Below, piece by piece: positions 1 through 64,000 of a stretch of DNA of 64,000 nucleotides. Every line of letters begins with the position of its first letter. Positions within the stretch are counted from its first letter, which is position 1. The stretch spans positions 1 to 64,000 of the forward strand of contig NZ_JABFAM010000020.1 in NCBI RefSeq assembly GCF_013623775.1, given 5' to 3'. The notes below the pieces were generated by a model that saw only the letters and a program-made list of their open reading frames with translations, was not told the DNA's origin and made no database searches. The translations under genes and the position numbers were made by a program. Source of the DNA: Rufibacter sp. XAAS-G3-1 (GTDB lineage Bacteria; Bacteroidota; Bacteroidia; Cytophagales; Hymenobacteraceae).

Positions 1-118
1 CAGGGTTCAGGAAGTTTATCACCACCTGATAGCCATCCTTGGTCTTGCCATCACCACCATGTACTTCATAATAGTGGTAGATGTTCCCGTACTGCTGCCG
101 TTTGAAATAATGGGCCAT
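1..118 (-). CDS. Partial protein of unknown function, N-terminus only
   Basis: An open frame starts at ATG 118-116 on the minus strand and runs off the left edge, giving 39 residues that begin MAHYFKRQQYGNIYHYYEV and continue through a Gly/Asp/Lys-rich turn to a short hydrophobic strand. The codon use looks coding and the frame has no stop. I do not recognise the family. The gene is divergent from the umuDC-like pair, with about 290 bp between them. Confidence 0.4.
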   Translation of the reverse strand, partial: MAHYFKRQQYGNIYHYYEVHGGDGKTKDGYQVVINFLNP

Positions 119-370
119 GTCGAAATTTACTTTCTATTTTTCGTATATCCATCTACTTGATCTATTACATCTTCTTTTACATTAAACAGCTGTCAAATCC
201 TATTAGCCCATAATGCCTCTTATGTAAAGCAGGCATGCTGCTCAACTCGAAAATAGTACTCTGCGCTATCCGCCACCATTCTTATAAAATTCATTTCTAT
301 AGCACATTAGGCTGTTCATTGCTTTTATACATGCTAAATATTTTAGATTTATATATCTATTTTGCTAATA

Positions 371-390
371 TTGTTCGTAAAATGCGACAA
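371..390 (+). promoter_or_regulatory. Possible operator upstream of the umuD-like gene
   Basis: The 20 bp directly upstream of the umuD-like start carry TTGT and ACAA at their ends as a short imperfect inverted repeat (TTGTTCG ... GCGACAA). UmuDC operons are normally controlled by LexA-like repressors, so a dyad at this place could be an operator. The symmetry is only four perfect bases per side, so this is a weak call. The rest of 119-406 is AT-rich and shows no other gene. Confidence 0.2.
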
Positions 391-406
391 AACAAGCAGA
401 GGCAGA

Positions 407-865
407 ATGGAAGCAGCGATCATCCCACTACACCCGATTGAGGAACAGCGGTTCCTTATAATCATTGACCAAGGCAATTCTTTGCCCCTATTCACCACCA
501 CCGTGCAGGCCGGTTTCCCTAGCCCTGCGACGGATTACTCGGCCGAGCCGATTGACCTGAACACCTACTCCTCGGCTCACCCCGCCTCCACGTTTTTGGT
601 GGAGGTAGTGGGCGAATCCATGGTGAAAGCAGGTATAATGCCGAAGGACTTAGCCATCGTGAACCGTGACCTCAAGCCCAAGGACGGGAACATCGTGCTG
701 GCCTTCGTGGACGGCGGGTTCACCATCAAGCGGCTGCGGCTGGAGAAGGACGCCACTTACCTGGTGGCGGAGACCGAGAGCGACAGTTTCCCGCCTATAA
801 GGGTGGACTCCCCGGAGGACGGTATGTTCTGGGGCGTGGTCGTGGGCATCCACCGAAAATATTAG
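407..865 (+). CDS. umuD: UmuD-like/LexA-family S24 peptidase
   Basis: A 152-residue protein of the S24 self-cleaving family. A cleavage-type Ala-Gly sits in QAGFPSPA about 30 residues from the start, the nucleophile serine is in VVGESM, and the general-base lysine is in GGFTIKRL, which is the expected order for UmuD. There is no DNA-binding HTH, so it is UmuD and not LexA. I chose ATG 407 over an upstream ATG at 362 because the extra 15 residues look non-coding and UmuD proteins are short. The umuC-like gene follows after 3 bp. Role by family: after RecA-stimulated self-cleavage, UmuD' joins UmuC to form translesion polymerase V. Plasmid copies are common. Confidence 0.9.
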   Translation: MEAAIIPLHPIEEQRFLIIIDQGNSLPLFTTTVQAGFPSPATDYSAEPIDLNTYSSAHPASTFLVEVVGESMVKAGIMPKDLAIVNRDLKPKDGNIVLAFVDGGFTIKRLRLEKDATYLVAETESDSFPPIRVDSPEDGMFWGVVVGIHRKY

Positions 866-868
866 GCT

Positions 869-2137
869 ATGACCTCCCTTTTCGCACTGGTTGACTGCAA
901 CAACTTCTACGCGAGCTGCGAGCGGCTCTTCAAGCCTGACTTAGCGGAGAAGCCCATCGTCGTGCTCAGCAACAATGACGGCTGTGTGATCGCCCGCAGT
1001 AACGAAGCAAAAGCGCTGGGCATCAAGATGGGCACACCCCTCTTCGAGATAAGGGACCTGCTGGCAAGGGACGGCGTGCACGTGTTCTCCAGCAACTACG
1101 AACTCTACGGCGACATGAGCAGGCGCGTGGTGCTGATCCTCTCCGAGTACTCGCCCAATGTGGAGGTATATTCCATAGACGAAAGTTTTCTAGACCTTGG
1201 CAACTTCCTGCACGTGGACATCCACCGGCATGCGAGTGCCATCTGGGAACGGGTGCCCAGGGCCACAGGCATTCCCGTCGCGGTCGGGGTAGCGGCAACC
1301 AAGACCCTGGCCAAGCTGGCAAACCGTTTGGCGAAGAAATCCAGGAAAGCCAACGGGGTGCTGGTACTCACCGAACCGGCGCACATCCAGGCGGCACTGA
1401 AGGCTACCGAGATCGGGGACGTGTGGGGCGTGGGCAGGCGCTATGCCAAGAAACTGGCTACATTCGGCGTTCATACCGCCTATGACCTCACGCGGAAACC
1501 CGACAGCTTCGTGAAGAAGCACCTGACCATCGTGGGGCTGCGCACGGTGAAAGAGTTGCGCGGCGAACCCTGCATTGACCTGGAGATGGTACCGCCCTCC
1601 AAGCAGAACATCTGCACCTCCCGCAGTTTCGGACAGCCGCTCACCGACCTCTCGGATATTGAGGAGGCCCTGGCCACGCATGCGGTGAGGTGCGCCACCA
1701 AGCTCAGGAAACAGAAGTCCTGCGCCGCCGCGCTCACCGTGTTCCTGGAGACCAGCCGCTTCGGGCAGGCAGGCCAGATGTACTTCAACAACCGGACGGT
1801 GAAGCTGGACAGCCCGAGCGCGAGTGAGTTGGTGCTCATGCCCGCCGCCCTGGAGGCACTCAGGGCCATCTTCCGGAAAGGCTTCCGCTACAAAAAGACC
1901 GGCATCATCGTCACCGGTATCTGCCCCGCGGGCCAAATCCAGGAAAGCATCTTCTCGGCCGGTACCCGGGAACGGGACACCGGACTGATGCAGGCGCTTG
2001 ATTCTCTTAGGGAAAGGTATGGGCACGGCACAGTAAAATACGGGGTGCAGGGCACGGAGGGGAAGTGGCAGATGCAGAGCGGCAATGTCTCCCCCTGCTA
2101 CACCACGCGGCTGGATGACCTGATAAAGGCCTGGTAA
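869..2137 (+). CDS. umuC: Y-family DNA polymerase, UmuC-like
   Basis: A 422-residue Y-family polymerase, the usual UmuC length. The N-terminal catalytic motif FALVDCNNFYASCERLF contains the metal-binding aspartate near residue 8; the second acidic motif VYSIDESFLDL lies near residue 100; GVAATKTLAKLAN is the conserved region that follows. The central HhH-like region and the C-terminal little-finger/UmuC domain (SFGQPLTDL onwards) are present. It is translationally close to the umuD-like gene upstream. By family it carries out error-prone translesion synthesis in the SOS response. The reading frame is intact with no catalytic loss. Confidence 0.95.
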   Translation: MTSLFALVDCNNFYASCERLFKPDLAEKPIVVLSNNDGCVIARSNEAKALGIKMGTPLFEIRDLLARDGVHVFSSNYELYGDMSRRVVLILSEYSPNVEVYSIDESFLDLGNFLHVDIHRHASAIWERVPRATGIPVAVGVAATKTLAKLANRLAKKSRKANGVLVLTEPAHIQAALKATEIGDVWGVGRRYAKKLATFGVHTAYDLTRKPDSFVKKHLTIVGLRTVKELRGEPCIDLEMVPPSKQNICTSRSFGQPLTDLSDIEEALATHAVRCATKLRKQKSCAAALTVFLETSRFGQAGQMYFNNRTVKLDSPSASELVLMPAALEALRAIFRKGFRYKKTGIIVTGICPAGQIQESIFSAGTRERDTGLMQALDSLRERYGHGTVKYGVQGTEGKWQMQSGNVSPCYTTRLDDLIKAW

Positions 2138-2210
2138 GCATACTTGGCTGCCAAGACCAAAACAATAAGCCTTTCCCTTCGTTTCCGGATGAGAGACTAA
2201 AACCATTCCG

Positions 2211-3083
2211 ATGCATGTACCCCTACCCCGCAGGTACCGAAACCTCTGCCTGCTGCTTCTCACCGTCCTGGCCCTCGGCTGCAAGGAGGCGGAGATAGCG
2301 CCACGCAAATCGCTTACCCTGGCCGACGAGCAGCTTCTGCTGGGCAACCCGAGCGGGGCCACCGCCGAGATCGGGTACGAGGACAACCACCTCATCATGC
2401 GCCCCCAGTACGCGCTTTCCTACAGCCGCTCCCGGGCCACGCCCAACTGGGTGAGCTGGCACGTGTCACCCTACTGGCTCGGCACCTCCCCCCGGCAGGT
2501 AGATGATTTCCGGACGGATACCGGCCTGCCCGAGGGCTGGTACCGGGTCAGGGCCTCCAGCTTCCAGGGCAGCGGCTTCGACCGGGGCCACAACGCACCT
2601 TCCGCCGACCGGACCCGGACGGAGGAGGACAACTCGGCCACCTTCCTGATGACCAACATCATCCCCCAGGCACCCAGGAACAACCAGGACACGTGGGGAA
2701 ACCTGGAGGCCTACACCCGGGACCTGGTGCGGGAAGGCATGGAGGTGTACGTGGTCATGGGCAGCTACGGCCGGGGCGGCACCGGGGCCAACGGACCGGC
2801 CGTGACCGTGGACAACGGGCGGGTGACCGTCCCGGCCCGCATCTGGAAGGTGCTGGTGGTCCTGCCGTTGGGGGAGAATGACCTGGAGCGCATAACTTCC
2901 GGCACCAGGGTGATCGCCGTGGACACGCCCAACAGCAACTCCGCCAGCCCGCAGTGGGGCACCTACCGCACGAGCGTGGACGCCATCGAGAAGGCCACCG
3001 GCTACGACCTGCTCTCGGCCCTGCCACAGCAGCTGCAGAAAGTGCTGGAGGCGAAGGTGGACAACGGCCCCACCTCGCTCTAG
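2211..3083 (+). CDS. Secreted DNA/RNA non-specific endonuclease lipoprotein (NucA-type)
   Basis: A 290-residue protein with a lipoprotein signal (hydrophobic LCLLLLTVLALGC, lipobox cysteine about residue 24), so it should be anchored to a membrane after export. The nuclease domain shows the betabetaalpha-Me signature GFDRGHNAPSADR, with the catalytic His in DRGH, followed by FLMTNIIPQ and NNQDTWGNLE, which supplies the Mg-binding Asn. This is the NUC family that contains Anabaena NucA and Serratia nuclease. The next gene, 26 bp downstream, matches NuiA, the protein inhibitor of NucA, so the two form an enzyme/inhibitor pair. Likely roles are degrading extracellular or incoming DNA, or nutrient scavenging. 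Confidence 0.92.
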   Translation: MHVPLPRRYRNLCLLLLTVLALGCKEAEIAPRKSLTLADEQLLLGNPSGATAEIGYEDNHLIMRPQYALSYSRSRATPNWVSWHVSPYWLGTSPRQVDDFRTDTGLPEGWYRVRASSFQGSGFDRGHNAPSADRTRTEEDNSATFLMTNIIPQAPRNNQDTWGNLEAYTRDLVREGMEVYVVMGSYGRGGTGANGPAVTVDNGRVTVPARIWKVLVVLPLGENDLERITSGTRVIAVDTPNSNSASPQWGTYRTSVDAIEKATGYDLLSALPQQLQKVLEAKVDNGPTSL

Positions 3084-3109
3084 AAATTTCATATACTGAT
3101 ACCTAAGAA

Positions 3110-3520
3110 ATGGAGAACAACGATACCCGGGGACTACTCGAAGAGCTGCGCAGGCTTTCCGAGGGACTGTTCTATAGGAGCGAGACGGACGCGCCGCTGG
3201 AGCCGGTCTCTATCCCAGCGCAGCGGAATGAACTCACCTTGGAAGAAGCGGTGGCTCTGTCCGGTCAGCCGGAAGGCACGAAGGCCGAGGCAGTGGAACT
3301 GGACTGGTTCCTGCGCCACATGGTGCGCGAGCCGGACGATGCGCTGGAAGAGGAAAAAAAGCAAGCGCAGGGTTTCCGGGAGCTGAAGGCGTTTCTGGAG
3401 CGGCACCTTTCGGGGATACGGGTCTACCGTGTTGGGGAGAGAAGGATTACCGCCCTTGTGCTGGGGAAAGCCCCCGGCGCTGGGTTCGCGGGCCTGAAGA
3501 CGTTTCTGGTGGAGACCTGA
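3110..3520 (+). CDS. NuiA-like nuclease inhibitor
   Basis: A 136-residue acidic protein that aligns along its length with Anabaena NuiA (about 135 residues). Shared points are an N-terminal LLEELxxLSEGL helix, a SE dipeptide at the place of the inhibitor's Glu24, the VYRVGE strand, and a C-terminus ending in VET. In the NucA-NuiA complex, as I recall it, Glu24 and the C-terminal Thr contact the active site, and both are kept here. It has no signal peptide, so it would protect the cytoplasm from the nuclease encoded just upstream. The assignment rests on remembered sequence similarity plus the gene order. Confidence 0.85.
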   Translation: MENNDTRGLLEELRRLSEGLFYRSETDAPLEPVSIPAQRNELTLEEAVALSGQPEGTKAEAVELDWFLRHMVREPDDALEEEKKQAQGFRELKAFLERHLSGIRVYRVGERRITALVLGKAPGAGFAGLKTFLVET

Positions 3521-3541
3521 GGCAGGTGCCTTCCGTCAACT

Positions 3542-4240
3542 TTACCCGAACAAGCCTCTCTGCTGGGCCACCGGCTGCAAAAGTTCCGGAGTATCGTTCT
3601 TGGGTGAGTTCACCAGAGTGGAGACTGGGTACGCCTTCATCTCTTCGGCCGGATAGGGCCGTAGCAGTTCGGCCAGCAGTTTCACGTCATCGGTGCCTGA
3701 GAGCCAGATGCGCTCCTCCTCGGGGTGCAGGATGACCGGCATGCGGTTGTGGATGCCCGCCATCAATTCGTTGGGTTCAGTGGTGATCACCGTGAAGGAA
3801 TGCAGCACCTCACCCGTACTGTGGTCCACCCACGCGTCCCAAAGGCCCGCGAACGTGAACAACTGCTCATTTCTCAGCAAAATCCGGTAAGGGGTCTTGG
3901 TCTTGCCCACCCTCTTCCACTCATAGAACGAATCCGCCGGAATAAGGCATCGTTTGCTCCCTATCAGTTGCCGGAAGGTGGGCTTCTCCAGGATGGTTTC
4001 CATACGGGCGTTGATGGGCCTCAAGCCATGTTCCTTTTCCTTGGCCCAACTGGGCAGCAGCCCCCAGGAGAAATGCTGCACCTTGTCAGGCTCTCGGTTG
4101 GTGATGACCGGCAGGAGTTGGGTAGGGGCGGCGTTGTAGCGGGCCTCTTTCTGGTACTTGGCCAACACCTCCGCTACGGAGCCTTTCTGCCCGGCTACGG
4201 CTTTCTTCTTCTTGGTGATTACTGAGTAACGGCCGCACAT
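3542..4240 (-). CDS. SOS response-associated peptidase (YedK/HMCES, SRAP family)
   Basis: A 232-residue SRAP protein starting MCGRYSVI; Cys2 is exposed after Met removal and forms the thiazolidine crosslink to abasic sites in single-stranded DNA. Other family marks are PINARMET (active-site Asn), the YEWK motif with acidic residue, and GIHNRMPVIL with the conserved His. Length is typical. It converges with the NuiA-like gene and lies in the same DNA-damage cluster as umuDC. Role by family: shields abasic sites at replication forks. Confidence 0.93.
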   Translation of the reverse strand: MCGRYSVITKKKKAVAGQKGSVAEVLAKYQKEARYNAAPTQLLPVITNREPDKVQHFSWGLLPSWAKEKEHGLRPINARMETILEKPTFRQLIGSKRCLIPADSFYEWKRVGKTKTPYRILLRNEQLFTFAGLWDAWVDHSTGEVLHSFTVITTEPNELMAGIHNRMPVILHPEEERIWLSGTDDVKLLAELLRPYPAEEMKAYPVSTLVNSPKNDTPELLQPVAQQRGLFG

Positions 4241-5219
4241 AGAACCTGTTTTTGGTTACTGAACAAACGGAAAAGCCAAGCTACTAAGACATGGGCTAAT
4301 GTCAAACCTCAGGCTGTCAACAGTTCTACCTTTGTTGGCTCTTCTCCATCTTTCTGACCCTAAGATAAAGCACCCAATCTCTCAGAAGCTGAATGCAAGC
4401 TTATATAGAATAATATGTTAAACTTAGACTGAAATTGTATCTTAAATAGCTATAGCTTCCTGTGACACGGGAGCATGCCTATTTTATATCGTATTGCAGA
4501 GCCCTGAGCAGGGCGATTTTGGATATACTTATTTTGATACACCTTCAGACATTGAGGACCTCACTTGTAAAGCACCAAGCTTCTAGGATCCTTTAAGAAA
4601 TACCCCTTCCATTTCAGTAAAAGGCAAACAGAGGAGGGTGGCAATGCTTCGAAGAACCATGATTGGGGTTTGCAATGAACTTCTGGTTATGAAAAGAGCC
4701 AATTAAAGTAGAGTGGGGCTTAAAACAACTGGTGTCTGAAGTTGAAAAATTACGAGGGCAACCTCCTTTCAAAAAAGGAGGAGGCCTTAACTGATACTGA
4801 AACTGGGGTTTTAATGATAAACCGGAAGTGCGAGAGAGGTGACTTTGAAGGGGAAGCGGCTACAAATACAGAGTCATTGGTCATTGAAAAGAAGATCATT
4901 GCCTGACTGATCAGTTAGTTTTGCAGAATGTCCATTTTGCAAGGCGTTGCTTATAACCGTACCAGAAAAATTGTGAACGAGCTGATTGTAGAACTGGAGC
5001 AGCTAAAGATGTTTGCCCACTATTGGAAGTGGGCTCAAAAAGAGTGAGATACTTTGACAGTTTAGGCAAATTGATTTAATATGAGGTTTTTGGACTTGCG
5101 TTTATGGTATAACAGCTAATAATATAACCCCGTATAGCATCAAAAGAAATACCCTACTTATCCACATAATATTGTGAATATGGTTTATTTTATATTATTT
5201 CGTGCCATTACTAAGAAAT
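4241..5219. other. Gene-poor AT-rich stretch, probably decayed sequence
   Basis: No convincing gene is seen. A short frame at 4928-5047 encodes 39 residues ending FAHYWKWAQKE and could be the tail of a lost gene. An imperfect stem (CCTCCTTT / AAAGGAGG, about 4763-4783) may be a terminator or chance. The base composition falls from the GC-rich SOS genes to the AT-rich defence island here, so this may be the island's left border. Confidence 0.4.
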
Positions 5220-5945
5220 ATGCCAAAATACCCAAAGGCCCCCATTATTGAGGTTGTTTTTGAAATGTTCTTTCAACCTAAAAAATGGGATTTAACCATA
5301 CCTGGGCTTCTCTGGAGTAGAATCCAACACGATTTTCCTACTACTCGGCCTCTTCCTAGAACCGGATTTGTGATGGGACCAGGGGGCCTAAGTGTTAGGA
5401 CTGAAAATTCTGATGTAACACAATTCTTGTCTGAAGGCGGGAATTGTTTAACTCAGCTTGGGAATGGAATGTTAACAGTAAATAGGTTAGCACCCTATGA
5501 AAGCTGGGAAGAGTTTTACCCTAAGATTGCACTTGTTTTGTCTGCTTACTATGAACTGAACGGAATAGAGAAGATAACCCGTTTAGGTTTTAGGTATATA
5601 AATAAAATCAATCGGCAGGGAAAACAAGGAATAGAGAACGTTAGCCAAGTTCTAAAGCTTCATCCTACTTATCCACCTGAATTAGGTGAAAATTTCATTA
5701 CCATCAATAGTGTTAACGAATTCTTGGGAGAGTCTGAAAATGAGAGGTTGATTATTCAAACGAACACTTTAAAACCAGACTCAGACGGAGAGGCTCCTAT
5801 CCTACTTGATATAAGCTACGTAAATATAGCACCTACTTTCGTAAGTAAGGAAGATGTGAATGATTGGTTAGTACTGGCTCACGAAAAAGCTTCTAATGCT
5901 TTTGAGGCGGTAATAACTGAGGATTATAAAAAAGAAATAAAATAG
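5220..5945 (+). CDS. TIGR04255-family protein
   Basis: A 241-residue protein whose N-terminus (MPKYPKAPIIEVVFEMFF) is the hallmark of the sporadically distributed TIGR04255 family; the later parts with RLGFRYINKI also fit. I use ATG 5220 rather than the GTG at 5202 because family members begin with this motif. The molecular function is unknown. It heads a tight operon: the next gene starts 5 bp downstream and the third overlaps it. No transmembrane segment or nuclease motif is visible. The operon sits in a defence island, so a defence or toxin-antitoxin role is possible but inferred. Confidence 0.75.
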   Translation: MPKYPKAPIIEVVFEMFFQPKKWDLTIPGLLWSRIQHDFPTTRPLPRTGFVMGPGGLSVRTENSDVTQFLSEGGNCLTQLGNGMLTVNRLAPYESWEEFYPKIALVLSAYYELNGIEKITRLGFRYINKINRQGKQGIENVSQVLKLHPTYPPELGENFITINSVNEFLGESENERLIIQTNTLKPDSDGEAPILLDISYVNIAPTFVSKEDVNDWLVLAHEKASNAFEAVITEDYKKEIK

Positions 5946-5950
5946 AGAAA

Positions 5951-6502
5951 ATGATGGGAGCTCCTGCGCTACATAATACTTATGGGAATGGTTCTGTCGC
6001 AGCGTATGTCGAATCAAATGTGCGCAACCAAAACTATTCAGCAGCTCAATTAGGAGAAGGCACACTTCTACTTGTGAATGACTTGTTTAGGCCATTAGCT
6101 GTTTCCCTACCAACACAGTCATTTGAAGGCAATTCTTCCCCTAAAACCTCTATAGCATCAAACTATGGTTTAATTGAGGATTTCTTGCGGGATTTAGAGT
6201 GTTTCTACATTGTTAGAACACCTCAAAGACTAGCGAAAGAGTTAACTAAGAATCCAGACCTATATAATATTCTTCTTGATGCTTCCTACCATGCTCAACA
6301 AAGCATGCCTGAAGCCCATGCTTTTGAACTTGAAGTGCGTGAGTATGAAGATGGTATAGCCAGTTCTATCTTCATTATTGCTGATTTCAAAAAAGCTCCA
6401 GAAGATATTGAGGAACAAAAAGACAAGTTTCTTTTTAACTGGTACTTTCCTAAGGCATTTAAGAAAGCTCCTTCATTAAACATCAGCTATCAGAATGCAT
6501 GA
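5951..6502 (+). CDS. Unknown protein, middle gene of the HEPN operon
   Basis: A 183-residue soluble protein that I do not recognise. It has a Gly/Ser/Asn-rich N-terminus, a central region with alternating hydrophobic strands (TLLLVNDLF, SIFIIADFK) and no membrane segment. It starts 5 bp after the TIGR04255-like gene and its last 4 bp overlap the HEPN gene, so the three are almost surely co-translated. The strict spacing suggests that the products act together. Confidence 0.65.
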   Translation: MMGAPALHNTYGNGSVAAYVESNVRNQNYSAAQLGEGTLLLVNDLFRPLAVSLPTQSFEGNSSPKTSIASNYGLIEDFLRDLECFYIVRTPQRLAKELTKNPDLYNILLDASYHAQQSMPEAHAFELEVREYEDGIASSIFIIADFKKAPEDIEEQKDKFLFNWYFPKAFKKAPSLNISYQNA

Positions 6503-6867
6503 GTTTTAAATGGGGGGAGTTTCTTGAAACAGCTAGACTTTTGGCTCAAGGCAGTAAGGAATCCGAGTATAGATGTTCAATAGGCCGATCATATTATGCT
6601 GTATACCATACACTAAAGAAACATTTTCCATTTCAAGACAGTTCTCCGAGCGCCCATCGTGGGTTCTATAACCACCTTCAGCGAAATGATGATAATTGGA
6701 TAGTTGTAGCTATTGGTAAAAAGTTACAGGAGCTATATGACAATAGGCATCATGCAGATTATAAAGATTTCCCGGAGATTAAGCAGCATGCAGCCGAAGG
6801 AGCATTGAGAACAGCTGAAGACATACTTAAAAAGCTTGATGCTTATCTCAAAGAAGACGAAGAATAA
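6499..6867 (+). CDS. HEPN-domain protein
   Basis: A 122-residue all-helical protein of the HEPN/UPF0332 type. The core motif RSYYAVYH gives an R-x6-H arrangement, close to the Rx4-6H signature of HEPN ribonucleases, and NRHHADY near residue 85 matches the family's second conserved helix. HEPN proteins often act as RNA-cutting toxins in toxin-antitoxin and abortive-infection systems; activity here is inferred from the motif. The ATG overlaps the stop of the upstream gene by 4 bp. A terminator-like hairpin follows. Confidence 0.8.
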   Translation: MSFKWGEFLETARLLAQGSKESEYRCSIGRSYYAVYHTLKKHFPFQDSSPSAHRGFYNHLQRNDDNWIVVAIGKKLQELYDNRHHADYKDFPEIKQHAAEGALRTAEDILKKLDAYLKEDEE

Positions 6868-6893
6868 CTTTATAAATGATTTCTCAACGGGAG

Positions 6894-6920
6894 CCTTGGC
6901 AAATTTGTCGAGGTTTTTTT
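6894..6920 (+). terminator. Terminator of the TIGR04255/HEPN operon
   Basis: A stem of CCTTGGC with GTCGAGG (two mismatches), loop AAATTT, followed at once by seven T residues, 27 bp after the HEPN stop codon. Confidence 0.6.
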
Positions 6921-6992
6921 ATTATATCTTCACGAGTAACACAAGATTAATATAATACAAGAAGCAAATAACACTCAGGATAAAGCTGATTT

Positions 6993-7166
6993 ATGGAGAT
7001 AGATTTTAGCACAGTTGGGGCCGCTATAATTAACGGTCTCAACTGTTTAAATCCCAAGAGAATGATTGATTGCCTACATAGAGTTTGCAGCAGTGACGCA
7101 ACAAGCTTCCGTGCAGAATTTCATCACCTAAGTGCCGGCAGTGAAGATTTATTCACAAAATACTAG
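6993..7166 (+). CDS. Small ORF or gene fragment of unknown function
   Basis: A 57-residue frame starting MEIDFSTVGAAIINGL, ending LFTKY. It reads like a soluble protein with a helix around PKRMIDCLHRV. I cannot name a family; it could be a remnant of a larger gene because the surrounding sequence up to 7360 is otherwise empty. Confidence 0.3.
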   Translation: MEIDFSTVGAAIINGLNCLNPKRMIDCLHRVCSSDATSFRAEFHHLSAGSEDLFTKY

Positions 7167-7360
7167 CCTTTAGAGCGGTCGGGCTGCTAATCGACTGGTG
7201 TGCCACAGCAAATGGCAAAACCAATCCACCTCAAAAAACTCGAAACACTTAGGTAGGCTAATTATTTTAGCATCCCTCATTTCTATGGCACTAATATTAG
7301 TATATTCCCGAGCCTGTTTAAAAGGCACAGAACTGGGTCAGACTAATAAAAAATAAATTG

Positions 7361-8500
7361 ATGGCAAAAATTGGATTTGTCAGCGAGTCAGGATCGCATG
7401 GGTTTGGGATCGGCTCCTTTGAGGACACCCACTTCTTCATAACGGCTGTGCTGGTGGAGGAGGGAAAGAGAAGGGAAATAGAGGGAGAATTCCTCCGGCT
7501 CCGGGAGCACTGTTTCCCCGATGGGAACCTACCGGCCTACGATTCCGAAAAGGGCCAAGCCAGTCGCAAGAGATTATTCAAAGGTTTGCAGACGCTGGAG
7601 TTTTCGTTCCACTCGCTGCTGGTCGACAAGCGCAAGCTGCACCAGAAGTCACCCCTCCAGTACAAAGGCACGTTTTACAAGTTCCTCTCCGGGCTGATCT
7701 ACAACAACCTGTACCGCACCATCCCGAACCTCTCCATCGTGGCCAACGAGCTGGGCACCCCGGAGTTCATGGAGAGCTTCCGGCGCTATGTCCAGGAAAA
7801 CCACCAGGTGGACCTTTTCTCCCCGGCGATCTTCACCTTCTCCAACGGGGAAGACTCGGCCTTGCTGCAACTCGCCGACATCCTGGGCAAGGAGCTCAAC
7901 GCCTTCCAGGCCGGCAAATCCAATATGGATCCCCAAAAGGAGTTGGCCGGAAAATGCGTAGGGGTGGAGCGCTGGCCCGAGCAGTACACTCCTTACACGG
8001 TAGACGCCAGTTTGGGAGAGGATCCCTATGCGGAAACCATCACGGAGGCGGCGCTGCTGCGCGCCCGGAACTACATCCAGCAGCATGCCGGGAGCGAGGA
8101 CCCGATCCTTAGGAGCCGGGTGGCCTTTGTGGAGTACCTGCTGATGGTGTTCACCTATAACTACCGAACCAGGTACATCCACACGCACGAGCTGCTACAG
8201 CACCTGAACTCCTTCAAGTACGAGACCTTCACCGAGCACCGCTTCCGCTCCACGGTGGTAGGCCCGGTCCGGGACGAGGGCGTGCTGATCGTCAGCTCCA
8301 GCGCCGGCTACAAGCTGCCCTGCTGCTCCAAGGACATTTACGGGTTCTTCAACTACTACAACCAGCAGATCCAGCCGATGCTCCACCGGCTGAACCAATG
8401 CCGCCGGGCCATGGAGCTGGCGACCGGGGGTGATCTGAACATCCTGGAACAGCCTGCTTACACCAATCTGCAGAGGCTATTGCTACATATGAAAATCTGA
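7361..8500 (+). CDS. DUF3800-like protein
   Basis: A 379-residue protein whose first 200 residues resemble DUF3800, a family with an RNase H-like fold seen near defence and mobile genes. The N-terminal strand reads IGFVSESGSHGFG; typical members have FIDESG, so the first acidic residue is replaced by Ser while the second is kept. FTFSNGEDSALLQLADILGKEL near residue 165 is the conserved second half (D-S-x-x-x-x-Q-x-A-D). The C-terminal 170 residues are helical and unknown. I use ATG 7361; a TTG three bases earlier is less likely. The gene is distinctly GC-richer than its surroundings, a sign of separate acquisition, and a broken paralogue lies at 27069. Confidence 0.7.
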   Translation: MAKIGFVSESGSHGFGIGSFEDTHFFITAVLVEEGKRREIEGEFLRLREHCFPDGNLPAYDSEKGQASRKRLFKGLQTLEFSFHSLLVDKRKLHQKSPLQYKGTFYKFLSGLIYNNLYRTIPNLSIVANELGTPEFMESFRRYVQENHQVDLFSPAIFTFSNGEDSALLQLADILGKELNAFQAGKSNMDPQKELAGKCVGVERWPEQYTPYTVDASLGEDPYAETITEAALLRARNYIQQHAGSEDPILRSRVAFVEYLLMVFTYNYRTRYIHTHELLQHLNSFKYETFTEHRFRSTVVGPVRDEGVLIVSSSAGYKLPCCSKDIYGFFNYYNQQIQPMLHRLNQCRRAMELATGGDLNILEQPAYTNLQRLLLHMKI

Positions 8501-8689
8501 TATCTTAACAATGTATAACCCTCAGAGAAGGAAGCCGACTCTAAATCTGGCGAATGTGAATAGGTGCTCGCCTTTAGGCAGGATGCGGTAGGGAGTAAGG
8601 TGTTTAAGACGGAATTGTTTTAGATAAAGAATTACCTTTGCCGGTTCATCCCCAGCTTCAACTTTGGCTAAACAGATACCTACGTACTT

Positions 8690-9358
8690 CTAGAATCCTG
8701 ACTGTTGTCTTTCCTCGTATGCCAAGACGTCGGACATGGCGTTGTTGGGGTTGCCCAGGGACAGGTGGTCGTTGTCGGGGAAGAAGGTCCCGAAGGGCGT
8801 TACGAAAAAGTCGTCGATGTTCAGGCGGGCGTTGTGGGCGGTGACCTTGCGCACCTCGAAGCGCACGCGCCCCGGGATGTTGACGGCGAAGGAGGAGGCC
8901 TGCAGCGCGCCGACCGTGTTCAATGCACCAGCATAGGTACTCGGGGTCTGCTCCCACCACCAGTCCTCTTCCAAACCTTCTGTTGAACTCAGGCAAGGAC
9001 TGGAAGCCCCGATCTCCTGCCCCTTCTTTTGGTTGCACTCTGTCAAAGAAAGATCCAGTTCACTACCAATGTCCTCATGTAACTCCTCCAGGCTCCCATA
9101 GGGGAACTCGTTGGTATTAATACCCTTCTCACAGAAAATAAAGGCTTTAATATCCTTCTTGGTTATTTCAAAGTTATCTATTAACTGTATTGGCATGCTA
9201 CTAAGACAGCCCTCATAATCAAACCTTACTTCTGTATTCAGAATGAAGTCAACGTATGCCTTCAATAAGGACCTATCTATGTTGAGGGTGCCTCTGAATA
9301 CATCTATGACACTCAAACCTTTATACTTGCCGAAATATACCCTTTGTCTAATGTGCAT
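8690..9358 (-). CDS. Hypothetical protein with two unlike halves
   Basis: A 222-residue frame. The N-terminal half (9358 to about 9050) is AT-rich and starts with YFGKYKGLSVIDV, which resembles the short FGKYKG-type module found at the C-terminus of exodeoxyribonuclease X-like proteins. The C-terminal half (about 8990-8690) is GC-rich and reads like an unrelated beta-rich domain with NIDDFFVTPFGTFFPDNDH. The abrupt change of base composition suggests a fusion or a recombination joint. Function is unknown; it could also be two fragments joined in frame. Confidence 0.5.
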   Translation of the reverse strand: MHIRQRVYFGKYKGLSVIDVFRGTLNIDRSLLKAYVDFILNTEVRFDYEGCLSSMPIQLIDNFEITKKDIKAFIFCEKGINTNEFPYGSLEELHEDIGSELDLSLTECNQKKGQEIGASSPCLSSTEGLEEDWWWEQTPSTYAGALNTVGALQASSFAVNIPGRVRFEVRKVTAHNARLNIDDFFVTPFGTFFPDNDHLSLGNPNNAMSDVLAYEERQQSGF

Positions 9359-9485
9359 AGAATAAAGTTTACATAGTGGTCAAACCAAAATGGATCATAG
9401 ATTCGCTGAGCCATGGAGGGACTGAATTCTTCTCATAATTTAGCGTTCTATCTTGCAGAAAGTAAAAGCGGGAAGCGAAATGGAC

Positions 9486-11435
9486 TTACAAGGTGTGTAA
9501 AATGTGATTGATATGCTTTTCTTGGTAGGGCACTTCTACTTTATAATATTTATCGTAGTCGGGACATAATACGACTAGAAACATCTTGCCCACGCGTATG
9601 TCATAATGTTTTTCAAGGATGTAGCGATACAAGCTTTGCTGAAGGCAATACCTGTTATAGCTGGTATCATCTATGCAGGAAAGTTTCCCCACACCACATT
9701 TACCCCAGTTGTCCCTGACGATTGGTGTTCCTCTGTAGGGATCGATGACCTTTTTACTTCTCTTCCAATCATAAATATCAAATTGGTGGCCATTTTTTAC
9801 TATAAGGTCAATGGTACCGGCAATGTGGAAGTTATCATCAAAGATCCTCCACTCAGAACGATAGGGCTCTAAGTAGGAGTGGTCAGTCACAAATTGCTCA
9901 AATAAATGAAAATCCTCAGTTTTGGTATACGATTGCTTCAAATAGAACTTCTCGATCTGCTCGTGCAGGAAGGTACCCTTATTGGCAGCTTCCGTGCTGC
10001 GGTCATTCCAAATCTGAACTATCTGCTCCACTGGCAGACCATAAAGTGGGTTACTAGGGCTTAGCTTTCGAGCCGCCCCATAGGAATCGAACTCAGGGAA
10101 GAACTTTGATATTAATGTGCTGGCCGATGGAAAAGGGACTTGATCTATGGTGTAGATGTGCTCTTTGGGATAAAATTTAATTCGTTTGTCTCTGGAGTGT
10201 ATATTCTGGGCATTGAAGCCCAAGGCTTTCTCCACTATTGCCTTTCCTGTTAAGGTTGGCGCAACCAAGGACTCCTCTTTAAGTTCCTGCTCGTTAAAAT
10301 CACGCGCCAAGGTTTCTGGCTGGTCCGGTAACTCCGTGAAATTACAGCCAAGGTACTTTTCTCTGTACTTCTCCTTCTCCCATGCCTGTGCTTGAACGGT
10401 ATCCCAAATGTTCTCAGGAACCAAAGTGTTAGAACTATCCAATGTGGAGGGAATAGAAAAGCTTTGGTCAAAGGAGTTAATTACCTGGGCGATAAACTTG
10501 ATGCAACCTAATTCGTTAGTATGGACCTGATATTCTGAGAACCTGATGACTGCCCAACCCCGCTCTACGAAATAATTGTCACGCATTGTGTCATCCCCTT
10601 TGCAATGGGTAGGCTGCCGGGTGATTCCCGCGTATGGCTCATCGATTTCAATATCTATCCTTATATTTTTCCCTGACTTGCTGTCAATAATAGCAATGTC
10701 CGGCTCATAAGGCCTGGTGTTCTTCCCTGTATTAAGACGGATCTTGCCAGAAACAGTGTATTTTCCTTCGAAGAATCTTTTCAGGGCTTTTTCGAACTGC
10801 TCTTCCTTGTGGCCCCTCCGTTTTGTAGCGCCATCCCTGAACGTTCTGACAACACACCCTTTTTGTGGGTACCTGAAGACTGGGAAGCTTTCAAGGCTTT
10901 CTTGCCTGTTGCATTCATAGTTGACGAATAGCGTTTCATGTAATATCTTTTCTGTCTCCTTTCTGGCTTCAGGCAGATTTTCCTTTGGTTTTGTCTTTAC
11001 TTTTGTCTCCGCTAGTGGGATGTCGACTACTCCCCTAGATTCAAGCTTAATAGGCATAGTTTTCGGCTCTTGAGGCTGTGCACTGATTGTTTTAGTCTGC
11101 ACTCTAGCAACGGCGGGGGCTTGTACCCTAGCTACCGGGATGGGTTCCGATTTTAAAAAAACAGGTTTGGGAGCATCCAGCTTGGAAACAGGAGAGGAGT
11201 TAGGATTAACTTGAGCCGTTTCCTTTTGTATTACATTGGCCGAGGAATTCGAAACATTGACCTTAGCTGATTTACTGGCGCGACTAAGGGTGGGATCTTC
11301 TCTCCTACGCTTCTTAGTGCTTCTGAACTTCCTCTCTATAACGATCGCCAAGACTACCAGGAGTATAATAAATGCTCGGAGCTGAATAGGGTGAATTTTT
11401 ATGTACTCTAAAAGTAAATCATATAAATATTCCAT
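9486..11435 (-). CDS. Membrane-anchored protein with two PD-(D/E)XK-like nuclease domains
   Basis: A 649-residue protein. Residues 18-34 are one hydrophobic segment followed by KKRRRE, giving an N-in or anchor topology with a cytoplasmic body. Residues 40-160 are a Pro/Lys/Val-rich linker. Residues 205-310 look like a DUF559/Vsr-type nuclease: PDIAI (Asp246), IEIDEP (Glu263, Asp265), then RDNYFVERGWAVIRFSE, which matches the D-R-L-G-VIRF end of that fold. Residues 415-640 look like a RecB/Cas4-type nuclease: GTFLHE (His491), GTIDLI (Asp543), DIYDWK (Asp556, Lys558) and a QxxxY motif (Gln599, Tyr603). Catalytic residues appear complete in both. It lies upstream of the BREX operon on the opposite strand. 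I know of no named system with this arrangement; defence is the likely role. Confidence 0.65.
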   Translation of the reverse strand: MEYLYDLLLEYIKIHPIQLRAFIILLVVLAIVIERKFRSTKKRRREDPTLSRASKSAKVNVSNSSANVIQKETAQVNPNSSPVSKLDAPKPVFLKSEPIPVARVQAPAVARVQTKTISAQPQEPKTMPIKLESRGVVDIPLAETKVKTKPKENLPEARKETEKILHETLFVNYECNRQESLESFPVFRYPQKGCVVRTFRDGATKRRGHKEEQFEKALKRFFEGKYTVSGKIRLNTGKNTRPYEPDIAIIDSKSGKNIRIDIEIDEPYAGITRQPTHCKGDDTMRDNYFVERGWAVIRFSEYQVHTNELGCIKFIAQVINSFDQSFSIPSTLDSSNTLVPENIWDTVQAQAWEKEKYREKYLGCNFTELPDQPETLARDFNEQELKEESLVAPTLTGKAIVEKALGFNAQNIHSRDKRIKFYPKEHIYTIDQVPFPSASTLISKFFPEFDSYGAARKLSPSNPLYGLPVEQIVQIWNDRSTEAANKGTFLHEQIEKFYLKQSYTKTEDFHLFEQFVTDHSYLEPYRSEWRIFDDNFHIAGTIDLIVKNGHQFDIYDWKRSKKVIDPYRGTPIVRDNWGKCGVGKLSCIDDTSYNRYCLQQSLYRYILEKHYDIRVGKMFLVVLCPDYDKYYKVEVPYQEKHINHILHTL

Positions 11436-11660
11436 TTTTTAATTGATTTAGTTATTACTTGATTGATTTAAGTGTTTGTGCTCCTGAGTGGAAAGAATAG
11501 TCCAGTAGATACATGTATCTCGATTGTACTGGATATCTACCCTCTCCAAAATGTACAAACTGTATTTAATTCGGTAAGTAAATTATTGCTTAGGGTAATT
11601 TGGATAGAGATGAATTACTCATTGCTATGTGCAACTTTATAGAAAGTGCCAACGAGGGAA

Positions 11661-12593
11661 TCAATTAGCTTCGCTTGTTTCTAAGGTCGTTGCTTCAATT
11701 GGTAAAGTTAGGGTTAGCCAAGATTTAATCTTTTTAGGCATGAGGTTAATGTTCCTATACAAGAAGCTGGAAATCTCTTTAGGACAAATTCTGAAGATAT
11801 TACTTTTGTCTTGTCCATATACCTCACCTTTGGTAGTGAAAAGATATACATATCCTTCAAGGTTTGCGAAATCATCCTTGTTTAGATTATTGTATCCGTT
11901 CTTCACTTGTACAACCGCATTTTGACCAGTAGAGCGGTGTATGAGCTCGTACTCATATGCGAGTGTATCGTCTTTGCAACTACTAGGCAACATCATGAAA
12001 CCATGCTCCAGTTGCAAGTAAAGGGCAAGGGCATCTTCACAGTCATCTGAAGAAAGGAGTGAGTAGATATCACCCCTGACCAAACTCTGCACTTCATATT
12101 GCGGATAATTGGATAAGCCGTTAAAGGTGATTTTTGAAAAGTTCTTTACTGAATTATCATGTACCATTTGTAATGTACGGGCAGGTATGAAGCAATTCAC
12201 CAGTTTGCCTGGTACTGCTTCAATTGTTCCTACTTTTTGCCAATCACATTTCCTTACATTAACCATATCTGCCCTTGAAGCTTCCTCGCTAGTGTCGTAA
12301 AACCAATCAGATATGATTCGCCCTAAATAATAGATACCATCTTTGTCACGGGTCCAGATAAGATCATTGACCTCCATTTTGTTGTGCAAGGCATTCCATG
12401 CAGGCCACCAACTCTTGTCTTTTCCGTTGTAATAGTCCTCTCTTGCTTTTTTTTCATAGTAAGAAGAAGTTATTTGGTTATCTCCGCAGTAGACTTGCCA
12501 GCCAATTCCAACCAAGCCTTCTTCTAGACATCTTTTTCTAGCGTCTATGCCTGCCTGGGCACCGGGCTTTAGATTTATTCTCCAGATGTTCAT
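11661..12593 (-). CDS. Putative modification-dependent restriction-like nuclease (EVE/PUA-like plus PD-(D/E)XK)
   Basis: A 310-residue protein. Residues 1-150 (WRINLKP, GLVGIGW, NDLIWTRDKDGIYYLGRI) resemble the EVE/PUA-like readers that bind modified bases. Residues 180-260 look like an Mrr-type PD-(D/E)XK nuclease: Glu186 in DCEDAL, Glu214 or Glu216 in YEYEL, and Gln229-x-Lys231 in VVQVKNG. This two-part plan is typical of type IV restriction enzymes, which often accompany BREX and cut phage DNA with modified bases. It is divergent from brxA and 225 bp upstream of the double-nuclease gene. Domain calls are from motif patterns only. Confidence 0.6.
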   Translation of the reverse strand: MNIWRINLKPGAQAGIDARKRCLEEGLVGIGWQVYCGDNQITSSYYEKKAREDYYNGKDKSWWPAWNALHNKMEVNDLIWTRDKDGIYYLGRIISDWFYDTSEEASRADMVNVRKCDWQKVGTIEAVPGKLVNCFIPARTLQMVHDNSVKNFSKITFNGLSNYPQYEVQSLVRGDIYSLLSSDDCEDALALYLQLEHGFMMLPSSCKDDTLAYEYELIHRSTGQNAVVQVKNGYNNLNKDDFANLEGYVYLFTTKGEVYGQDKSNIFRICPKEISSFLYRNINLMPKKIKSWLTLTLPIEATTLETSEAN

Positions 12594-12967
12594 TTACTTA
12601 TATGATTTAATTAAAGATTTATTATTCAAAGTATTAAGACTTTCGGATAGCTTCAAAGATTACTATTTCATGAATCAATTTTTTATTGATATCTACCACC
12701 TATATTCTAATAAAAATTTAAAGGAGTCAAAGGACGATTACAATATAATTAATTTTTAATATTCGAGTTGAATTATTTATATTAATTCATAAATATATCT
12801 TATTGCATTTTGACTTTCTTATTTATTTGAATGGGTTTGTTTTAAAATATATCCACTTACAATAGACTTGCTTTAAGTTCATGCAATAAGTAGGAAAGGA
12901 TTTAGGTCGGAATATCTTAATTTTAAATCCTGCTTCCTTAACCCATGCAGAGTATTGATACCCCTTT
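12594..12967. promoter_or_regulatory. AT-rich intergenic region carrying the BREX promoter
   Basis: This strongly AT-rich 374 bp separates the divergent nuclease gene from brxA and must hold the operon promoter. A TTTG at 12836 and TAGACTTG at 12863 resemble the Bacteroidota -33/-7 elements (TTTG / TAnnTTTG), but the spacing is long and one base differs. No regulator gene or clear operator is seen. Confidence 0.35.
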
Positions 12968-13690
12968 ATGAGTACCTCGCCCAAAGAGATTACCATTCAT
13001 ACAAGTAGAACTCTTATGTATGCAGAGTTAGCCAAGATAATGGACTATTCTGTTGATAATGGGTTGTTTATAAATGCTTTAGAAGATAACCTGTTAAGCA
13101 AAACCACAAAATCTAATCAGGAGAAGACAAACAAATACCTTAAAACGCTTTACAGTTTTGATAATGAAGCTGTTGAATTTAAAGGCTTTGTGTATTATTG
13201 GAAGATGTCTGAGGAAAATGATAAGTCCCTTCTGGCTCTGCTTTACGCACTTGGTCGTGATTTTCTGTTAGCGGAAAGTGCTGAGACTATACTCAAGGTT
13301 CCAGTAGGAGAGAAAGTAAAAGTTGAGGCTGTTGAAGAAGCACTAGAGTCCTTCCACCCAAACAGATTCACCGCTAAAACAAGAAAATCCGTTGCACAGA
13401 ACCTAATCAGTTCTTGGAAACAAGCTGGCTATATTATAGGCAAAGTTAGGGGCATAAGAACAAAAACTAACCCAACCTACTCTGTAGTAGCCTTTGCTAT
13501 GCTTTTGGCTTACCTTGATCAAAAACGTGGGGAGCTCATCTTACAGAGTAAATGGGTAAGGGCATTAGATTTGTCTGAAACAAAAGTGCGGGAGCTAGCG
13601 GTGGAGGCTGCTAGGCATGACCTTGTACAATATCAATTTGCCGGCAGTGTGACCGTGATTTCCTTTGAAAAATTCTTGTCTAATCTTTAG
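12968..13690 (+). CDS. brxA: BREX protein BrxA (DUF1819)
   Basis: A 240-residue protein matching BrxA in size, helical make-up and position as the first gene of a type 1 BREX operon. The ISSWKQAGYI region and the following helix are in keeping with the DUF1819 family, which has a NusB-like fold and can bind DNA. brxB begins 5 bp after its stop. The exact biochemical role of BrxA in BREX is unsettled; in some systems it is needed for defence but not for methylation. No oddity seen. Confidence 0.88.
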   Translation: MSTSPKEITIHTSRTLMYAELAKIMDYSVDNGLFINALEDNLLSKTTKSNQEKTNKYLKTLYSFDNEAVEFKGFVYYWKMSEENDKSLLALLYALGRDFLLAESAETILKVPVGEKVKVEAVEEALESFHPNRFTAKTRKSVAQNLISSWKQAGYIIGKVRGIRTKTNPTYSVVAFAMLLAYLDQKRGELILQSKWVRALDLSETKVRELAVEAARHDLVQYQFAGSVTVISFEKFLSNL

Positions 13691-13695
13691 TAATA

Positions 13696-14241
13696 ATGGC
13701 TTCAAAAGTTGAAAGTCTTTTAGAGGCTTTTGAGCGGGTTCTGATGGAGCCATGGACTCAAACTCTATCAGCACAGGAGAGAGTGTGGTTTTTGGTCTAT
13801 GACCCTGCAGACCAGCGGAGAATTGACTTGAGGCTGGGTGACTTCGAGGCCGCCGCTGTGCAGGCAGGCAAACGCTGGGTCCACATATCCTTGAAAGTGT
13901 GTTTTTCTGATTGGATGTCAAGGCATGAATACCGGGAAGAGTATTTTGCTGATCCAGAGGCGTTGGCAGACCAACTGGAAGTGGAGTTTAAGCCTTTTGT
14001 GATTGAATATATAGGCAAGGAGATTGACAAGTCAGGTACTGATTCAAATACACTAATTGTGGTCAAAGATGTGGCGGCGGTTTTTGGATTTGCCCGTCTG
14101 TCAAATATCATCAGTACTGCTTCCGAGCATGTGAAAGGAAGAATGCTGGTGCTTTTTCCAGGAGAATTTAATAAAAACCAATACAGACTTCTAGATGCCC
14201 GCGATGGTTGGAGTTATCTAGCAAGACCTATAATAGCATAA
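13696..14241 (+). CDS. brxB: BREX protein BrxB (DUF1788)
   Basis: A 181-residue protein of the DUF1788 family, the second gene of the BREX operon. The end of the protein (RMLVLFPGEFNKNQYRLLDARDGWSYL) is the conserved BrxB tail. It lies between brxA (5 bp) and brxC (13 bp). BrxB is thought to act in the BREX complex with BrxC and PglZ; no enzymatic motif is visible. Confidence 0.9.
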   Translation: MASKVESLLEAFERVLMEPWTQTLSAQERVWFLVYDPADQRRIDLRLGDFEAAAVQAGKRWVHISLKVCFSDWMSRHEYREEYFADPEALADQLEVEFKPFVIEYIGKEIDKSGTDSNTLIVVKDVAAVFGFARLSNIISTASEHVKGRMLVLFPGEFNKNQYRLLDARDGWSYLARPIIA

Positions 14242-14254
14242 TATCTAATATTAT

Positions 14255-17200
14255 ATGAATAAGAATAAAGAGCTATTTGAGCTTAATCCAGACGAAAATA
14301 ACCTGGTGAATGACGGGGTAGTGGAAATAAACACAGCCCAAACAGAGAATGGGTTGAAAATTCTGCGTCATGAGTTAAAAACCTTTGTTTGCGAAGGGGA
14401 ATACCAGCAAGGGCTAGTTAGGATTTTGCAAACGTACCTGAACCATATTGATTCCCCTAAACAACCGGCAGCTTGGGTAAGTGGGTTCTTCGGCAGTGGT
14501 AAATCCCATTTAGTGAAGATATTGGGGCAGCTATGGGAGAACTATGAATTCCCTGACGGCACTACTGCCAGGTCTATAAAAGCCTTGCCAGATGACGTGA
14601 ACGAGCTGTTTGTTGAACTGGAAAGGAAGCAAAAAGTACAAGGAAAGCTATCAGTAGCAGGTACATTAAAGGACTTTCCAGCGGCTGACATTCGATATTC
14701 GTTTCTACAGTTGTTCCTAAATGCATTAGGGCTGCCGCAACAATACCATCACTTCAAATTCATTTACTGGGCCAAACAAGAGGGTATCCTGGAGGAACTA
14801 AAAGCTTTAGTTGAGGCAGAAGGTAAGGACTTTAGGAAAGAGTATGAGAACCTGTTTGTATCTTCCACACTAGCTAAGTGCCTACTCCAGCTTAAGCCTG
14901 ATTTTGCCGAGAATGAGGCCAAAGTAAAGGAAAACTTCAAAGCCAACTTTAAACGAGTTGAGACTATTAGTAGAGAACAACTAATTGAAACCATCAAGCA
15001 TGAAGCACTTCCAATGTTTCATGGTGCTAAAATACCATGCACTATCATTGTGCTAGATGAGGTACAGCAATTTATTGGTACAGATGGCAACAAAACCATA
15101 GATATCCAGAACTTGGCGCAAGAGCTTTCAAGTGGGTTTGACGGTAAGTTTTTATTGGTAGCGACTGGTCAAAATGCCTTGTCAGAAACACCGTCCCTGC
15201 AGCCCCTTCAAGACCGATTTAGCGTGAAGGTATCTCTTTCAGATACAGACGTAGAGACGGTAACCCGCAAAACAGTTCTTCAAAAGAAAGCTACTGCTGT
15301 AAAGCTGATAGAGAAAAGACTGGAAGACAGCCTTGGAGAAATTTCCAGGAATTTGGCTGGTACTGATTTCGGCTATAATACCAATGATAAAACTAACCTT
15401 GTGGCAGACTACCCTATTTTGCCCTCTACCAGGAAGTTTTGGAAGAAGGTTTTGCAGGCCATTGATACCGCAGGTACTTCAGGACAGCTCCGTAGCCAAT
15501 TAAGAATTGTAGATGATAGTCTTAAGCATGTCGCAAATAAGGATGTAGGATACGTTATTCCGGCAGATTACATTTTTGTGCAGAAGCAGCAACAACTTCT
15601 ACAGAATGCATTGCTGCTGAATGAAACAAATAACCTAATACAGGAGAGAAAAGCCCAGGGTGGTGATGGGGTGTTGGAAAGTCGGATACTTAGTGCTGTA
15701 TTCCTTATGGAAAAACTGCCCTCAAATGGGCAGAGCAACCGCTTAAAGTCTGATGAGAATACGATTGCAGACTTGTTGATTGACAACCTGGTGGAGCCTT
15801 CTGATAAGTTCAGGACAAATGTGAAGGAGCTAATCAAGAAGCTGGTAGAAAAGAAAGTGTTGATGCCTGTAGATGATGAATTCAAGCTACAAACCAAAGT
15901 AGGGGCCGAGTGGGAGCAAGAATACAGCAAGCATGCTCAAAAGCTGAACAATTCTTCTGGGGAAGATCAAATCGACCAGTTAAGAAAGGAGAAGATTCTT
16001 GCCTTTTTCAGAGACAGAACCAAGACTATAAATATACTACAAGGTGTCTCCAAGCAAAAAAGGGACTTTGAGGTCTGGAACCAATCCGCTAAACCAAATA
16101 CGGAGAACAAACTCCATTTTTGGGTAAAAGACGGATGGTTTGAGAACGAAGCCATCTTAATGCAGGACATCCGCGGAGAAGGGGCTAATACACCCCTAGC
16201 ATATGCCTATGTTAACAAACAACGTGATCAGGAGCTGCGGGGGGAAATCATAAAATTCCTAGCTGCTAAGCAAACCCTAGATGCCAAAGGGCTTCCTGGT
16301 ACACCGGAGGGCCAGCAGGCGCAAAGAAGCATGGAAACCCGTAAGGGACTGGCTTTGCAGGCTGTACAAGATATTATCAATAATATCTGCAAGGAGGCAA
16401 GTATATTCCTCGCGGGTGGTAATAAAGTAGATCAGGGCAACGTAGGGGAAAATATCAAAGAAGCCCTCGAGAGCACCGCTTTAAGGCAATTCTCTGATTT
16501 CACAAAAGGTGACTACAGAGACTGGGATAAAGCACTTACAAAAGCTATAGCCAATGATCTTGAAGCAATGAAGCGAATTGGTTGGGATAAAGAGCCAAAG
16601 GACCATCCTATTGCCACAGAGATTTTGCGCTTCATTGCCAACAGCACCAAAACAGGTAAGGAAATTAGAAATCACTTTACAAAGTCTCCTTATGGCTGGA
16701 GCCAAGATGCAATAGACACTATAATCTTGATGCTTCGGTTAACCGAGCATATTTCTACTCCTGAAACTAACCTTAATCAATCTAAAATAGGAGCGGCTGC
16801 ATTCAAAAGAGAAACGCATACCCTCTCTGCATTGGACAGAATTAATATTAGGAAGATTTACCAGGAGGCAGGGATAAACTGTAAATCAGGAGACGAATTT
16901 GTTCACTCTAACACTTTCCTATCCCAGCTTAAATATTTGGCTAATAAGGTAAGTGGAGATTCTCCATTGCCTGAGCCTATAAGCATTCAGTTTATCAAAG
17001 ATATTGAGAACCTAGACGGAAACCAGCGCCTGGTGAGTATTCTTGAGCAGCAGGAGGACCTTAAGGCTAAGTATAAGGACTGGAGCCAAAAGGATAAACT
17101 GGTGGTAAAGCGGGAACAGATGTGGGGTGTGCTCAATTCTTTGATGCACCATGTCCCTGTAGCAGCTGAAGTTGAGCAACTGCAGAAAGAAGCAGAAGCT

Positions 17201-17689
17201 GTGAGAGAGGATAGACTGTTGCTGCATGAGTCAGATCTAGTAGGACCATTGGTTGTTCGGATAACCGACTTGTTGAACCAATTGCTCCAACAAGTCAAAG
17301 AGAATTTCAATGCCACATATGATGCTCTCAAAGCAGAGCTTGAAGCGAACGAGCATTTCCTGAAAATAGAACCTGATGAGCGCCAAAAAATTCTGGCCAA
17401 GCACCAGATTTTACATCGACCAGAAATAAAGGTGTTAGATGCACAGGCAATGCTAAACCAACTGCAGCATGAAAGCCTGAACACATGGGAGATCAAGATA
17501 GCCGCATTGCCAGGCCAGTTTGCTTCTGCCATAGCTGAAGCAGTTAAACTGACACAGCCCAAAGCAAAAACATACTCTACTCCTAAGAAGACTATAACAA
17601 GTAAGCCCGAATTGGAGCAGTATATAATTCAATTGAAGACTGAAATTGAAGAGTTGTTGGAAAGCAGTTCTTCTGTGATTATCAATTAA
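14255..17689 (+). CDS. brxC: BREX P-loop ATPase BrxC
   Basis: A 1144-residue AAA-type ATPase, typical BrxC/PglY size. The Walker A motif GFFGSGKSHL lies near residue 80 and the Walker B motif TIIVLDEVQQF near residue 262. Long helical, coiled-coil-prone segments (around residues 560-600 and 960-1070) fill the C-terminal half. It precedes pglX by 7 bp. BrxC is an essential part of BREX and is thought to form large ATP-dependent assemblies on DNA with PglX, PglZ and BrxB. The frame is intact. Confidence 0.95.
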   Translation: MNKNKELFELNPDENNLVNDGVVEINTAQTENGLKILRHELKTFVCEGEYQQGLVRILQTYLNHIDSPKQPAAWVSGFFGSGKSHLVKILGQLWENYEFPDGTTARSIKALPDDVNELFVELERKQKVQGKLSVAGTLKDFPAADIRYSFLQLFLNALGLPQQYHHFKFIYWAKQEGILEELKALVEAEGKDFRKEYENLFVSSTLAKCLLQLKPDFAENEAKVKENFKANFKRVETISREQLIETIKHEALPMFHGAKIPCTIIVLDEVQQFIGTDGNKTIDIQNLAQELSSGFDGKFLLVATGQNALSETPSLQPLQDRFSVKVSLSDTDVETVTRKTVLQKKATAVKLIEKRLEDSLGEISRNLAGTDFGYNTNDKTNLVADYPILPSTRKFWKKVLQAIDTAGTSGQLRSQLRIVDDSLKHVANKDVGYVIPADYIFVQKQQQLLQNALLLNETNNLIQERKAQGGDGVLESRILSAVFLMEKLPSNGQSNRLKSDENTIADLLIDNLVEPSDKFRTNVKELIKKLVEKKVLMPVDDEFKLQTKVGAEWEQEYSKHAQKLNNSSGEDQIDQLRKEKILAFFRDRTKTINILQGVSKQKRDFEVWNQSAKPNTENKLHFWVKDGWFENEAILMQDIRGEGANTPLAYAYVNKQRDQELRGEIIKFLAAKQTLDAKGLPGTPEGQQAQRSMETRKGLALQAVQDIINNICKEASIFLAGGNKVDQGNVGENIKEALESTALRQFSDFTKGDYRDWDKALTKAIANDLEAMKRIGWDKEPKDHPIATEILRFIANSTKTGKEIRNHFTKSPYGWSQDAIDTIILMLRLTEHISTPETNLNQSKIGAAAFKRETHTLSALDRINIRKIYQEAGINCKSGDEFVHSNTFLSQLKYLANKVSGDSPLPEPISIQFIKDIENLDGNQRLVSILEQQEDLKAKYKDWSQKDKLVVKREQMWGVLNSLMHHVPVAAEVEQLQKEAEAVREDRLLLHESDLVGPLVVRITDLLNQLLQQVKENFNATYDALKAELEANEHFLKIEPDERQKILAKHQILHRPEIKVLDAQAMLNQLQHESLNTWEIKIAALPGQFASAIAEAVKLTQPKAKTYSTPKKTITSKPELEQYIIQLKTEIEELLESSSSVIIN

Positions 17690-17696
17690 CAACCTT

Positions 17697-20600
17697 ATGG
17701 CAGTTTTAACTTCCGCTCAACGCAGCTTTTTAGAAAACACAGTTATAAATGCCCGTAAGCATGCCGAGATAGGTGCTCGCAATGCATTGCAGGCCCTGGC
17801 AGTACATCACATGGAGCCATTTAGCCATATGGATGCTGAGCAGCGCTCTTTGCGTAACCGCTTGCGCCACAAAGCTCGCCTATTGGGTGATGCTGTGCTA
17901 GACAAAGGAGAACACCAGATAGACCATTTGGCGTATGAGCTCGCCTATGAATATTGGCACCAGATGCTCTTTGCTAAGTTTTTGGAGGCAAACGGGCTGC
18001 TGATGCATACAAGCGGTGTTGCGGTGAGCATGGAAGATTGCGAAGAACTTGCCCGTGAAGAAGCCTATGCGGATAAGTGGGCTGCAGCAGCAGACTATGC
18101 TTCCCGCATGTTGCCAGCTATATTCCGACCTGATGACCCAATAATGCAAATAAATTTTGCCACTGAGGACCGTTTTAAGCTGGAGGGGCTGCTAGATAGC
18201 TTGGAAGAAGAACAGTTTATAGCTGATGATAGTTTGGGTTGGGTATATCAGTATTGGCAGACAGAGGAGAAGAAGCGTCTTGATAAAAGTAGCGATAAAA
18301 TAAATGGTGAAAAAGTACCAGCTAAAACTCAGTTATTTACTGAAGCTTACATGGTTAACTTTCTTATTGATAATACTATAGGCGCTTGGTGGATAAGCCG
18401 TAACCCAGGTACAACACCTCCTGTAAAGTTTGAGTACCTGCGGCTTTTAGAAGATGGCACACCAGCAGCAGGTAAATTTGAAGGCTGGCCAGATAAAATG
18501 GCTGAAGTCACTTCACTTGACCCATGCATGGGATCAGGGCACTTTGTGGCTTCTCTTTTCCCGGTGTTTGCGAAGCTGCGTATGCACGAAGAAGGGCTTA
18601 CGAAGGAAGAAGCCACGGATAAAGTAATTGCCGAAAACCTGCACGGTTTAGAGCTGGATCCACGCTGTACCCAGATTGCGGCATTTAACCTAGCAATTAC
18701 TGCCTGGAAGTTTTGCGGACAGTATAAGGAGCTCCCTGAAATGAATTTGGCTTGTAGTGGCGTTGCGCCAAAAGGCAAGCAGGATGACTGGGTGAAACTG
18801 GTGGGCAAGGTAGATAGAGTAGAAGATAAGGCGCGGCTGGAGAATGGCATGAGAATGCTTTATGATCTATTTCAACTTGCTCCAGAATTAGGTAGCCTGC
18901 TTGACCCTTCAACTATAAAAGCAGATGCGTTCACAGCAAGCTTTGAAGAGTTGAAACCTGTATTACAAAAAGCTCTTGATGGGGAAGTAGACAAAGATCA
19001 AGCTGAACGAGGGGTTGTTGCTGCAGGTATTGCTAAAGCAGGTGAAATCCTTGCACAAAAGTATACTCTGCAAATCACAAACGTGCCATATTTATCTCGT
19101 AGCAAACAAGATAATGTTATAGCGGACTACTGTGAAAAATATTATCCAGAAGCGAAAGCGGATTTGGCTACAGTTTTCCTAGAGAAAATGCTTAAATCAA
19201 ATATCTATGGGGGAATTTCCTGTAGTGTGATACCTCAAAATTGGTTGTTTCTAACTACATATCAAAAATATAGGGAAAAGCTTTTGAAGAATGAGCAGTG
19301 GAGTGTTATTGCTAAGCTAGGAACAAAAAGCTTTCAAACACCTATGTGGGATTTTAATGTAATGCTAATTAGTATTCAGCATCTTAAGCCTATTGTTAAT
19401 TATGAATTTTGTGGATTAGATGTCTCTAAATCACCAAATGCAACCACAAAAGAGAAAGCCTTAAGAAGTAGTGATATAAAAATCGTCAATCAATTAGATC
19501 AATTCAATAATCCAGATACACGAGTAGCTCTAGGTGATATTGAGAATATTGAACTATTGTCTAAGCATTCCTACTCATATCATGGTCTTACAACTGGGGA
19601 TATGCCATGTATGAAGTTTTTTTTCTGGGAATTTAACAAAATTCCAAATGAGTGGATATTGTTTCAGGGGACAGTTAAGCGAAATATCAATCATGGGGGA
19701 AAGGATTCATTATTGCGATGGGAGAATGGAACAGGGTTAATTCAAACTCTTCTTGGGGCTAGAAAAGATGGATTGGAGGCTTGGGAAAAGAAAGGAGTAG
19801 TGGTAAGTCAAATGGGGTCCTTGCCTGTAACTCTATATACAGGTACTGCATTTGATAATAACACTTCTGTAATTATTCCTGAACAGGAATCTGCGTTACC
19901 TGCAATTTGGTCCTTCTGCTCTTCGACAAAATATAAGGACGCGGTAAGAATAATTGATCAAAAGTTAAATGTAACTAGTGCAACACTTGCCAAAGTCCCC
20001 TTTGACCTATCATATTGGCAGAAGATAGCAGCAGAACAGTATCCGAATGGACTGCCTAAGCCATATAGTGATGATGCCACGCAGTGGTTGTTCCACGGTC
20101 ATCCTGTAAAAGCTGAAAACCCGCTACAGGTAGCTACTTCTCGAATGATTGGCTATCGCTGGCCAGCAGAGAGTGAAAAGGAGATGGAGTTGGCTGCCGA
20201 AGCCCGAGAGTTGATTGCTGCTGTTGAGGCTTTTGATGGATTAACCGATGAGGATGGTATTCTCTGCATCCCTTCTGTAAACGGGGAAATGCCCGCAGCT
20301 GAAAGGCTAAGAGAATACCTACAGGCGATTTACGGCTCTGACTACACTACCCATACTATTGAAGAGCTGCTCCAGAAGGAAGGATCCAAGAAAGCGAACT
20401 TGGATGAATGGCTGCGTGAAGAGTTCTTTGAGCAGCATTGCAAGACCTTCCAGAACCGTCCTTTCATCTGGCACATTTGGGACGGTCGCAAGGATGGATT
20501 CTCCGCGCTAATTAACTATCACAAGCTGACCAAAGAGAACCTGCAGAAGCTTATCTATACCTACCTTGGCGACTGGGTCAGGCACTGTGAGCAAAAACGC

Positions 20601-20966
20601 AAGCACGGTGAGAGCGGTGCTGATGGCCTGCTGATGGCGGCAAATGCTTTGAAGGAAAAGCTGGAGCTGATATTAGAGGGAGATGCCCCTTATGATGTCT
20701 TCGTTCGCTGGAAAACACTGGAGCAGCAGCCTCTCGGCTGGGACCCAGATTTGAACGATGGGGTGCGCCTGAACATCCGCCCGTTTATAGAAGCTGGTGT
20801 GCTGCGCAAAAGGGTGAATTTGAAATGGGGGGTGGATAGAGGCAAGAACCCAGCAGGAAGCCCTTGGGGAGAAGTACGTGATAATGATAAACATCTTTCA
20901 TTAGAAGAAAAGAGTGCTGCCCAAGCAAATGTAAGGGTTAGTAGAGAGTCTGTTATTTCACAATGA
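17697..20966 (+). CDS. pglX: BREX adenine-specific DNA methyltransferase PglX
   Basis: A 1089-residue N6-adenine methyltransferase. Motif I, the SAM-binding loop, is LDPCMGSGHF near residue 275; motif IV is TNVPYLSR near residue 461, an NVPY form of the usual NPPY that I believe occurs in other PglX proteins. The region 470-780 should hold the target-recognition part and is visibly more AT-rich than both flanks. The C-terminal part (FIWHIWDGRKDGFSALINYHKL) is a PglX signature. A run of eight T lies at 19617-19624. It methylates a non-palindromic site to mark self and is needed for defence. pglZ overlaps by 4 bp. Confidence 0.96.
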   Translation: MAVLTSAQRSFLENTVINARKHAEIGARNALQALAVHHMEPFSHMDAEQRSLRNRLRHKARLLGDAVLDKGEHQIDHLAYELAYEYWHQMLFAKFLEANGLLMHTSGVAVSMEDCEELAREEAYADKWAAAADYASRMLPAIFRPDDPIMQINFATEDRFKLEGLLDSLEEEQFIADDSLGWVYQYWQTEEKKRLDKSSDKINGEKVPAKTQLFTEAYMVNFLIDNTIGAWWISRNPGTTPPVKFEYLRLLEDGTPAAGKFEGWPDKMAEVTSLDPCMGSGHFVASLFPVFAKLRMHEEGLTKEEATDKVIAENLHGLELDPRCTQIAAFNLAITAWKFCGQYKELPEMNLACSGVAPKGKQDDWVKLVGKVDRVEDKARLENGMRMLYDLFQLAPELGSLLDPSTIKADAFTASFEELKPVLQKALDGEVDKDQAERGVVAAGIAKAGEILAQKYTLQITNVPYLSRSKQDNVIADYCEKYYPEAKADLATVFLEKMLKSNIYGGISCSVIPQNWLFLTTYQKYREKLLKNEQWSVIAKLGTKSFQTPMWDFNVMLISIQHLKPIVNYEFCGLDVSKSPNATTKEKALRSSDIKIVNQLDQFNNPDTRVALGDIENIELLSKHSYSYHGLTTGDMPCMKFFFWEFNKIPNEWILFQGTVKRNINHGGKDSLLRWENGTGLIQTLLGARKDGLEAWEKKGVVVSQMGSLPVTLYTGTAFDNNTSVIIPEQESALPAIWSFCSSTKYKDAVRIIDQKLNVTSATLAKVPFDLSYWQKIAAEQYPNGLPKPYSDDATQWLFHGHPVKAENPLQVATSRMIGYRWPAESEKEMELAAEARELIAAVEAFDGLTDEDGILCIPSVNGEMPAAERLREYLQAIYGSDYTTHTIEELLQKEGSKKANLDEWLREEFFEQHCKTFQNRPFIWHIWDGRKDGFSALINYHKLTKENLQKLIYTYLGDWVRHCEQKRKHGESGADGLLMAANALKEKLELILEGDAPYDVFVRWKTLEQQPLGWDPDLNDGVRLNIRPFIEAGVLRKRVNLKWGVDRGKNPAGSPWGEVRDNDKHLSLEEKSAAQANVRVSRESVISQ

Positions 20967-23287
20967 GTTTATCTAAGAAGATAATTAAAAGCCTTACTAA
21001 GGCTAAAGAATATAATAGTGCCATCATGGTGAAGCCAGAGGTAATCCTCTGGCCTGATCCTGAGTGCCAGTGGGAGTCTGTTATACTTGAGTTGCAAAAG
21101 GAGTTTGAAGCTTTACTTGTGCTAGGAGAGTTTAACCCCGAAGCAAAGCAAGGACCTGCTATCTGGATAAAGTGCATGGTAAATAAAGCCTTACCTGAAG
21201 CTACTTGGAGCACTGACGAAACACCTATTATTTATTTACCTGGCATTTCAAAAAGTGACTTAAAGAATAGTGCAGATGATAACCTAGCGCTGCAGCCTCT
21301 CTTAGAGTACTTGTATACCGGCAACATCTGGACCCAGGAAAACGGCAAAGAGTGGACACTGTTAGCTTTCCTGCAAAACAAACAGGCTGGACTTGGTATT
21401 AAAACAGCACAGGATACACCCACTAAAGATGCCCTCAAAAAGGCGCTTCCAAGTATCTTCAATGAGGAACATGCTCTTTATAATAAACCTGTTATAGATG
21501 CTGACTACTTGCACAGCATTCTGTTCCCTGATGTAGTACCTAACATTGTGAAATGGTTGAACGAAGGGGATACGTTTCTCAATGGTTTGCCTAAAGACAA
21601 GCTGGAGATTTTTTCGAACATCTGTCAGTCACAGTATGGCTTCAAGCCAGAAAAGATCAGTCTAATAGCAGCCGCTGAAAAGCTTGGCTCCCAAAACAAC
21701 AACTGGAAACAGGTGTGGGATTACTTTGCCAATGCCCCGAAAAAGTACCCTAACATTCCCACGCTACTAAGATCAGCTAAGCCGGCAGTCTTTGGTTTAG
21801 GTTTATTTGATTTACCTAAGGAAAGCTGGCCTCAAATTAATGAGGAAGAAGAAGAGAAGCTCAGAAATGGGTTGAAAGCGCTTTGTAAAGACTTTCCACT
21901 GGAGGCAACTCTAAAACTACGGAGTTTGGAAAGTGAGCATGCCCAGCGCAGAGAATGGTTATGGGCTGACTTAGGCGAGGCTCCTCTTGTTCAGGCACTA
22001 GAGCACTTAGTTTACATGGCTGAAACTTCACTTGAGCCTATACCTGCAGGCTCTATAGAAGAAATCAAGCATTACTACACAGATAGAGGCTTCAGGGTAG
22101 ACCAAGGTATGCGTTTAGCACTGGCCAAGGTTAAATCAGAACAGGATAAAGAAGTAATAAAAGCTGTAATCAATTGCGTTTATAAACCCTGGCTTGAAAA
22201 TACAACTTCTAAATTCCAAGCATTAGTTGAAAAGGACAGCTACATTTTTACATCGCAAACCGCTCAGGGGGAAACAGAAGGCTTTGTCCTTTTTGTGGAT
22301 GCCTTCCGTTTTGAGCTAGCTAAGCAGTACACAGACAGGCTTGCAAAGAGCAACAACTATAAAGTACAGCTCCTGCCTACTTGGTCTGCCATTCCTAGTG
22401 TAACGCCAACAGCCAAGCCACATGTTTCACCAATTGCTCTTTCTCTTTCACCTGAGAGCCACTTCAATGAGTTTAGACCTCAAACCTTGGCAGCTAAGGA
22501 TCTAAATACTACTGTATTCCGCAGTGCCTTACAAGAGATCGGGTTCAATTACATAGGCAATAATGTAAACATATCGTCAGAGTCTATGCAATGGCGTGAG
22601 ATAGGCGATATAGATACTAAAGGGCATGATGAGCAATCTGGTATGGTTCGTAGGGTAGACGAACTTTTTGACCAGATTGATGAAGTAATCGAAACAGCTG
22701 TGTCAAAAGGTATAACTAAAATCAAAATAGTAACAGACCATGGTTGGCTGTTGCTTCCGGGTGGTCTGCCAAAGGAAAGCTTACATAAAGACTTAGCTGA
22801 GACGCGTTGGGGGAGGTGTGCGCTTATAAAGGAAGGTGCAAAAACAAACCTCCTTCATTTGCCATGGAGATGGAACAAACAAGTGCATATTGCCTATGCA
22901 CCTGGTATAAGCTTCTTTATTAGAATTAACGAGGAGTACGCCCACGGCGGTATCTCATTGCATGAGTGCCTGATACCTGAACTACTGATAGAGACAAATG
23001 CTAAAACCCCTGCAAATAAGGGCAAGATCATTAACTTCAAATGGGTAAACCTTAATTGCAAAGTGGAGGTGAAAGATGAAGCGGAAGGTTATAAAATAGA
23101 TGTAAGAACCAAGCCTTCAGATCCGTCTACTTCTATTGCAATTTCAAGAAACCGGGTTGTAAAAGATGGAAAATGCTCTATTATGGTTGATGATGCTGAA
23201 GAAGGAAATGCAGCTATGATAGTGCTATTAGACAAAAACGACAATATTATTGATAAGATGCCAACCCAGGTTGGTCCTGAAGCATGA
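20963..23287 (+). CDS. pglZ: BREX alkaline phosphatase-like protein PglZ
   Basis: A 774-residue protein of the PglZ family. The metal-binding core of the alkaline phosphatase-like fold is visible as VLFVDAFRFELAK (near residue 445) and IVTDHGWLLLPGG (near residue 595). The ATG overlaps the pglX stop and its own stop overlaps the brxL start by 4 bp each, so translation is coupled. PglZ is required for BREX activity; its substrate is not known, though metal-dependent nuclease activity has been reported for the family. Frame intact. Confidence 0.95.
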   Translation: MSLSKKIIKSLTKAKEYNSAIMVKPEVILWPDPECQWESVILELQKEFEALLVLGEFNPEAKQGPAIWIKCMVNKALPEATWSTDETPIIYLPGISKSDLKNSADDNLALQPLLEYLYTGNIWTQENGKEWTLLAFLQNKQAGLGIKTAQDTPTKDALKKALPSIFNEEHALYNKPVIDADYLHSILFPDVVPNIVKWLNEGDTFLNGLPKDKLEIFSNICQSQYGFKPEKISLIAAAEKLGSQNNNWKQVWDYFANAPKKYPNIPTLLRSAKPAVFGLGLFDLPKESWPQINEEEEEKLRNGLKALCKDFPLEATLKLRSLESEHAQRREWLWADLGEAPLVQALEHLVYMAETSLEPIPAGSIEEIKHYYTDRGFRVDQGMRLALAKVKSEQDKEVIKAVINCVYKPWLENTTSKFQALVEKDSYIFTSQTAQGETEGFVLFVDAFRFELAKQYTDRLAKSNNYKVQLLPTWSAIPSVTPTAKPHVSPIALSLSPESHFNEFRPQTLAAKDLNTTVFRSALQEIGFNYIGNNVNISSESMQWREIGDIDTKGHDEQSGMVRRVDELFDQIDEVIETAVSKGITKIKIVTDHGWLLLPGGLPKESLHKDLAETRWGRCALIKEGAKTNLLHLPWRWNKQVHIAYAPGISFFIRINEEYAHGGISLHECLIPELLIETNAKTPANKGKIINFKWVNLNCKVEVKDEAEGYKIDVRTKPSDPSTSIAISRNRVVKDGKCSIMVDDAEEGNAAMIVLLDKNDNIIDKMPTQVGPEA

Positions 23288-25335
23288 CTATGGAATTGGA
23301 TAAAATAGACCGGATTGCCTCAGAAGCATTTGAAGGGTATATTGTTAGGAAGGATTTACTGGAACAATTTAGGAAAACATACCCTGTTCCAACTTATGTG
23401 ATTGAATTCTTGCTTGGTAGGTACTGTGCTACTACAAATGAAGAGGAGATTCAGGAGGGCCTTGAAATTGTAAAACGCCAGCTACAGGATAGAACCGTCC
23501 GGCCTGGGGAGGAAGAGTATTTCAAGTCTAAAGCAAGGGAAAAAGGGTCTATCAAGATCATTGACATCATCACCGCTAAGCTTGATTCCCGCACAGATAG
23601 CTATGTTGCTTACTTACCTAGCCTACGCCTGAATAACATCCGCATTTCCCCTGAGATGGTAAGTGCAAACGATAGAATGTTGACAGGTGGGTTTTATGCT
23701 GAGCTGGAGGTAGAATATGATAACGCCATTGCCCAGGAGAATAACGGTCGCCCCTTTGGTATTACCAGTTTGAGGCCAATACAACTGTCGCAACGGAATG
23801 TTGTGGAAACGCTTTACCAAGGTAGGCAGTCTTTTACACTAGAAGAATGGAAGGACTTTCTGATTAGGAGTGTAGGCATGGAGCCTACTGCTCTATCTGA
23901 GAGAGCCAAAAATGTGCTACTTGTACGCATGATCCCTTTTGTGGAGCGGAATTACAATGCCGTTGAACTTGGGCCCAGGGGAACTGGCAAATCCCACCTA
24001 TACCAGCAGATTTCTCCCTACTCGCATCTTGTGTCTGGAGGTAAGACAACGGTTTCTAAAATGTTTGTGAACTTAGGCAGCGGCGAACGCGGCTTGGTTT
24101 GCAAGTATGATGTGGTCTGCTTTGATGAAGTCTCCGGGGTTTCCTTTGACCAAAAAGATGGAGTAAACATCATGAAGGGCTACATGGAGAGCGGTGAGTT
24201 CAGCAGGGGGAAGGAGCCTATTAGAGCTGATGGAGGCGTGGTGTTAGTTGGTAACTTTGATGTAGATGTAGAGCACCAGCAACGCGTAGGTCATTTGTTT
24301 GGACCCTTGCCTCCGGAGATGCGCGATGATACCGCCTTTATGGACCGTATACACGCCTTTGTTCCGGGGTGGGATTTCCCCAAACTAAACAAGGCCTACT
24401 TTACGGACCATTTTGGCTTGGTGAGTGACTTTTTAGCTGAGTGCTGGACAAGACTTAGGGACAACAGCCGGATATCTTCTGTTTTACCAAGAGTTGATTT
24501 TGGAGGAGCAATGAGTGGTAGAGATACCACGGCTGTCTATAAGACCATGAATGGGCTCTTAAAACTCATGCAGCCAAATCCTGAAGAACCTATTTCTGAT
24601 GAGCTTTTAGAATGGGCTGTAAAAGTTTCTCTAGAATATAGACGAAGAGTAAAGGAACAGCAAAAACGCATTGGGTCAGCTGAATTCCGGAATACCCATT
24701 TCAGTTACAGAATTGGTCTAGAAGGGGTTGAAACCTTTGTCACTACCCCCGAGCTTCATAGTGAGAATACTATTGGAGAAGACCCTCAGCCACCAGGGCA
24801 AGTATGGACCATTAATACCAGCAGCCAAGACGAACCAGCAGGCTTATATAAGATAGAAGTAAATGTTGGTCCAGGCAGTGGTGTGAAAATTCTAAATAGA
24901 CCTGCACCTGCCCAATTTCAAGAGAGTGTAAGAATCGCTGAGCAAAACCTTTATAGTAAGACTAAGGAGTTGGTGGGAGATAGAGATTCGCGCAGTCATG
25001 AATTCTCCGTGCAACTCAGATCCTTTGATGCGTCTAAATCTGGAAGTGGGGTAGGCATGGGAGTTCTGGTGTCTCTTTGTAGTGCTCTTTTGGAGCGAAG
25101 TCTTAAAGGCGGTTTAGTGATAGTTGGGCACCTTAATCTGGGTGGCTCTACAGATTTAGTTTATAATGCTGTAAACTTAGCTGAATTGGCTGTAGAGAAG
25201 GGAGCCACAACTTTGCTAATACCTTTGAATTCCAGAAGGCAGTTAAATGATCTTTCGGATGATATGATTACGAAAATTAATATTCAATATTACACTGATT
25301 TGAGAGACTGCTTGATGAAAGCTCTATTAGAATAA
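23284..25335 (+). CDS. brxL: BREX Lon-like AAA+ protein BrxL
   Basis: A 683-residue protein. The AAA+ part has Walker A GPRGTGKSHLY (near residue 232) and a Walker B-like VVCFDEVSGV. The C-terminal 120 residues (SKSGSGVGMGVLVSLCSALL, then GHLNLGGS) match the Lon protease-like end of BrxL. It is the last gene of the type 1 BREX operon and is followed by a strong hairpin terminator. BrxL forms DNA-bound hexamers or dodecamers and is needed for phage exclusion, while being dispensable for methylation in some systems. Confidence 0.95.
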   Translation: MTMELDKIDRIASEAFEGYIVRKDLLEQFRKTYPVPTYVIEFLLGRYCATTNEEEIQEGLEIVKRQLQDRTVRPGEEEYFKSKAREKGSIKIIDIITAKLDSRTDSYVAYLPSLRLNNIRISPEMVSANDRMLTGGFYAELEVEYDNAIAQENNGRPFGITSLRPIQLSQRNVVETLYQGRQSFTLEEWKDFLIRSVGMEPTALSERAKNVLLVRMIPFVERNYNAVELGPRGTGKSHLYQQISPYSHLVSGGKTTVSKMFVNLGSGERGLVCKYDVVCFDEVSGVSFDQKDGVNIMKGYMESGEFSRGKEPIRADGGVVLVGNFDVDVEHQQRVGHLFGPLPPEMRDDTAFMDRIHAFVPGWDFPKLNKAYFTDHFGLVSDFLAECWTRLRDNSRISSVLPRVDFGGAMSGRDTTAVYKTMNGLLKLMQPNPEEPISDELLEWAVKVSLEYRRRVKEQQKRIGSAEFRNTHFSYRIGLEGVETFVTTPELHSENTIGEDPQPPGQVWTINTSSQDEPAGLYKIEVNVGPGSGVKILNRPAPAQFQESVRIAEQNLYSKTKELVGDRDSRSHEFSVQLRSFDASKSGSGVGMGVLVSLCSALLERSLKGGLVIVGHLNLGGSTDLVYNAVNLAELAVEKGATTLLIPLNSRRQLNDLSDDMITKINIQYYTDLRDCLMKALLE

Positions 25336-25372
25336 ATAATATGGCCTGCTAAATTTAGCAGGCCATATTATT
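25335..25372. terminator. Bidirectional terminator after brxL
   Basis: An almost perfect palindrome, AATAATATGGCCTGCTAAA with its mirror TTTAGCAGGCCATATTATT, lies between the convergent brxL and the 110-residue gene. It gives a GC-rich core with A/T tails on both strands, as expected for a shared terminator. Confidence 0.85.
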
Positions 25373-25703
25373 ACAAACCCAGTTGATTAGCTATTTCTAT
25401 TGCCTCATCAATTATATCAATAGCTTCTCTTTGCGTTTTTGCTTCCCATGTTCTATCAATCAATTTTCTGAGTTGTTCTGTGTGTTCCGTTTTAGGGAAC
25501 CTGTAGACAAGAACAGTGAGCACTGTTGTCAAGGCTCGTTGGCTACTGAAAAATTTTTCTGGATTGTTTTCATGTACAAAGCCTCCAAAAATATCCTGCG
25601 CAGCATACCCAAAAGGGTCACAATATTTGGAATTACAATCAAAAGCTGCTCGTGCAAGATCTTCGTAATTGAAGGCTGCATCGTTAGGTTTATTCAAATG
25701 CAT
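25371..25703 (-). CDS. Small unknown protein next to BREX
   Basis: A 110-residue soluble, mainly helical protein (FPKTEHTEQLRKLIDRTW, REAIDIIDEAIEIANQL). I do not recognise a family. It converges on brxL and shares its terminator, so it is an independent unit inside the island. It could be an accessory or regulator, but nothing in the sequence shows this. Confidence 0.55.
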   Translation of the reverse strand: MHLNKPNDAAFNYEDLARAAFDCNSKYCDPFGYAAQDIFGGFVHENNPEKFFSSQRALTTVLTVLVYRFPKTEHTEQLRKLIDRTWEAKTQREAIDIIDEAIEIANQLGL

Positions 25704-25803
25704 AATTTTGCTCAGTTAAATAAAATATGTAGTAAAGGTGTGCAAATTGTGTGCAAACAAAAAAACCACTTACAAGTTTTATATCGTAAGTGACTGATTA
25801 ATG

Positions 25804-25878
25804 AGTGGTCGCGCAGGAAGACGAACCCCAAACTTTCTGATTTGCAGCAGAATGCTTTATCCAGTTGAGCTGCTTTAT
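25804..25878 (-). pseudogene. Decayed tRNA-Cys-like sequence
   Basis: Read on the minus strand, this shows a D-arm-like GCTCAACTGGATAAAGC, an anticodon-loop-like CTGCAAA (GCA, Cys) and a T-loop-like GGGGTTCG, then GCGCGACCA. One base seems lost from the anticodon stem (TTCTG instead of TCTGA pairing with TCAGA) and the 5' acceptor half is missing. It is unlikely to work as a tRNA. Such partial tRNAs are often left at the edge of integrated elements. Confidence 0.4.
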
Positions 25879-26099
25879 TGAATTACGATTTAAAACCCAT
25901 TTCCCATTTCTGCCTTGGAGTTTAGACACTCCTAGATAGGCAGCACCTTTCTATATCCTTGATAATTTTTATAGAACCACTCTATAAGTAAATGTTCCAC
26001 GACCAATTAAAAAATCAAGAATGGTCCTCTTTGCTCTTTACTACAAGTCAATACTCCTTCACAAACATATGATAAGATTAATATTGAGAAAATTTTAAG

Positions 26100-26143
26100 T
26101 TATTTTACAAATCAGGAATGGACGTTACTGATCTGTAAAATAA
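26100..26143. promoter_or_regulatory. 16-bp inverted repeat upstream of the serine recombinase
   Basis: TTATTTTACAAATCAG (26100-26115) faces CTGATCTGTAAAATAA (26128-26143); 15 of 16 positions pair across a 12-bp spacer. It ends 44 bp before the recombinase ATG. Serine recombinases usually bind paired sites beside their own gene, so this could be a recombination site, an operator, or both. Confidence 0.6.
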
Positions 26144-26187
26144 CACTATCTTCGCGTGGAACATAAGGGAGGGAGGGGTTTCAAGCT

Positions 26188-26877
26188 ATGGAGTATCATA
26201 AATATATCGCCTATTACCGGGTGTCCACCGTCAAGCAGGGCAGGAGCGGGCTTGGCTTGGAGGCCCAGCGGGCAGCCGTCATCTCCTATGCCAAGGACCC
26301 GTGCGGCATCCTGCAGGAGTTCACCGAGCAGGAGTCGGGCAAGAATGACGACCGCCCGCTCCTGGAGCAGGCGATCCTGGCGGCCAAGCGGCATGAGGCC
26401 ACCCTGATCATCGCCAAGCTGGACCGCCTGAGCCGGGAGGTGGCTTTCCTCTTCCAGCTCAAGAAGCGGGTGGAGCGTAACAGCATTAGCTGGCTGTGCC
26501 TAGACATCCCCGAGATGAACACGCTCAACATCGGAATCTGGGGGACCATGGCCCAGCACGAGCGGGAGCAGATCAGCAAGCGCACCAAGGCGGCGCTGCA
26601 GGCCCTGAAAGCAAGGGGCAGGAAACTGGGCAACTTGGAGAACCTGACCGACGTCGGCCGAGGGCTCGGCGTGGAGGCGATCAAGAGGAAAGCGGCCGCT
26701 AACGAAAACAACCGGAGGGCCGCGGAGCTGATCCGCCTTTACAGGGAGCAGGGGGCCACTTGGGTGACCATCGCCGGCAAACTGAACCAGTCCGGTTTCA
26801 AGGCGAGCAAGGGAGGGGTTTTCCAAGCCGTGCAGGTGAAGCGAATCTATGAGCGCTATTGTCTCGTCTCTGGCTAA
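26188..26877 (+). CDS. Serine recombinase (resolvase/invertase family)
   Basis: A 229-residue small serine recombinase. The catalytic Ser is in YYRVSTVKQ (residue 11); the conserved arginines lie in AKLDRLSREVAFL; EREQISKRTKAAL is the E-helix entry, followed by a basic AR-G-K hinge and a C-terminal HTH-like part. Start ATG 26188 gives the standard YIAYYRVST beginning. It is GC-rich relative to the island. It stands alone between the BREX unit and the RT gene and may have carried or rearranged this segment. Confidence 0.9.
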   Translation: MEYHKYIAYYRVSTVKQGRSGLGLEAQRAAVISYAKDPCGILQEFTEQESGKNDDRPLLEQAILAAKRHEATLIIAKLDRLSREVAFLFQLKKRVERNSISWLCLDIPEMNTLNIGIWGTMAQHEREQISKRTKAALQALKARGRKLGNLENLTDVGRGLGVEAIKRKAAANENNRRAAELIRLYREQGATWVTIAGKLNQSGFKASKGGVFQAVQVKRIYERYCLVSG

Positions 26878-27068
26878 GCTACCGGTCCGGTCCCGGGTGT
26901 AGCGAACCACCTTTCTCCGGTTCTTGCAGAAGCATACAATTCTTAGCTGGGGGGATTCTAGTATATGGAGCTCCCTTTGAGGTGTATTAATCCTGTCTAG
27001 CAATCCAACCTGGCCTCTATTATATATTATAAACCCAGAAGTGCGTTAGTCAAATAAAATAAAAAGCA

Positions 27069-27190
27069 ATGGCTTGAATCGGATTTGTCAGTGATTCAGG
27101 ATCCCATAGGCTTGGGTATTGATTCCTCAGAGGACTTACCCTCCTGCATTAAGGTCGTACTGGAGAAGGAGAGCAGGATAAAAATTTTAA
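27069..27190 (+). pseudogene. Broken paralogue of the DUF3800-like gene (5' end only)
   Basis: The first 120 bp align with the start of the intact gene at 7361: both share GGATTTGTCAG, GATTCAGGATC-like and TTGAGGAC-like stretches, and about 30 bp upstream are also alike (cagaa-tg-gt ... aataaaa). Codon 3 is now TGA and codon 18 is TGA, and homology ends near 27190. The remnant reads SDSGS where the intact gene has SESGS. The level of divergence points to an old paralogue and not a fresh duplication. Confidence 0.75.
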
Positions 27191-27434
27191 ATAATATAGC
27201 ATTATACTATATTTAACTACATCTTTTTGTAGTTTGTAGTTGAATTGCTGCAGCAGCAGGCATGCCTCTCTTTGTTTAGGGTAAGGGTTATATGTGTTTC
27301 CTATCGTGCTAGCCCAACCTTAAACACTGGCTCATATCTATTCCCCCATTTACTTGGAATAATATAGTATGTCCCTACTAAAATAGCGGTGTTCACCATA
27401 TTTCTCAACAAGGGATTAAGTAGTTCAAGATTAG
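27191..27434. other. Non-coding leader of the RT gene
   Basis: No gene is visible in these 244 bp. It contains a small stem (ACTACA / TGTAGT near 27218-27235) and AT-rich sequence suitable for a promoter. Some defence RTs use a nearby non-coding RNA; nothing here proves one. Confidence 0.3.
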
Positions 27435-30400
27435 ATGCAAAACGAAAGGAAAATAGAGCGGCTTACGATAGGAGAGGCCAATGACGAGATTATAACAGCT
27501 TACCGTAAATTCAAGTCCCTTATATACAACGAGAATTACTCCCTTCCTCTCCGTTTGCAGTTGGCTAGATATGAGGCTTTAGGGATTGACAAAAAGTTAA
27601 GAATCCTCGCGAGTAAAATAGCTTCGTGCGATGACAGTTTCGTTGATAGTAAAATTGAGAGGATAAGCTTCGCTTGCTATCCGAAGCAGTTGAAGGGGGC
27701 GGAGGAGAGTAAGTTCGAGGGTGTGTTTTTTTCCAACAAAAGGAGCAGCGAGTCATATACCTGCCCCCGGCTCACCACCTTTATAGAATGCCCTGTCGAG
27801 CTCCACATTCTTTCTGTCCTTTGGGTGATGCGGCTTGGCCACAAGCTTGACAAAGACTTGGCTGACTCCTGCTTTGCGAACAGGCTGCACAGAAATACAG
27901 ATGAGGAATTTTACGGGAACGGTATCCGTCTTTTTCAAAAATACTTTGAACGGTATTCAAGTTGGCGAAATGAGACCATATCTAAAGCCAAGGCGTTACA
28001 CCAGCAGGGGCTGAACACAGCTATCTTGAACCTGGACCTTAAGGACTTCTACCATTCGGTTGATTTTGACCTTTCAAAAGAAATCCCAACTCAAGGGGGT
28101 TCTTTCGATGAATGGCTGAATAGGAAGCTTGCTGATATCCATCAAAAATATGCCGACTGTCTTTTTGAGGAGGGCCTTATCAGGGAACCCAGGCGCATTC
28201 TGCCTGTTGGGCTAGTGTCCTCAAGTATCCTTGCAAACCACTACCTCAAAGATTTTGACCAGTGCATAGAAGACTTTGTGAACCCATATTTCTATGGGAG
28301 GTATGTAGATGATATTATGCTTGTTTTCAAGTCGCCCTCCGACTTGGAAAAACAAACAGACCCGGTGGCCTCTTTTGTGAAAAGATTCATCCAGCAGCCT
28401 TTGGATAACAGCGAGGGTTGCCTGAAGGTAGATGAGGCAAAGGGAGGGGAGGGAAGTCCTGAAGATACTGTATTCAGTATTGACTATAAGGGGAATAAAC
28501 TCACCTTCCAACAATCAAAGGTGAAACTATTCAACTTTCAAAAGGATGAGCCTTTAAGCTTGCTTGAAGAATTTGAGGAGAACATCCGAAAGAACAGTAG
28601 TGAATTCCGGATGTTACCGGAAGAGGACAGTCTAATGGATTCATTCGACAAAGCCTCTTCGCATATCAGCTATTCAGACTCAATAAATAAGATAAGGGCT
28701 ATAGAAGGCTTTCGTTATGACAGGCTGCAGGCTTCTAAGCACTTAAGCTTCCTGATAAATTCGTCCAAAAACACGCACGCGTTTGATGACGGGAAGATCA
28801 GGAAAGTATGTGAGAATATTGAGGAGTTCTTCAGGGGGGTCAACTGTATCGACCTGAATGGGATGTGGGAGAAGGTGTTTACATTCTTTATCATCAATCG
28901 GCAGTATGATAAGGTTATAGACTTCACCAAAGCCATTATCTCCGAAATTGAAAAAGTAAAATATGCTCCGGAAGGAAAACTAGAGGCTAAAGAAATAGAG
29001 CAAATAGGCTCTTGGGTTAGGGGAGACTTGGTACTTCAACTTTTCGATAGCCTAGCCATGGCGGCAACCTTAGACCTCAAGGCATTTGAGGAAAAGGTTA
29101 TAAAGTACCTTGAAGGGGACTTCAAGGAACACACTGGATATGCTGCAAATCTGCTGAAGAGGCAACTGGGACTGATCACGAGGAAAGCTGAGCGGCTTAT
29201 CAAGTCAAACATGCTCAGGCACAATTACATTTCCTACCCTTTGCTGAATTATTGCGAAATAGTGGGGGCAGAGGAGAACCCAAGGGTTAATTTTCTGGAT
29301 GCAAGCTTTACTCTTTCATTCCACCCAAAATTGGAAAACGAAGATTCCCCTAAGATAAGATTTTCCCCAAGGTTCATCCACTACCACGAGGTTTGCATTT
29401 TCTATGCTGCCACTAGGCACAACCAGGAGAAGCTGGGACCTGTTTTTGAGGAGGAGTTCATCAACATGGAGTATTGGAGACTGAACCGTTCCACCCAGGA
29501 CGGAGCCAAGGAATATCCGAGCTCCTCTGCAGAAAAGACAAGTATAGAATCCACCATTGATCAGATCGAAGTTGAATTACAGGCAGAGGATGAGAGTGTA
29601 GACCAATTCCTTGCAGGTTTTCCCCAGCATCAGAAGGGAAATGAAAAAGAAAGCGTCAAAGACGAGGACTTTAAAATCATCACTTTAGGTAAAAGACCGG
29701 GCAAAGGGATACTCAGAGTGGGTATGGCAAATATCAAAGTAAAGCCTTCCGATTCTATAAATTCTTTCCTAGGCAAGCCTAACATCAGCTTCAGTAGACA
29801 GTTGGATCTCTTTTGTATTTTAAATGAGGCTCTCAGGACTAAATCAGACATAGTGGTTTTCCCTGAGATTTCGGTACCTTTCTCCTGGCTGAGTACAATC
29901 ACGGAGTTCGTCAGGAAGAGCAATGTGGCCTTAGTCTGCGGGTTAGAGCATGTCACAAGCTCAGACGGGAAGGTACTGAACTATGTCGCGACTATTTTGC
30001 CATTTAAACATGGCAAATACAGAAACGCCTTCGTGGACCTACGTTTGAAAAGAGACTATTCCCATAGTGAGGAGAAGCTTATCAAAGGCCACAAGGGCTT
30101 TTCAATACCTGATTTGGAGGAGCGGAGACGTCACAGGTTAAGGATCTACGACTGGAACGGGATTGCCTTCAGTGTGTTCAACTGCTTTGAATTCTCCGAT
30201 ATCAGCAAAAGGGCACCTTTGAAGGGAAACGTAGATTTTGTGGTCGCAGTGGAGTACAATAAAGATACAACGTATTTTTCCAATATCTCAGAGTCCGCAG
30301 CAAGGGATATCCATTCCTATGTCATTCAGGTGAACGATTCCACTTGGGGGGACAGCCGCATAGTCCAGCCTTCCATGACAGAAACTAAGGACATCGTACG

Positions 30401-30560
30401 GATTAAGGGGGGAGACCATATCCACATCGTCACTGGTGAGATCAACATCAATGAGCTTCGTGAGTTCCAGATGAAGGAGTATTCCCTACAGGAACACAGC
30501 CAAAGTTTTAAACCTACTCCTCCTGGTTTTACGATCAGTGAAGAAAGGAAGCCTTGGTAA
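27435..30560 (+). CDS. Reverse transcriptase-nitrilase fusion (DRT type 1-like)
   Basis: A 1041-residue single protein. Residues about 100-450 form an RT: motif A LDLKDFYHSVD (Asp201), motif B PVGLVSSSILANHYL, and YVDD at 290-293 in FYGRYVDDIML. Residues about 450-740 are helical linker. Residues 760-1010 form a nitrilase-like CN hydrolase with the full triad: Glu811 in VVFPEIS, Lys872 in DLRLKRDY and Cys917 in VFNCFEF. RT plus C-terminal nitrilase is the plan of DRT type 1 (UG1) anti-phage systems, though other unknown-group RTs also pair with nitrilases. All catalytic residues are kept, so it should be active. It is monocistronic, with no maturase or retron msr/msd features seen. Confidence 0.9.
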   Translation: MQNERKIERLTIGEANDEIITAYRKFKSLIYNENYSLPLRLQLARYEALGIDKKLRILASKIASCDDSFVDSKIERISFACYPKQLKGAEESKFEGVFFSNKRSSESYTCPRLTTFIECPVELHILSVLWVMRLGHKLDKDLADSCFANRLHRNTDEEFYGNGIRLFQKYFERYSSWRNETISKAKALHQQGLNTAILNLDLKDFYHSVDFDLSKEIPTQGGSFDEWLNRKLADIHQKYADCLFEEGLIREPRRILPVGLVSSSILANHYLKDFDQCIEDFVNPYFYGRYVDDIMLVFKSPSDLEKQTDPVASFVKRFIQQPLDNSEGCLKVDEAKGGEGSPEDTVFSIDYKGNKLTFQQSKVKLFNFQKDEPLSLLEEFEENIRKNSSEFRMLPEEDSLMDSFDKASSHISYSDSINKIRAIEGFRYDRLQASKHLSFLINSSKNTHAFDDGKIRKVCENIEEFFRGVNCIDLNGMWEKVFTFFIINRQYDKVIDFTKAIISEIEKVKYAPEGKLEAKEIEQIGSWVRGDLVLQLFDSLAMAATLDLKAFEEKVIKYLEGDFKEHTGYAANLLKRQLGLITRKAERLIKSNMLRHNYISYPLLNYCEIVGAEENPRVNFLDASFTLSFHPKLENEDSPKIRFSPRFIHYHEVCIFYAATRHNQEKLGPVFEEEFINMEYWRLNRSTQDGAKEYPSSSAEKTSIESTIDQIEVELQAEDESVDQFLAGFPQHQKGNEKESVKDEDFKIITLGKRPGKGILRVGMANIKVKPSDSINSFLGKPNISFSRQLDLFCILNEALRTKSDIVVFPEISVPFSWLSTITEFVRKSNVALVCGLEHVTSSDGKVLNYVATILPFKHGKYRNAFVDLRLKRDYSHSEEKLIKGHKGFSIPDLEERRRHRLRIYDWNGIAFSVFNCFEFSDISKRAPLKGNVDFVVAVEYNKDTTYFSNISESAARDIHSYVIQVNDSTWGDSRIVQPSMTETKDIVRIKGGDHIHIVTGEININELREFQMKEYSLQEHSQSFKPTPPGFTISEERKPW

Positions 30561-30627
30561 GGCTATACACAAGGGCAGTATTCTCTCCAACTGCTCATAC
30601 CTGAGATAAAAGCAATTTAATAGTAGT

Positions 30628-30663
30628 AAGGCCATTGAGCTGGCACAGGTGAAGAACGAGTAG
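30628..30663 (+). pseudogene. C-terminal remnant of a DUF1016/YhcG-type gene
   Basis: Twelve codons read KAIELAQVKNE then stop, nearly identical to the end (KAIELAKVKKKV) of the larger DUF1016 remnant near 35.2 kb. No upstream part survives. The match is short, so the call is tentative. The rest of 30664-31053 shows no gene I can support. Confidence 0.3.
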
Positions 30664-31053
30664 TGATTAGCTTATACATATTTTTTAGATAGATCCTCGG
30701 TACGTATATAATTCATTACTAATGCCCAACAAACCCCCGATGTGTATGGATTGGCCGGAATAGGTAAAGAGAAAGATGCCGTATTAAAAAACATTTGGAA
30801 GAACTTGTATATGATAATCTACAGACTCCATAAATACATCTTTTTCCAAATATGCAGAGTTACGACCCACCATCTTTACATCCTCCAACCTCATCAGGGT
30901 GTCATATTCAGGAATATGGGATTTGAAGTGTCAAATTTCGACTGATCGGGATCATTCTTAATCCTATATAGTCAGCATATTACTTATCCGGGTAGTGGAG
31001 CCTTTATTTTCATTTCACCCATTAATTATTACATTGGAAATAAAAATTGTCAA

Positions 31054-31329
31054 ATGATGAACACAAATACCGTAAAACAGGCAATTGATTACGTTTTAGC
31101 AAATCCGCAAGTACAACAGCACGTTGCCGCGCTGGAGTCGCATCCCAGAAGTTTCGTAATACACCATGTCACTGCCGAGGTAGGGAACGTTCAAACAAAC
31201 ACAATGAGGGTAACTCTCAATTTCTATGATGTTGCCAACACAAGCTATAAAGAAGATGTCGTTGTCGATCTGCAAGGAACAACATATGCAAATTTTAGAG
31301 TTATAAATATTTATCAGGTGCAACTCTAG
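31054..31329 (+). CDS. Small unknown protein
   Basis: A 91-residue protein with a helical N-terminus (TVKQAIDYVLANPQVQQHVAAL) and a beta-rich C-terminal half (MRVTLNFYDVANTSYKEDVVVDL). Codon use looks coding. I do not recognise it. It lies 134 bp upstream of another unknown gene in the same direction. Confidence 0.55.
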   Translation: MMNTNTVKQAIDYVLANPQVQQHVAALESHPRSFVIHHVTAEVGNVQTNTMRVTLNFYDVANTSYKEDVVVDLQGTTYANFRVINIYQVQL

Positions 31330-31462
31330 GAAGGTGCTGCAAGGCTAGATCTCTGGCGCAGCATGTAGGCTTAACTAACGGCTCATCGATGCCGAATAAA
31401 CCAATTATTATATTAACTCCAATTCCCCTTCATTCATTGCCTATAATAATTGATTCTAGGCA

Positions 31463-32461
31463 ATGACTATTATATATATGGAAGAAAATATAGCTAATTT
31501 AGAAAACACCAATGATTTCAAAATAGTCTTCGCCAGTGATCTTCATGAGATAGATGCCAATACATTGGCTAATTTTCTCATAAGTATGAACTCTATAATT
31601 CAAGAAGTAAATCGAGAATTAGAGTCAAACTCTACAGTTAATGTCCATATCACGGGTTTTAGGAAGGGTAGTTTTCATGTTTATTTTAGGGTAATAAGAC
31701 GCTTTTTATCCTCTACACCAGGACCTCTTACGAGTTCAAAATTTACAAATGCAGCTGACCTTATTACAATTTTAAGCGGATTATATGGTTTTGCGGTATT
31801 TATAGGTGGGCAGGAACCGGCAAAGGAAATCCCGAACAATAACGGAGTAACTATTCAAAACCAGCAAGGCGCTAATATTACGGTCAATAATATTGTTTAT
31901 AACATATATACAACCAATTCGGTCGTAAGTAAGGCCATTGCGAAAAGTTCTAAGGTTCTAGAAAATGACAAATCAATTGAAGGTTTTGTTATTGCTAATT
32001 CCGAAGCTATGGAAATTATAAGCATACCGAGGAAAAATTTTAGTGCGTTGTCTAAACCTAATCAGTTCCTTAAAAAACAGACGAAAAGGCTTGCAAACCC
32101 AGAATATATTCAGGAGAAAATATCGGTACAAAAAGAACTGAATGATAATCGCATAGAAACACTTGAAATTAAGAATGCAGCCCTAAGTATTATTATGCTA
32201 TCTTTTGATTCCGAGCAGGAGTCGTATTTTCTTTATGATGGACAAAAAATAAGTGCAAAAATTAGCGACAAGCAATTCATCGACAGCATCAATCAGGGCA
32301 GACGTTTTTCTAAAGATGACGTCTTTATTGTGGATCTAAAATTAAAGCGTGAACATTACCAATCGGAAAAACCTATGGTAGTTAACAATTATGAAATCAC
32401 TAATGTTATAGAACACATTCCTGGGGGCACGCATAACAGCCGTGTTCAAAATAATGATTGA
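31463..32461 (+). CDS. Unknown protein, 332 residues
   Basis: A soluble, AT-rich gene. The N-terminal 100 residues form an alternating strand/helix region (VNVHITGFRKGSFHVYFRVIRRFL); a hydrophobic stretch near residues 95-115 (ADLITILSGLYGFAVFIGG) could be a membrane or buried helix; a beta-rich repeat-like piece (GVTIQNQQGANITVNNIVYNIY) follows, then a charged C-terminal domain. I know similar effector-like proteins only loosely and give no function. Start may be ATG 31463 or ATG 31478. Confidence 0.6.
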   Translation: MTIIYMEENIANLENTNDFKIVFASDLHEIDANTLANFLISMNSIIQEVNRELESNSTVNVHITGFRKGSFHVYFRVIRRFLSSTPGPLTSSKFTNAADLITILSGLYGFAVFIGGQEPAKEIPNNNGVTIQNQQGANITVNNIVYNIYTTNSVVSKAIAKSSKVLENDKSIEGFVIANSEAMEIISIPRKNFSALSKPNQFLKKQTKRLANPEYIQEKISVQKELNDNRIETLEIKNAALSIIMLSFDSEQESYFLYDGQKISAKISDKQFIDSINQGRRFSKDDVFIVDLKLKREHYQSEKPMVVNNYEITNVIEHIPGGTHNSRVQNND

Positions 32462-32811
32462 ATTTAAACCATAAGGTAAATTATTCTACTCAAATGAATA
32501 AACTTAAAGAATTACGTCCATAAAATAGATTTTAACCACTTTAAGGAAAATATTCAGCAATAAGATACTCACTCTACATGAATGCAATTGATACTATATT
32601 GGCTAATAACATATTTACGGAGCAGCGTCTTCATAAAACGGAATGGAAAGGCGATCAGACGAATTATGTTATTTTCGACGGCATGGTACCTTTTTGAATC
32701 CAGTCCTGCCTACCTAGAGACTGGCAAGGCTACATGACGCCGTATAATACCTTACTTTCGAAAAGAGGGCTATTAGAGTTGAAGGGATCTCTTTGATAAT
32801 TTTAAAGTATT
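32462..32811. other. Intergenic, no clear gene
   Basis: AT-rich. One frame at 32578-32697 encodes 39 residues (starting MNAIDTILANNIFTEQRL); it could be a gene fragment or chance. Nothing else is seen. Confidence 0.3.
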
Positions 32812-34584
32812 TTAAAACTGGTATAAATAGCCTATAGAGAGAAACCATCCTGTATCAATTCTTGAAACGGTGAGGTTCCCAGGGACTTTAGGATACGATT
32901 CCCCCACCACTATTTTATCACTGTGCTTATCAACATATCCTGCAATTAAACCACCGTCCAAAGCAAGCATGTGCTTTTTACCAAAGGATAAGCCACCCCC
33001 AAACAAGCCTCTAGGTTTTATTTTATTAGCCACGGATACGCCCGCTCCAATACTAGCGTGATAACCAAAGTTATTTTTTTCTCCTATTTTCTTGCCAAAC
33101 CGAAGCATAGCCGCCAATCCAATTTCAACTTTATCAACGTTTTCTTTATCAAAGGTGAAGGTTGATGAGGAGTCCGCAGGATTAAAGTTTTCTGTCGTAG
33201 AGAAAGCCCTATCGTAAATGTTTGCTGTATAAAACGACATTCCAGCCGAAATGTATTTTCGCATAACGGTAGGGAACGTGATGGGTATCGAATGGCTGTG
33301 TTGGTTCAAGGCATCATTTCTTGGAACGATGGTTAGCTGTACCTTTGTCTGCTCACCCATAAATTGTATAGGAAGGGAGGTATATGAGTTTATTTTATTG
33401 TTCTCAATTGACACAAGCGGAGCTAGAAGCTCGTTTGTTTTATCAGCTGAAATTGATCCCTGAATAGTAGTCAGGGCTGTTCCATAACCCGCATATTTTT
33501 CCTTGATAATCTTGTCTGCTTTAGCGAACTCAGGATTTGCAGAAATTGAAGTTGCGTTCTTTTCCGAAAAAGCTTCATATCTTTTCTCGGTTTTGGAAAT
33601 TTCTTCAGTCATCTGTGATAAATGAGTCCTGATTTGCTGGACATACTTCAAAGCTTTGGTGAAATCAAATTCATCATTCCTGGGGTTATTCAATTTTAAC
33701 GATTGCAATCTTCTTTCGTAAACTGCTAACTTTAAGTTATCTATTGATTGGGTTGCCCATATAAGTCCGTCTGAATATTGATCTATCCTTTCCATTTCAG
33801 CTTTTATGCTGTCTTCAACTGCGCTATATCGTTTAGCGACGCCATCGAAATCTATTCCATAGATATCCATTTTTTTAAAAGCTGAAGGATCTACTAGGGG
33901 CGAGCTCGTAGTTGAGCTAAAAGGGCCAATCCCGCCTATCAGCTTTGCTAACACGTCAAGTTGGAGTGATCCAAAAGTCGGGGTCTCTTGGCGTTTGCTT
34001 AATACTGAATCTGACTTAGTAAGGGAAACTTTCCATATATTTTGATTTATGCTGTCTATTCTTATGCGAAAAAACTCACCTTCCTCGATATTACCCAATG
34101 TGATTTCAGGCGGAAGTTTTTTTTGAAAATCTATTACAAGCAGCTTATCAAAAGCTTCGTCAGCCGCCTTCTGAGCCGCCTTTGCAGTTTTATTAGCTTT
34201 TTTCATTGCCTTTTTAGCTTCAGTGATATGGCTTTTATCTGGGTTGGCTCTCAAAGCGGTGGCGGCGGCTGTGGCTTCATCAGAGGCTGATTGGGCTTTG
34301 GCAGCTAGCCTTTTAGCCTCATCGGCTTCATCTTCTTTACCTACTGATTCGCCTGATTCTGCTGCAGCTGTAGCTCTACTAAAGGCTTTTTCGGCTCTTT
34401 TAGCTGCTTTTTCAGTTTTCTCCGCAACTTTTTCAACGGCTTTGCTAATCGGAGTTGTTACTGCAACAGGTTTCACAACTGGGAGTTCGGCGGGAGGATC
34501 TGTTAATCTAACTTCAAGGTCTTGAGCATTCACCAATCCGGCAAAGCAGAAAATTAAAAATAAAATTGTAAAGGTTGTTTTCAT
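32812..34584 (-). CDS. Exported coiled-coil protein with a C-terminal outer-membrane barrel
   Basis: A 590-residue protein. I start at the ATG giving MKTTFTILFLIFCFAGLVNAQ, a clear Sec signal peptide. Residues about 40-140 are very rich in Ala, Lys and Glu in heptad-like order, predicted as a long periplasmic coiled coil. Residues 270-350 are a second helical region. The last 180 residues alternate Gly and aromatic residues in short strands and end in SIGYLYQF, as outer-membrane beta-barrels do. Function is unknown; it may tether the envelope or act as a porin-like receptor. It stands alone, between unknown genes and a decayed nuclease gene. Confidence 0.65.
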   Translation of the reverse strand: MKTTFTILFLIFCFAGLVNAQDLEVRLTDPPAELPVVKPVAVTTPISKAVEKVAEKTEKAAKRAEKAFSRATAAAESGESVGKEDEADEAKRLAAKAQSASDEATAAATALRANPDKSHITEAKKAMKKANKTAKAAQKAADEAFDKLLVIDFQKKLPPEITLGNIEEGEFFRIRIDSINQNIWKVSLTKSDSVLSKRQETPTFGSLQLDVLAKLIGGIGPFSSTTSSPLVDPSAFKKMDIYGIDFDGVAKRYSAVEDSIKAEMERIDQYSDGLIWATQSIDNLKLAVYERRLQSLKLNNPRNDEFDFTKALKYVQQIRTHLSQMTEEISKTEKRYEAFSEKNATSISANPEFAKADKIIKEKYAGYGTALTTIQGSISADKTNELLAPLVSIENNKINSYTSLPIQFMGEQTKVQLTIVPRNDALNQHSHSIPITFPTVMRKYISAGMSFYTANIYDRAFSTTENFNPADSSSTFTFDKENVDKVEIGLAAMLRFGKKIGEKNNFGYHASIGAGVSVANKIKPRGLFGGGLSFGKKHMLALDGGLIAGYVDKHSDKIVVGESYPKVPGNLTVSRIDTGWFLSIGYLYQF

Positions 34585-34944
34585 ATCAAAGATTAAAAAG
34601 TTATTCATCTTTCAATAATCTAAAAATACATCAATAAATCAATATTAAAGTTTTAAGTATATAAATTTTAAATATTTTTAATCTTCTTTAAACTAGCTAT
34701 TTATAGAAGACTTGACCAACGGTTAAGCACATGATATAAGGCCATAAACCCCCACTAAAGGAGCCGCCTATCATGAAGAATATCTAATACAATAAACTGA
34801 CAAAGAAATCGACGCACAGGTCGAAAAAGAGATGAAAGAACTGTTCTGTGAAAACATGGAAAGTGAGCTATTCTTAGCAGCTTGGCGCGGTAGTATCTTT
34901 TAGCAGCGCGGCATGAGAGAAAACATGAACCGCACCCTCCTCAA

Positions 34945-35380
34945 TTCTAAATGAATATCGCAGACGCAAAGGCAGTATTTGGTACATCCACCAGGAGCTG
35001 CTCGGCAAGCAGCGGGTTAAGTACGGGAGCGAGTAATATCCTCCCTGGCCTCTTGGCTTACTAGGGCTTATGGAGGGGGCTGGGGCAAGCGCCACCTGTG
35101 GCATTGTGTAGGCGTTGCGGACACTTTTCCGGAAGGCCAGATAGTGAACGCACTGCGTACACAATTGAGCTGGACGCACCTGCGCCTGCTGGCCAGGATG
35201 GGGTTGCACAAAGCTATCGAGCTGGCAAAAGTGAAAAAGAAGGTGTGATATACTTTATTGGAGCTTCATTACCTACACGGGTTCTCATACCGGAACCTGC
35301 TTCAGATGCGGAATCTCGCCTCCGCCCATTCCGGTCCTAAATTCACGCAACAGCTGGTTGCGCAATGGTCTTTGGGTGGG
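34945..35380 (+). pseudogene. Remnants of DUF1016/YhcG-type nuclease genes
   Basis: From 34945, in two frames broken at about 35036, the translation reads KGSIWYIHQELLGKQR, then YGGGWGKRHLWHC, FPEGQIVNALRTQLSWTHLR, all hallmarks of the DUF1016 N-terminal domain of YhcG-type PD-(D/E)XK nucleases. It then jumps to LHKAIELAKVKKKV and stop (35246-35248), which looks like the family's C-terminal tail, implying an internal deletion. From 35258 a second piece reads GFSYRNLLQMRNLA and FTQQLVAQW, which matches the other common DUF1016 variant. So fragments of perhaps two genes are fused here. Confidence 0.65.
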
Positions 35381-35668
35381 AGGCTGAGGGCTCATTATCT
35401 TTAATATTATTTAACATAAGGTAAATTATAAGACATTTATAAGTACCTGACTTTCAATTTTTTACATTGTATATTATATTAACTGATTTAAGGAAATATA
35501 TACATCTTGTAAGTTTAACCTGGTTAACTAATCAGAATTCTATCTCATCTTTCCTTTTGATGAAGTACCTTTCCAATTGTAAAACTAACCAATCACCCGT
35601 CAGTGAATTGATCCATTCATTCATTTGCAAGGAGACAAAGTCCTTATAATTAGAAGCTTGTGTAAAGC

Positions 35669-36437
35669 TGGGGACAAAAAAGCAACTTTCGAAAATCCCT
35701 TCCAGTAGTTTTGGGGACAAAAAGGCAACATTCGCCTGGAGAAATGTTGTTTTCCGTGTTTTCTTTGGAGATAAGGCTCCCAGAATAGGGTAATGCCGGT
35801 TGTTTTCGCCTTTTTTTCCCTTTCCTTTAATGATTTATCTGATTTCAGGTACGCTAAAAGAGAAATAGATTATAGTTGTTAAATAGTAGATAAGTAGTAC
35901 GGGCTGTAACTCGTTGACTTATAATTTCTTATCCCTGTTTTTAGAGACAAAAAGGCAACATTTTAGGGACAAGAAAGCAACATTCGGGAGACGAAAAGGC
36001 AACATTTTGGGGGCAAAAAGGCAACATTCCGGCTCTTCTTATGGCTTTAGGGGACCAAAAGGCAACATTCCCGCTTTTTTGGCTGCCCTTGGGGACAATA
36101 AGGCAACATTCCCTCCTGTAGGGTCGCCATGGGGACCAAAAGGCAACATTTATAGTATAGAGGCTACCCTGGGGACAATAAGGCAACCTTCCATATTACG
36201 GGTTACTTGGGGACGAAAAGGCAACATTTAGGCTCTTACCCTTCCTCCAGGGGACAAAAAGGTAACATTCCTTCCTTTCCAGGCACTTTGGGGGACAAAA
36301 AGGCAACTTTAGAACGCTCCTGTGGACGGATTTAAAGGAAAAGAGAAAGGCTGGGAAGGCTCTGGCCAGCTCTGAGACCATGGCCAGAGTCTACTTTTGA
36401 AGGCATAATCAGCATCGGGGACAAAAAGGCAACTTTT
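35669..36437. repeat. Plasmid origin: array of 14 iterons
   Basis: Fourteen direct copies of about 20 bp, consensus GGGGACAAAAAGGCAACATT, start near 35669, 35713, 35942, 35965, 35985, 36008, 36050, 36091, 36131, 36171, 36209, 36250, 36292 and 36418. Spacing in the middle is close to 40 bp (roughly four helical turns), so the copies face the same side of the helix. They lie directly 3' of the initiator gene. Such arrays bind Rep_3 initiators for replication start and copy control. The ORFs seen across the array are low-complexity artefacts. Confidence 0.92.
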
Positions 36438-36480
36438 CCAATTAGGAAACCTCGTTCTTTCCAGGAAAGGGAAAGGATGC

Positions 36481-37548
36481 CTACTCTAGCATGATCGCTT
36501 CCGTCTCCACATCTTCACTTTCGAAAAAGGCCGCTACCTCGTTCTGCAGGGCTTTCAGCACGTAATCAGCCACATTCTTTACCTTGGCCGTATCGATGGA
36601 CCCGGTCAGCATGGCGGCTTTGGTGTGGAGCGGGTTGATGGTCTCCTCGTTGAGGATCATATACAACGCCTTCAGGTGGTGGTCCTTGAATTGGTGGTGC
36701 GTCTTGCACCAGTTGATCAGCTGGTCGCTTTTCGCATCATAGATCTTCCGCTCCTGCTCGGTCATGATCTTGATGATCTTAAAGTTGAGGTGGGTGACCT
36801 CTTTCCCTTTTTTCTCCACCTCCGCCATTTCAAACCAGCAATCCGCCTTCTCAAACAGTTCATCGTAAGCCGGCTTGATCACCCGCTTGTACAGGTCTTT
36901 GTACTCGGCATACCGGTCCCCGATGCCAAGCATCTTCCGGAAGTCCGCATACGGGATCCGCAGGCCACCCTTCCGTTTCCAGCTGCTGATGAGGATGTAG
37001 ATCCGAAACGTATACTTGTTGTTGGACTGGTTCACGATCTCGTACATGAACTTGGACCAGCCTGGTTTGGTGTCCAGGAGATACTTGGCAATGGGTTTCT
37101 CGATTTCGATGATGACTTCCCGGGAATACTTCTCCTTCGGGATGTAGGCCGTGAACAGGCCCTTGACCACCCAGTACTCTTTGCCCGATTCCGGGTCCCG
37201 GGCATCCAGCTCCACGGGAATGGCGGCGATCTTGCGCATCGCCATCTTGAGTTCATTGTATTTATCGGGGGTTACCCCGAACTTCTTGATGGGAATGGTC
37301 AAGCGGATGCTGTCACCCTTGCTGCGCTGGAACAGGTTCAGTTGCTCTACCTCCTTGCCTTGGATCACCTCTTCCATGTGGCCCTGCAATTCCACCAGGA
37401 TCGACAGGAAGACCCGGAGCTGCAGGACGGTAAAGTCATACCCCATCTTGGTGACCTTGTTGGGCTGCTTGATCCAGGTCATGGTATCCGGCAGTTTCAC
37501 CACCCCCGTCCTTTTGTTGCCCTTGCCTTTCTTATCAACTGTTGACAT
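36481..37548 (-). CDS. Plasmid replication initiator, Rep_3 superfamily
   Basis: A 355-residue initiator with tandem winged-helix domains. I start at ATG 37548 (MSTVDKKGKGNKRTG); longer frames run into the resolvase gene. MTWIKQPNKVTKMGYDFTVLQLR is the N-terminal part, and YEIVNQSNNKYTFRIYILISSWKRKGGLRIPYADFRKMLG is the signature second-wing region of Bacteroidota Rep_3 proteins. The iterons it should bind lie just beyond its stop codon. The start overlaps the end of the resolvase gene by 14 bp, so the two are translated together. The last 15 residues are strongly acidic. Confidence 0.93.
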   Translation of the reverse strand: MSTVDKKGKGNKRTGVVKLPDTMTWIKQPNKVTKMGYDFTVLQLRVFLSILVELQGHMEEVIQGKEVEQLNLFQRSKGDSIRLTIPIKKFGVTPDKYNELKMAMRKIAAIPVELDARDPESGKEYWVVKGLFTAYIPKEKYSREVIIEIEKPIAKYLLDTKPGWSKFMYEIVNQSNNKYTFRIYILISSWKRKGGLRIPYADFRKMLGIGDRYAEYKDLYKRVIKPAYDELFEKADCWFEMAEVEKKGKEVTHLNFKIIKIMTEQERKIYDAKSDQLINWCKTHHQFKDHHLKALYMILNEETINPLHTKAAMLTGSIDTAKVKNVADYVLKALQNEVAAFFESEDVETEAIMLE

Positions 37549-38164
37549 ATGCCGTGCCCTTTGTGTTGGTGGTAGACTTTTCCCAGCCCTTAATTTCGAT
37601 TCCCTCCAGCCGGAGGTATTTGTAGATGGTAGCGGTGCTGCGGATCTGCAGCGCCTCCTGGATCTCCGTGATGGTGCTGCCCGCCTTGTAAAGCTTGGAC
37701 GCGCTGGAGGCCTTCCGTTTGGCCTTCTCTGACAAGCCGGGGGTACGCCCCCCCTTTCTCCCCCGTGCCCGGGCCGAGGCGAGGCCTGGGGAGGTGTCCT
37801 CCTTGATCCAGTCAGCCTGCAGCTCGGCCAGGGAGGCGAACATGCGGAAAATGAAGCGACCCATGCTGGAGCTGGTGTCGATGGCATCCGTCAAACTGAC
37901 CAGGTCAATGCCCCTTTCCTCCAGCTCCCCCATCAGCTTGATGAGGTGGTTGAAGTTCCGGCCCAAACGGTTGAGTTTGTAGATGACCAACTGGTCCCCC
38001 TTCCGGAGTACTTTTAGCAACTGGGTCAGCTCGGGCCGGTCTGCCTTGCGCCCGGTGACCTTCTCCTGGAAGATCTGCTCACAGCCGTATTTCTCCAGGG
38101 CATCTACCTGCCGGTCCAACTTTTGGTCTACCGTGGAGACGCGCGCGTACCCTATCTTTGCCAT
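37535..38164 (-). CDS. Serine resolvase with altered E-helix motif
   Basis: A 209-residue Tn3/Hin-type serine recombinase. The catalytic Ser is in YARVSTVDQ, and LNRLGRNFNHL supplies the active-site arginines. At the E-helix where most members read like F-x-x-E-R-x-x-I-x-E-R-T, this protein reads ELQADWIKEDTSPGL, so the usual second arginine is Asp; the enzyme may be impaired or use another residue. The ARARGRKGG hinge and C-terminal HTH (GSTITEIQEALQIRSTATIYKYL) are intact. It overlaps the rep gene and probably resolves plasmid multimers at the palindromes upstream. Confidence 0.88.
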   Translation of the reverse strand: MAKIGYARVSTVDQKLDRQVDALEKYGCEQIFQEKVTGRKADRPELTQLLKVLRKGDQLVIYKLNRLGRNFNHLIKLMGELEERGIDLVSLTDAIDTSSSMGRFIFRMFASLAELQADWIKEDTSPGLASARARGRKGGRTPGLSEKAKRKASSASKLYKAGSTITEIQEALQIRSTATIYKYLRLEGIEIKGWEKSTTNTKGTAYVNS

Positions 38165-38200
38165 TTTTCAAGAAACTCAATAAAGTCCCAATATATGAAA

Positions 38201-38303
38201 TTTGTTTAAACAAAAGGCAATCCTGAAAGGGAAAACCGGGGGTTTATGGTGGGGTCAGGGGAAGAACCGGATTTTCATTTATACGATCGTTTAAATGAAA
38301 ATC
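38201..38303. promoter_or_regulatory. Palindromic sites upstream of the resolvase gene (candidate res region)
   Basis: Two palindromes lie within 140 bp of the resolvase start. The first, TTTGTTTAAACAAA (38201-38214), is perfect. The second spans 34 bp (38270-38303): arms GATTTTCATTTA and TAAATGAAAATC pair perfectly around a centre TACGATCGTT whose inner eight bases are also palindromic. Size and position fit a resolvase crossover/accessory site; one palindrome may also be the operator for the resolvase-rep operon. Confidence 0.65.
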
Positions 38304-38423
38304 TGAACAGATGTAAACTGGAATAATAGGTAGGTAAATCTTCAAGGCTGCACACGATACAAATATCCTCTACTTAGCAACTAGAGGATATGGAAGAAAC
38401 CCGCTGATGGGTTCCAACTACGG

Positions 38424-38606
38424 TTAGTGGTTTTGATACTCCAAGGGGGAGCTCACCCCTTCGTAAAGCAAAAGCTTACCGGTAACTGATGCCAAGAAGC
38501 CATGTTCTAGACTTTTAACTGGAGTCCGCTTGTTCGCCCGTTCACCAGGCTGATGATGTTTTTTTTTGCGGCGGCGGTCCTTGGCGTTTTTACTGAAATC
38601 CGCCAT
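38424..38606 (-). CDS. Small basic protein of unknown function
   Basis: A 60-residue frame with a very basic N-terminal half (NAKDRRRKKKHHQPGERANKR), which could bind nucleic acid, and a neutral C-terminal half. No family is recognised and it could be a chance frame. The sequence from 38607 to 39062 shows no other gene. Confidence 0.35.
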   Translation of the reverse strand: MADFSKNAKDRRRKKKHHQPGERANKRTPVKSLEHGFLASVTGKLLLYEGVSSPLEYQNH

Positions 38607-39062
38607 ACATATTTTTTCCCCTAGTAAGGCTGCTGGCAGTGCATCCGACTGTAGAACAGCAGGTCTGTGATACCGAGCCGCCCCATGCTACGACGATAAA
38701 CTAGCAGTGTCCGCTTGCATAATGACATGCTTGATATGGTACTAGGGCGCAAGCTTAGACCCTAAGAAGACATTCCCCGGGGACATTGAATATCTTAATT
38801 ATCGCAGTCCATCGTATTCCGCAGTACGGCTAAGTCCAAGATACTGGCTAGGGTTCTGGATTAACGTCCAACGACATCAGGAAGGGAACAGGTGCTTCTA
38901 GAACGAGTATCCGAAATCAACCTAAAACCAAGGCAAAGGCCTTTATGAACATAAGCGCTGAAATATCCGTAGCAGTTGCTAGTGCAACCGTGTTTGGCTT
39001 TCCGAGGGAATACAAAGATCAGTCACCCCCAAATTAAGCAAGATGCTTTTTAAAATGCTTTT

Positions 39063-40016
39063 ATGGCTCAAGGCACAATAATTTCACTGGGTAGCGTCAA
39101 CGCAGATTTCCAGGTCCGGGTAGATGAGAAGCCGGGGAATACGACCACCCTGCTAGGGCATGACTTCCTGCGGCTCAGCGGAGGGAAAGGAGCTAACGTG
39201 GCCTTTTTGGCTTGTCATTTGGGGGCTTCCGCCTCCCTGATCGCGCACGTGGGCGATGATGACCTGCAGGAGCAGGCCTTAAGGCCACTCCGGGAGAAGG
39301 GAATTGACTTAGAAGGGGTAAAATCCGTTAAAAACCAACCTACCGGGGTATCCATGATCGCTGTTTCCCCAGACGGGAAGAAACAGATCATACTGGCTCC
39401 CAATGCCAACGATGTTTGGGAAGAGAGCGACGCGGACGGGGTGCAGGAGGCCCTTGAGCAGGCACCGGAGGGATCAGTCCTGGTGGTGGATTACGAGGTA
39501 GCCGCTTTCATCGTGGTGAGAGCCATCAAGGCCGCCAAAAAAAGGAACTTCCCGGTCATCCTTGACCCCTCGCCCTACGACCGGGTAGACCGGAAACTCC
39601 TCTCCCAGGTCGATTACCTGGTACCTGACGACTCCGAGACAGAAGGCCTAACCGGTATTCTGCCAGACTCCGTGGAAAACGCAAAAAAGGCCGCCTTGAA
39701 ATTAAGGGAGGAGGGCGTGGCCAATGTGCTGGTAAAGATGAAGGACGGGGGCTGCGTGGCGGCAACGAAGGAATTTATCCTGCACATTCCCCCTGTTCCG
39801 GCGGAAGCGGTAGACACCACCGGGGCCGGCGATGCCTTTGCGGGGGCGCTCTCTGTTGCGGTGCTGGAGAATCGCCCCTTAAAGGAGGCGGCCTGCTTTG
39901 CCTCCTCCGCTTCCTTGGCGGCTATCACGGGGTATGGCTCCCAGCCAGCTTATCCCAACAGGGAGCAGATAGGTCACTATTTTGACCAGGTTTTCGGAAA
40001 AATCCAGGAGCTTTGA
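39063..40016 (+). CDS. PfkB-family carbohydrate kinase (ribokinase-like)
   Basis: A 317-residue sugar kinase. LRLSGGKGANVAFLACHLGA near residue 38 is the first PfkB signature (substrate side), and VDTTGAGDAFAGAL near residue 255 is the second, with the catalytic Asp and the anion-hole glycines. The stop codon TGA overlaps the ATG of the GH65 gene by one base (TGATG), so the two are coupled. Ribose or a similar sugar is the default substrate; the link to a disaccharide phosphorylase suggests a sugar released from that enzyme, but this is inference. Confidence 0.9.
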   Translation: MAQGTIISLGSVNADFQVRVDEKPGNTTTLLGHDFLRLSGGKGANVAFLACHLGASASLIAHVGDDDLQEQALRPLREKGIDLEGVKSVKNQPTGVSMIAVSPDGKKQIILAPNANDVWEESDADGVQEALEQAPEGSVLVVDYEVAAFIVVRAIKAAKKRNFPVILDPSPYDRVDRKLLSQVDYLVPDDSETEGLTGILPDSVENAKKAALKLREEGVANVLVKMKDGGCVAATKEFILHIPPVPAEAVDTTGAGDAFAGALSVAVLENRPLKEAACFASSASLAAITGYGSQPAYPNREQIGHYFDQVFGKIQEL

Positions 40017-42346
40017 TGGGCATTGACAAGAAATCGGTAAATGCCTGGTGCATCCATTTTGACCACTATGATCCCGAGGACGAAGGGCGCCGCGAGTCCC
40101 TCCTGGCTCTTGGCAACGGGTTATTGGTGTCCAGGGCCGCGGCTCCGGAGTCCAAAGATGATCCGATCCACTATCCGGGTACGTACCTGGTGGGCTGCTA
40201 CAACGAGCTGACCACCCATATCCAGGGAAAGGACGTGCGGAACGAATCCATGGTGAACCTGCCCAACTGGTTGCCCCTTTCCTTTAAGGTGAACGGCGGC
40301 GATTGGTTCTCTCTGGAGAAAGTCACCATACAGACCTACAGCCAAACCCTGGACCTACAGCAGAGTCTGCTCACCCGGCAAGTGCTATTCACTGATGGCC
40401 AAGGACAAGAGACCTTGCTGAACGAGCGTCGGTTCGTGAGCATGGCTGACCCTCATCTGATGGGGTTGGCCCTTGAAGTAACCGCCAAGAATTGGACAGG
40501 CACCCTCGAGGTGGCCTCTGGCTTAGACGGGCGTGTCTTCAACAACAAGGTGAAAAGGTACTCTCCCTACAACCGGCACCACCTGCAGGTCTCTCATGCC
40601 GGGGTCTGGGGCGAGGACGGCATGGAGCTTCTCTCCAGCACTTCCCAATCCAAGACCACCATTGCTCTGGCCGCCCGCACGCAGGTACGGAAAGGTGAGT
40701 TGCAGGCGGACCTTACTCGGGAAGAGAAATTGGAGCCTGACCAAGTGTTCACCTATTACCAGGTACCTCTGGAAGAAGGTGAATGTGTGGCCATCGAGAA
40801 AATAGCCGCTCTTTACTCTTCCCTCAACTACCCCCCGGAGGAATGCCGGCCCAAAGCCTGCAAGTCTCTCCAGCTGGCATCCGGGTTTGAAAAGCTGTTG
40901 GAGGCCCATACAAAGGCTTGGGAGCATCTCTGGCGCAAATGCCAGTTCGAGACAGAGGACCAGCAGCAACTGCGTTTCTTCCGGCTGCATATCTTCCAGA
41001 TCCTGCAGAACTTCTCCCCGCATACGGTGGGGATTGATGCCGGGGTGGCCCCCAGCGGCTGGCAGGGCGAGGAGTACAACGGGCAGGTGTTCTGGGATGA
41101 GTTATTTGTGTTTCCGTTCCTCACGTTCCATTTTCCGGAATCCGCCCGCTCCCTGCTGCGGTACCGCTACCGGAGGCTAGGGGCCGCCAGGCAGATGGCC
41201 CAACAGGACGGCTATGCGGGGGCCATGTTTCCCTGGCGCAGCGCCAGCGACGGGCATGAGGAAACACCCTCTTTCCAGCTGAACCTGCTTTCCGGCCGTT
41301 GGATGGAAGACCATACCTGCCTACAGCGCCACATCGGGGCCATCATCGCCTACAACGTCTGGTACTACGTGCAGGTCACCGGGGATGAGGAGTTCCTGGC
41401 GGAGTGCGGGGCCGAGCTGTTTCTGGAGATCGCCCGCTTCTGGGCCAGTATCGCCCAACTCAACCCAGCCACAGGAAGGTACGAGATCCATGGGGTGGCC
41501 GGTCCGGATGAGTACCACACCCTGCACCCGCAGACCCAGAAACCGGGCCTAAGCAACAACACCTACACCAATGTGATGGCGGTTTGGGTGCTCAGCCAAG
41601 CCGAGCCACTCCTGGGGCAACTCCCTCCCAACCGCCAGCAGGAGTTGCAGGATAAGCTGAAGCTTACCCCTGAAGAGTTTGAGTTGTGGGACACCATCAG
41701 CCGAAAGATGCGCATCGTTTTTAACCCAGACGGTACCCTATGTCAATTTGAGGGGTTTGATCAGCTTAGGGAATTTGACATTGAGGAATTTAGAGTAAAG
41801 CACGGGAAGGAGCGGCTGGATTGGGCGCTGGAAGCAATGGGAGATTCGGTGCAGCGGTACCGGGTAGCCAAACAGGCGGACACGCCCCTGCTCCTGTATC
41901 TTTTCAGCCCCGCGGAGGTAATCTCATTGCTGGACCAGCTAGGCTATCATATGGACGAGGACTTACTGCTGCGCACGTTGGAGCGGCATCTTTCTTTCAC
42001 CTCGCACGAGTCCACCCTTTCCAGGGTGGTGTACGCGGGCGCCTATGCCCATTTTGACTTGGCCACTTCCTGGGACTTCTTTTGGGAGGCGCAGCAGGTG
42101 GATTGGTCCCCGGAGGACAAAGGCACCGCCGAAGGCATCCACTTGGGGCCCATGGGCGGCACGCTGGCTGTTCTGCAGCACCATTACCTAGGCTGGAAAG
42201 TGCGAGCGGAGGAATTGGAGGCAAACCCTTCCTTGCCTGATTCCCTTGCTTGGGTAAACTTTTCGGTGTGCTTCAGGAACAGCGACCTTTTGTGTAAGGC
42301 TGTCAATAGCGACGGACATTCCCTCTTTTTGGGCAGGCAGGCCTAA
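40016..42346 (+). CDS. Glycoside hydrolase family 65 phosphorylase
   Basis: A 776-residue GH65 enzyme (maltose/trehalose/kojibiose phosphorylase family). The N-terminal beta-sandwich carries LALGNGLLVSRAA; the (alpha/alpha)6 barrel has FWDELFVFPFL and GAMFPWRSASDGHEETP, and the general acid Glu is in GVAGPDEYHTL near residue 500. The phosphate-binding end (HLGPMGGTLAVLQHHYLG) is present. It would split an alpha-glucobiose with phosphate to beta-glucose 1-phosphate and a sugar. The exact substrate cannot be read from the sequence. A beta-phosphoglucomutase, the usual partner, is absent; a PfkB kinase is found instead. Confidence 0.92.
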   Translation: MGIDKKSVNAWCIHFDHYDPEDEGRRESLLALGNGLLVSRAAAPESKDDPIHYPGTYLVGCYNELTTHIQGKDVRNESMVNLPNWLPLSFKVNGGDWFSLEKVTIQTYSQTLDLQQSLLTRQVLFTDGQGQETLLNERRFVSMADPHLMGLALEVTAKNWTGTLEVASGLDGRVFNNKVKRYSPYNRHHLQVSHAGVWGEDGMELLSSTSQSKTTIALAARTQVRKGELQADLTREEKLEPDQVFTYYQVPLEEGECVAIEKIAALYSSLNYPPEECRPKACKSLQLASGFEKLLEAHTKAWEHLWRKCQFETEDQQQLRFFRLHIFQILQNFSPHTVGIDAGVAPSGWQGEEYNGQVFWDELFVFPFLTFHFPESARSLLRYRYRRLGAARQMAQQDGYAGAMFPWRSASDGHEETPSFQLNLLSGRWMEDHTCLQRHIGAIIAYNVWYYVQVTGDEEFLAECGAELFLEIARFWASIAQLNPATGRYEIHGVAGPDEYHTLHPQTQKPGLSNNTYTNVMAVWVLSQAEPLLGQLPPNRQQELQDKLKLTPEEFELWDTISRKMRIVFNPDGTLCQFEGFDQLREFDIEEFRVKHGKERLDWALEAMGDSVQRYRVAKQADTPLLLYLFSPAEVISLLDQLGYHMDEDLLLRTLERHLSFTSHESTLSRVVYAGAYAHFDLATSWDFFWEAQQVDWSPEDKGTAEGIHLGPMGGTLAVLQHHYLGWKVRAEELEANPSLPDSLAWVNFSVCFRNSDLLCKAVNSDGHSLFLGRQA

Positions 42347-42397
42347 GGAAAAATCCTTGGCGGATGGCAATTGAGCGGCAAGGATTTAATTCTGCTA

Positions 42398-42553
42398 TCA
42401 ATCCTCTCCGTATCCCTTTACCAGGAAGTTCTCGGAGCAGAACCGATTCAGGGCATACATATAGGCCTCGTAGAAGCTCCCGAACCCGCTAATGGCAGTA
42501 CCGTCTTTCACGACATAAAACCGGGGTGAGGTACTTTTCGGTCTTCTCTTCAT
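42398..42553 (-). CDS. Small unknown protein, 51 residues
   Basis: Start ATG 42553 gives MKRRPKSTSPRFYVVKDG, then GFGSFYEAYMYALNRFCSEN, ending VKGYGED. It is too short for the usual gene callers, but codon use (GC-rich third positions) matches its neighbours. It looks like the small single-domain proteins common on Bacteroidota plasmids. No function is assigned. Confidence 0.5.
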   Translation of the reverse strand: MKRRPKSTSPRFYVVKDGTAISGFGSFYEAYMYALNRFCSENFLVKGYGED

Positions 42554-42646
42554 CTAGGTTTTGGAATAAATTGTTTGCAAGGGACAGGTGCGGGGGCATT
42601 GGGGTAGACGTGAAACGTAGGGCAAGGTTTCACACTTATTTTACGT

Positions 42647-43138
42647 TTACCGTTCCCCGAGTCTTCTGACGCTACTATCCAACAGCGAGACGAAGAACTT
42701 GAACTGGGGAAGGGAGAAAGGCTCTCCTTGGGAGAGCCGGCCCAGACCAAAGATTACGGCTTTGGATTCAAACTCCTCAAAGAGGATGCTCAGCAAAGCC
42801 AGGTGGTTCCGCTCCGCCTCTCCCTCCGGGGAGAATTCATAGGGCGAAAGGTCCCGGACGGTGATTCTCTTGACAGGATCGGCCAGGCTCTGAACCCAGA
42901 GGGTCCGCTCCACATACAGCCTCCTCTCGTCCAGGGTAAGGCGGATTCCCGGCTGGGCCTTGGTGATGCGAAGATACTTCTCCAAAGCGTCCGGGGGCAG
43001 GTTACGCTGCGGATCATCAAAGAGCCCGAAGGCCATCCCCAGGATGTTCTCGCTCAGGCCATCGTACCTTTCCGCCTCCACCTCCAGCTCCAAGGCCAGG
43101 GCCCAGAGAGCCAGGCTGATCTCTTCCACTTTTCGCAT
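42647..43138 (-). CDS. Unknown protein, paralogue of the 49.9-kb gene
   Basis: A 163-residue soluble protein. I start at ATG 43138 (MRKVEEISLALWALALELE), because this opening matches the start of the unknown gene at 49876-50325 (MKKLEAIRVALHDLAEELE) and both share an internal YLRITKAQPGIRL / YHIKPRIRV segment. The earlier ATGs add a poorly conserved stretch. The N-terminal helix is amphipathic; the middle is beta-rich; the end is a helical bundle. Function unknown. Confidence 0.6.
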   Translation of the reverse strand: MRKVEEISLALWALALELEVEAERYDGLSENILGMAFGLFDDPQRNLPPDALEKYLRITKAQPGIRLTLDERRLYVERTLWVQSLADPVKRITVRDLSPYEFSPEGEAERNHLALLSILFEEFESKAVIFGLGRLSQGEPFSLPQFKFFVSLLDSSVRRLGER

Positions 43139-43374
43139 ACTTATCTTTTTCTTTACCAAGGATTTACAACTCATAATCGTATGAAGATGTTTCACCACGG
43201 CTTCAAATACAGGGTAAATTCTAGGAGGTATTTGTACCTCATTCCAATACATTAGAACAGCTGAGTAGCTCTTCAACCTACTTCCATTCTAAAAACCTAG
43301 GCTTACACAACATCCTTCCGCAAGCAACCATAGCGCCTGTTCCAAGTAAAAGACTAAACACCAACACCAAAACG

Positions 43375-43614
43375 ATGGAACTACTGAAATTCAAAACCAA
43401 CATCGGCCAGGAGGATGAGATAGGCAAAGTCGCTCCTTACCTGGATAGGGTAGCGGAGGTTAGCAAATGGAAGGTGGACACCGAAACAGAGGATAATATA
43501 CTGAGCGTCTCAGGCGACAACCTGGATCCCCAGAAAGTCAAGAACGCCGTGGGGGAAGCCGGGTTCAGTGCCGAGCTGCTCCGGGTGCTGGGCATTGGCG
43601 GGGAGGAGTTATGA
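43375..43614 (+). CDS. Small HMA-like protein without the metal-binding CxxC
   Basis: A 79-residue protein with the beta-alpha-beta-beta-alpha-beta pattern of heavy-metal-associated domains (LLKFKTNIG, KVDTETEDNILSVSG, PQKVKNAVGEAGFSAELL). The usual CxxC metal site is replaced by GQED, so it should not bind copper in the usual way. Such proteins are common in Bacteroidota and of unknown role. A clear terminator follows. Confidence 0.7.
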   Translation: MELLKFKTNIGQEDEIGKVAPYLDRVAEVSKWKVDTETEDNILSVSGDNLDPQKVKNAVGEAGFSAELLRVLGIGGEEL

Positions 43615-43644
43615 TCTGAACGGTCGAATTTTTACCTATAAAGA

Positions 43645-43691
43645 AAACCGTCTGCCTATAGAAGCAAGAATTGCATAGGCAGACGGTTTGT
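43645..43691 (+). terminator. Terminator after the HMA-like gene
   Basis: Perfect 15-bp arms, AAACCGTCTGCCTAT and ATAGGCAGACGGTTT, form a hairpin with a 15-base loop, 31 bp after the stop codon. The A and T tails on the two sides let it also serve the convergent gene at 43775. Confidence 0.85.
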
Positions 43692-43774
43692 TTATGAAGG
43701 CACTGCTAGGGTACTATGTCCTGTTTTCGGCATTTCAAGAAAATCAGCCCTATAACAGAAAAGTGGCTTTATAA

Positions 43775-44782
43775 TCAGCTTTGACTTTCCGCCAAGGGTA
43801 CCCTGAAGATATGGAAGTCCAGCCCCGAGATGTCGCCCACCGCCTCATGGATGCGCGAGGTGGTGAAGTAGAAATTGTCGTGCTGGTCTATGGTGAAGGT
43901 GTCGGGCCACTTCACTTCTTTCCCTTCCACCAAGGTCCTCAGCTCACCATCCGGGGTGCGGCACATGATCGCGTTCTTTTCAAGGTCACCTAAATAGAGG
44001 TTTCCGTGCCGGTCAAAAATCATTCCGTCCGGGGCCGTTGTCTTGCCCAGGTTCTCCACCTGTGAGGCCAGGGCAGCGGCATCCAAAGACGTATCATTCA
44101 AGGCCGCGGCAGGAACCCGGTACAGCGTATAGCCGGTAAGGGCATGATAGTAGAGGTACGTTCTGTCATTGGAAAGCGCGATGCCGTCTGCGTGCATGCT
44201 TGGCTTCTCACCGTCTTTCACCCAACGCTCGCCCTCCACGGTTAGCCACACGTCCTCTGATTTGGTAGAGGGATGGTCGTCCAGCAGGCGGCGAGGCACG
44301 CCGGTTTCCAGGTCCAGCACAATGATGGCCCCTATTCCAGACTCAGTGATGTAGATCTTGCCCGCCTCCCGGTCAATGCGCAGGTCGTTGAGGTAAGACT
44401 TCTCCGGCGCGATGGCTTTGTCAAAGGCCCAGTTGTTTTTAAGTGTGTTGGACTCCAGGTCAAACTCGTAGAGCATGGCGTTGCCCACCACCCCCTTCAT
44501 CATGGGGCTGGCCGGGTCCAATACAAAAAGGGAGTCTCCGTTCGCCACTACCGACTGCACGCAAGTGAAGGTGTTGGGCTCCGGCTGTCCGTGCCAGGCG
44601 TTCCAGGCCTCATCCGGGTAGGCTCGGTATTGGCCATTCGCTTGTACTTCCACCACGGAGAATGGGATATCGTTGTGCCACCGGGGGAAGTTGGCGAACA
44701 GTCTTCCCGTCTGGCTGATGGTGACGCCCGTTATTTGGGCTCCTTTGAAGGTGGCTATGTTGGTGAGGTTAGCAGTGGCCAT
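43775..44782 (-). CDS. Major royal jelly/yellow-family beta-propeller protein
   Basis: A 335-residue protein starting MATANLTNIATFKGAQITGV. It fits the bacterial branch of the royal jelly/yellow family (six-bladed propeller), with SQTGRLFANFPRWHNDIPFSVVEV, LYEFDLESN, YLNDLRIDREAGKIYITES and DGIALSNDRTYLYYHALTG. No signal peptide, so it should be cytoplasmic. The family has lactonase-like relatives; the reaction is unknown. I use ATG 44782 and not 44806 because the added eight residues look non-coding. Confidence 0.85.
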   Translation of the reverse strand: MATANLTNIATFKGAQITGVTISQTGRLFANFPRWHNDIPFSVVEVQANGQYRAYPDEAWNAWHGQPEPNTFTCVQSVVANGDSLFVLDPASPMMKGVVGNAMLYEFDLESNTLKNNWAFDKAIAPEKSYLNDLRIDREAGKIYITESGIGAIIVLDLETGVPRRLLDDHPSTKSEDVWLTVEGERWVKDGEKPSMHADGIALSNDRTYLYYHALTGYTLYRVPAAALNDTSLDAAALASQVENLGKTTAPDGMIFDRHGNLYLGDLEKNAIMCRTPDGELRTLVEGKEVKWPDTFTIDQHDNFYFTTSRIHEAVGDISGLDFHIFRVPLAESQS

Positions 44783-44917
44783 GGTTTGCTTTGAAGGTCC
44801 TTGCAATATTACTTATCAGGATAGAAAATGGTTATGGGCGTCCAGCCTAAGCGAGCAATATCTTTCAATTAAGTGATAAAAGAGCATCGTTTATGGCTTA
44901 GGTGTAGACGGTAAATA

Positions 44918-45010
44918 TCAATCAACAGACATTCTGAGTTGGGCCCACAGTAGAAATCCCCCTATCACCAGAATCAAAGCCATACCCAAATCAAATAATA
45001 ATTCCATCAT
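44918..45010 (-). CDS. Tiny single-span membrane protein
   Basis: A 30-residue frame, MMELLFDLGMALILVIGGFL then a short polar tail ending RMSVD, is one transmembrane helix. It starts at ATG 45010, 228 bp upstream of the royal-jelly-type gene on the same strand. Very short membrane proteins are real in many bacteria, but this could be chance. Confidence 0.35.
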   Translation of the reverse strand: MMELLFDLGMALILVIGGFLLWAQLRMSVD

Positions 45011-45297
45011 CCTTACCTTAAGTACATATCATACGGGACTTGTAGGAAAAGTCATTGGATTACCCTTCTATTTCTGACCTAATTGCTTCATAGAAGTATA
45101 GGAATTATCCACAGTATCCGCTTTGTGTCCCAACAGAAATTTAGCGGAAGATATCGCTACAGGCATAGGCTGGGGAAAAGGCAAGTTTCTGTTTTCCATT
45201 GGGATAGATGTCAAGCACCTTGAATCTTAAGCCCTTACCATACGTAGAACTTTTCTCAGAGCATTTAGCAAGAATCTACACATTTTATCCAGAAAGC

Positions 45298-46413
45298 ATG
45301 AAATATTCACTGAAGCCGCTCAATGAGCAGGTGATCGTCATTACAGGGGCCTCCAGCGGCATAGGGCTGGCAACCGCCAAGGCCGCGGCAAAGAAAGGTG
45401 CTGCCGTTATACTGGTAGCCCGCAACCGCGAGGCCCTGATCGGCATTGAGCAGCAGATCAGGGACGAAGGCGGCAAGGCCTTCCACTGCGTGGCTGACGT
45501 AGGCCGCAAGGAGGAACTGCAGTGGGCCGCGGATGTGGCCATCCGGGAATGCGGCGGCTTTGACACCTGGGTGAACGATGCCGGGGTATCCATCTACGGC
45601 CGGTTGGACGAGGTGACGGATGAAGACAACCGCCGCCTGTTTGACACCAACTTCTGGGGCGTGGTTTATGGCTCCCAGATAGCCGCCCAGCACCTGAAAA
45701 CCAAGGGAGGTGCCATCATCAACGTGGGCAGCGAACTGTCAGACATGGCCATTCCCCTGCAAGGCATGTACTCAGCCAGCAAGCATGCCGTGAAAGGTTT
45801 CACCGATGCCCTGCGTGTGGAACTGATGGAAGACGAAGCCCCGGTTTCCGTCACCCTTATCAAGCCCGCCGGGATAGACTCCCCCTACCCTCAGCACGCC
45901 AGAAACTACACTGACCGGGAACTGACGCTGCCTGCCCCGGTCTATACACCTGAGGAGGTGGCCAACGCCATCCTGCACGCCGCCGTACACCCGCACCGCG
46001 ACATCATGGTAGGAGGCGGCGGGAAGGCGATGAGCGCCCTCAACAAACGGTTCCCCGCCGCTATGGACTGGATAAGTTCCAAGATGATGTCGGGTGAGCA
46101 AGTACGCGAAGAGCCAGCCAAGCACCGGGAAGGCTCCCTGCACCAGCCAACTACCGGTGGCGAAGTACGTGGAAACCACCAGGGCTACGTTATGAAGACA
46201 AGCCTTTACACCCGGGCCAAACTACACCCGGTGGCAACCGGGGCGATTGTTGCCGCTGCCGGCGCTGCCGCTTTCGCTTTGCTGAACCAGTCAAAAAAGA
46301 ACGGAAAAAGAAATGGCTACACGGCCAGTAATCAGAACCTTGCTGGGCAGAGTCCTATAGACCAAGACCTGGATATCCAAAGAACCGTCATCATCAGGGA
46401 GGTAGACCTGTAA
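45298..46413 (+). CDS. Short-chain dehydrogenase with C-terminal membrane tail
   Basis: A 371-residue SDR. I start at ATG 45298 (MKYSLKPLNEQVIVITG). The NAD(P)-binding motif TGASSGIG lies near residue 20, NDAG near 95, the catalytic Ser in INVGSELSD and Tyr-x-x-x-Lys in MYSASKHA. After the 250-residue core comes an extension with a hydrophobic segment (HPVATGAIVAAAGAAAFALL), likely a membrane anchor. The substrate is unknown. A strong terminator follows. Confidence 0.88.
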   Translation: MKYSLKPLNEQVIVITGASSGIGLATAKAAAKKGAAVILVARNREALIGIEQQIRDEGGKAFHCVADVGRKEELQWAADVAIRECGGFDTWVNDAGVSIYGRLDEVTDEDNRRLFDTNFWGVVYGSQIAAQHLKTKGGAIINVGSELSDMAIPLQGMYSASKHAVKGFTDALRVELMEDEAPVSVTLIKPAGIDSPYPQHARNYTDRELTLPAPVYTPEEVANAILHAAVHPHRDIMVGGGGKAMSALNKRFPAAMDWISSKMMSGEQVREEPAKHREGSLHQPTTGGEVRGNHQGYVMKTSLYTRAKLHPVATGAIVAAAGAAAFALLNQSKKNGKRNGYTASNQNLAGQSPIDQDLDIQRTVIIREVDL

Positions 46414-46435
46414 TACAACTTGCTTTAAAGAGAAA

Positions 46436-46486
46436 ACGAGTGCCTCCGGCGTACGTTAAGATACCGGAGACACTCGTTTTTTTTTT
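46436..46486 (+). terminator. Strong terminator after the SDR gene
   Basis: CGAGTGCCTCCGG pairs with CCGGAGACACTCG (one mismatch) around a loop of about 14 bases, followed by ten T residues. Confidence 0.9.
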
Positions 46487-46563
46487 ACCTTTTAGATGTA
46501 TTGCGCCTGAAAATCAAAATTTTCAAGGCACATTGAATCAGTGACGAGACACTTTGCTTTCTA

Positions 46564-47427
46564 TCACTTGCGGATAGAGGTATGACCATCTTTGGAGTGG
46601 TTCAGGTCCAGCTCACCCTCCGGTGCCTGCGTGAAGGAAGAATCTGCTTCCTCTCCGGCCGGTCCCTTGGCGATGGTGATACCGCCGTCCACCATATAGA
46701 GAGCCCCGGTCACAAAGGAGGCCTCCTCTGAGGCCAGGAACAGGTACACGTTGGCTACCTCTTCGGGAGTTCCCCGGCGGCCCGTCAGGTTAGCCTGCTT
46801 GTTCAGCTTCTCCATCTTGGCGTCCATGGGGCCCAGTTCCTTGTGGGTCCAGGCGGTGTCAATGGGTCCGGGTCCAACCACGTTGCAGCGCACCCCGTAG
46901 GCCGCCTGCTCTGCCGCCAAGCCCTTTGTGAACGCGATTACAAACCCCTTGGTGCCTCCGTAGGGCGCGTTCTGCGGTATGCCCAGCAACCCCGCCTCTG
47001 ACCCGGCCGAGACAATGTTGCCTTTGGTTTTCTGCAGTTGGGGCAGGGCGGCTTTGGACATCAGGAAGGTGGACTTGACGTTGTTCTTCATCATATAATC
47101 GAAGGACTCTTCCGAGTAGTCGGTCAGGTAATTTGTTTCCACGAAGACCCCGGCATTGTTGATGAGGATGTCCAGCTTACCGTATTGCTTCACCGCCAGG
47201 TCCACGCAGCTCTGGGCCACCGGCCACAGGGAAAGGTCCCCAGTGAAATGGATGGCCGTTCCGCCTTGCTCCATGATCTCTTTGGCGACTGCCTCTACCG
47301 GATCATCGGGTAGCCCGGCCACTACTACACTCGCCCCTTCTTTCGCGAATTTCTTGCAGATGGCCTCGCCAATTCCGGCTCCGCCGCCGGTCACGATGGC
47401 TACTTTTCCTTCTAATCTGTTTCCCAT
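46564..47427 (-). CDS. Short-chain dehydrogenase (glucose 1-dehydrogenase-like)
   Basis: A 287-residue classical SDR: TGGGAGIGEAICKKFA (cofactor), NNAG, catalytic Ser in GNIVSAGSEAG and YGGTKGF, where the usual catalytic Tyr-x-x-x-Lys is kept as Y-G-G-T-K. The end MVDGGITIAKG is the typical SDR close. It has a 35-residue acidic tail. It is the second of three SDR genes in this stretch. The substrate is not known. Confidence 0.9.
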   Translation of the reverse strand: MGNRLEGKVAIVTGGGAGIGEAICKKFAKEGASVVVAGLPDDPVEAVAKEIMEQGGTAIHFTGDLSLWPVAQSCVDLAVKQYGKLDILINNAGVFVETNYLTDYSEESFDYMMKNNVKSTFLMSKAALPQLQKTKGNIVSAGSEAGLLGIPQNAPYGGTKGFVIAFTKGLAAEQAAYGVRCNVVGPGPIDTAWTHKELGPMDAKMEKLNKQANLTGRRGTPEEVANVYLFLASEEASFVTGALYMVDGGITIAKGPAGEEADSSFTQAPEGELDLNHSKDGHTSIRK

Positions 47428-47632
47428 TACAGTACTTTTTGGATGTTTTGTGTGAGTCTTTCCCTCCTACCAACCCGCTAAGGTTTACGGGAAAACCTCC
47501 TAATGTTTTCAGCCCAGTTTTGAGTATTCAGCCCTAAAATGAATCTACATACTTTTGTTGAGGACCATTGGAGACTGAATGGTTTGCCAATCAGTAGTGG
47601 TTTTCTTAGCGGAGATACAGGAAGGCAAGAAG

Positions 47633-47674
47633 AAACCAGCCCTAAACCACTGGTTTGTTTCAGGGCTGGTTTTA
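47633..47674. terminator. Hairpin between two minus-strand genes
   Basis: AAACCAGCCCT pairs perfectly with AGGGCTGGTTT around an 18-base loop, with T-rich flanks on both strands. It lies 51 bp downstream of the zinc dehydrogenase gene read on the minus strand and ends that transcript. Confidence 0.75.
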
Positions 47675-47724
47675 GAAAATGACACGCTTTCATGAATTGC
47701 GAAACGGCGACTTAGCCTCCCCCA

Positions 47725-48882
47725 TCAAGGTTTTAAAACGACCTTCACGCAGTTGTCTTCCTTTTTCTTGAAGATATCGTAGCCGTGCGGGGCATCTACT
47801 AGCGGCATAGTATGCGTGATGATATCGTCCAGCCTTACTTTCCCGTCCACCACCAGTTGCATGAGGTGGTCTATGTAGTGCTGCACCGGAGCCTGGGTCC
47901 CCATGAGGGTAACGCCTTTGTCAAACCAGCGGTAGATAGGGAAGTTGTCGAACGGGGAGCCGTAGACGCCCACCACGCTCACCACCCCGGCTCTCCTGAC
48001 TGCCCGCAGGCACGTCTCCAGCACCTTGGGCGTCCCCTTCTCCAGGTTGATGACCGCCTTGGCTTTTTCCAGAATCGTTCTGTCCGCCTCCATGCCTACG
48101 GCATCAATGCACACATCTGCTCCACGGCCTTCGGTGATGCTCCTGATGTATTCCACCACCTGGTCTTCGCTCTCCCACAGCAATGTCTCTGAGTTAGCCG
48201 ATTGGCGGGCCATGTCCAGGCGGTATTGCTGAATATCGATGTTGATGACCCTACCCGCACCCATGAGCCAAGCCGACTTGGCGGCCATGATGCCCACCGG
48301 GCCGGCCCCGAAGACGGCCACTGTCTCGCCGCCCCTGATGCGGCCCCAGTCCGCCGCGGCCCAACCGGTGGGGAAGATATCCGTCAGGAACAGCACCTGC
48401 TCATCGGTGAGGCCCTCCGGAACCTTGCGCGGCCCGAAGTCTGAGTAAGGCACCCGCACATACTCCGCCTGCCCGCCCGCGATTCCCCCGTACAGGTCCG
48501 TGTAGCCGAACAGGGCAGCCCCTTTCTGGTCCATGAAGCCCCCGTCTGGCCCATATTTACTGTTGGAGTTCTCGCACTGGGTTGGCCAGCTGTTGCTGCA
48601 GAAAAAGCAGTGGCCGCAGGCGATGGGGAAAGGAACCACCACTCGGTCGCCTTTCCTGAGGTTCGTCACGCCACTGCCTACCTCCTCCACGATTCCCATG
48701 AACTCATGCCCCAAGACCATGTCTTCCATCTGGGGAACGAAGCCGTCGTAGATGTGGAGGTCAGACCCGCAGATGGCGGTGGAGGTGACCCGAATGATGG
48801 AGTCGCGGGGATCTTCAATGATTGGGTCTGGAACGTTGTCTACGCTTACGTCACCGATTTTGTGAAACACGAGTGCTTTCAT
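47725..48882 (-). CDS. Zinc-dependent alcohol dehydrogenase (formaldehyde dehydrogenase-like)
   Basis: A 385-residue medium-chain dehydrogenase. Start ATG 48882 gives MKALVFHKIGDVSVDNVPDP. Catalytic zinc ligands: Cys in STAICGSDLH and His-Glu in LGHEFMGIVEEVG; the structural-zinc loop is CGHCFFCSNSWPTQC. The NAD-binding GAGPVGIMAAKSA is intact. The pattern fits the glutathione-independent formaldehyde dehydrogenase-like group. It may detoxify aldehydes, in keeping with the oxidoreductase-rich cargo. Confidence 0.92.
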   Translation of the reverse strand: MKALVFHKIGDVSVDNVPDPIIEDPRDSIIRVTSTAICGSDLHIYDGFVPQMEDMVLGHEFMGIVEEVGSGVTNLRKGDRVVVPFPIACGHCFFCSNSWPTQCENSNSKYGPDGGFMDQKGAALFGYTDLYGGIAGGQAEYVRVPYSDFGPRKVPEGLTDEQVLFLTDIFPTGWAAADWGRIRGGETVAVFGAGPVGIMAAKSAWLMGAGRVINIDIQQYRLDMARQSANSETLLWESEDQVVEYIRSITEGRGADVCIDAVGMEADRTILEKAKAVINLEKGTPKVLETCLRAVRRAGVVSVVGVYGSPFDNFPIYRWFDKGVTLMGTQAPVQHYIDHLMQLVVDGKVRLDDIITHTMPLVDAPHGYDIFKKKEDNCVKVVLKP

Positions 48883-49193
48883 AAAGAATGGGGTAAAATG
48901 ATATAATATCCTTTTAATATGAATTATACCTTTTACAGGCTTCACCACCCTTTAGTTGTAATTTTAAGCACAAAAAAGCGTACTAAATCTCAGGCCGATG
49001 CGGAAGGGCAGAAATAAAGAAAGAAGAAAGTGGCTAGAGTAATACAGAAAGGCATCTGGACTACTAATTCGCCTTTTATGATTGGACATCCCTGGCTTGT
49101 GGGTCATATGCCACTCTCCTGGTTTATCGGGTGTTTTATAGATACTAACGGAAAACGACAGCTTCCCTCTCGGAGCAAAGGGTGAGTAATTTG

Positions 49194-49781
49194 TCAGTGC
49201 TTCTTTTCTGCGTACCGCATCAATTGCCTCACCATGGTATCAGCTGTCTGCAGGTAATCCTTCTCATACTTCTGGTTCAGTTCTTCCTTTGTGGTATCTG
49301 CCCCTTTCTTCTGTTTCTCCCAAAGTACAGATAGGGAGGCATAGGGAGGTAGAACTAAGCCTACGGCATTGAAGAAATTGGCAACGCCGGCAATCACATG
49401 CTGCGCCCCATCTGAGTCACCGGTGACAACAATCCCCCCAGCTTTCCCCTCCAACTTAGATTTTTGCCCTTTGAGTATCTCGTCGTGCAACTCGTCAAGC
49501 CGCTCAATCACCCGCTGGATCTCAGAAGAGTAGTTGCTCCACCAGATGGGGGTGGCGAAAACGAGGATGTCGGCCGCAAGTACCTTCCCCAGTATCGCCG
49601 GCCACTCGTCCCCTGCCCCCATTTCGCTTTTAGTCCCGGGAAGGATTCTGTAGTTAACCAGCTTTATGATATTGCAGGTTATACCGTGTGCCTTGAACCG
49701 TTGCGAGAGGAACTCTGACAGTGTCTCCGTATTTGAAAGACCTTCTTTCTTCAATGTCCCAAGTAGTATCAGTGCTTTCAT
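49194..49781 (-). CDS. NAD(P)H-dependent FMN reductase/flavodoxin-like protein
   Basis: A 195-residue flavodoxin-fold protein. The phosphate-binding loop LILLGTLKKEGLSNTETL and FATPIWWSNYSSEIQRVIERLD (FMN-binding P-x-W) are visible, and GKAGGIVVTGDSDGAQHV is the third loop. By family it reduces quinones, azo compounds or FMN with NAD(P)H. It stands alone. Confidence 0.88.
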   Translation of the reverse strand: MKALILLGTLKKEGLSNTETLSEFLSQRFKAHGITCNIIKLVNYRILPGTKSEMGAGDEWPAILGKVLAADILVFATPIWWSNYSSEIQRVIERLDELHDEILKGQKSKLEGKAGGIVVTGDSDGAQHVIAGVANFFNAVGLVLPPYASLSVLWEKQKKGADTTKEELNQKYEKDYLQTADTMVRQLMRYAEKKH

Positions 49782-49875
49782 GTTAAGTCAGTATTTTAAA
49801 TAAAACTTGCCTTTGATTCTTAGCGGCTTGGCCTAGGGGGGTGAAACCTTGTTGTTCCTAAACCTAGGGGGATGC

Positions 49876-50325
49876 CTAATGTGAAGTAGTCGTAAAAATG
49901 AAAAGCAGGAATTTAATTTCCTCCAAGCTTCTGAAACCATGCGGATAATGGCCATTCCCTCTGGTCATTTCCTGGAACTCGCCAAACAGGGCCTTGAGCC
50001 TTTCCAGTACAACCTTATCATTGGGACCACTCAGCAGGAAGTTGAGACGAGGCATCGCTTTTACGATTAGCTCCTTTTTTCCTAATAATTCGGACACCAC
50101 CAACTCTCCTTCCATTAGGAAGGAGTCTTTCAAAACCTCAACCCTGATGCGCGGCTTGATGTGATACCTATCAATGCCTTCCGGCATATTAGAGACTCCA
50201 TTCTGCATCAAATGGTTAGCTATGGCAATTATCCGGTTTGTGGCCGAGTTGAATTTCACCTGCTCCGCCTCCAGCTCCTCTGCCAGGTCATGCAGCGCCA
50301 CACGGATCGCTTCCAGTTTCTTCAT
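49876..50325 (-). CDS. Unknown protein, paralogue of the 42.6-kb gene
   Basis: A 149-residue soluble protein starting MKKLEAIRVALHDLAEELEAEQ, an amphipathic helix, then a beta-rich middle (YHIKPRIRVEVLKDSFLMEGELVVSELL) and a helical end. The opening and middle resemble the gene at 42647-43138. It lies 26 bp downstream of a small membrane protein gene and probably forms an operon with it. Function unknown. Confidence 0.6.
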   Translation of the reverse strand: MKKLEAIRVALHDLAEELEAEQVKFNSATNRIIAIANHLMQNGVSNMPEGIDRYHIKPRIRVEVLKDSFLMEGELVVSELLGKKELIVKAMPRLNFLLSGPNDKVVLERLKALFGEFQEMTRGNGHYPHGFRSLEEIKFLLFIFTTTSH

Positions 50326-50351
50326 ACGTTTATCCCTTTAGGTTAACGGGA

Positions 50352-50639
50352 CTATGAGAACAGGATATACCACGCCAGCCAACCCAGGCTGACGGACCTC
50401 CTCAACCGTTCTTTAGGCGCAAGGTTCTGCCGGTTGGGCAGGAAGAAGAACAGCAGCCCCAAGGTTGTCCCCTTCAGGAACAGCTCAAGCAGGGCCTCGC
50501 CGGTCCCTTGCCCTTCGGCCAGGGAGGAGAGGGTGAACGCGGGGTACCTTGCCTCCACCAGTCGGTTTGCGATCAGCAGAGGATAGAGTAGGAAAACACT
50601 GTACCACCGCAGGCCATAATACTGTACTATTTCTTTCAC
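50352..50639 (-). CDS. Small membrane protein of unknown function
   Basis: A 95-residue protein with two or three hydrophobic stretches (WYSVFLLYPLLIANRLV, LFLKGTTLGLLFFFLPN, SLGWLAWYILF). It looks like a CAAX-protease or DoxX-type fragment only in a general way; no motif is seen. It precedes the 149-residue gene by 26 bp on the same strand. Confidence 0.5.
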   Translation of the reverse strand: MKEIVQYYGLRWYSVFLLYPLLIANRLVEARYPAFTLSSLAEGQGTGEALLELFLKGTTLGLLFFFLPNRQNLAPKERLRRSVSLGWLAWYILFS

Positions 50640-50927
50640 GCCTAATTAGTTACGGACTTCTCTCATTCCGGTTGACTGGGTGTAACACCACTCCTCTTAC
50701 CAGTGGCTAATCCATAGGTTGGAAAACAGGGTACTTGCACGTAAAATTCAGGGTTAATACGTACTCTAGCCTAACCACTCCCCCTAATTGCCTCCTTGGC
50801 GCTTTCTACGCAGGTTTACTGCCGTAACTGGCAACTCCGGCTGTCCCTTTCAATTGCCCTTGTACCCAACTCCCCCACAACCAAAACGGGCGAAGCAGGG
50901 TAGCATAGGTAAAAACTTTCTACCCCT

Positions 50928-51563
50928 ATGGGAACAAGCAAGCAGGAAATGATGGAAAGGCACCTCATAGACAGGGGCATCTCTGACCCCAGGGTGCTGC
51001 AGGCCATGTGGGAGGTGGACCGCAGCCTGTTCGTGCCCGAGGAGATCCGGCAGCAGTCCTATGAAGACAAGGCCCTGCCCATCGGAATGGGGCAAACCAT
51101 CAGCCAGCCCTACATCGTAGCCTACATGGCGCAGGCCATGGGGCTGGGGCCGGAGGACGTGGTACTGGAGGTAGGCACCGGGTGTGGCTACAACGCGGCA
51201 GTCCTGGCCCGAATCGTCTCACGCGTCTACAGCATAGAAGTCATCGAATGGCTGGCCCGCCTGGCACCGGAAAACCTGACGAGATCCGGCACCGGGAACG
51301 TCACTACCCGCCAGGGCGATGGGTACCTGGGCTGGCCCGAGGCGGCCCCGTTTGACGCCATCATGCTCACCGCGGCCCCGCCCGTTATCCCGAAGCCCCT
51401 GACGCAACAACTCAAAATCGGGGGCAGGCTGTTGGCACCGGTCGGCACCAACCTACAGCGGCTGGTCATGCTGGTCAGGGCAAGGGAAAACTACTTCGTG
51501 GAGAAAGAGCTTATGCCCGTAAAGTTCGTTCCAATGACCGGGGAGGCGCAAAGGAGGCACTGA
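50928..51563 (+). CDS. pcm: Protein-L-isoaspartate O-methyltransferase
   Basis: A 211-residue PCMT, normal family length. The SAM-binding motif VLEVGTGCGYNAAVLA and the preceding QTISQPYIVAYMAQAM substrate region are both typical; GRLLAPVG is the post-motif III strand. It repairs age-damaged isoaspartyl residues in proteins. It precedes the cyanophycinase-like gene, which also deals with beta-aspartyl bonds; the pairing may be more than chance. Confidence 0.95.
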   Translation: MGTSKQEMMERHLIDRGISDPRVLQAMWEVDRSLFVPEEIRQQSYEDKALPIGMGQTISQPYIVAYMAQAMGLGPEDVVLEVGTGCGYNAAVLARIVSRVYSIEVIEWLARLAPENLTRSGTGNVTTRQGDGYLGWPEAAPFDAIMLTAAPPVIPKPLTQQLKIGGRLLAPVGTNLQRLVMLVRARENYFVEKELMPVKFVPMTGEAQRRH

Positions 51564-51610
51564 CCTCAAAGACATCCTTCCCATAATACCTTTTAGAGAC
51601 ACAATTCTTA

Positions 51611-51642
51611 AAGTATGGATGTAGTACACTACATCCATACTT
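51611..51642. promoter_or_regulatory. 32-bp palindrome upstream of the cyanophycinase-like gene
   Basis: Arms AAGTATGGATGTAGT and ACTACATCCATACTT pair over 15 of 15 bases around an AC centre, ending 24 bp before the start codon. No T-run follows, so it looks more like an operator than a terminator, although a terminator for pcm cannot be excluded. Confidence 0.55.
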
Positions 51643-51666
51643 GGCAAACCTTAAAACTCACAACTA

Positions 51667-52560
51667 ATGGCTAAGGAAAAAAGAGAAGTAATCCCTAACT
51701 CACAGGCAACCCGGGTGATTCCCCAGGGCAGGCTGCTCATCATTGGCGGAAAGGAGGACAAAGGGGACACGCCCGAAAGGGAGAAGGAGCATAACGTAAA
51801 CTTCATCAGCGAGCAGATCCTGAAGCGGTTCGTGGAGGAACTGAAGGGCGAAAATCCCTTGGTGGTGGTGATCCCGACGGCTTCCCGAATCCCGGAGGAA
51901 ACCGCCCAGGACTATCTGGATGTGTTCCAGAGCCTGGGGGCCAAGAATGTGCAGGTGGCGGATATCCGCACCCGTCCCGATGCCAACAAACCCGAGTATG
52001 TGGAACTGATAAGGCAAGCGGCCGGCATCATGTTCACCGGCGGCGACCAGCTCCGCCTCACCGCCATCTTCGGCGGCTCTGAGATGCTGGTGGCCATGAA
52101 GGAGCATTATGCGTTCACCCAGGTGATCATCGCCGGGACCAGCGCCGGCGCCACGGCCATGTCCACGCCCATGATCTACGAGGGAGAGTCTGAGGGCGGC
52201 TACATCAAAGGTGACGTGCGGGTCACCACCGGACTGGAGTTCCTCAAGAACGTGGCCATTGACACCCACTTCCTGACAAGGGGCCGCATTGTGCGCCTTA
52301 CCCAGGCTATCTGCACCAACCCCGAGTGCATCGGGATAGGTCTGGAGGAGGACACGGCCATCTTCGTGACCCAAGGGGGAAACGTGGAGGTGGTGGGCAG
52401 CGGCCTGGTGACGGTGGTGGACGGGATGGGCATCACGGAGACCAACATCTACGACATTGGCAACGGACAGCCTTTCACGGCCAAGGGCCTGCGGATGCAC
52501 ATGCTGGGTAATGGAGATGAGTACGTGGTTCCTTCCTATAAAAGGTTCCAGCTGCAGTAA
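51667..52560 (+). CDS. Cyanophycinase-like S51 peptidase
   Basis: A 297-residue protein of the cyanophycinase family. The nucleophile Ser is in IIAGTSAGATAMS near residue 158, and GRLLIIGGKEDK and GIMFTGGDQLRL are the other family blocks. By family it cleaves the aspartyl-arginine polymer cyanophycin to beta-Asp-Arg dipeptides, or acts on related beta-aspartyl peptides. No signal peptide is seen. Confidence 0.92.
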   Translation: MAKEKREVIPNSQATRVIPQGRLLIIGGKEDKGDTPEREKEHNVNFISEQILKRFVEELKGENPLVVVIPTASRIPEETAQDYLDVFQSLGAKNVQVADIRTRPDANKPEYVELIRQAAGIMFTGGDQLRLTAIFGGSEMLVAMKEHYAFTQVIIAGTSAGATAMSTPMIYEGESEGGYIKGDVRVTTGLEFLKNVAIDTHFLTRGRIVRLTQAICTNPECIGIGLEEDTAIFVTQGGNVEVVGSGLVTVVDGMGITETNIYDIGNGQPFTAKGLRMHMLGNGDEYVVPSYKRFQLQ

Positions 52561-52737
52561 GCCTTTGCAGCTTTTAGGCTAATTCTTAAAAAGAAGGCCT
52601 ATAGCAGAGACCCCATTACCGCTGTCACTCTCTTCAGGGATATGCCTGGAAGAGTTCAGAGGGTTTCTTCATTGAAAATGGAAAGGGGTTGCATTCAATA
52701 GTAGTATCTATATTTCCCATAACGTGATTTACATTAA

Positions 52738-53823
52738 ATGAACAACGTCTCCATCTACCGCGCCAACGCAGTACTGCTTCTGGGCATACTGACCATCGTA
52801 GCCTTATACTACGGCAAGGTCTTTTTTATTCCGTTGGCCTTTGCCATCATTTTCGCCATGCTCATGACTCCGGTGAGTCGCTGGCTGGAGGCAAGGGGCG
52901 TGGGCCGCATACCCGCCACCCTTCTCTGCATCCTTATCATACTGCTGTTTATTGCCGGCATCTTGTTAATCATCTCTCTGCAGGCCGCCAGTTTTTCCGA
53001 GGATTTGCCTCAGATACAAAGCAAACTGCAGCAGACTCTCGGCCAGGTGCAGCAATGGATTCAGCAGCGGTACGGAGTGGCGCCCCAGGAGCAGATCACC
53101 TTTGTCCAGGAGCAGATCTCCAAGTTCTCCCAGTCCGCAAACAAGTTCCTGACCACGGCGGTGAAAGGCGCCATGGGCCTCATCACTTCCTTTGCCCTCA
53201 TCATCCTTTACCTTTTCTTTCTGATGTGGAAACGGGAGAAGTACGAGGCCTTTTTCCTGAAGGTCTTCTCTGGGGAGGAAAAGCCGGTGACCAGGGAGAC
53301 CCTGCAGCAGATCACCAAGGTGGCGGCGCAGTACTTGGTGGGAAGGCTCATCTCCATGGCCTTTTTGGCCGTTTGCTACGCCATCGGGTTCTCCATCATC
53401 GGCGTGAAAAACGCCTTGCTCATCAGCCTCATCGCGGTGCTGCCCACCATCATTCCGTATGTTGGTTCCATCATCGGCGGTATTTTCCCCATCTTGATGG
53501 CGTTTGTGAGCGGGTCCACCGGTATGGTGATCCCGGTGGTCTGCGTCATAGTGGCGGCCCAGGTCATTGACAACAACTTGATTGAGCCCATTGTCATGGG
53601 AAACAAGCTCAACATAAGTCCAATCATGACCATTTTCGCCATTGTGCTGGGGGAGCTGATCTGGGGCATCCCCGGCATGATCCTGTTTGAGCCTCTTTTT
53701 GCCATCATCCGGATCGTGTGTGACCATGTCCCCAAACTGCACCCTTATGGGTTCCTGCTGGAGGATGATGTGGAAGAGCCTAAGTGGATTGAAAAGATAA
53801 AGCAGGTATTCTCCAAAGGATAG
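52738..53823 (+). CDS. AI-2E family transporter (PerM/TqsA-like)
   Basis: A 361-residue membrane protein with about eight hydrophobic spans, starting NAVLLLGILTIVALYYGKVF. The FIPLAFAIIFAMLMTPVSRWLEARG block and the C-terminal PYVGSIIGGIFPILMAF and NNLIEPIVMGNKLNISPIM blocks are family marks. Family members export autoinducer-2 or act as Na+/H+ antiporters; which applies here is not known. A shared terminator follows. Confidence 0.93.
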   Translation: MNNVSIYRANAVLLLGILTIVALYYGKVFFIPLAFAIIFAMLMTPVSRWLEARGVGRIPATLLCILIILLFIAGILLIISLQAASFSEDLPQIQSKLQQTLGQVQQWIQQRYGVAPQEQITFVQEQISKFSQSANKFLTTAVKGAMGLITSFALIILYLFFLMWKREKYEAFFLKVFSGEEKPVTRETLQQITKVAAQYLVGRLISMAFLAVCYAIGFSIIGVKNALLISLIAVLPTIIPYVGSIIGGIFPILMAFVSGSTGMVIPVVCVIVAAQVIDNNLIEPIVMGNKLNISPIMTIFAIVLGELIWGIPGMILFEPLFAIIRIVCDHVPKLHPYGFLLEDDVEEPKWIEKIKQVFSKG

Positions 53824-53839
53824 AGGTAAACCAGGTTTG

Positions 53840-53904
53840 AAAGCAAGTTGCCAAGTATCCCATACACCCAATAGTTATGGAATACTTGGCAACTTGCTTT
53901 TTTA
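53840..53904. terminator. Bidirectional terminator between convergent genes
   Basis: AAGCAAGTTGCCAAGTAT pairs with ATACTTGGCAACTTGCTT perfectly, loop about 22 bases, followed by TTTT; it separates the AI-2E gene from the Tat-exported dehydrogenase. Confidence 0.9.
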
Positions 53905-53925
53905 GTTAAAATCCGATTTAAAAAC

Positions 53926-54933
53926 TTACGGCTGCCCGCTTCCGCCTCCCGCACCATAGACCTGGCCAGTGGCGTAGCTGGCGTCACTGGCGGCCAATTG
54001 CACGTAGATGGAGGCAAGCTCCACCGGCTGACCGGGTCGGCCCAGCGGGGTGTCGCCCCCGAACTTCTTCAGCTTCTCCTGGGTTGCCCCACCGCTGACC
54101 TGCAGGGGCGTCCAGATGGGTCCGGGGGCCACCCCATTCACTCGGATCCCTTTCGGCCCGAGTTGTTTGGCCAGGGACTTCACGTAGCTCATGTTGGCGG
54201 CCTTCGTCTGGGCGTAGTCATGCAGCTCTGCCGACGGGTCGTAGGCCTGCTCGGAGGTGGTGCAGATGATGGCGGCCCCGGGCCTCAGGTGCGGCAGGGC
54301 GGCCTTGGTGATCCAGAAAGGCGCGTACACGTTGGTCTTCATGGTCCGGTCAAACTGATCGGAGGTAATGTCCAGGATGGAAGGCTGGGTCTGTTGCAGG
54401 GCCGCGTTGTTGACCAGGATGTCCAGGCCGCCCAGGCCTTTCACGGCCTCCTCCACCAGCCGCTTGCAAAAGGCCTCGGTCTGTATGTCCCCCGGGATGG
54501 CGATGGCTTTGCGGCCCTCGGCTTTGATGAGCGCGATGACTTCCCGGGCGTCCGGCTCCTCGGCGGGCAGGTAGTTGATGGCCACGTCCGCGCCCTCCCG
54601 GGCGTAGGCGATGGCGGCGGCCCGCCCCATGCCCGAGTCCCCGCCCGTGATCAGAGCCTTGCGGCCCTTCAGGCGCCCTGACCCTTTGTAGCTCTTCTCG
54701 CCGTGGTCCGGGCGCGGGTCCATCTGGCTGGCCAGCCCCGGCCAAGGCTGTGACTGCGCCTTGAAGGGGGGCTTGGGGTATTTGGTGGTGGGGTCCTCCA
54801 TTTTGTCGGGGGCCGCTTCTGCCCCGAAGGGGGATGCCTGGCCGGAAAGGACCGGCCCGACAGTGGCCAGGGCCAGCCCGGCCCCCAGCCCGCCGATCGC
54901 CTTGCGCCGGCTCAGCATACTTTTATCTTCCAT
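53926..54933 (-). CDS. Tat-exported short-chain dehydrogenase
   Basis: A 335-residue SDR. Start ATG 54933 gives MEDKSMLSRRKAIGGLGAG, a twin-arginine signal (SRRKAIGG plus a hydrophobic stretch), so it should be periplasmic. After an 80-residue linker come TGGDSGMGRAAAIAYA (cofactor), NNAA, the catalytic Ser in IICTTSEQAYD and YAQTKAAN. It belongs to the group of glucose/ribitol-type SDRs found in stress regulons (YhdF/GsiB-neighbour type). The long frame upstream of ATG 54933 is not coding. Confidence 0.9.
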   Translation of the reverse strand: MEDKSMLSRRKAIGGLGAGLALATVGPVLSGQASPFGAEAAPDKMEDPTTKYPKPPFKAQSQPWPGLASQMDPRPDHGEKSYKGSGRLKGRKALITGGDSGMGRAAAIAYAREGADVAINYLPAEEPDAREVIALIKAEGRKAIAIPGDIQTEAFCKRLVEEAVKGLGGLDILVNNAALQQTQPSILDITSDQFDRTMKTNVYAPFWITKAALPHLRPGAAIICTTSEQAYDPSAELHDYAQTKAANMSYVKSLAKQLGPKGIRVNGVAPGPIWTPLQVSGGATQEKLKKFGGDTPLGRPGQPVELASIYVQLAASDASYATGQVYGAGGGSGQP

Positions 54934-55090
54934 GTCTGTGAAATCTTTGAAAAAATGTTCTGGTAAAGTTTTTTCCTGCAATATGATGATGGACGGTGCT
55001 GCCCACCCTAGCCGCTGGGGAACCCCAATGAAGTCCCTTCCTTCTGGAGAATACCCCATTGGGGTTCCCTAAGCACGTCTAACCGGGCTT

Positions 55091-56248
55091 CTACATCCCG
55101 AAGGCTTTCCTCAGCTCGTCAGCCGCCATCTTCTGGGCTTCCCTCGCCTCCGGGACCACGGTGGCCATCCCGAAGAACTCGTGGGTCACACCCTCATATA
55201 CTTTGGAGGAGACATTGATGCCGGCAGCCCTCAGCTTGGCGGCGTACAACTGTCCTTCGCTCAGCAGCGGATCAATCTCGGCGTTGATCACGGTGGCGGC
55301 AGGGAGCCCGTTCACGCTCGCCACGTCCACCAGGGAGATCCAGGGAGTGTTACCATCGGCGGGGGTTCTGAGGTAATGCATGAAGAACCACTCCATCAAC
55401 GGCTTGCTCAGGGGCTTGGCGCTCGCGTACTGGATATAGGAAGGGGTGTTGGTGTCATTGTTGGCGATGGGGTACACCAGCAGCTGATGCACCGGCAGGG
55501 GAACATTGTTGTCACGGGCCATGATGCTGACGGCGGAGGCAAGGTTGCCCCCGGCGCTCTCCCCGGCTACGGCTATCTTGGCGGGGTTGATGTTGAGCAT
55601 GGCTGCGTTCTGCCTTACCCACATATACGCGGCATAGGAGTCGTTGTGGGCGGTGGGGTACTTGAACTCGGGGCCTTTGCGGTACTCGACGGAGACCACC
55701 ACGGCCCCCACCTGCTCGGCCAGGGCGCGCGCCGAGGCATCATACGTGTCGATGGTGGCGATCACCCATCCGCCGCCGTGGTAATAGACGATTCCGGGCA
55801 GGGTGCCGGTCGCGTTCTTGGGGCGGTAGCTGCGCACGTGGATGGTCCCGCCCTGCACCGGCACCTTGTAACCCATGGTGTCTGACATGGAGGCGGGCAT
55901 GGGAATATTGTACTCGTCCATCACGGCCTTCACCGCGTCGGTGGGCGAGGGGGCCATGCGGGCCTGCTGCGGGGAAAGGGTGTGCAGGGGCACGCCGTTG
56001 GAGAGCGAGTCGAGCTTCTCGATCACGCGCAGCATCTCGGGCTTGATGGTGGGGCCCCAGTCTGGCTGCGGTCCTTTGGGGGTGATGCCGGAGGCCGTGC
56101 CCTCGTCATCATCGTCGCAGGCGGTAAAGACTAGACCTATTACTAAAAACAGACTGATTCGGCGCAACCAGTTGGTTAGAGATAGAGGTTTATGGGAGTT
56201 AGGCCTTGGGAGGGAGGAAATGTCTTTTTGGTCAACGTTAATCTTCAT
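55091..56248 (-). CDS. Alpha/beta hydrolase lipoprotein (HSL-type esterase)
   Basis: A 385-residue protein. The lipobox lies in LFLVIGLVFTACDDDDEG, so it is a lipoprotein; the four Asp after Cys may affect sorting. YYHGGGW is the oxyanion motif and AVAGESAGGNLA holds the nucleophile Ser, as in the hormone-sensitive lipase group; NAEIDPLL and VTHEFFG supply Asp and His. It should cleave carboxylic esters. A start further inside (MKIN at 56248 or a later Met near 56180) is possible. Confidence 0.9.
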   Translation of the reverse strand: MKINVDQKDISSLPRPNSHKPLSLTNWLRRISLFLVIGLVFTACDDDDEGTASGITPKGPQPDWGPTIKPEMLRVIEKLDSLSNGVPLHTLSPQQARMAPSPTDAVKAVMDEYNIPMPASMSDTMGYKVPVQGGTIHVRSYRPKNATGTLPGIVYYHGGGWVIATIDTYDASARALAEQVGAVVVSVEYRKGPEFKYPTAHNDSYAAYMWVRQNAAMLNINPAKIAVAGESAGGNLASAVSIMARDNNVPLPVHQLLVYPIANNDTNTPSYIQYASAKPLSKPLMEWFFMHYLRTPADGNTPWISLVDVASVNGLPAATVINAEIDPLLSEGQLYAAKLRAAGINVSSKVYEGVTHEFFGMATVVPEAREAQKMAADELRKAFGM

Positions 56249-56669
56249 GGTTTCTAGGGTTCTTTGATAAGTACAAATAATAGGTATAACAGGTTTTTAC
56301 CTGAAAGCCCGACAGAAGTTTCCTATATTCAGTGATTCCTTGATTTACCGTATTTGTACCTAGGGACAAATACCCTGCCCGTCTAACCTGGCTTTGCGGA
56401 GGCGGAAACCCAAGAAAGTATCCAAGGCAGGGAGAAATCCTATATGGATTCATTGCTATAAAGCACCTAGGGCACAAGGTTTCTTTCTCCCAGCACTGAT
56501 CCCAGGGCTGATCCATTCAGGCTTTCCGGCGCTGGCACGAAGGGTAAAGGGAGCCCGGCGGCTTCCTTTCGGTCCGGGTCCCAGACGTGGCGCCGTTTGA
56601 ACCCTTTCCCCGCCTACGCTGTATAGAGGTCAGGAGCGGCCCATGGGATAACAGCGTTTCTACGGACGC
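56249..56669. other. Divergent intergenic region
   Basis: About 420 bp between the esterase and the histidine kinase gene. It turns from AT-rich to GC-rich near 56500. It must hold both promoters, but I see no clear operator, repeat or gene. Confidence 0.35.
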
Positions 56670-57740
56670 ATGCCCTTGAGCACCCCTGAACCCGGCTTTC
56701 TGGATTCCCTGGCCGCGGAAAGCGATCAGGTTTTCTTCTCTTTCAGCATCCCTGAGCAACGGCTCACCTACCTCAACCCAGCCTTCGAGCGGGTATGGCA
56801 GCAGACCCGCCAAAGCGTGGCCAGCAGCCCGGAGGCCCTGCTGAAGGCGGTCCACCCCGAGGACCAAGCGCACGTGCGGGAGATCTTCCAGGACCTGCTC
56901 CAAGGAAAGATCATCCCCGATGTCGAGTTCCGCATCCGCCTGCGGGGCGGCACGGAGAAGTGGGTCTGCGTCTGGCCCAGGATCCTGGAGGATCACTCCG
57001 CGGTCGTGGGGCTGGCCAGCGACATCACTGACCAGAAGCGCTACAACGACACGCTCAAGAAGTTCTCCGACAAGAAGAACTCCATCCTCAACATCCTCTC
57101 CCACGATCTGGCTGGCCCCCTGGGCATGATCCACAGCCTCTCCCAGATGCTGGGGGACGGCAAGGAGGAGGACGCCCGGGAGATCATCGGCATCATCGAA
57201 AAAAGCAGCCGCCAGGGCATGCAGCTGATTCAGGACTTCATCAAGCAGGAGTTCCTGGAGTCTTCCGAGGTAAAGCTGATCAAGCGCCGGGTAGACCTGG
57301 CCCAGGCCATCCGGGAATGTATGGAGGAGTACCGGCAGACCCAAGGGATGACGGGCAAGAACTTCCGCTTTCACGCCTCCCCCGAGAAGGTCTACCTAGA
57401 GGTGGACGACACCAAGCTCATGCAGGTCGTCAACAACCTCCTCTCCAACGCTCTCAAGTTCACCCCGGACGGCGGGCAGATCACTGTGTCGCTGGAGGAG
57501 CGGGAAGACTCGGTGCTGGTCACCGTGGCCGACACGGGCGTGGGCATCCCCGAGAAATACCACCACACCCTCTTCGACAAATTCACCCGGGCAAGGCGGC
57601 CCGGCATCAAGGGGGAGCCGTCCGTGGGCCTGGGCATGTCCATCATCAGGACCATCGTGGAATGGCACGGGGGCAGCATCCGATTTGAGAGCGAGGAAAA
57701 CAAAGGCACCACTTTCTTCATTGAGCTGCCCAAGGGGTAG
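56670..57740 (+). CDS. PAS-domain sensor histidine kinase
   Basis: A 356-residue cytoplasmic kinase. Residues 10-125 form a PAS domain (FFSFSIPEQRLTYLNPAFE, then the PAC end VVGLASDITDQKRY). The phospho-acceptor His is in ILSHDLAGPLGMIHSL near residue 147. The ATP-binding domain has NNLLSNALKFTPDGG (N box), VADTGVGIP (G1) and GLGMSIIR (G2). No membrane segment, and no response regulator gene is next to it, so the partner is elsewhere. Confidence 0.93.
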   Translation: MPLSTPEPGFLDSLAAESDQVFFSFSIPEQRLTYLNPAFERVWQQTRQSVASSPEALLKAVHPEDQAHVREIFQDLLQGKIIPDVEFRIRLRGGTEKWVCVWPRILEDHSAVVGLASDITDQKRYNDTLKKFSDKKNSILNILSHDLAGPLGMIHSLSQMLGDGKEEDAREIIGIIEKSSRQGMQLIQDFIKQEFLESSEVKLIKRRVDLAQAIRECMEEYRQTQGMTGKNFRFHASPEKVYLEVDDTKLMQVVNNLLSNALKFTPDGGQITVSLEEREDSVLVTVADTGVGIPEKYHHTLFDKFTRARRPGIKGEPSVGLGMSIIRTIVEWHGGSIRFESEENKGTTFFIELPKG

Positions 57741-58007
57741 GCGGGCCCGGACTTCTGGCAGGTTGGAGGGTTGGTCAGGGAAGCGCAGGTAGGGCATGCC
57801 CGTCTCCGGCGTGATTTCGCAGGTATTTTCCCTAAGCAGGAAATACCATACCCATAGGTAAACACTTAATTATCAGTTTAAACACGGCATGTCAGGCAGC
57901 CCTGAAACCTAACGCACGCCCTGGGGTATGACCAAGTATTAGTTTACCGTTTTCATAACAGTTTGTGTCAGCCCCTTATCCGCCCGCGCTCTGGGGGAAT
58001 TCAAATG

Positions 58008-58041
58008 GCCGCACACCCCTTAAAGGTGTGCGGTTTTCTTT
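58008..58041 (+). terminator. Terminator downstream of the histidine kinase
   Basis: CCGCACACC pairs perfectly with GGTGTGCGG around CCTTAAA, followed by TTTTCTTTT. It is 270 bp beyond the kinase stop; what lies between (57741-58007) shows no gene. Confidence 0.85.
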
Positions 58042-58070
58042 TGCGGCTTGTCCCTTATGGTTCAGGACCG

Positions 58071-58358
58071 CTAGGCGGAGGGCTCCCCCGGGCCGGGCAG
58101 CCGTGGTTCAGACCTGGGGTGGAGGGGCTGGCGGCACAGCCCCTCCACCCGCAAGACCCCGCTTCGGGTCAGCGACACGTAATCTTGATGGGCGGAGACC
58201 TGGATGAGTCTCCCCTTAAGGTGGGACTGGTGGGGAGCCAATTCCTGCTCGCCCATGCCAAGGGAGGCGCGCACCTCCACCGCCTGGACCGGGAAACCAT
58301 GGGGCATTTCCGGCAACGGCACCTGGGCATAGACTACACTCAGAACTAAATCCTTCAC
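58071..58358 (-). CDS. Doubtful small ORF
   Basis: A 95-residue frame starting MKDLVLSVVYAQVPLP. The first 70 residues look plausible (GRLIQVSAHQDYVSLTRSGVL), but the end is Pro/Gly/Arg-rich like non-coding GC-rich DNA. It contains a long inverted GC-rich repeat near 58110-58145 (GGGGTGGAGGGGCTG / CAGCCCCTCCACC). I keep it with low confidence. Confidence 0.3.
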   Translation of the reverse strand: MKDLVLSVVYAQVPLPEMPHGFPVQAVEVRASLGMGEQELAPHQSHLKGRLIQVSAHQDYVSLTRSGVLRVEGLCRQPLHPRSEPRLPGPGEPSA

Positions 58359-58590
58359 TTTTCCTCCTTTAGTACTTGTACGGAAGATAAGATCCGTATT
58401 TTAACCTAATATACCAGAGGACTAGAAAGTTATGCGGGTATGAATAGGGAAAAGAGACTACTTGCCTCCGGGGGAAACCTTAAAACCATAATAGACAGAA
58501 CTTATAAGAAGTGATAGGCATGCAAAATCAATCCTAAGAAAAAGGAGGGAATAGACCTCCTGAACCCAGAGCACCGTCCACTACCGAACC

Positions 58591-58875
58591 TCAATCCTCC
58601 GGTCCGCTGCCCGGTTTCGTTCCGCCATGGCCTACTCCGTTGCCGGTGACCGTGATATATTTCAGGTAGGGCTCAAGGTTACGCAGGGTCCGGAAGCCCC
58701 GCACCTCCCGGACCTCGTTCCTTTCCCCATCATAGAGCACCTCCGCGTAGAAGGTACCCATGTGGTATAGGTTGCCCCTCTCTGCACAGGAGGCCAGGAA
58801 CTCCCCCTCTCGGAAGACCGACGCGGCCCGTTCCCCCTGCCCCTGTCGGAGGAAATCATACAAGGTAAGTGGCAT
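58591..58875 (-). CDS. Small plasmid-type protein of unknown function
   Basis: A 94-residue protein starting MPLTLYDFLRQGQGERAASVFREGEFLA, with a mixed alpha/beta middle (LYHMGTFYAEVLYDGERNEV) and a Gly-rich tail. I recall similar proteins only from Bacteroidota plasmid regions next to JAB/RadC genes; no function is known. It lies 128 bp downstream of the JAB gene on the same strand. Confidence 0.6.
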   Translation of the reverse strand: MPLTLYDFLRQGQGERAASVFREGEFLASCAERGNLYHMGTFYAEVLYDGERNEVREVRGFRTLRNLEPYLKYITVTGNGVGHGGTKPGSGPED

Positions 58876-59003
58876 CGTCTTTGTTTTTCAGTGGATACGG
58901 CTTTCCCATATGTCCTATTTGGAGAAAAGTATAAAAGAAATGGGTATAACGAAACCCAAAGAAGCCCCCGCCGTCAGGCGGGCGGCCCCCTGCAGTCTGC
59001 GTT

Positions 59004-59516
59004 TTAAAGCTCCCCATCGTCGGCAAAGGAGTAAAAGGAATCCACGGTCAGGATGATATGGTCCAACACGGCGATGTCCATCTGGGCGGCGGCCTCCCTC
59101 ACCCTTTTGGTCATGGCCTTGTCTGCCGCGCTTGGTTGGGTGTTTCCGCTGGGATGGTTGTGACCCAGGATGATCGCGCTGGCGCAGCAGAGAAGGGAGG
59201 CGGCCAAGATGAGCTTTATATCCACCACCGTGCCCGAGACGCCCCCGGTCGAGACCTCATACTCCCCCAGTACCCGGTTGTTCCGGTTGAGCAGCAGTAC
59301 CTTGAACTGCTCCACAAACTCGATTTTGTTTGTCTCCCAGTTTTCTCGGAAGGCGGCGGCGCAGTCCTCCGAGCAGGTGATTCTTCTTAATCCGGTGATA
59401 GGCTTCCCGACCCGGTAGGACAGTTCTATCTGCGGAACCCCCACCAGTTCCTCTTCTAAGCTGTTAAGTTGTTCGCCTTTTGCGCGGTCGAATTCCGCTA
59501 ATAATGAAAGTTGCAT
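59004..59516 (-). CDS. RadC-like JAB-domain protein
   Basis: A 170-residue protein with the JAMM metal motif: Glu in EFVEQFKVLLL, then GHNHPSGNTQPSAAD supplying His, His and Asp. The length is that of the plasmid/mobile-element RadC-like proteins (no N-terminal HhH domain). The biochemical role is unknown; earlier claims of a recombination role for RadC are disputed. Its presence supports a plasmid or mobile setting. Confidence 0.93.
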   Translation of the reverse strand: MQLSLLAEFDRAKGEQLNSLEEELVGVPQIELSYRVGKPITGLRRITCSEDCAAAFRENWETNKIEFVEQFKVLLLNRNNRVLGEYEVSTGGVSGTVVDIKLILAASLLCCASAIILGHNHPSGNTQPSAADKAMTKRVREAAAQMDIAVLDHIILTVDSFYSFADDGEL

Positions 59517-59755
59517 AAGAAGTTCTTTTTGAGTGCTGTCCCTTGATCGGTCACGTCTAATAATATATACGTTTCGTATAAAAATAAGATACTTTATGTA
59601 TGTATTTATTTATGCACACACGCACCGGGAGAGCCTCTTTTCTTCCCTTTTGTAATACAACTATTCTGATATAGGACTACTAGTTGGAATCCTGCCTTAC
59701 GATCTGTTTCGCCAAGGCTGAGTCGCCGAATGCCGTATGAGTAGCTGTCGGTTCG

Positions 59756-59817
59756 GCCGATTAGCGGCCGATTAGCGGCCAATTAACGGTCGATTCGGCC
59801 AATTAGCGGCCGATTCA
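59756..59817. repeat. Tandem array of about 11 bp, six units
   Basis: Six head-to-tail units of the type GGCCGATTAGC: two perfect copies (59756-59777), then GGCCAATTAAC, a shortened GGTCGATTC, GGCCAATTAGC and GGCCGATTCAC, which runs into the stop of the AlbA_2 gene. The even 11-bp step is close to one helical turn, as in protein-binding arrays. The rest of 59517-59755 is AT-rich and shows no gene. Confidence 0.7.
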
Positions 59818-61131
59818 CTTAGCCAGCAGATACTTGGAGCCCCTTCCCTTGCCGGTCTGCACCAGGATGCCTTTCTCGACGAGCTGCCGCAGCTCTTCGG
59901 TGGCCGTGGTCTTGCCGATGCCGTTTATCTTCTGGTAGCGGGCATTGTCGATAAAGCCGTGTTCTACCGCAAAGGAGACCGCCGCCAACTGCCGGTCGCT
60001 GAGCCCCCTTCTCCTTAGGTGTTCTTCGGCAAGCTGGTTCTTGGAGAGGGTGATCATGAATCCGCCGTCCTGCTCCCTCATCTCCGGCTCGGGAAGCGCG
60101 GCCTCCCGGCAGGCTTCCAGGATCTTGAGGGTACCTCTCCCCCAGGAATCGATGTACCCGCCTTTGAAGCAGACCTCGGCGATCACCGGGTTCCTCGGCC
60201 GGGAAGGGTGCTGCCTTCTCAGGGCCTCCAGGGAAAGGCCCTCGGGCAAGGTACCCTCGTTCCACATGCTGAACCGGTCATCGTACACCCTGATCTGCAC
60301 CATGCTGCCCAGGTAGCTCCGGTGCACCAGGGCATTCAGGAGCATCTCCCGGATGGCCGCCACGGGATACTCCCCCTTTTCCACGCGCTGCAGCCCCTCG
60401 AACTCGATGGCCTTGGTGAGGAACTTTTGATTAAGCTGCCCGGACACCTCGCCCAGAAGCCGGATGAGGTTCCCCTCCGCGGTCTCCTGGAACCTCAGGT
60501 CCGCGTCACCCTGGCCGAACCGGCCCATTTTGACCTGAATGTTCGGATAGAAACGGCCCGGGTCCCTTCCAAAAAGAAGGATGGCCGCCCGCTTCAGCCG
60601 TCCGTTATCGGAAAGCCGCAGCTTCTCCAGGAGCTCCGCCACACTCAACCCCGACACATCAGGCAAACGGCCTGCCCTCCCGGCATCCTTCAGGAAGATT
60701 TGGACGCTTTCCCCATCGATATCCTCCAGCGTGGCGGCGGGCTCCAGCACATCGTCCCACGTCTTGCCCGACTTTCTCAACAGGAACTCCGTCAGGCTAT
60801 GGCCGGTCAGCTCCATCTTGGTGCTGCCGCTTCGGTAGTAATACCTGCCCCGGAGGGAGATGGCGATGGAGTAGGGAGGGGTGATGATCTCGATGTAATG
60901 CTTTCCTTCTTTCTCGTGGAGATTGACCTCCACCAGGATACCCAGAAGGTCCTTGATCTTCTGGGGGATGAGGTCCATCAGGTTCTTGAAGTCCGGCACA
61001 TGCACCACGTTTCCGCGGTCATCCACGCCGATGAAAATGGTGCCGCCTTGGGCGTTGGCAAACCCGCCTACCCATTTCAGGTAGTCATCGTGCCAGCTTT
61101 GCTTGTACTCGATATTATGCTGTTCCGGCAT
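59815..61131 (-). CDS. AlbA_2/RecG-like C-terminal ATP-binding protein
   Basis: A 438-residue protein. I start at ATG 61131, MPEQHNIEYKQSWHDDYLKW, because this is the usual start of the AlbA_2 (DUF4325-neighbour, putative DNA-binding) domain; GGTIFIGVDDRGNVV closes that part. Residues 230-360 match the HATPase_c_4-like region (IREMLLNALVHRSY, NEGTLPEGLS, FKGGYIDSWGRGTLKI). The last 80 residues are a winged helix (NGIGKTTATEELRQLVEKGILVQTG). Members are predicted transcriptional regulators. The longer frame upstream is not coding. Confidence 0.9.
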   Translation of the reverse strand: MPEQHNIEYKQSWHDDYLKWVGGFANAQGGTIFIGVDDRGNVVHVPDFKNLMDLIPQKIKDLLGILVEVNLHEKEGKHYIEIITPPYSIAISLRGRYYYRSGSTKMELTGHSLTEFLLRKSGKTWDDVLEPAATLEDIDGESVQIFLKDAGRAGRLPDVSGLSVAELLEKLRLSDNGRLKRAAILLFGRDPGRFYPNIQVKMGRFGQGDADLRFQETAEGNLIRLLGEVSGQLNQKFLTKAIEFEGLQRVEKGEYPVAAIREMLLNALVHRSYLGSMVQIRVYDDRFSMWNEGTLPEGLSLEALRRQHPSRPRNPVIAEVCFKGGYIDSWGRGTLKILEACREAALPEPEMREQDGGFMITLSKNQLAEEHLRRRGLSDRQLAAVSFAVEHGFIDNARYQKINGIGKTTATEELRQLVEKGILVQTGKGRGSKYLLAK

Positions 61132-61310
61132 CGTGCAGTAAGGTAGAACGTTCCTGATGGGTGAAATTACCCAAAAAATGGGAAACAATCCTTCTGCAGG
61201 TGCTAGGAGGCACCCCCCAAGGTTTACAGAGTTGGCCCGGCTAAACTCCAAAAGGGCGATCGGTCTTAGCTTCGGGATCGGAACAGGTAGGAAAGGGAAA
61301 CAAAACGGTA

Positions 61311-61351
61311 AAACTGCAATAGCCCGGAGGCAGGCCGGGCTATTGCAGTTT
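61311..61351. terminator. Hairpin terminator
   Basis: ACTGCAATAGCCCGG pairs with CCGGGCTATTGCAGT perfectly around a 7-base loop, A-rich on the left and TTTA on the right. It lies just after the 61359-61920 minus-strand pair, as read on that strand, and ends it. Confidence 0.85.
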
Positions 61352-61358
61352 AGGGAAT

Positions 61359-61604
61359 CTAGGCGGACAGCAGATGTGCTGGGTGGCCCAGTGCCTCCAG
61401 GAAACAGGGCAACGCTGCCCGGCTCTGCTCGGGCACCTGGCAATCCATTACCTCTTCGATAAACCTGATTATTTTCTCCAGGGGGCAATCACCCATCATC
61501 CTGTACTGGGGGGAAGCGAGGAACTTCTCCATTAACTCGGTGCTCTGTACCCTTACAATAAATCCTTCTTTCGTGTGCAGTACAATTTCATGGCTGTGAT
61601 TCAT
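61359..61604 (-). CDS. Unknown small protein paired with an HTH gene
   Basis: An 81-residue soluble protein (MNHSHEIVLHTKEGFIVRVQ start, then helices around MEKFLASPQYRMM and EKIIRFIEEVMD). It overlaps the upstream HTH gene by 17 bp, an arrangement common to toxin-antitoxin or regulator pairs. No family is recognised. Confidence 0.55.
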   Translation of the reverse strand: MNHSHEIVLHTKEGFIVRVQSTELMEKFLASPQYRMMGDCPLEKIIRFIEEVMDCQVPEQSRAALPCFLEALGHPAHLLSA

Positions 61605-61920
61605 GGCATTCGTGGTTACTCGGTTGGGGGGACGCGTAGATAATTCTTACCAAAGTCAGGAAATCAACGTTGACGAGCTTTGCGAATGCCTGCAGCTCGG
61701 ATACCCGGAAGGTGCTGGGGTCTTTTATCTTCGCCTGCAGCCGTACGGTATTCAGGCTGAGTTTTCTGGCGATATGGGAAACCGGGATGATCGCAACTAC
61801 CTCCCCGAGGCTCTTTATCTTACCTTCCTCCAAGCCAATCTTCACCTTCACGTATCGTAAGTCATCCTCAAAGTTTATCTCAGTTGTTTTCATCGGGGGC
61901 GTAATTGAAATCTTTGACAA
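61588..61920 (-). CDS. HTH (XRE-like) protein
   Basis: A 110-residue protein. The middle (SLGEVVAIIPVSHIARKLSLNTVRLQAKIKDPSTFRVSELQAFAKLVNVDF) has the helix-turn-helix spacing of small XRE-type regulators. It heads a two-gene overlapping unit. A start at the second Met (MKTTEINF) is also possible. Probably a local DNA-binding regulator; target unknown. Confidence 0.6.
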   Translation of the reverse strand: MSKISITPPMKTTEINFEDDLRYVKVKIGLEEGKIKSLGEVVAIIPVSHIARKLSLNTVRLQAKIKDPSTFRVSELQAFAKLVNVDFLTLVRIIYASPQPSNHECHESQP

Positions 61921-62493
61921 AGCATCTAAAACTATGAAGCCCTGTCCTGCAAGTCCTGGGAGTGAGCGAAGCGCAATAAGTCAATTTAGTTAAGTAAAAT
62001 ACGAATCACTCTGAATACCTGCAAACAAGCGGGACACGAAAGCCAAAAAAAATATCACCCGAAAGAACCCGGGATTTTCCAACCTCGGAAAACAACTTCC
62101 CATCGCATGACCAGGAATACCCTCCTACCCACAAAAAATAAAAGGAACAAACGACGGGAGGAGCCCCTGCTTGGTTTTACCACCGGCCACCCGTAGGGAT
62201 ACCGTTGCCGGCAGGGGAATCGTTCCATCAGTCACCTCCGGCACGAAAGTCATTTCCTTTAGTATTTAGTATTATATACGATACGTACCAGCAAATGATT
62301 ACAAAAAGTACAGGTATAGGAAACCCCGGTTAGGGGCTTATTCCGGAGGGCAGGTTCGGCCGCCTACCGGTCAGCAACTGGAAAAGAGGCAAGAGCCTGA
62401 TCCTGGCGGCACTACCCACCGGGAAGAAATCCAGATCGTTCGGTAACCGTATGATAGAACTTTAGGGGTTGGTATAAAGTAAAGGGGAATGCG
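61921..62493. other. Long intergenic region without a visible gene
   Basis: About 570 bp. No ORF with coding character is seen on either strand, and no clear repeat. It must hold the promoter of the HTH gene (leftward) and of the small membrane protein gene (rightward). Confidence 0.3.
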
Positions 62494-62682
62494 ATGGAGA
62501 CAGTCAATACAATCATCTTCCTAAGCCTTACGATAGGGGTTATCTGCACCTTTCTGCTCTGGCTCCATGACCGGAAGCCCTACCTGGAACAGGAGACCTA
62601 TAAGGCCATCAGCGTCATCTCCTTTGTCTTCAACATCACGGGTAGCTTCCTCTGTTTGAGTGTCCTGCTCAACTGGGGGTAA
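62494..62682 (+). CDS. Small two-span membrane protein
   Basis: A 62-residue protein with two hydrophobic segments (NTIIFLSLTIGVICTFLLWL and ISFVFNITGSFLCLSVLL) joined by a polar loop HDRKPYLEQETY. No family recognised. It faces the convergent fic gene, 66 bp away. Confidence 0.55.
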   Translation: METVNTIIFLSLTIGVICTFLLWLHDRKPYLEQETYKAISVISFVFNITGSFLCLSVLLNWG

Positions 62683-62748
62683 AGCACCCTTTGCATAGGC
62701 AAAGGCGCGGTGCCCCTTAGGCCCGGTGGGTCCGTTGGGAGGCGATTT

Positions 62749-63780
62749 TTAAACCAGCTTGGGGCCCTTCGTTTTTTGGGTTGGCTCCTCCCCTATTTTC
62801 TGCCCTTGGGCTATTTTTTCCAATTGCAGAATAGAGTACCCGAACCGTTTGGCGTCTTGGAAGTCCTGGGAGGCGGGTGCCACCCCGGGGTGGTTCATAA
62901 TGGCCTGGATGACGGTTTGGAAAGCATCTTTGTGTCTGGCGATTTGTTTTCCGTCAAACCGTACGGCATGGAACCGTTGCAGGAAAGCATCGATCGGTTC
63001 CATCCCCCTCAGCACCGGGTACACCTCGGTTAGCCGGAGGAAAGTAACGTCAAACTCCCGCTTCACCTCCATCCGCAGGAGTTCCTGGGATAAAGGAGGC
63101 GTAGGCACGGCGGAGAGGCGACAGGTCTGCCCGGCCCCTTGGGTGGGCACCGGACCGGTCACCGTGCGGAGCATGTTTTTCAGACCTTCCAGGTCCCTGC
63201 CTGGGGTCCCATGGACCCGAACCATGGCCAGATCCCGGCCGTGGTTGTACGCCTCCTTGTTCCTCAGTTGGTTGAAATCAAGGCGGAATCCTGCCTGCCG
63301 CGCCAGTTGGGAAAAGGCGCTCTGCAGGCTTCGGCCGTTGCCTTCCCGGAAAGGGTGGGTATAGTTGTACTGGTCCAGGTAGAAGGCGGCTCGGTCGATG
63401 AACCGTTCGAGGGGCAGGCCTTTCAGGTAGTTCTCCTTTTCCAATTGCGCGGCTAAGGCCTGCAGGTTCCGGTCGATGTCCGGGTAAGGGGCAAAAACCA
63501 TGATTTCCCGGCTGCCCGTCGCCTGGGTAGGCTTGTGCCCCTGGAACTGGCGGTCGGCCCTGGTTTCCCCCGCCCAGGGATAGATATCCCCGAAGATAAA
63601 CCGGTGGATCTGCTGGAAGTGGTCTGTGTCGAATTTGCCCCCCGGCACCCCTCCCCTTTGCTTAAGTTCCTCCACACTGGCCCACGCGATGTTTGCTTCC
63701 GCCTTCGACAGGGCATGGGCATCGGTAATCCCTAATGTATTTAAGAGAACGCCCTGACTGTCGGTGAATAGATCAGCCAT
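62749..63780 (-). CDS. Fic-domain toxin (AMP-transferase family)
   Basis: A 343-residue protein. The Fic core spans residues about 50-190 with IYPWAGETRA and the active-site motif HPFREGNGRS at 142-151, giving the catalytic His142 and the Mg/anion-binding Glu146, Asn148, Gly149 and Arg150. The final Arg of the consensus HxFx(D/E)GNGRxxR is Gln153 here. The C-terminal 120 residues are an extra domain of unknown type. The gene begins 3 bp after the stop of a VbhA-like antitoxin. By family it AMPylates target proteins such as gyrase/topoisomerase IV and stops growth when unblocked. Confidence 0.92.
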   Translation of the reverse strand: MADLFTDSQGVLLNTLGITDAHALSKAEANIAWASVEELKQRGGVPGGKFDTDHFQQIHRFIFGDIYPWAGETRADRQFQGHKPTQATGSREIMVFAPYPDIDRNLQALAAQLEKENYLKGLPLERFIDRAAFYLDQYNYTHPFREGNGRSLQSAFSQLARQAGFRLDFNQLRNKEAYNHGRDLAMVRVHGTPGRDLEGLKNMLRTVTGPVPTQGAGQTCRLSAVPTPPLSQELLRMEVKREFDVTFLRLTEVYPVLRGMEPIDAFLQRFHAVRFDGKQIARHKDAFQTVIQAIMNHPGVAPASQDFQDAKRFGYSILQLEKIAQGQKIGEEPTQKTKGPKLV

Positions 63781-63874
63781 AGGCTACGTGGACGGGGAGC
63801 TGTACCGGCGCTTCGTTTCCGCGATGATCCGTTCCTTTACCTCCGCCAGGGAAAGCTCCCCGTCCACGTAGCCT
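63781..63874. repeat. Perfect 21-bp inverted repeat at the antitoxin-toxin junction
   Basis: The 21 bases 63781-63801 (beginning AGGCTACGTGG) are the exact reverse complement of 63854-63874, with 52 bp between. Read on the minus strand, one arm lies inside the antitoxin gene (codons GYVDGEL) and the other covers its last codons, its stop and the bases right up to the fic ATG. In the mRNA this folds into a strong hairpin that would cover the fic ribosome-binding region. Confidence 0.9.
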
Positions 63875-64000
63875 TGCATCAGCTCGACCGCGAAACCGTC
63901 GGGCATGGGGGCATTGGTCAGGATCCCCGCCAGGGAACTCAAAGCGGACTTCTCCCTTTCGTTCCTGGCCTCCACCTGCTCCGGGGTCAACCCCGGCTGT
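63784..64000 (-). CDS. VbhA-like antitoxin, runs off the right edge
   Basis: At least 72 residues; the frame has no stop before the window edge, and the first possible start inside is a TTG (63990), so the true start may lie outside. The body (SALSSLAGILTNAPMPDGFAVE then LMQGYVDGELSLAEVKERI) follows the antitoxin_VbhA pattern of helices. The inhibitory motif (S/T)xxxE(G/N) that blocks Fic ATP binding is not evident: the place reads SSLAGI, with no Glu. The last residues (YSSPST) come from the inverted copy of an internal segment. It is 3 bp upstream of fic. Confidence 0.7.
   Translation of the reverse strand, partial: QPGLTPEQVEARNEREKSALSSLAGILTNAPMPDGFAVELMQGYVDGELSLAEVKERIIAETKRRYSSPST

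Follow-up and report, generated by a model that had tools for sequence, protein, structure and literature searches.

The window analysed here, a 64,000-nt stretch of a contig from Rufibacter sp. XAAS-G3-1, carries on its forward strand a gene for a reverse transcriptase (RT) fused to a nitrilase (Table 1). A fusion of 1041 amino acids with its catalytic residues kept, namely YVDD (290-293) and Glu811/Lys872/Cys917, had been described in the first-pass annotation together with a plasmid location. Both descriptions were confirmed: the residues are present in one open reading frame, the contig terminates in a 73-bp direct repeat, and the carrier is a circular Rep_3 plasmid. The structure predicted for the RT module (residues 1-688) showed a mean pLDDT of 88.5 and a pTM of 0.91. 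Between the window gene and its homologue in Pontibacter (L032; 61% identical, 1035 codons), pN/pS was 0.28 with synonymous change saturated, so the protein is under purifying selection. The gene is a real, intact, plasmid-borne member of the known UG5-nitrilase family, not DRT1 proper, and it is probably a defence gene.

Table 1. Features of the UG5 locus, with positions in the window and residue numbers of the encoded protein.
Feature	Position	Strand	Evidence or conservation
UG5 reverse transcriptase-nitrilase fusion gene	27435..30560	+	ORF, 1041 aa; PADLOC RT_UG5-nitrilase 847 bits, residues 15-1039
RT palm region (RVT_1), residues 180-316	27972..28382	+	E 1.9e-12
YVDD catalytic motif, residues 290-293	28302..28313	+	kept in 82/82 rows
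Ser389, candidate protein-priming residue, end of helix 375-389	28599..28601	+	Ser in 80/81 rows
Nitrilase (CN-hydrolase) domain, residues 755-1034	29697..30536	+	
Nitrilase catalytic Glu811	29865..29867	+	kept in 82/82 rows
Nitrilase catalytic Lys872	30048..30050	+	kept in 81/81 rows
Nitrilase catalytic Cys917	30183..30185	+	kept in 79/80 rows
C-terminal lid motif KPTPPG, residues 1026-1031	30510..30527	+	K1026 73/82, P1029 70/82 rows
Decayed start of DUF3800-like gene, upstream of 244-bp leader	27036..27171	+	72% identical to window 7328-7462; translation with stops

Along the whole length of the protein, RT_UG5-nitrilase was the top-scoring family in PADLOC (847 bits over profile positions 22-897 of 907), compared with 105 bits in two stretches for Drt1a. 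A maximum-likelihood tree was built from 46 chosen RT domains, labelled by their PADLOC hits (L029 and the group II label by motifs and generic RT hits) and with AbiA/AbiK/AbiP2 left out. The window RT grouped with that of L032 inside a 23-row UG5 clade (support 99/98); four more UG5 rows and the long-branched L009 attached outside this clade with moderate support (90/89 and 87/86), and all 28 UG5 rows were united moderately (87/86). Six UG1 rows formed a separate clade (100/99), and the sister grouping of UG1 and UG5 was weak (81/45). The first-pass annotation had proposed the plan of DRT type 1 and made this type depend on a placement of the RT among UG1-like clades. The domain plan is indeed that of DRT1; the type itself had to be given up because the RT lies outside the UG1 clade, and membership of DRT1/UG1 was rejected on the tree and the Drt1a score. 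As one multidomain protein with an RT plus a nitrilase, the product belongs to class 3 of the UG/Abi RTs, which is described as comprising multidomain proteins with an RT plus a nitrilase or phosphohydrolase (PMC13275509, citing the class scheme of Mestre and others); a C-terminal nitrilase has been noted for 'unknown classes 1 and 5' (PMC8934634). In the open-licence PMC literature, preprints excluded, UG5 appeared in classifications and PADLOC annotation tables alone, and experimental work on a member of the family did not turn up.

Relatives were taken as the best 80 of 450 from a scan of genome contigs plus four loci from viral contigs (L112-L115), giving 84 loci. The first scan of viral contigs confirmed no relative; an alignment-based scan returned 52 loci, of which these four cover most of the query. 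A search of 50,697 phage records gave no match, and no near-identical plasmid was found for positions 12000-33000 of the window. L032, about 61% identical, was the nearest relative found among the 84 loci, and the remaining 63 aligned rows were at most 42% identical to the window protein (best single segments up to 44%). Relatives were found in Bacteroidota, Balneolota, Pseudomonadota, Bacillota, Campylobacterota, Melainabacteria and archaea. Among 395 genomes of the same phylum, 116 matched the UG5 profile at E 0.001, and the window and seven others (G295, G282, G211, G307, G002, G159 and G239) alone scored above 360 bits; the next was a partial nitrilase match of 123 bits (G342), and the remainder, at most 77 bits, included three UG1 members (G215, G270 and G149). 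Fifteen further genomes of the genus yielded one relative (G397, an uninterrupted frame of 1109 aa to which the match came as two segments) and one weak RT match (G398, E 4e-4). A single ORF spanned the match in 79 of the 84 loci (628-1239 aa, the short ones being cut or incomplete), and two ORFs did so in five. The RT and nitrilase are separate adjoining genes in L007, L008 and L113, which are scattered among fused rows in the tree; at least two changes are thereby forced, so that splitting or fusing has apparently occurred on more than one occasion, with the partners staying together.

Conservation was scored in an alignment of 82 rows (the window and 81 loci; L084, L093 and L105 were dropped as short or incomplete), and further alignments took in 70, 65 and 66 sequences. 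YVDD, Glu811, Lys872 and Glu879 showed zero exceptions among covering rows. Cys917 aligns with the cysteine of the ICYD motif in the DRT1 structure 9yfd, which we took as Cys1116 of the DRT1 paper. UG5 rows commonly finish in an FKPTPPGF-like motif, which hhalign paired with VKTPPAG of UG1. Column 1026 holds Lys in 73 of the 82 rows, Ala in five and Glu in one; the column of Pro1030 holds Pro, as in the window, in 64 and Ala in 13. With the DRT1 lid numbered from its paper and the UG1 rows, not from the 9YFD tail sequence, Lys1026 appears to stand for DRT1 Lys1219 and Pro1030 for Ala1223. One UG1 row (L167) is without the lid motif. In a UG5 relative from Methanobrevibacter millerae (L085:5980-9240), Ser replaces the catalytic Cys917 and Glu replaces Lys1026, and this nitrilase may be inactive.

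These matches matter in light of DRT1, which was explained in 2026. According to its authors, DRT1 makes semirandom, A-rich DNA without a template, primed on Ser402; the adducts stay short and drive the formation of tetramers and dormant filaments (PMC13275509). The C-terminal tail covers the nitrilase as a lid, and K1219A and A1223F do as much harm as deleting that tail (PMC13275509). How the nitrilase serves defence, regarded as not known in the first-pass annotation, has been answered in part for DRT1: defence is lost in RT (D324N/D325N), nitrilase (C1116A) and Ser402 mutants, so both active sites are required; what triggers DRT1 and what its nitrilase acts on are left open by the authors (PMC13275509).

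A candidate for the priming residue in UG5 is Ser389. It is Ser in 80 of 81 rows, a count that also omits L068, in which the RT frame stops close to the motif and Ile stands there; in the one exception (L089) the aligner puts Thr at 389 and a Ser stands two positions earlier. Ser263 in the palm is the only other serine of the window protein to reach 90%. The spacing from the motif-E lysine (Lys362) to Ser389 is 27 in 73 of 80 rows, 26 in five, and 29 and 32 in one each. Past the same lysine, the six UG1 rows have a conserved Ser at 25 to 29 residues, and in DRT1 itself Ser402 follows Lys373 by 29. Typically the motif reads SSEFR in UG5 and VSGEFD, or something close to it, in UG1. In the predicted structure Ser389 closes helix 375-389 and is followed by a low-confidence loop; the DRT1 loop 382-478 is described as unresolved in the structure (PMC13275509). 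Beyond about window residue 375 the UG5-UG1 profile alignment is no longer confident, and a comparison of residues 340-440 alone by hhalign was not significant (probability 0.3) and fell in a different register, so the match of Ser389 with Ser402 is based on spacing and motif. By these two features the position of Ser389 may be equivalent to that of DRT1 Ser402. According to the DRT1 authors, other class 3 DRTs do not conserve Ser402 (PMC13275509), and Ser389 could instead be a structural helix cap.

On balance, we lean towards a DRT1-like scheme for UG5, here a stand-alone class 3 UG/Abi defence RT. The RT would add nucleotides to a serine of its own without a template RNA, Ser389 being the best candidate. 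The DNA adduct would then direct assembly of the protein, with the nitrilase ready but closed off by Lys1026 and the PP motif of the C-terminal lid. The trigger would be a phage product that disturbs the adduct or the assembly, and the freed nitrilase would hydrolyse an essential small molecule, so that the infected cell stops before phage release. Priming, assembly, trigger and cell arrest are carried over from DRT1 in this scheme; the gene and its family, the intact catalytic residues, the predicted fold, the conservation of Ser389 and the lid, and the lack of any sign of a conserved RNA come from the present analysis. Our confidence is held at this level by the statement on Ser402 conservation, the end of the alignment near residue 375, the rows without the lid lysine, and L167.

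The closest competitor keeps this scheme and changes the primer: DNA would start from another residue, a tyrosine or several, and Ser389 would be structural. Tyr23, Tyr170, Tyr174, Tyr287 and Tyr875 are conserved about as well as Ser389, DRT9 is reported to be probably primed by conserved tyrosines (PMC13213688), and the non-conservation of Ser402 outside DRT1, as stated in its paper (PMC13275509), would be in keeping with such a primer. However, Tyr875 lies in the nitrilase, Tyr170 and Tyr174 before the palm and Tyr287 beside YVDD, and Ser389 alone occupies the post-palm stretch at the DRT1 distance. We regard a different primer as unlikely.

Alternatively, the DNA product itself could act in the manner of DRT4/DRT9, as a toxin or as a sponge that binds phage proteins, with the nitrilase as an accessory. 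Other DRTs are reported to act through their DNA product (PMC13213688), and the RT module of UG5 is Abi-like. Against this, the catalytic residues of the nitrilase are near invariant across very distant rows, and in DRT1 the adducts are short and C1116A abolishes defence (PMC13275509). An effector role for the DNA therefore appears quite improbable.

The surroundings of the gene bear on a further possibility. Upstream of UG5 lies a complete type I BREX operon (window 12968-25335: BrxA, BrxB, BrxC, PglX, PglZ and BrxL). Between BREX (43% GC) and UG5 (44%) stands a serine recombinase gene of 61.6% GC (26188-26877), perhaps the agent of a recent insertion. Downstream, UG5 is followed by a LAPAL-family/PDC-S42 protein (31463-32461) and then the Rep_3 initiator. 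A PDC-S02 protein is encoded upstream of BREX (11661-12593); PDC-S42 and PDC-S02 are candidate defence proteins in PADLOC. Farther upstream, a HEPN-domain protein (6499-6867) comes after two proteins (5202-5945 and 5951-6502) without a Pfam match. In some loci, genes for small membrane proteins follow UG5 (Drt1b|RTasTM in L039 and L115; RTasTM in L060); none adjoins UG5 in the window, where the next ORFs are of 91 and 332 aa. In Acinetobacter rudis (L055:6439-7059), a 2TM effector-like gene begins 82 nt past the UG5 gene.

Type I restriction genes recur near UG5. Clusters for HsdM, HsdS and HsdR (BLAST clusters, all three subunits being Pfam-confirmed in L104, L046, L053 and L064) occur together in 11 of the 84 other loci; 15 loci have two or more of them. 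UG5 directly precedes hsdR, 1 to 42 nt apart, in six loci of four genera: L037, L067 and L104 (Tenacibaculum), L046 (Aquimarina), L053 (Photobacterium) and L064 (Pseudoalteromonas). PrrC, which guards a type I restriction system, offers a model. By analogy, UG5 would be a movable guard of modification-based defence, working by DRT1 chemistry (DNA primed on Ser389, a nitrilase locked by the lid) and set off by phage inhibitors or by failure of the adjoining type I restriction or BREX system. The 11 loci with all three Hsd clusters, the six UG5-hsdR loci and the BREX operon upstream in the window argue for this guard function. On the other hand, a DNA-level search of the other 84 loci with the six window BREX proteins gave no match at E 1e-5, and BrxL lies 2.1 kb from UG5 with the recombinase gene in between. 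The count of 11 in 84 may be no higher than the usual background, with restriction and BREX systems as ordinary defence-island neighbours, and we give the guard function little chance.

The first-pass annotation had also suggested that the leader might hide a template RNA, which would make UG5 class 2-like, its DNA being templated by a non-coding RNA like that of DRT2 and DRT9. Folding of the 244-nt leader gave a z of -2.30, with 5 of 200 shuffled sequences doing as well, a weak signal that is not striking. However, Rfam gave no match at gathering score anywhere in the window, and neither flank of the gene was similar at E 0.01 to any other of the 84 fetched loci (the best, L032, reached E 0.29 upstream and 0.039 downstream). 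In a comparison of the window with its own genome, the sole repeat found for the upstream region was the match of 27036-27171 to 7328-7462. The latter is the start of a DUF3800-like ORF (7358-8500; Pfam DUF3800 at 17.6 bits, below the cut-off of 21), and the upstream copy retains IGFVSDSGSH in its translation, so part of the sequence ahead of the leader is the remains of a gene and no RNA element. Moreover, with neighbour genes called by a simple longest-ORF rule, 11 of 65 loci place genes of the same strand no more than 100 nt from UG5 on each side (the 65 are the loci, out of the 84, that have no cut end and are flanked left and right by neighbours of 200 aa or more; some, such as L067/L104 and L060/L112, are close kin). 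An obligate separate RNA gene would hardly fit in such a space. A template RNA for UG5 is thus not supported and the class 2-like scheme is very improbable, although an RNA inside the UG5 coding sequence is conceivable.

Finally, the gene might be silent cargo that plays no part in defence, as the upstream debris and a chance-level number of sigma-70-like promoters (8 found, 8.1 expected) could suggest. This is scarcely credible for an intact ORF under purifying selection with its active sites kept, and the promoter scan covered the sigma-70-like type alone.

UG5, a named, little-studied and already known family, is a second RT-nitrilase family beside DRT1, and the window gene appears to retain most of what DRT1 requires to function. 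New here are the conservation of Ser389 and the putative match of the lid lysine Lys1026, as predictions by which the mechanism of DRT1 would extend to UG5, and the recurrent position of UG5 next to restriction and BREX systems. If Ser389 and Lys1026 act like Ser402 and Lys1219, the mechanism would be general to RT-nitrilases, and the naturally split RT and nitrilase pairs provide an easy way into its study.

Compared with other UG5-nitrilase RTs (PADLOC PDLC03780), the window protein has the domain order, full-length HMM match, tree position and catalytic residues in common; it differs from them in no kind, by sequence distance alone. With DRT1 (UG1, 9YFD) it shares an RT, a helical repeat and a nitrilase in one chain, YVDD and the nitrilase Glu/Lys/Cys, a putative C-terminal lid lysine and proline, and a conserved Ser at a nearly equal distance past RT motif E. 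It differs from DRT1 in its separate RT clade and in length (1041 aa compared with 1229 aa in 9yfd), and priming, filaments and defence, shown for DRT1, are predicted for UG5. With AbiA/AbiK/AbiP2, class 1 UG/Abi polymerases that are reported to prime on protein without a template (PMC13275509), UG5 has in common an RT followed by a helical repeat, AbiA aligning over 356 residues; unlike UG5, these enzymes are without a nitrilase.
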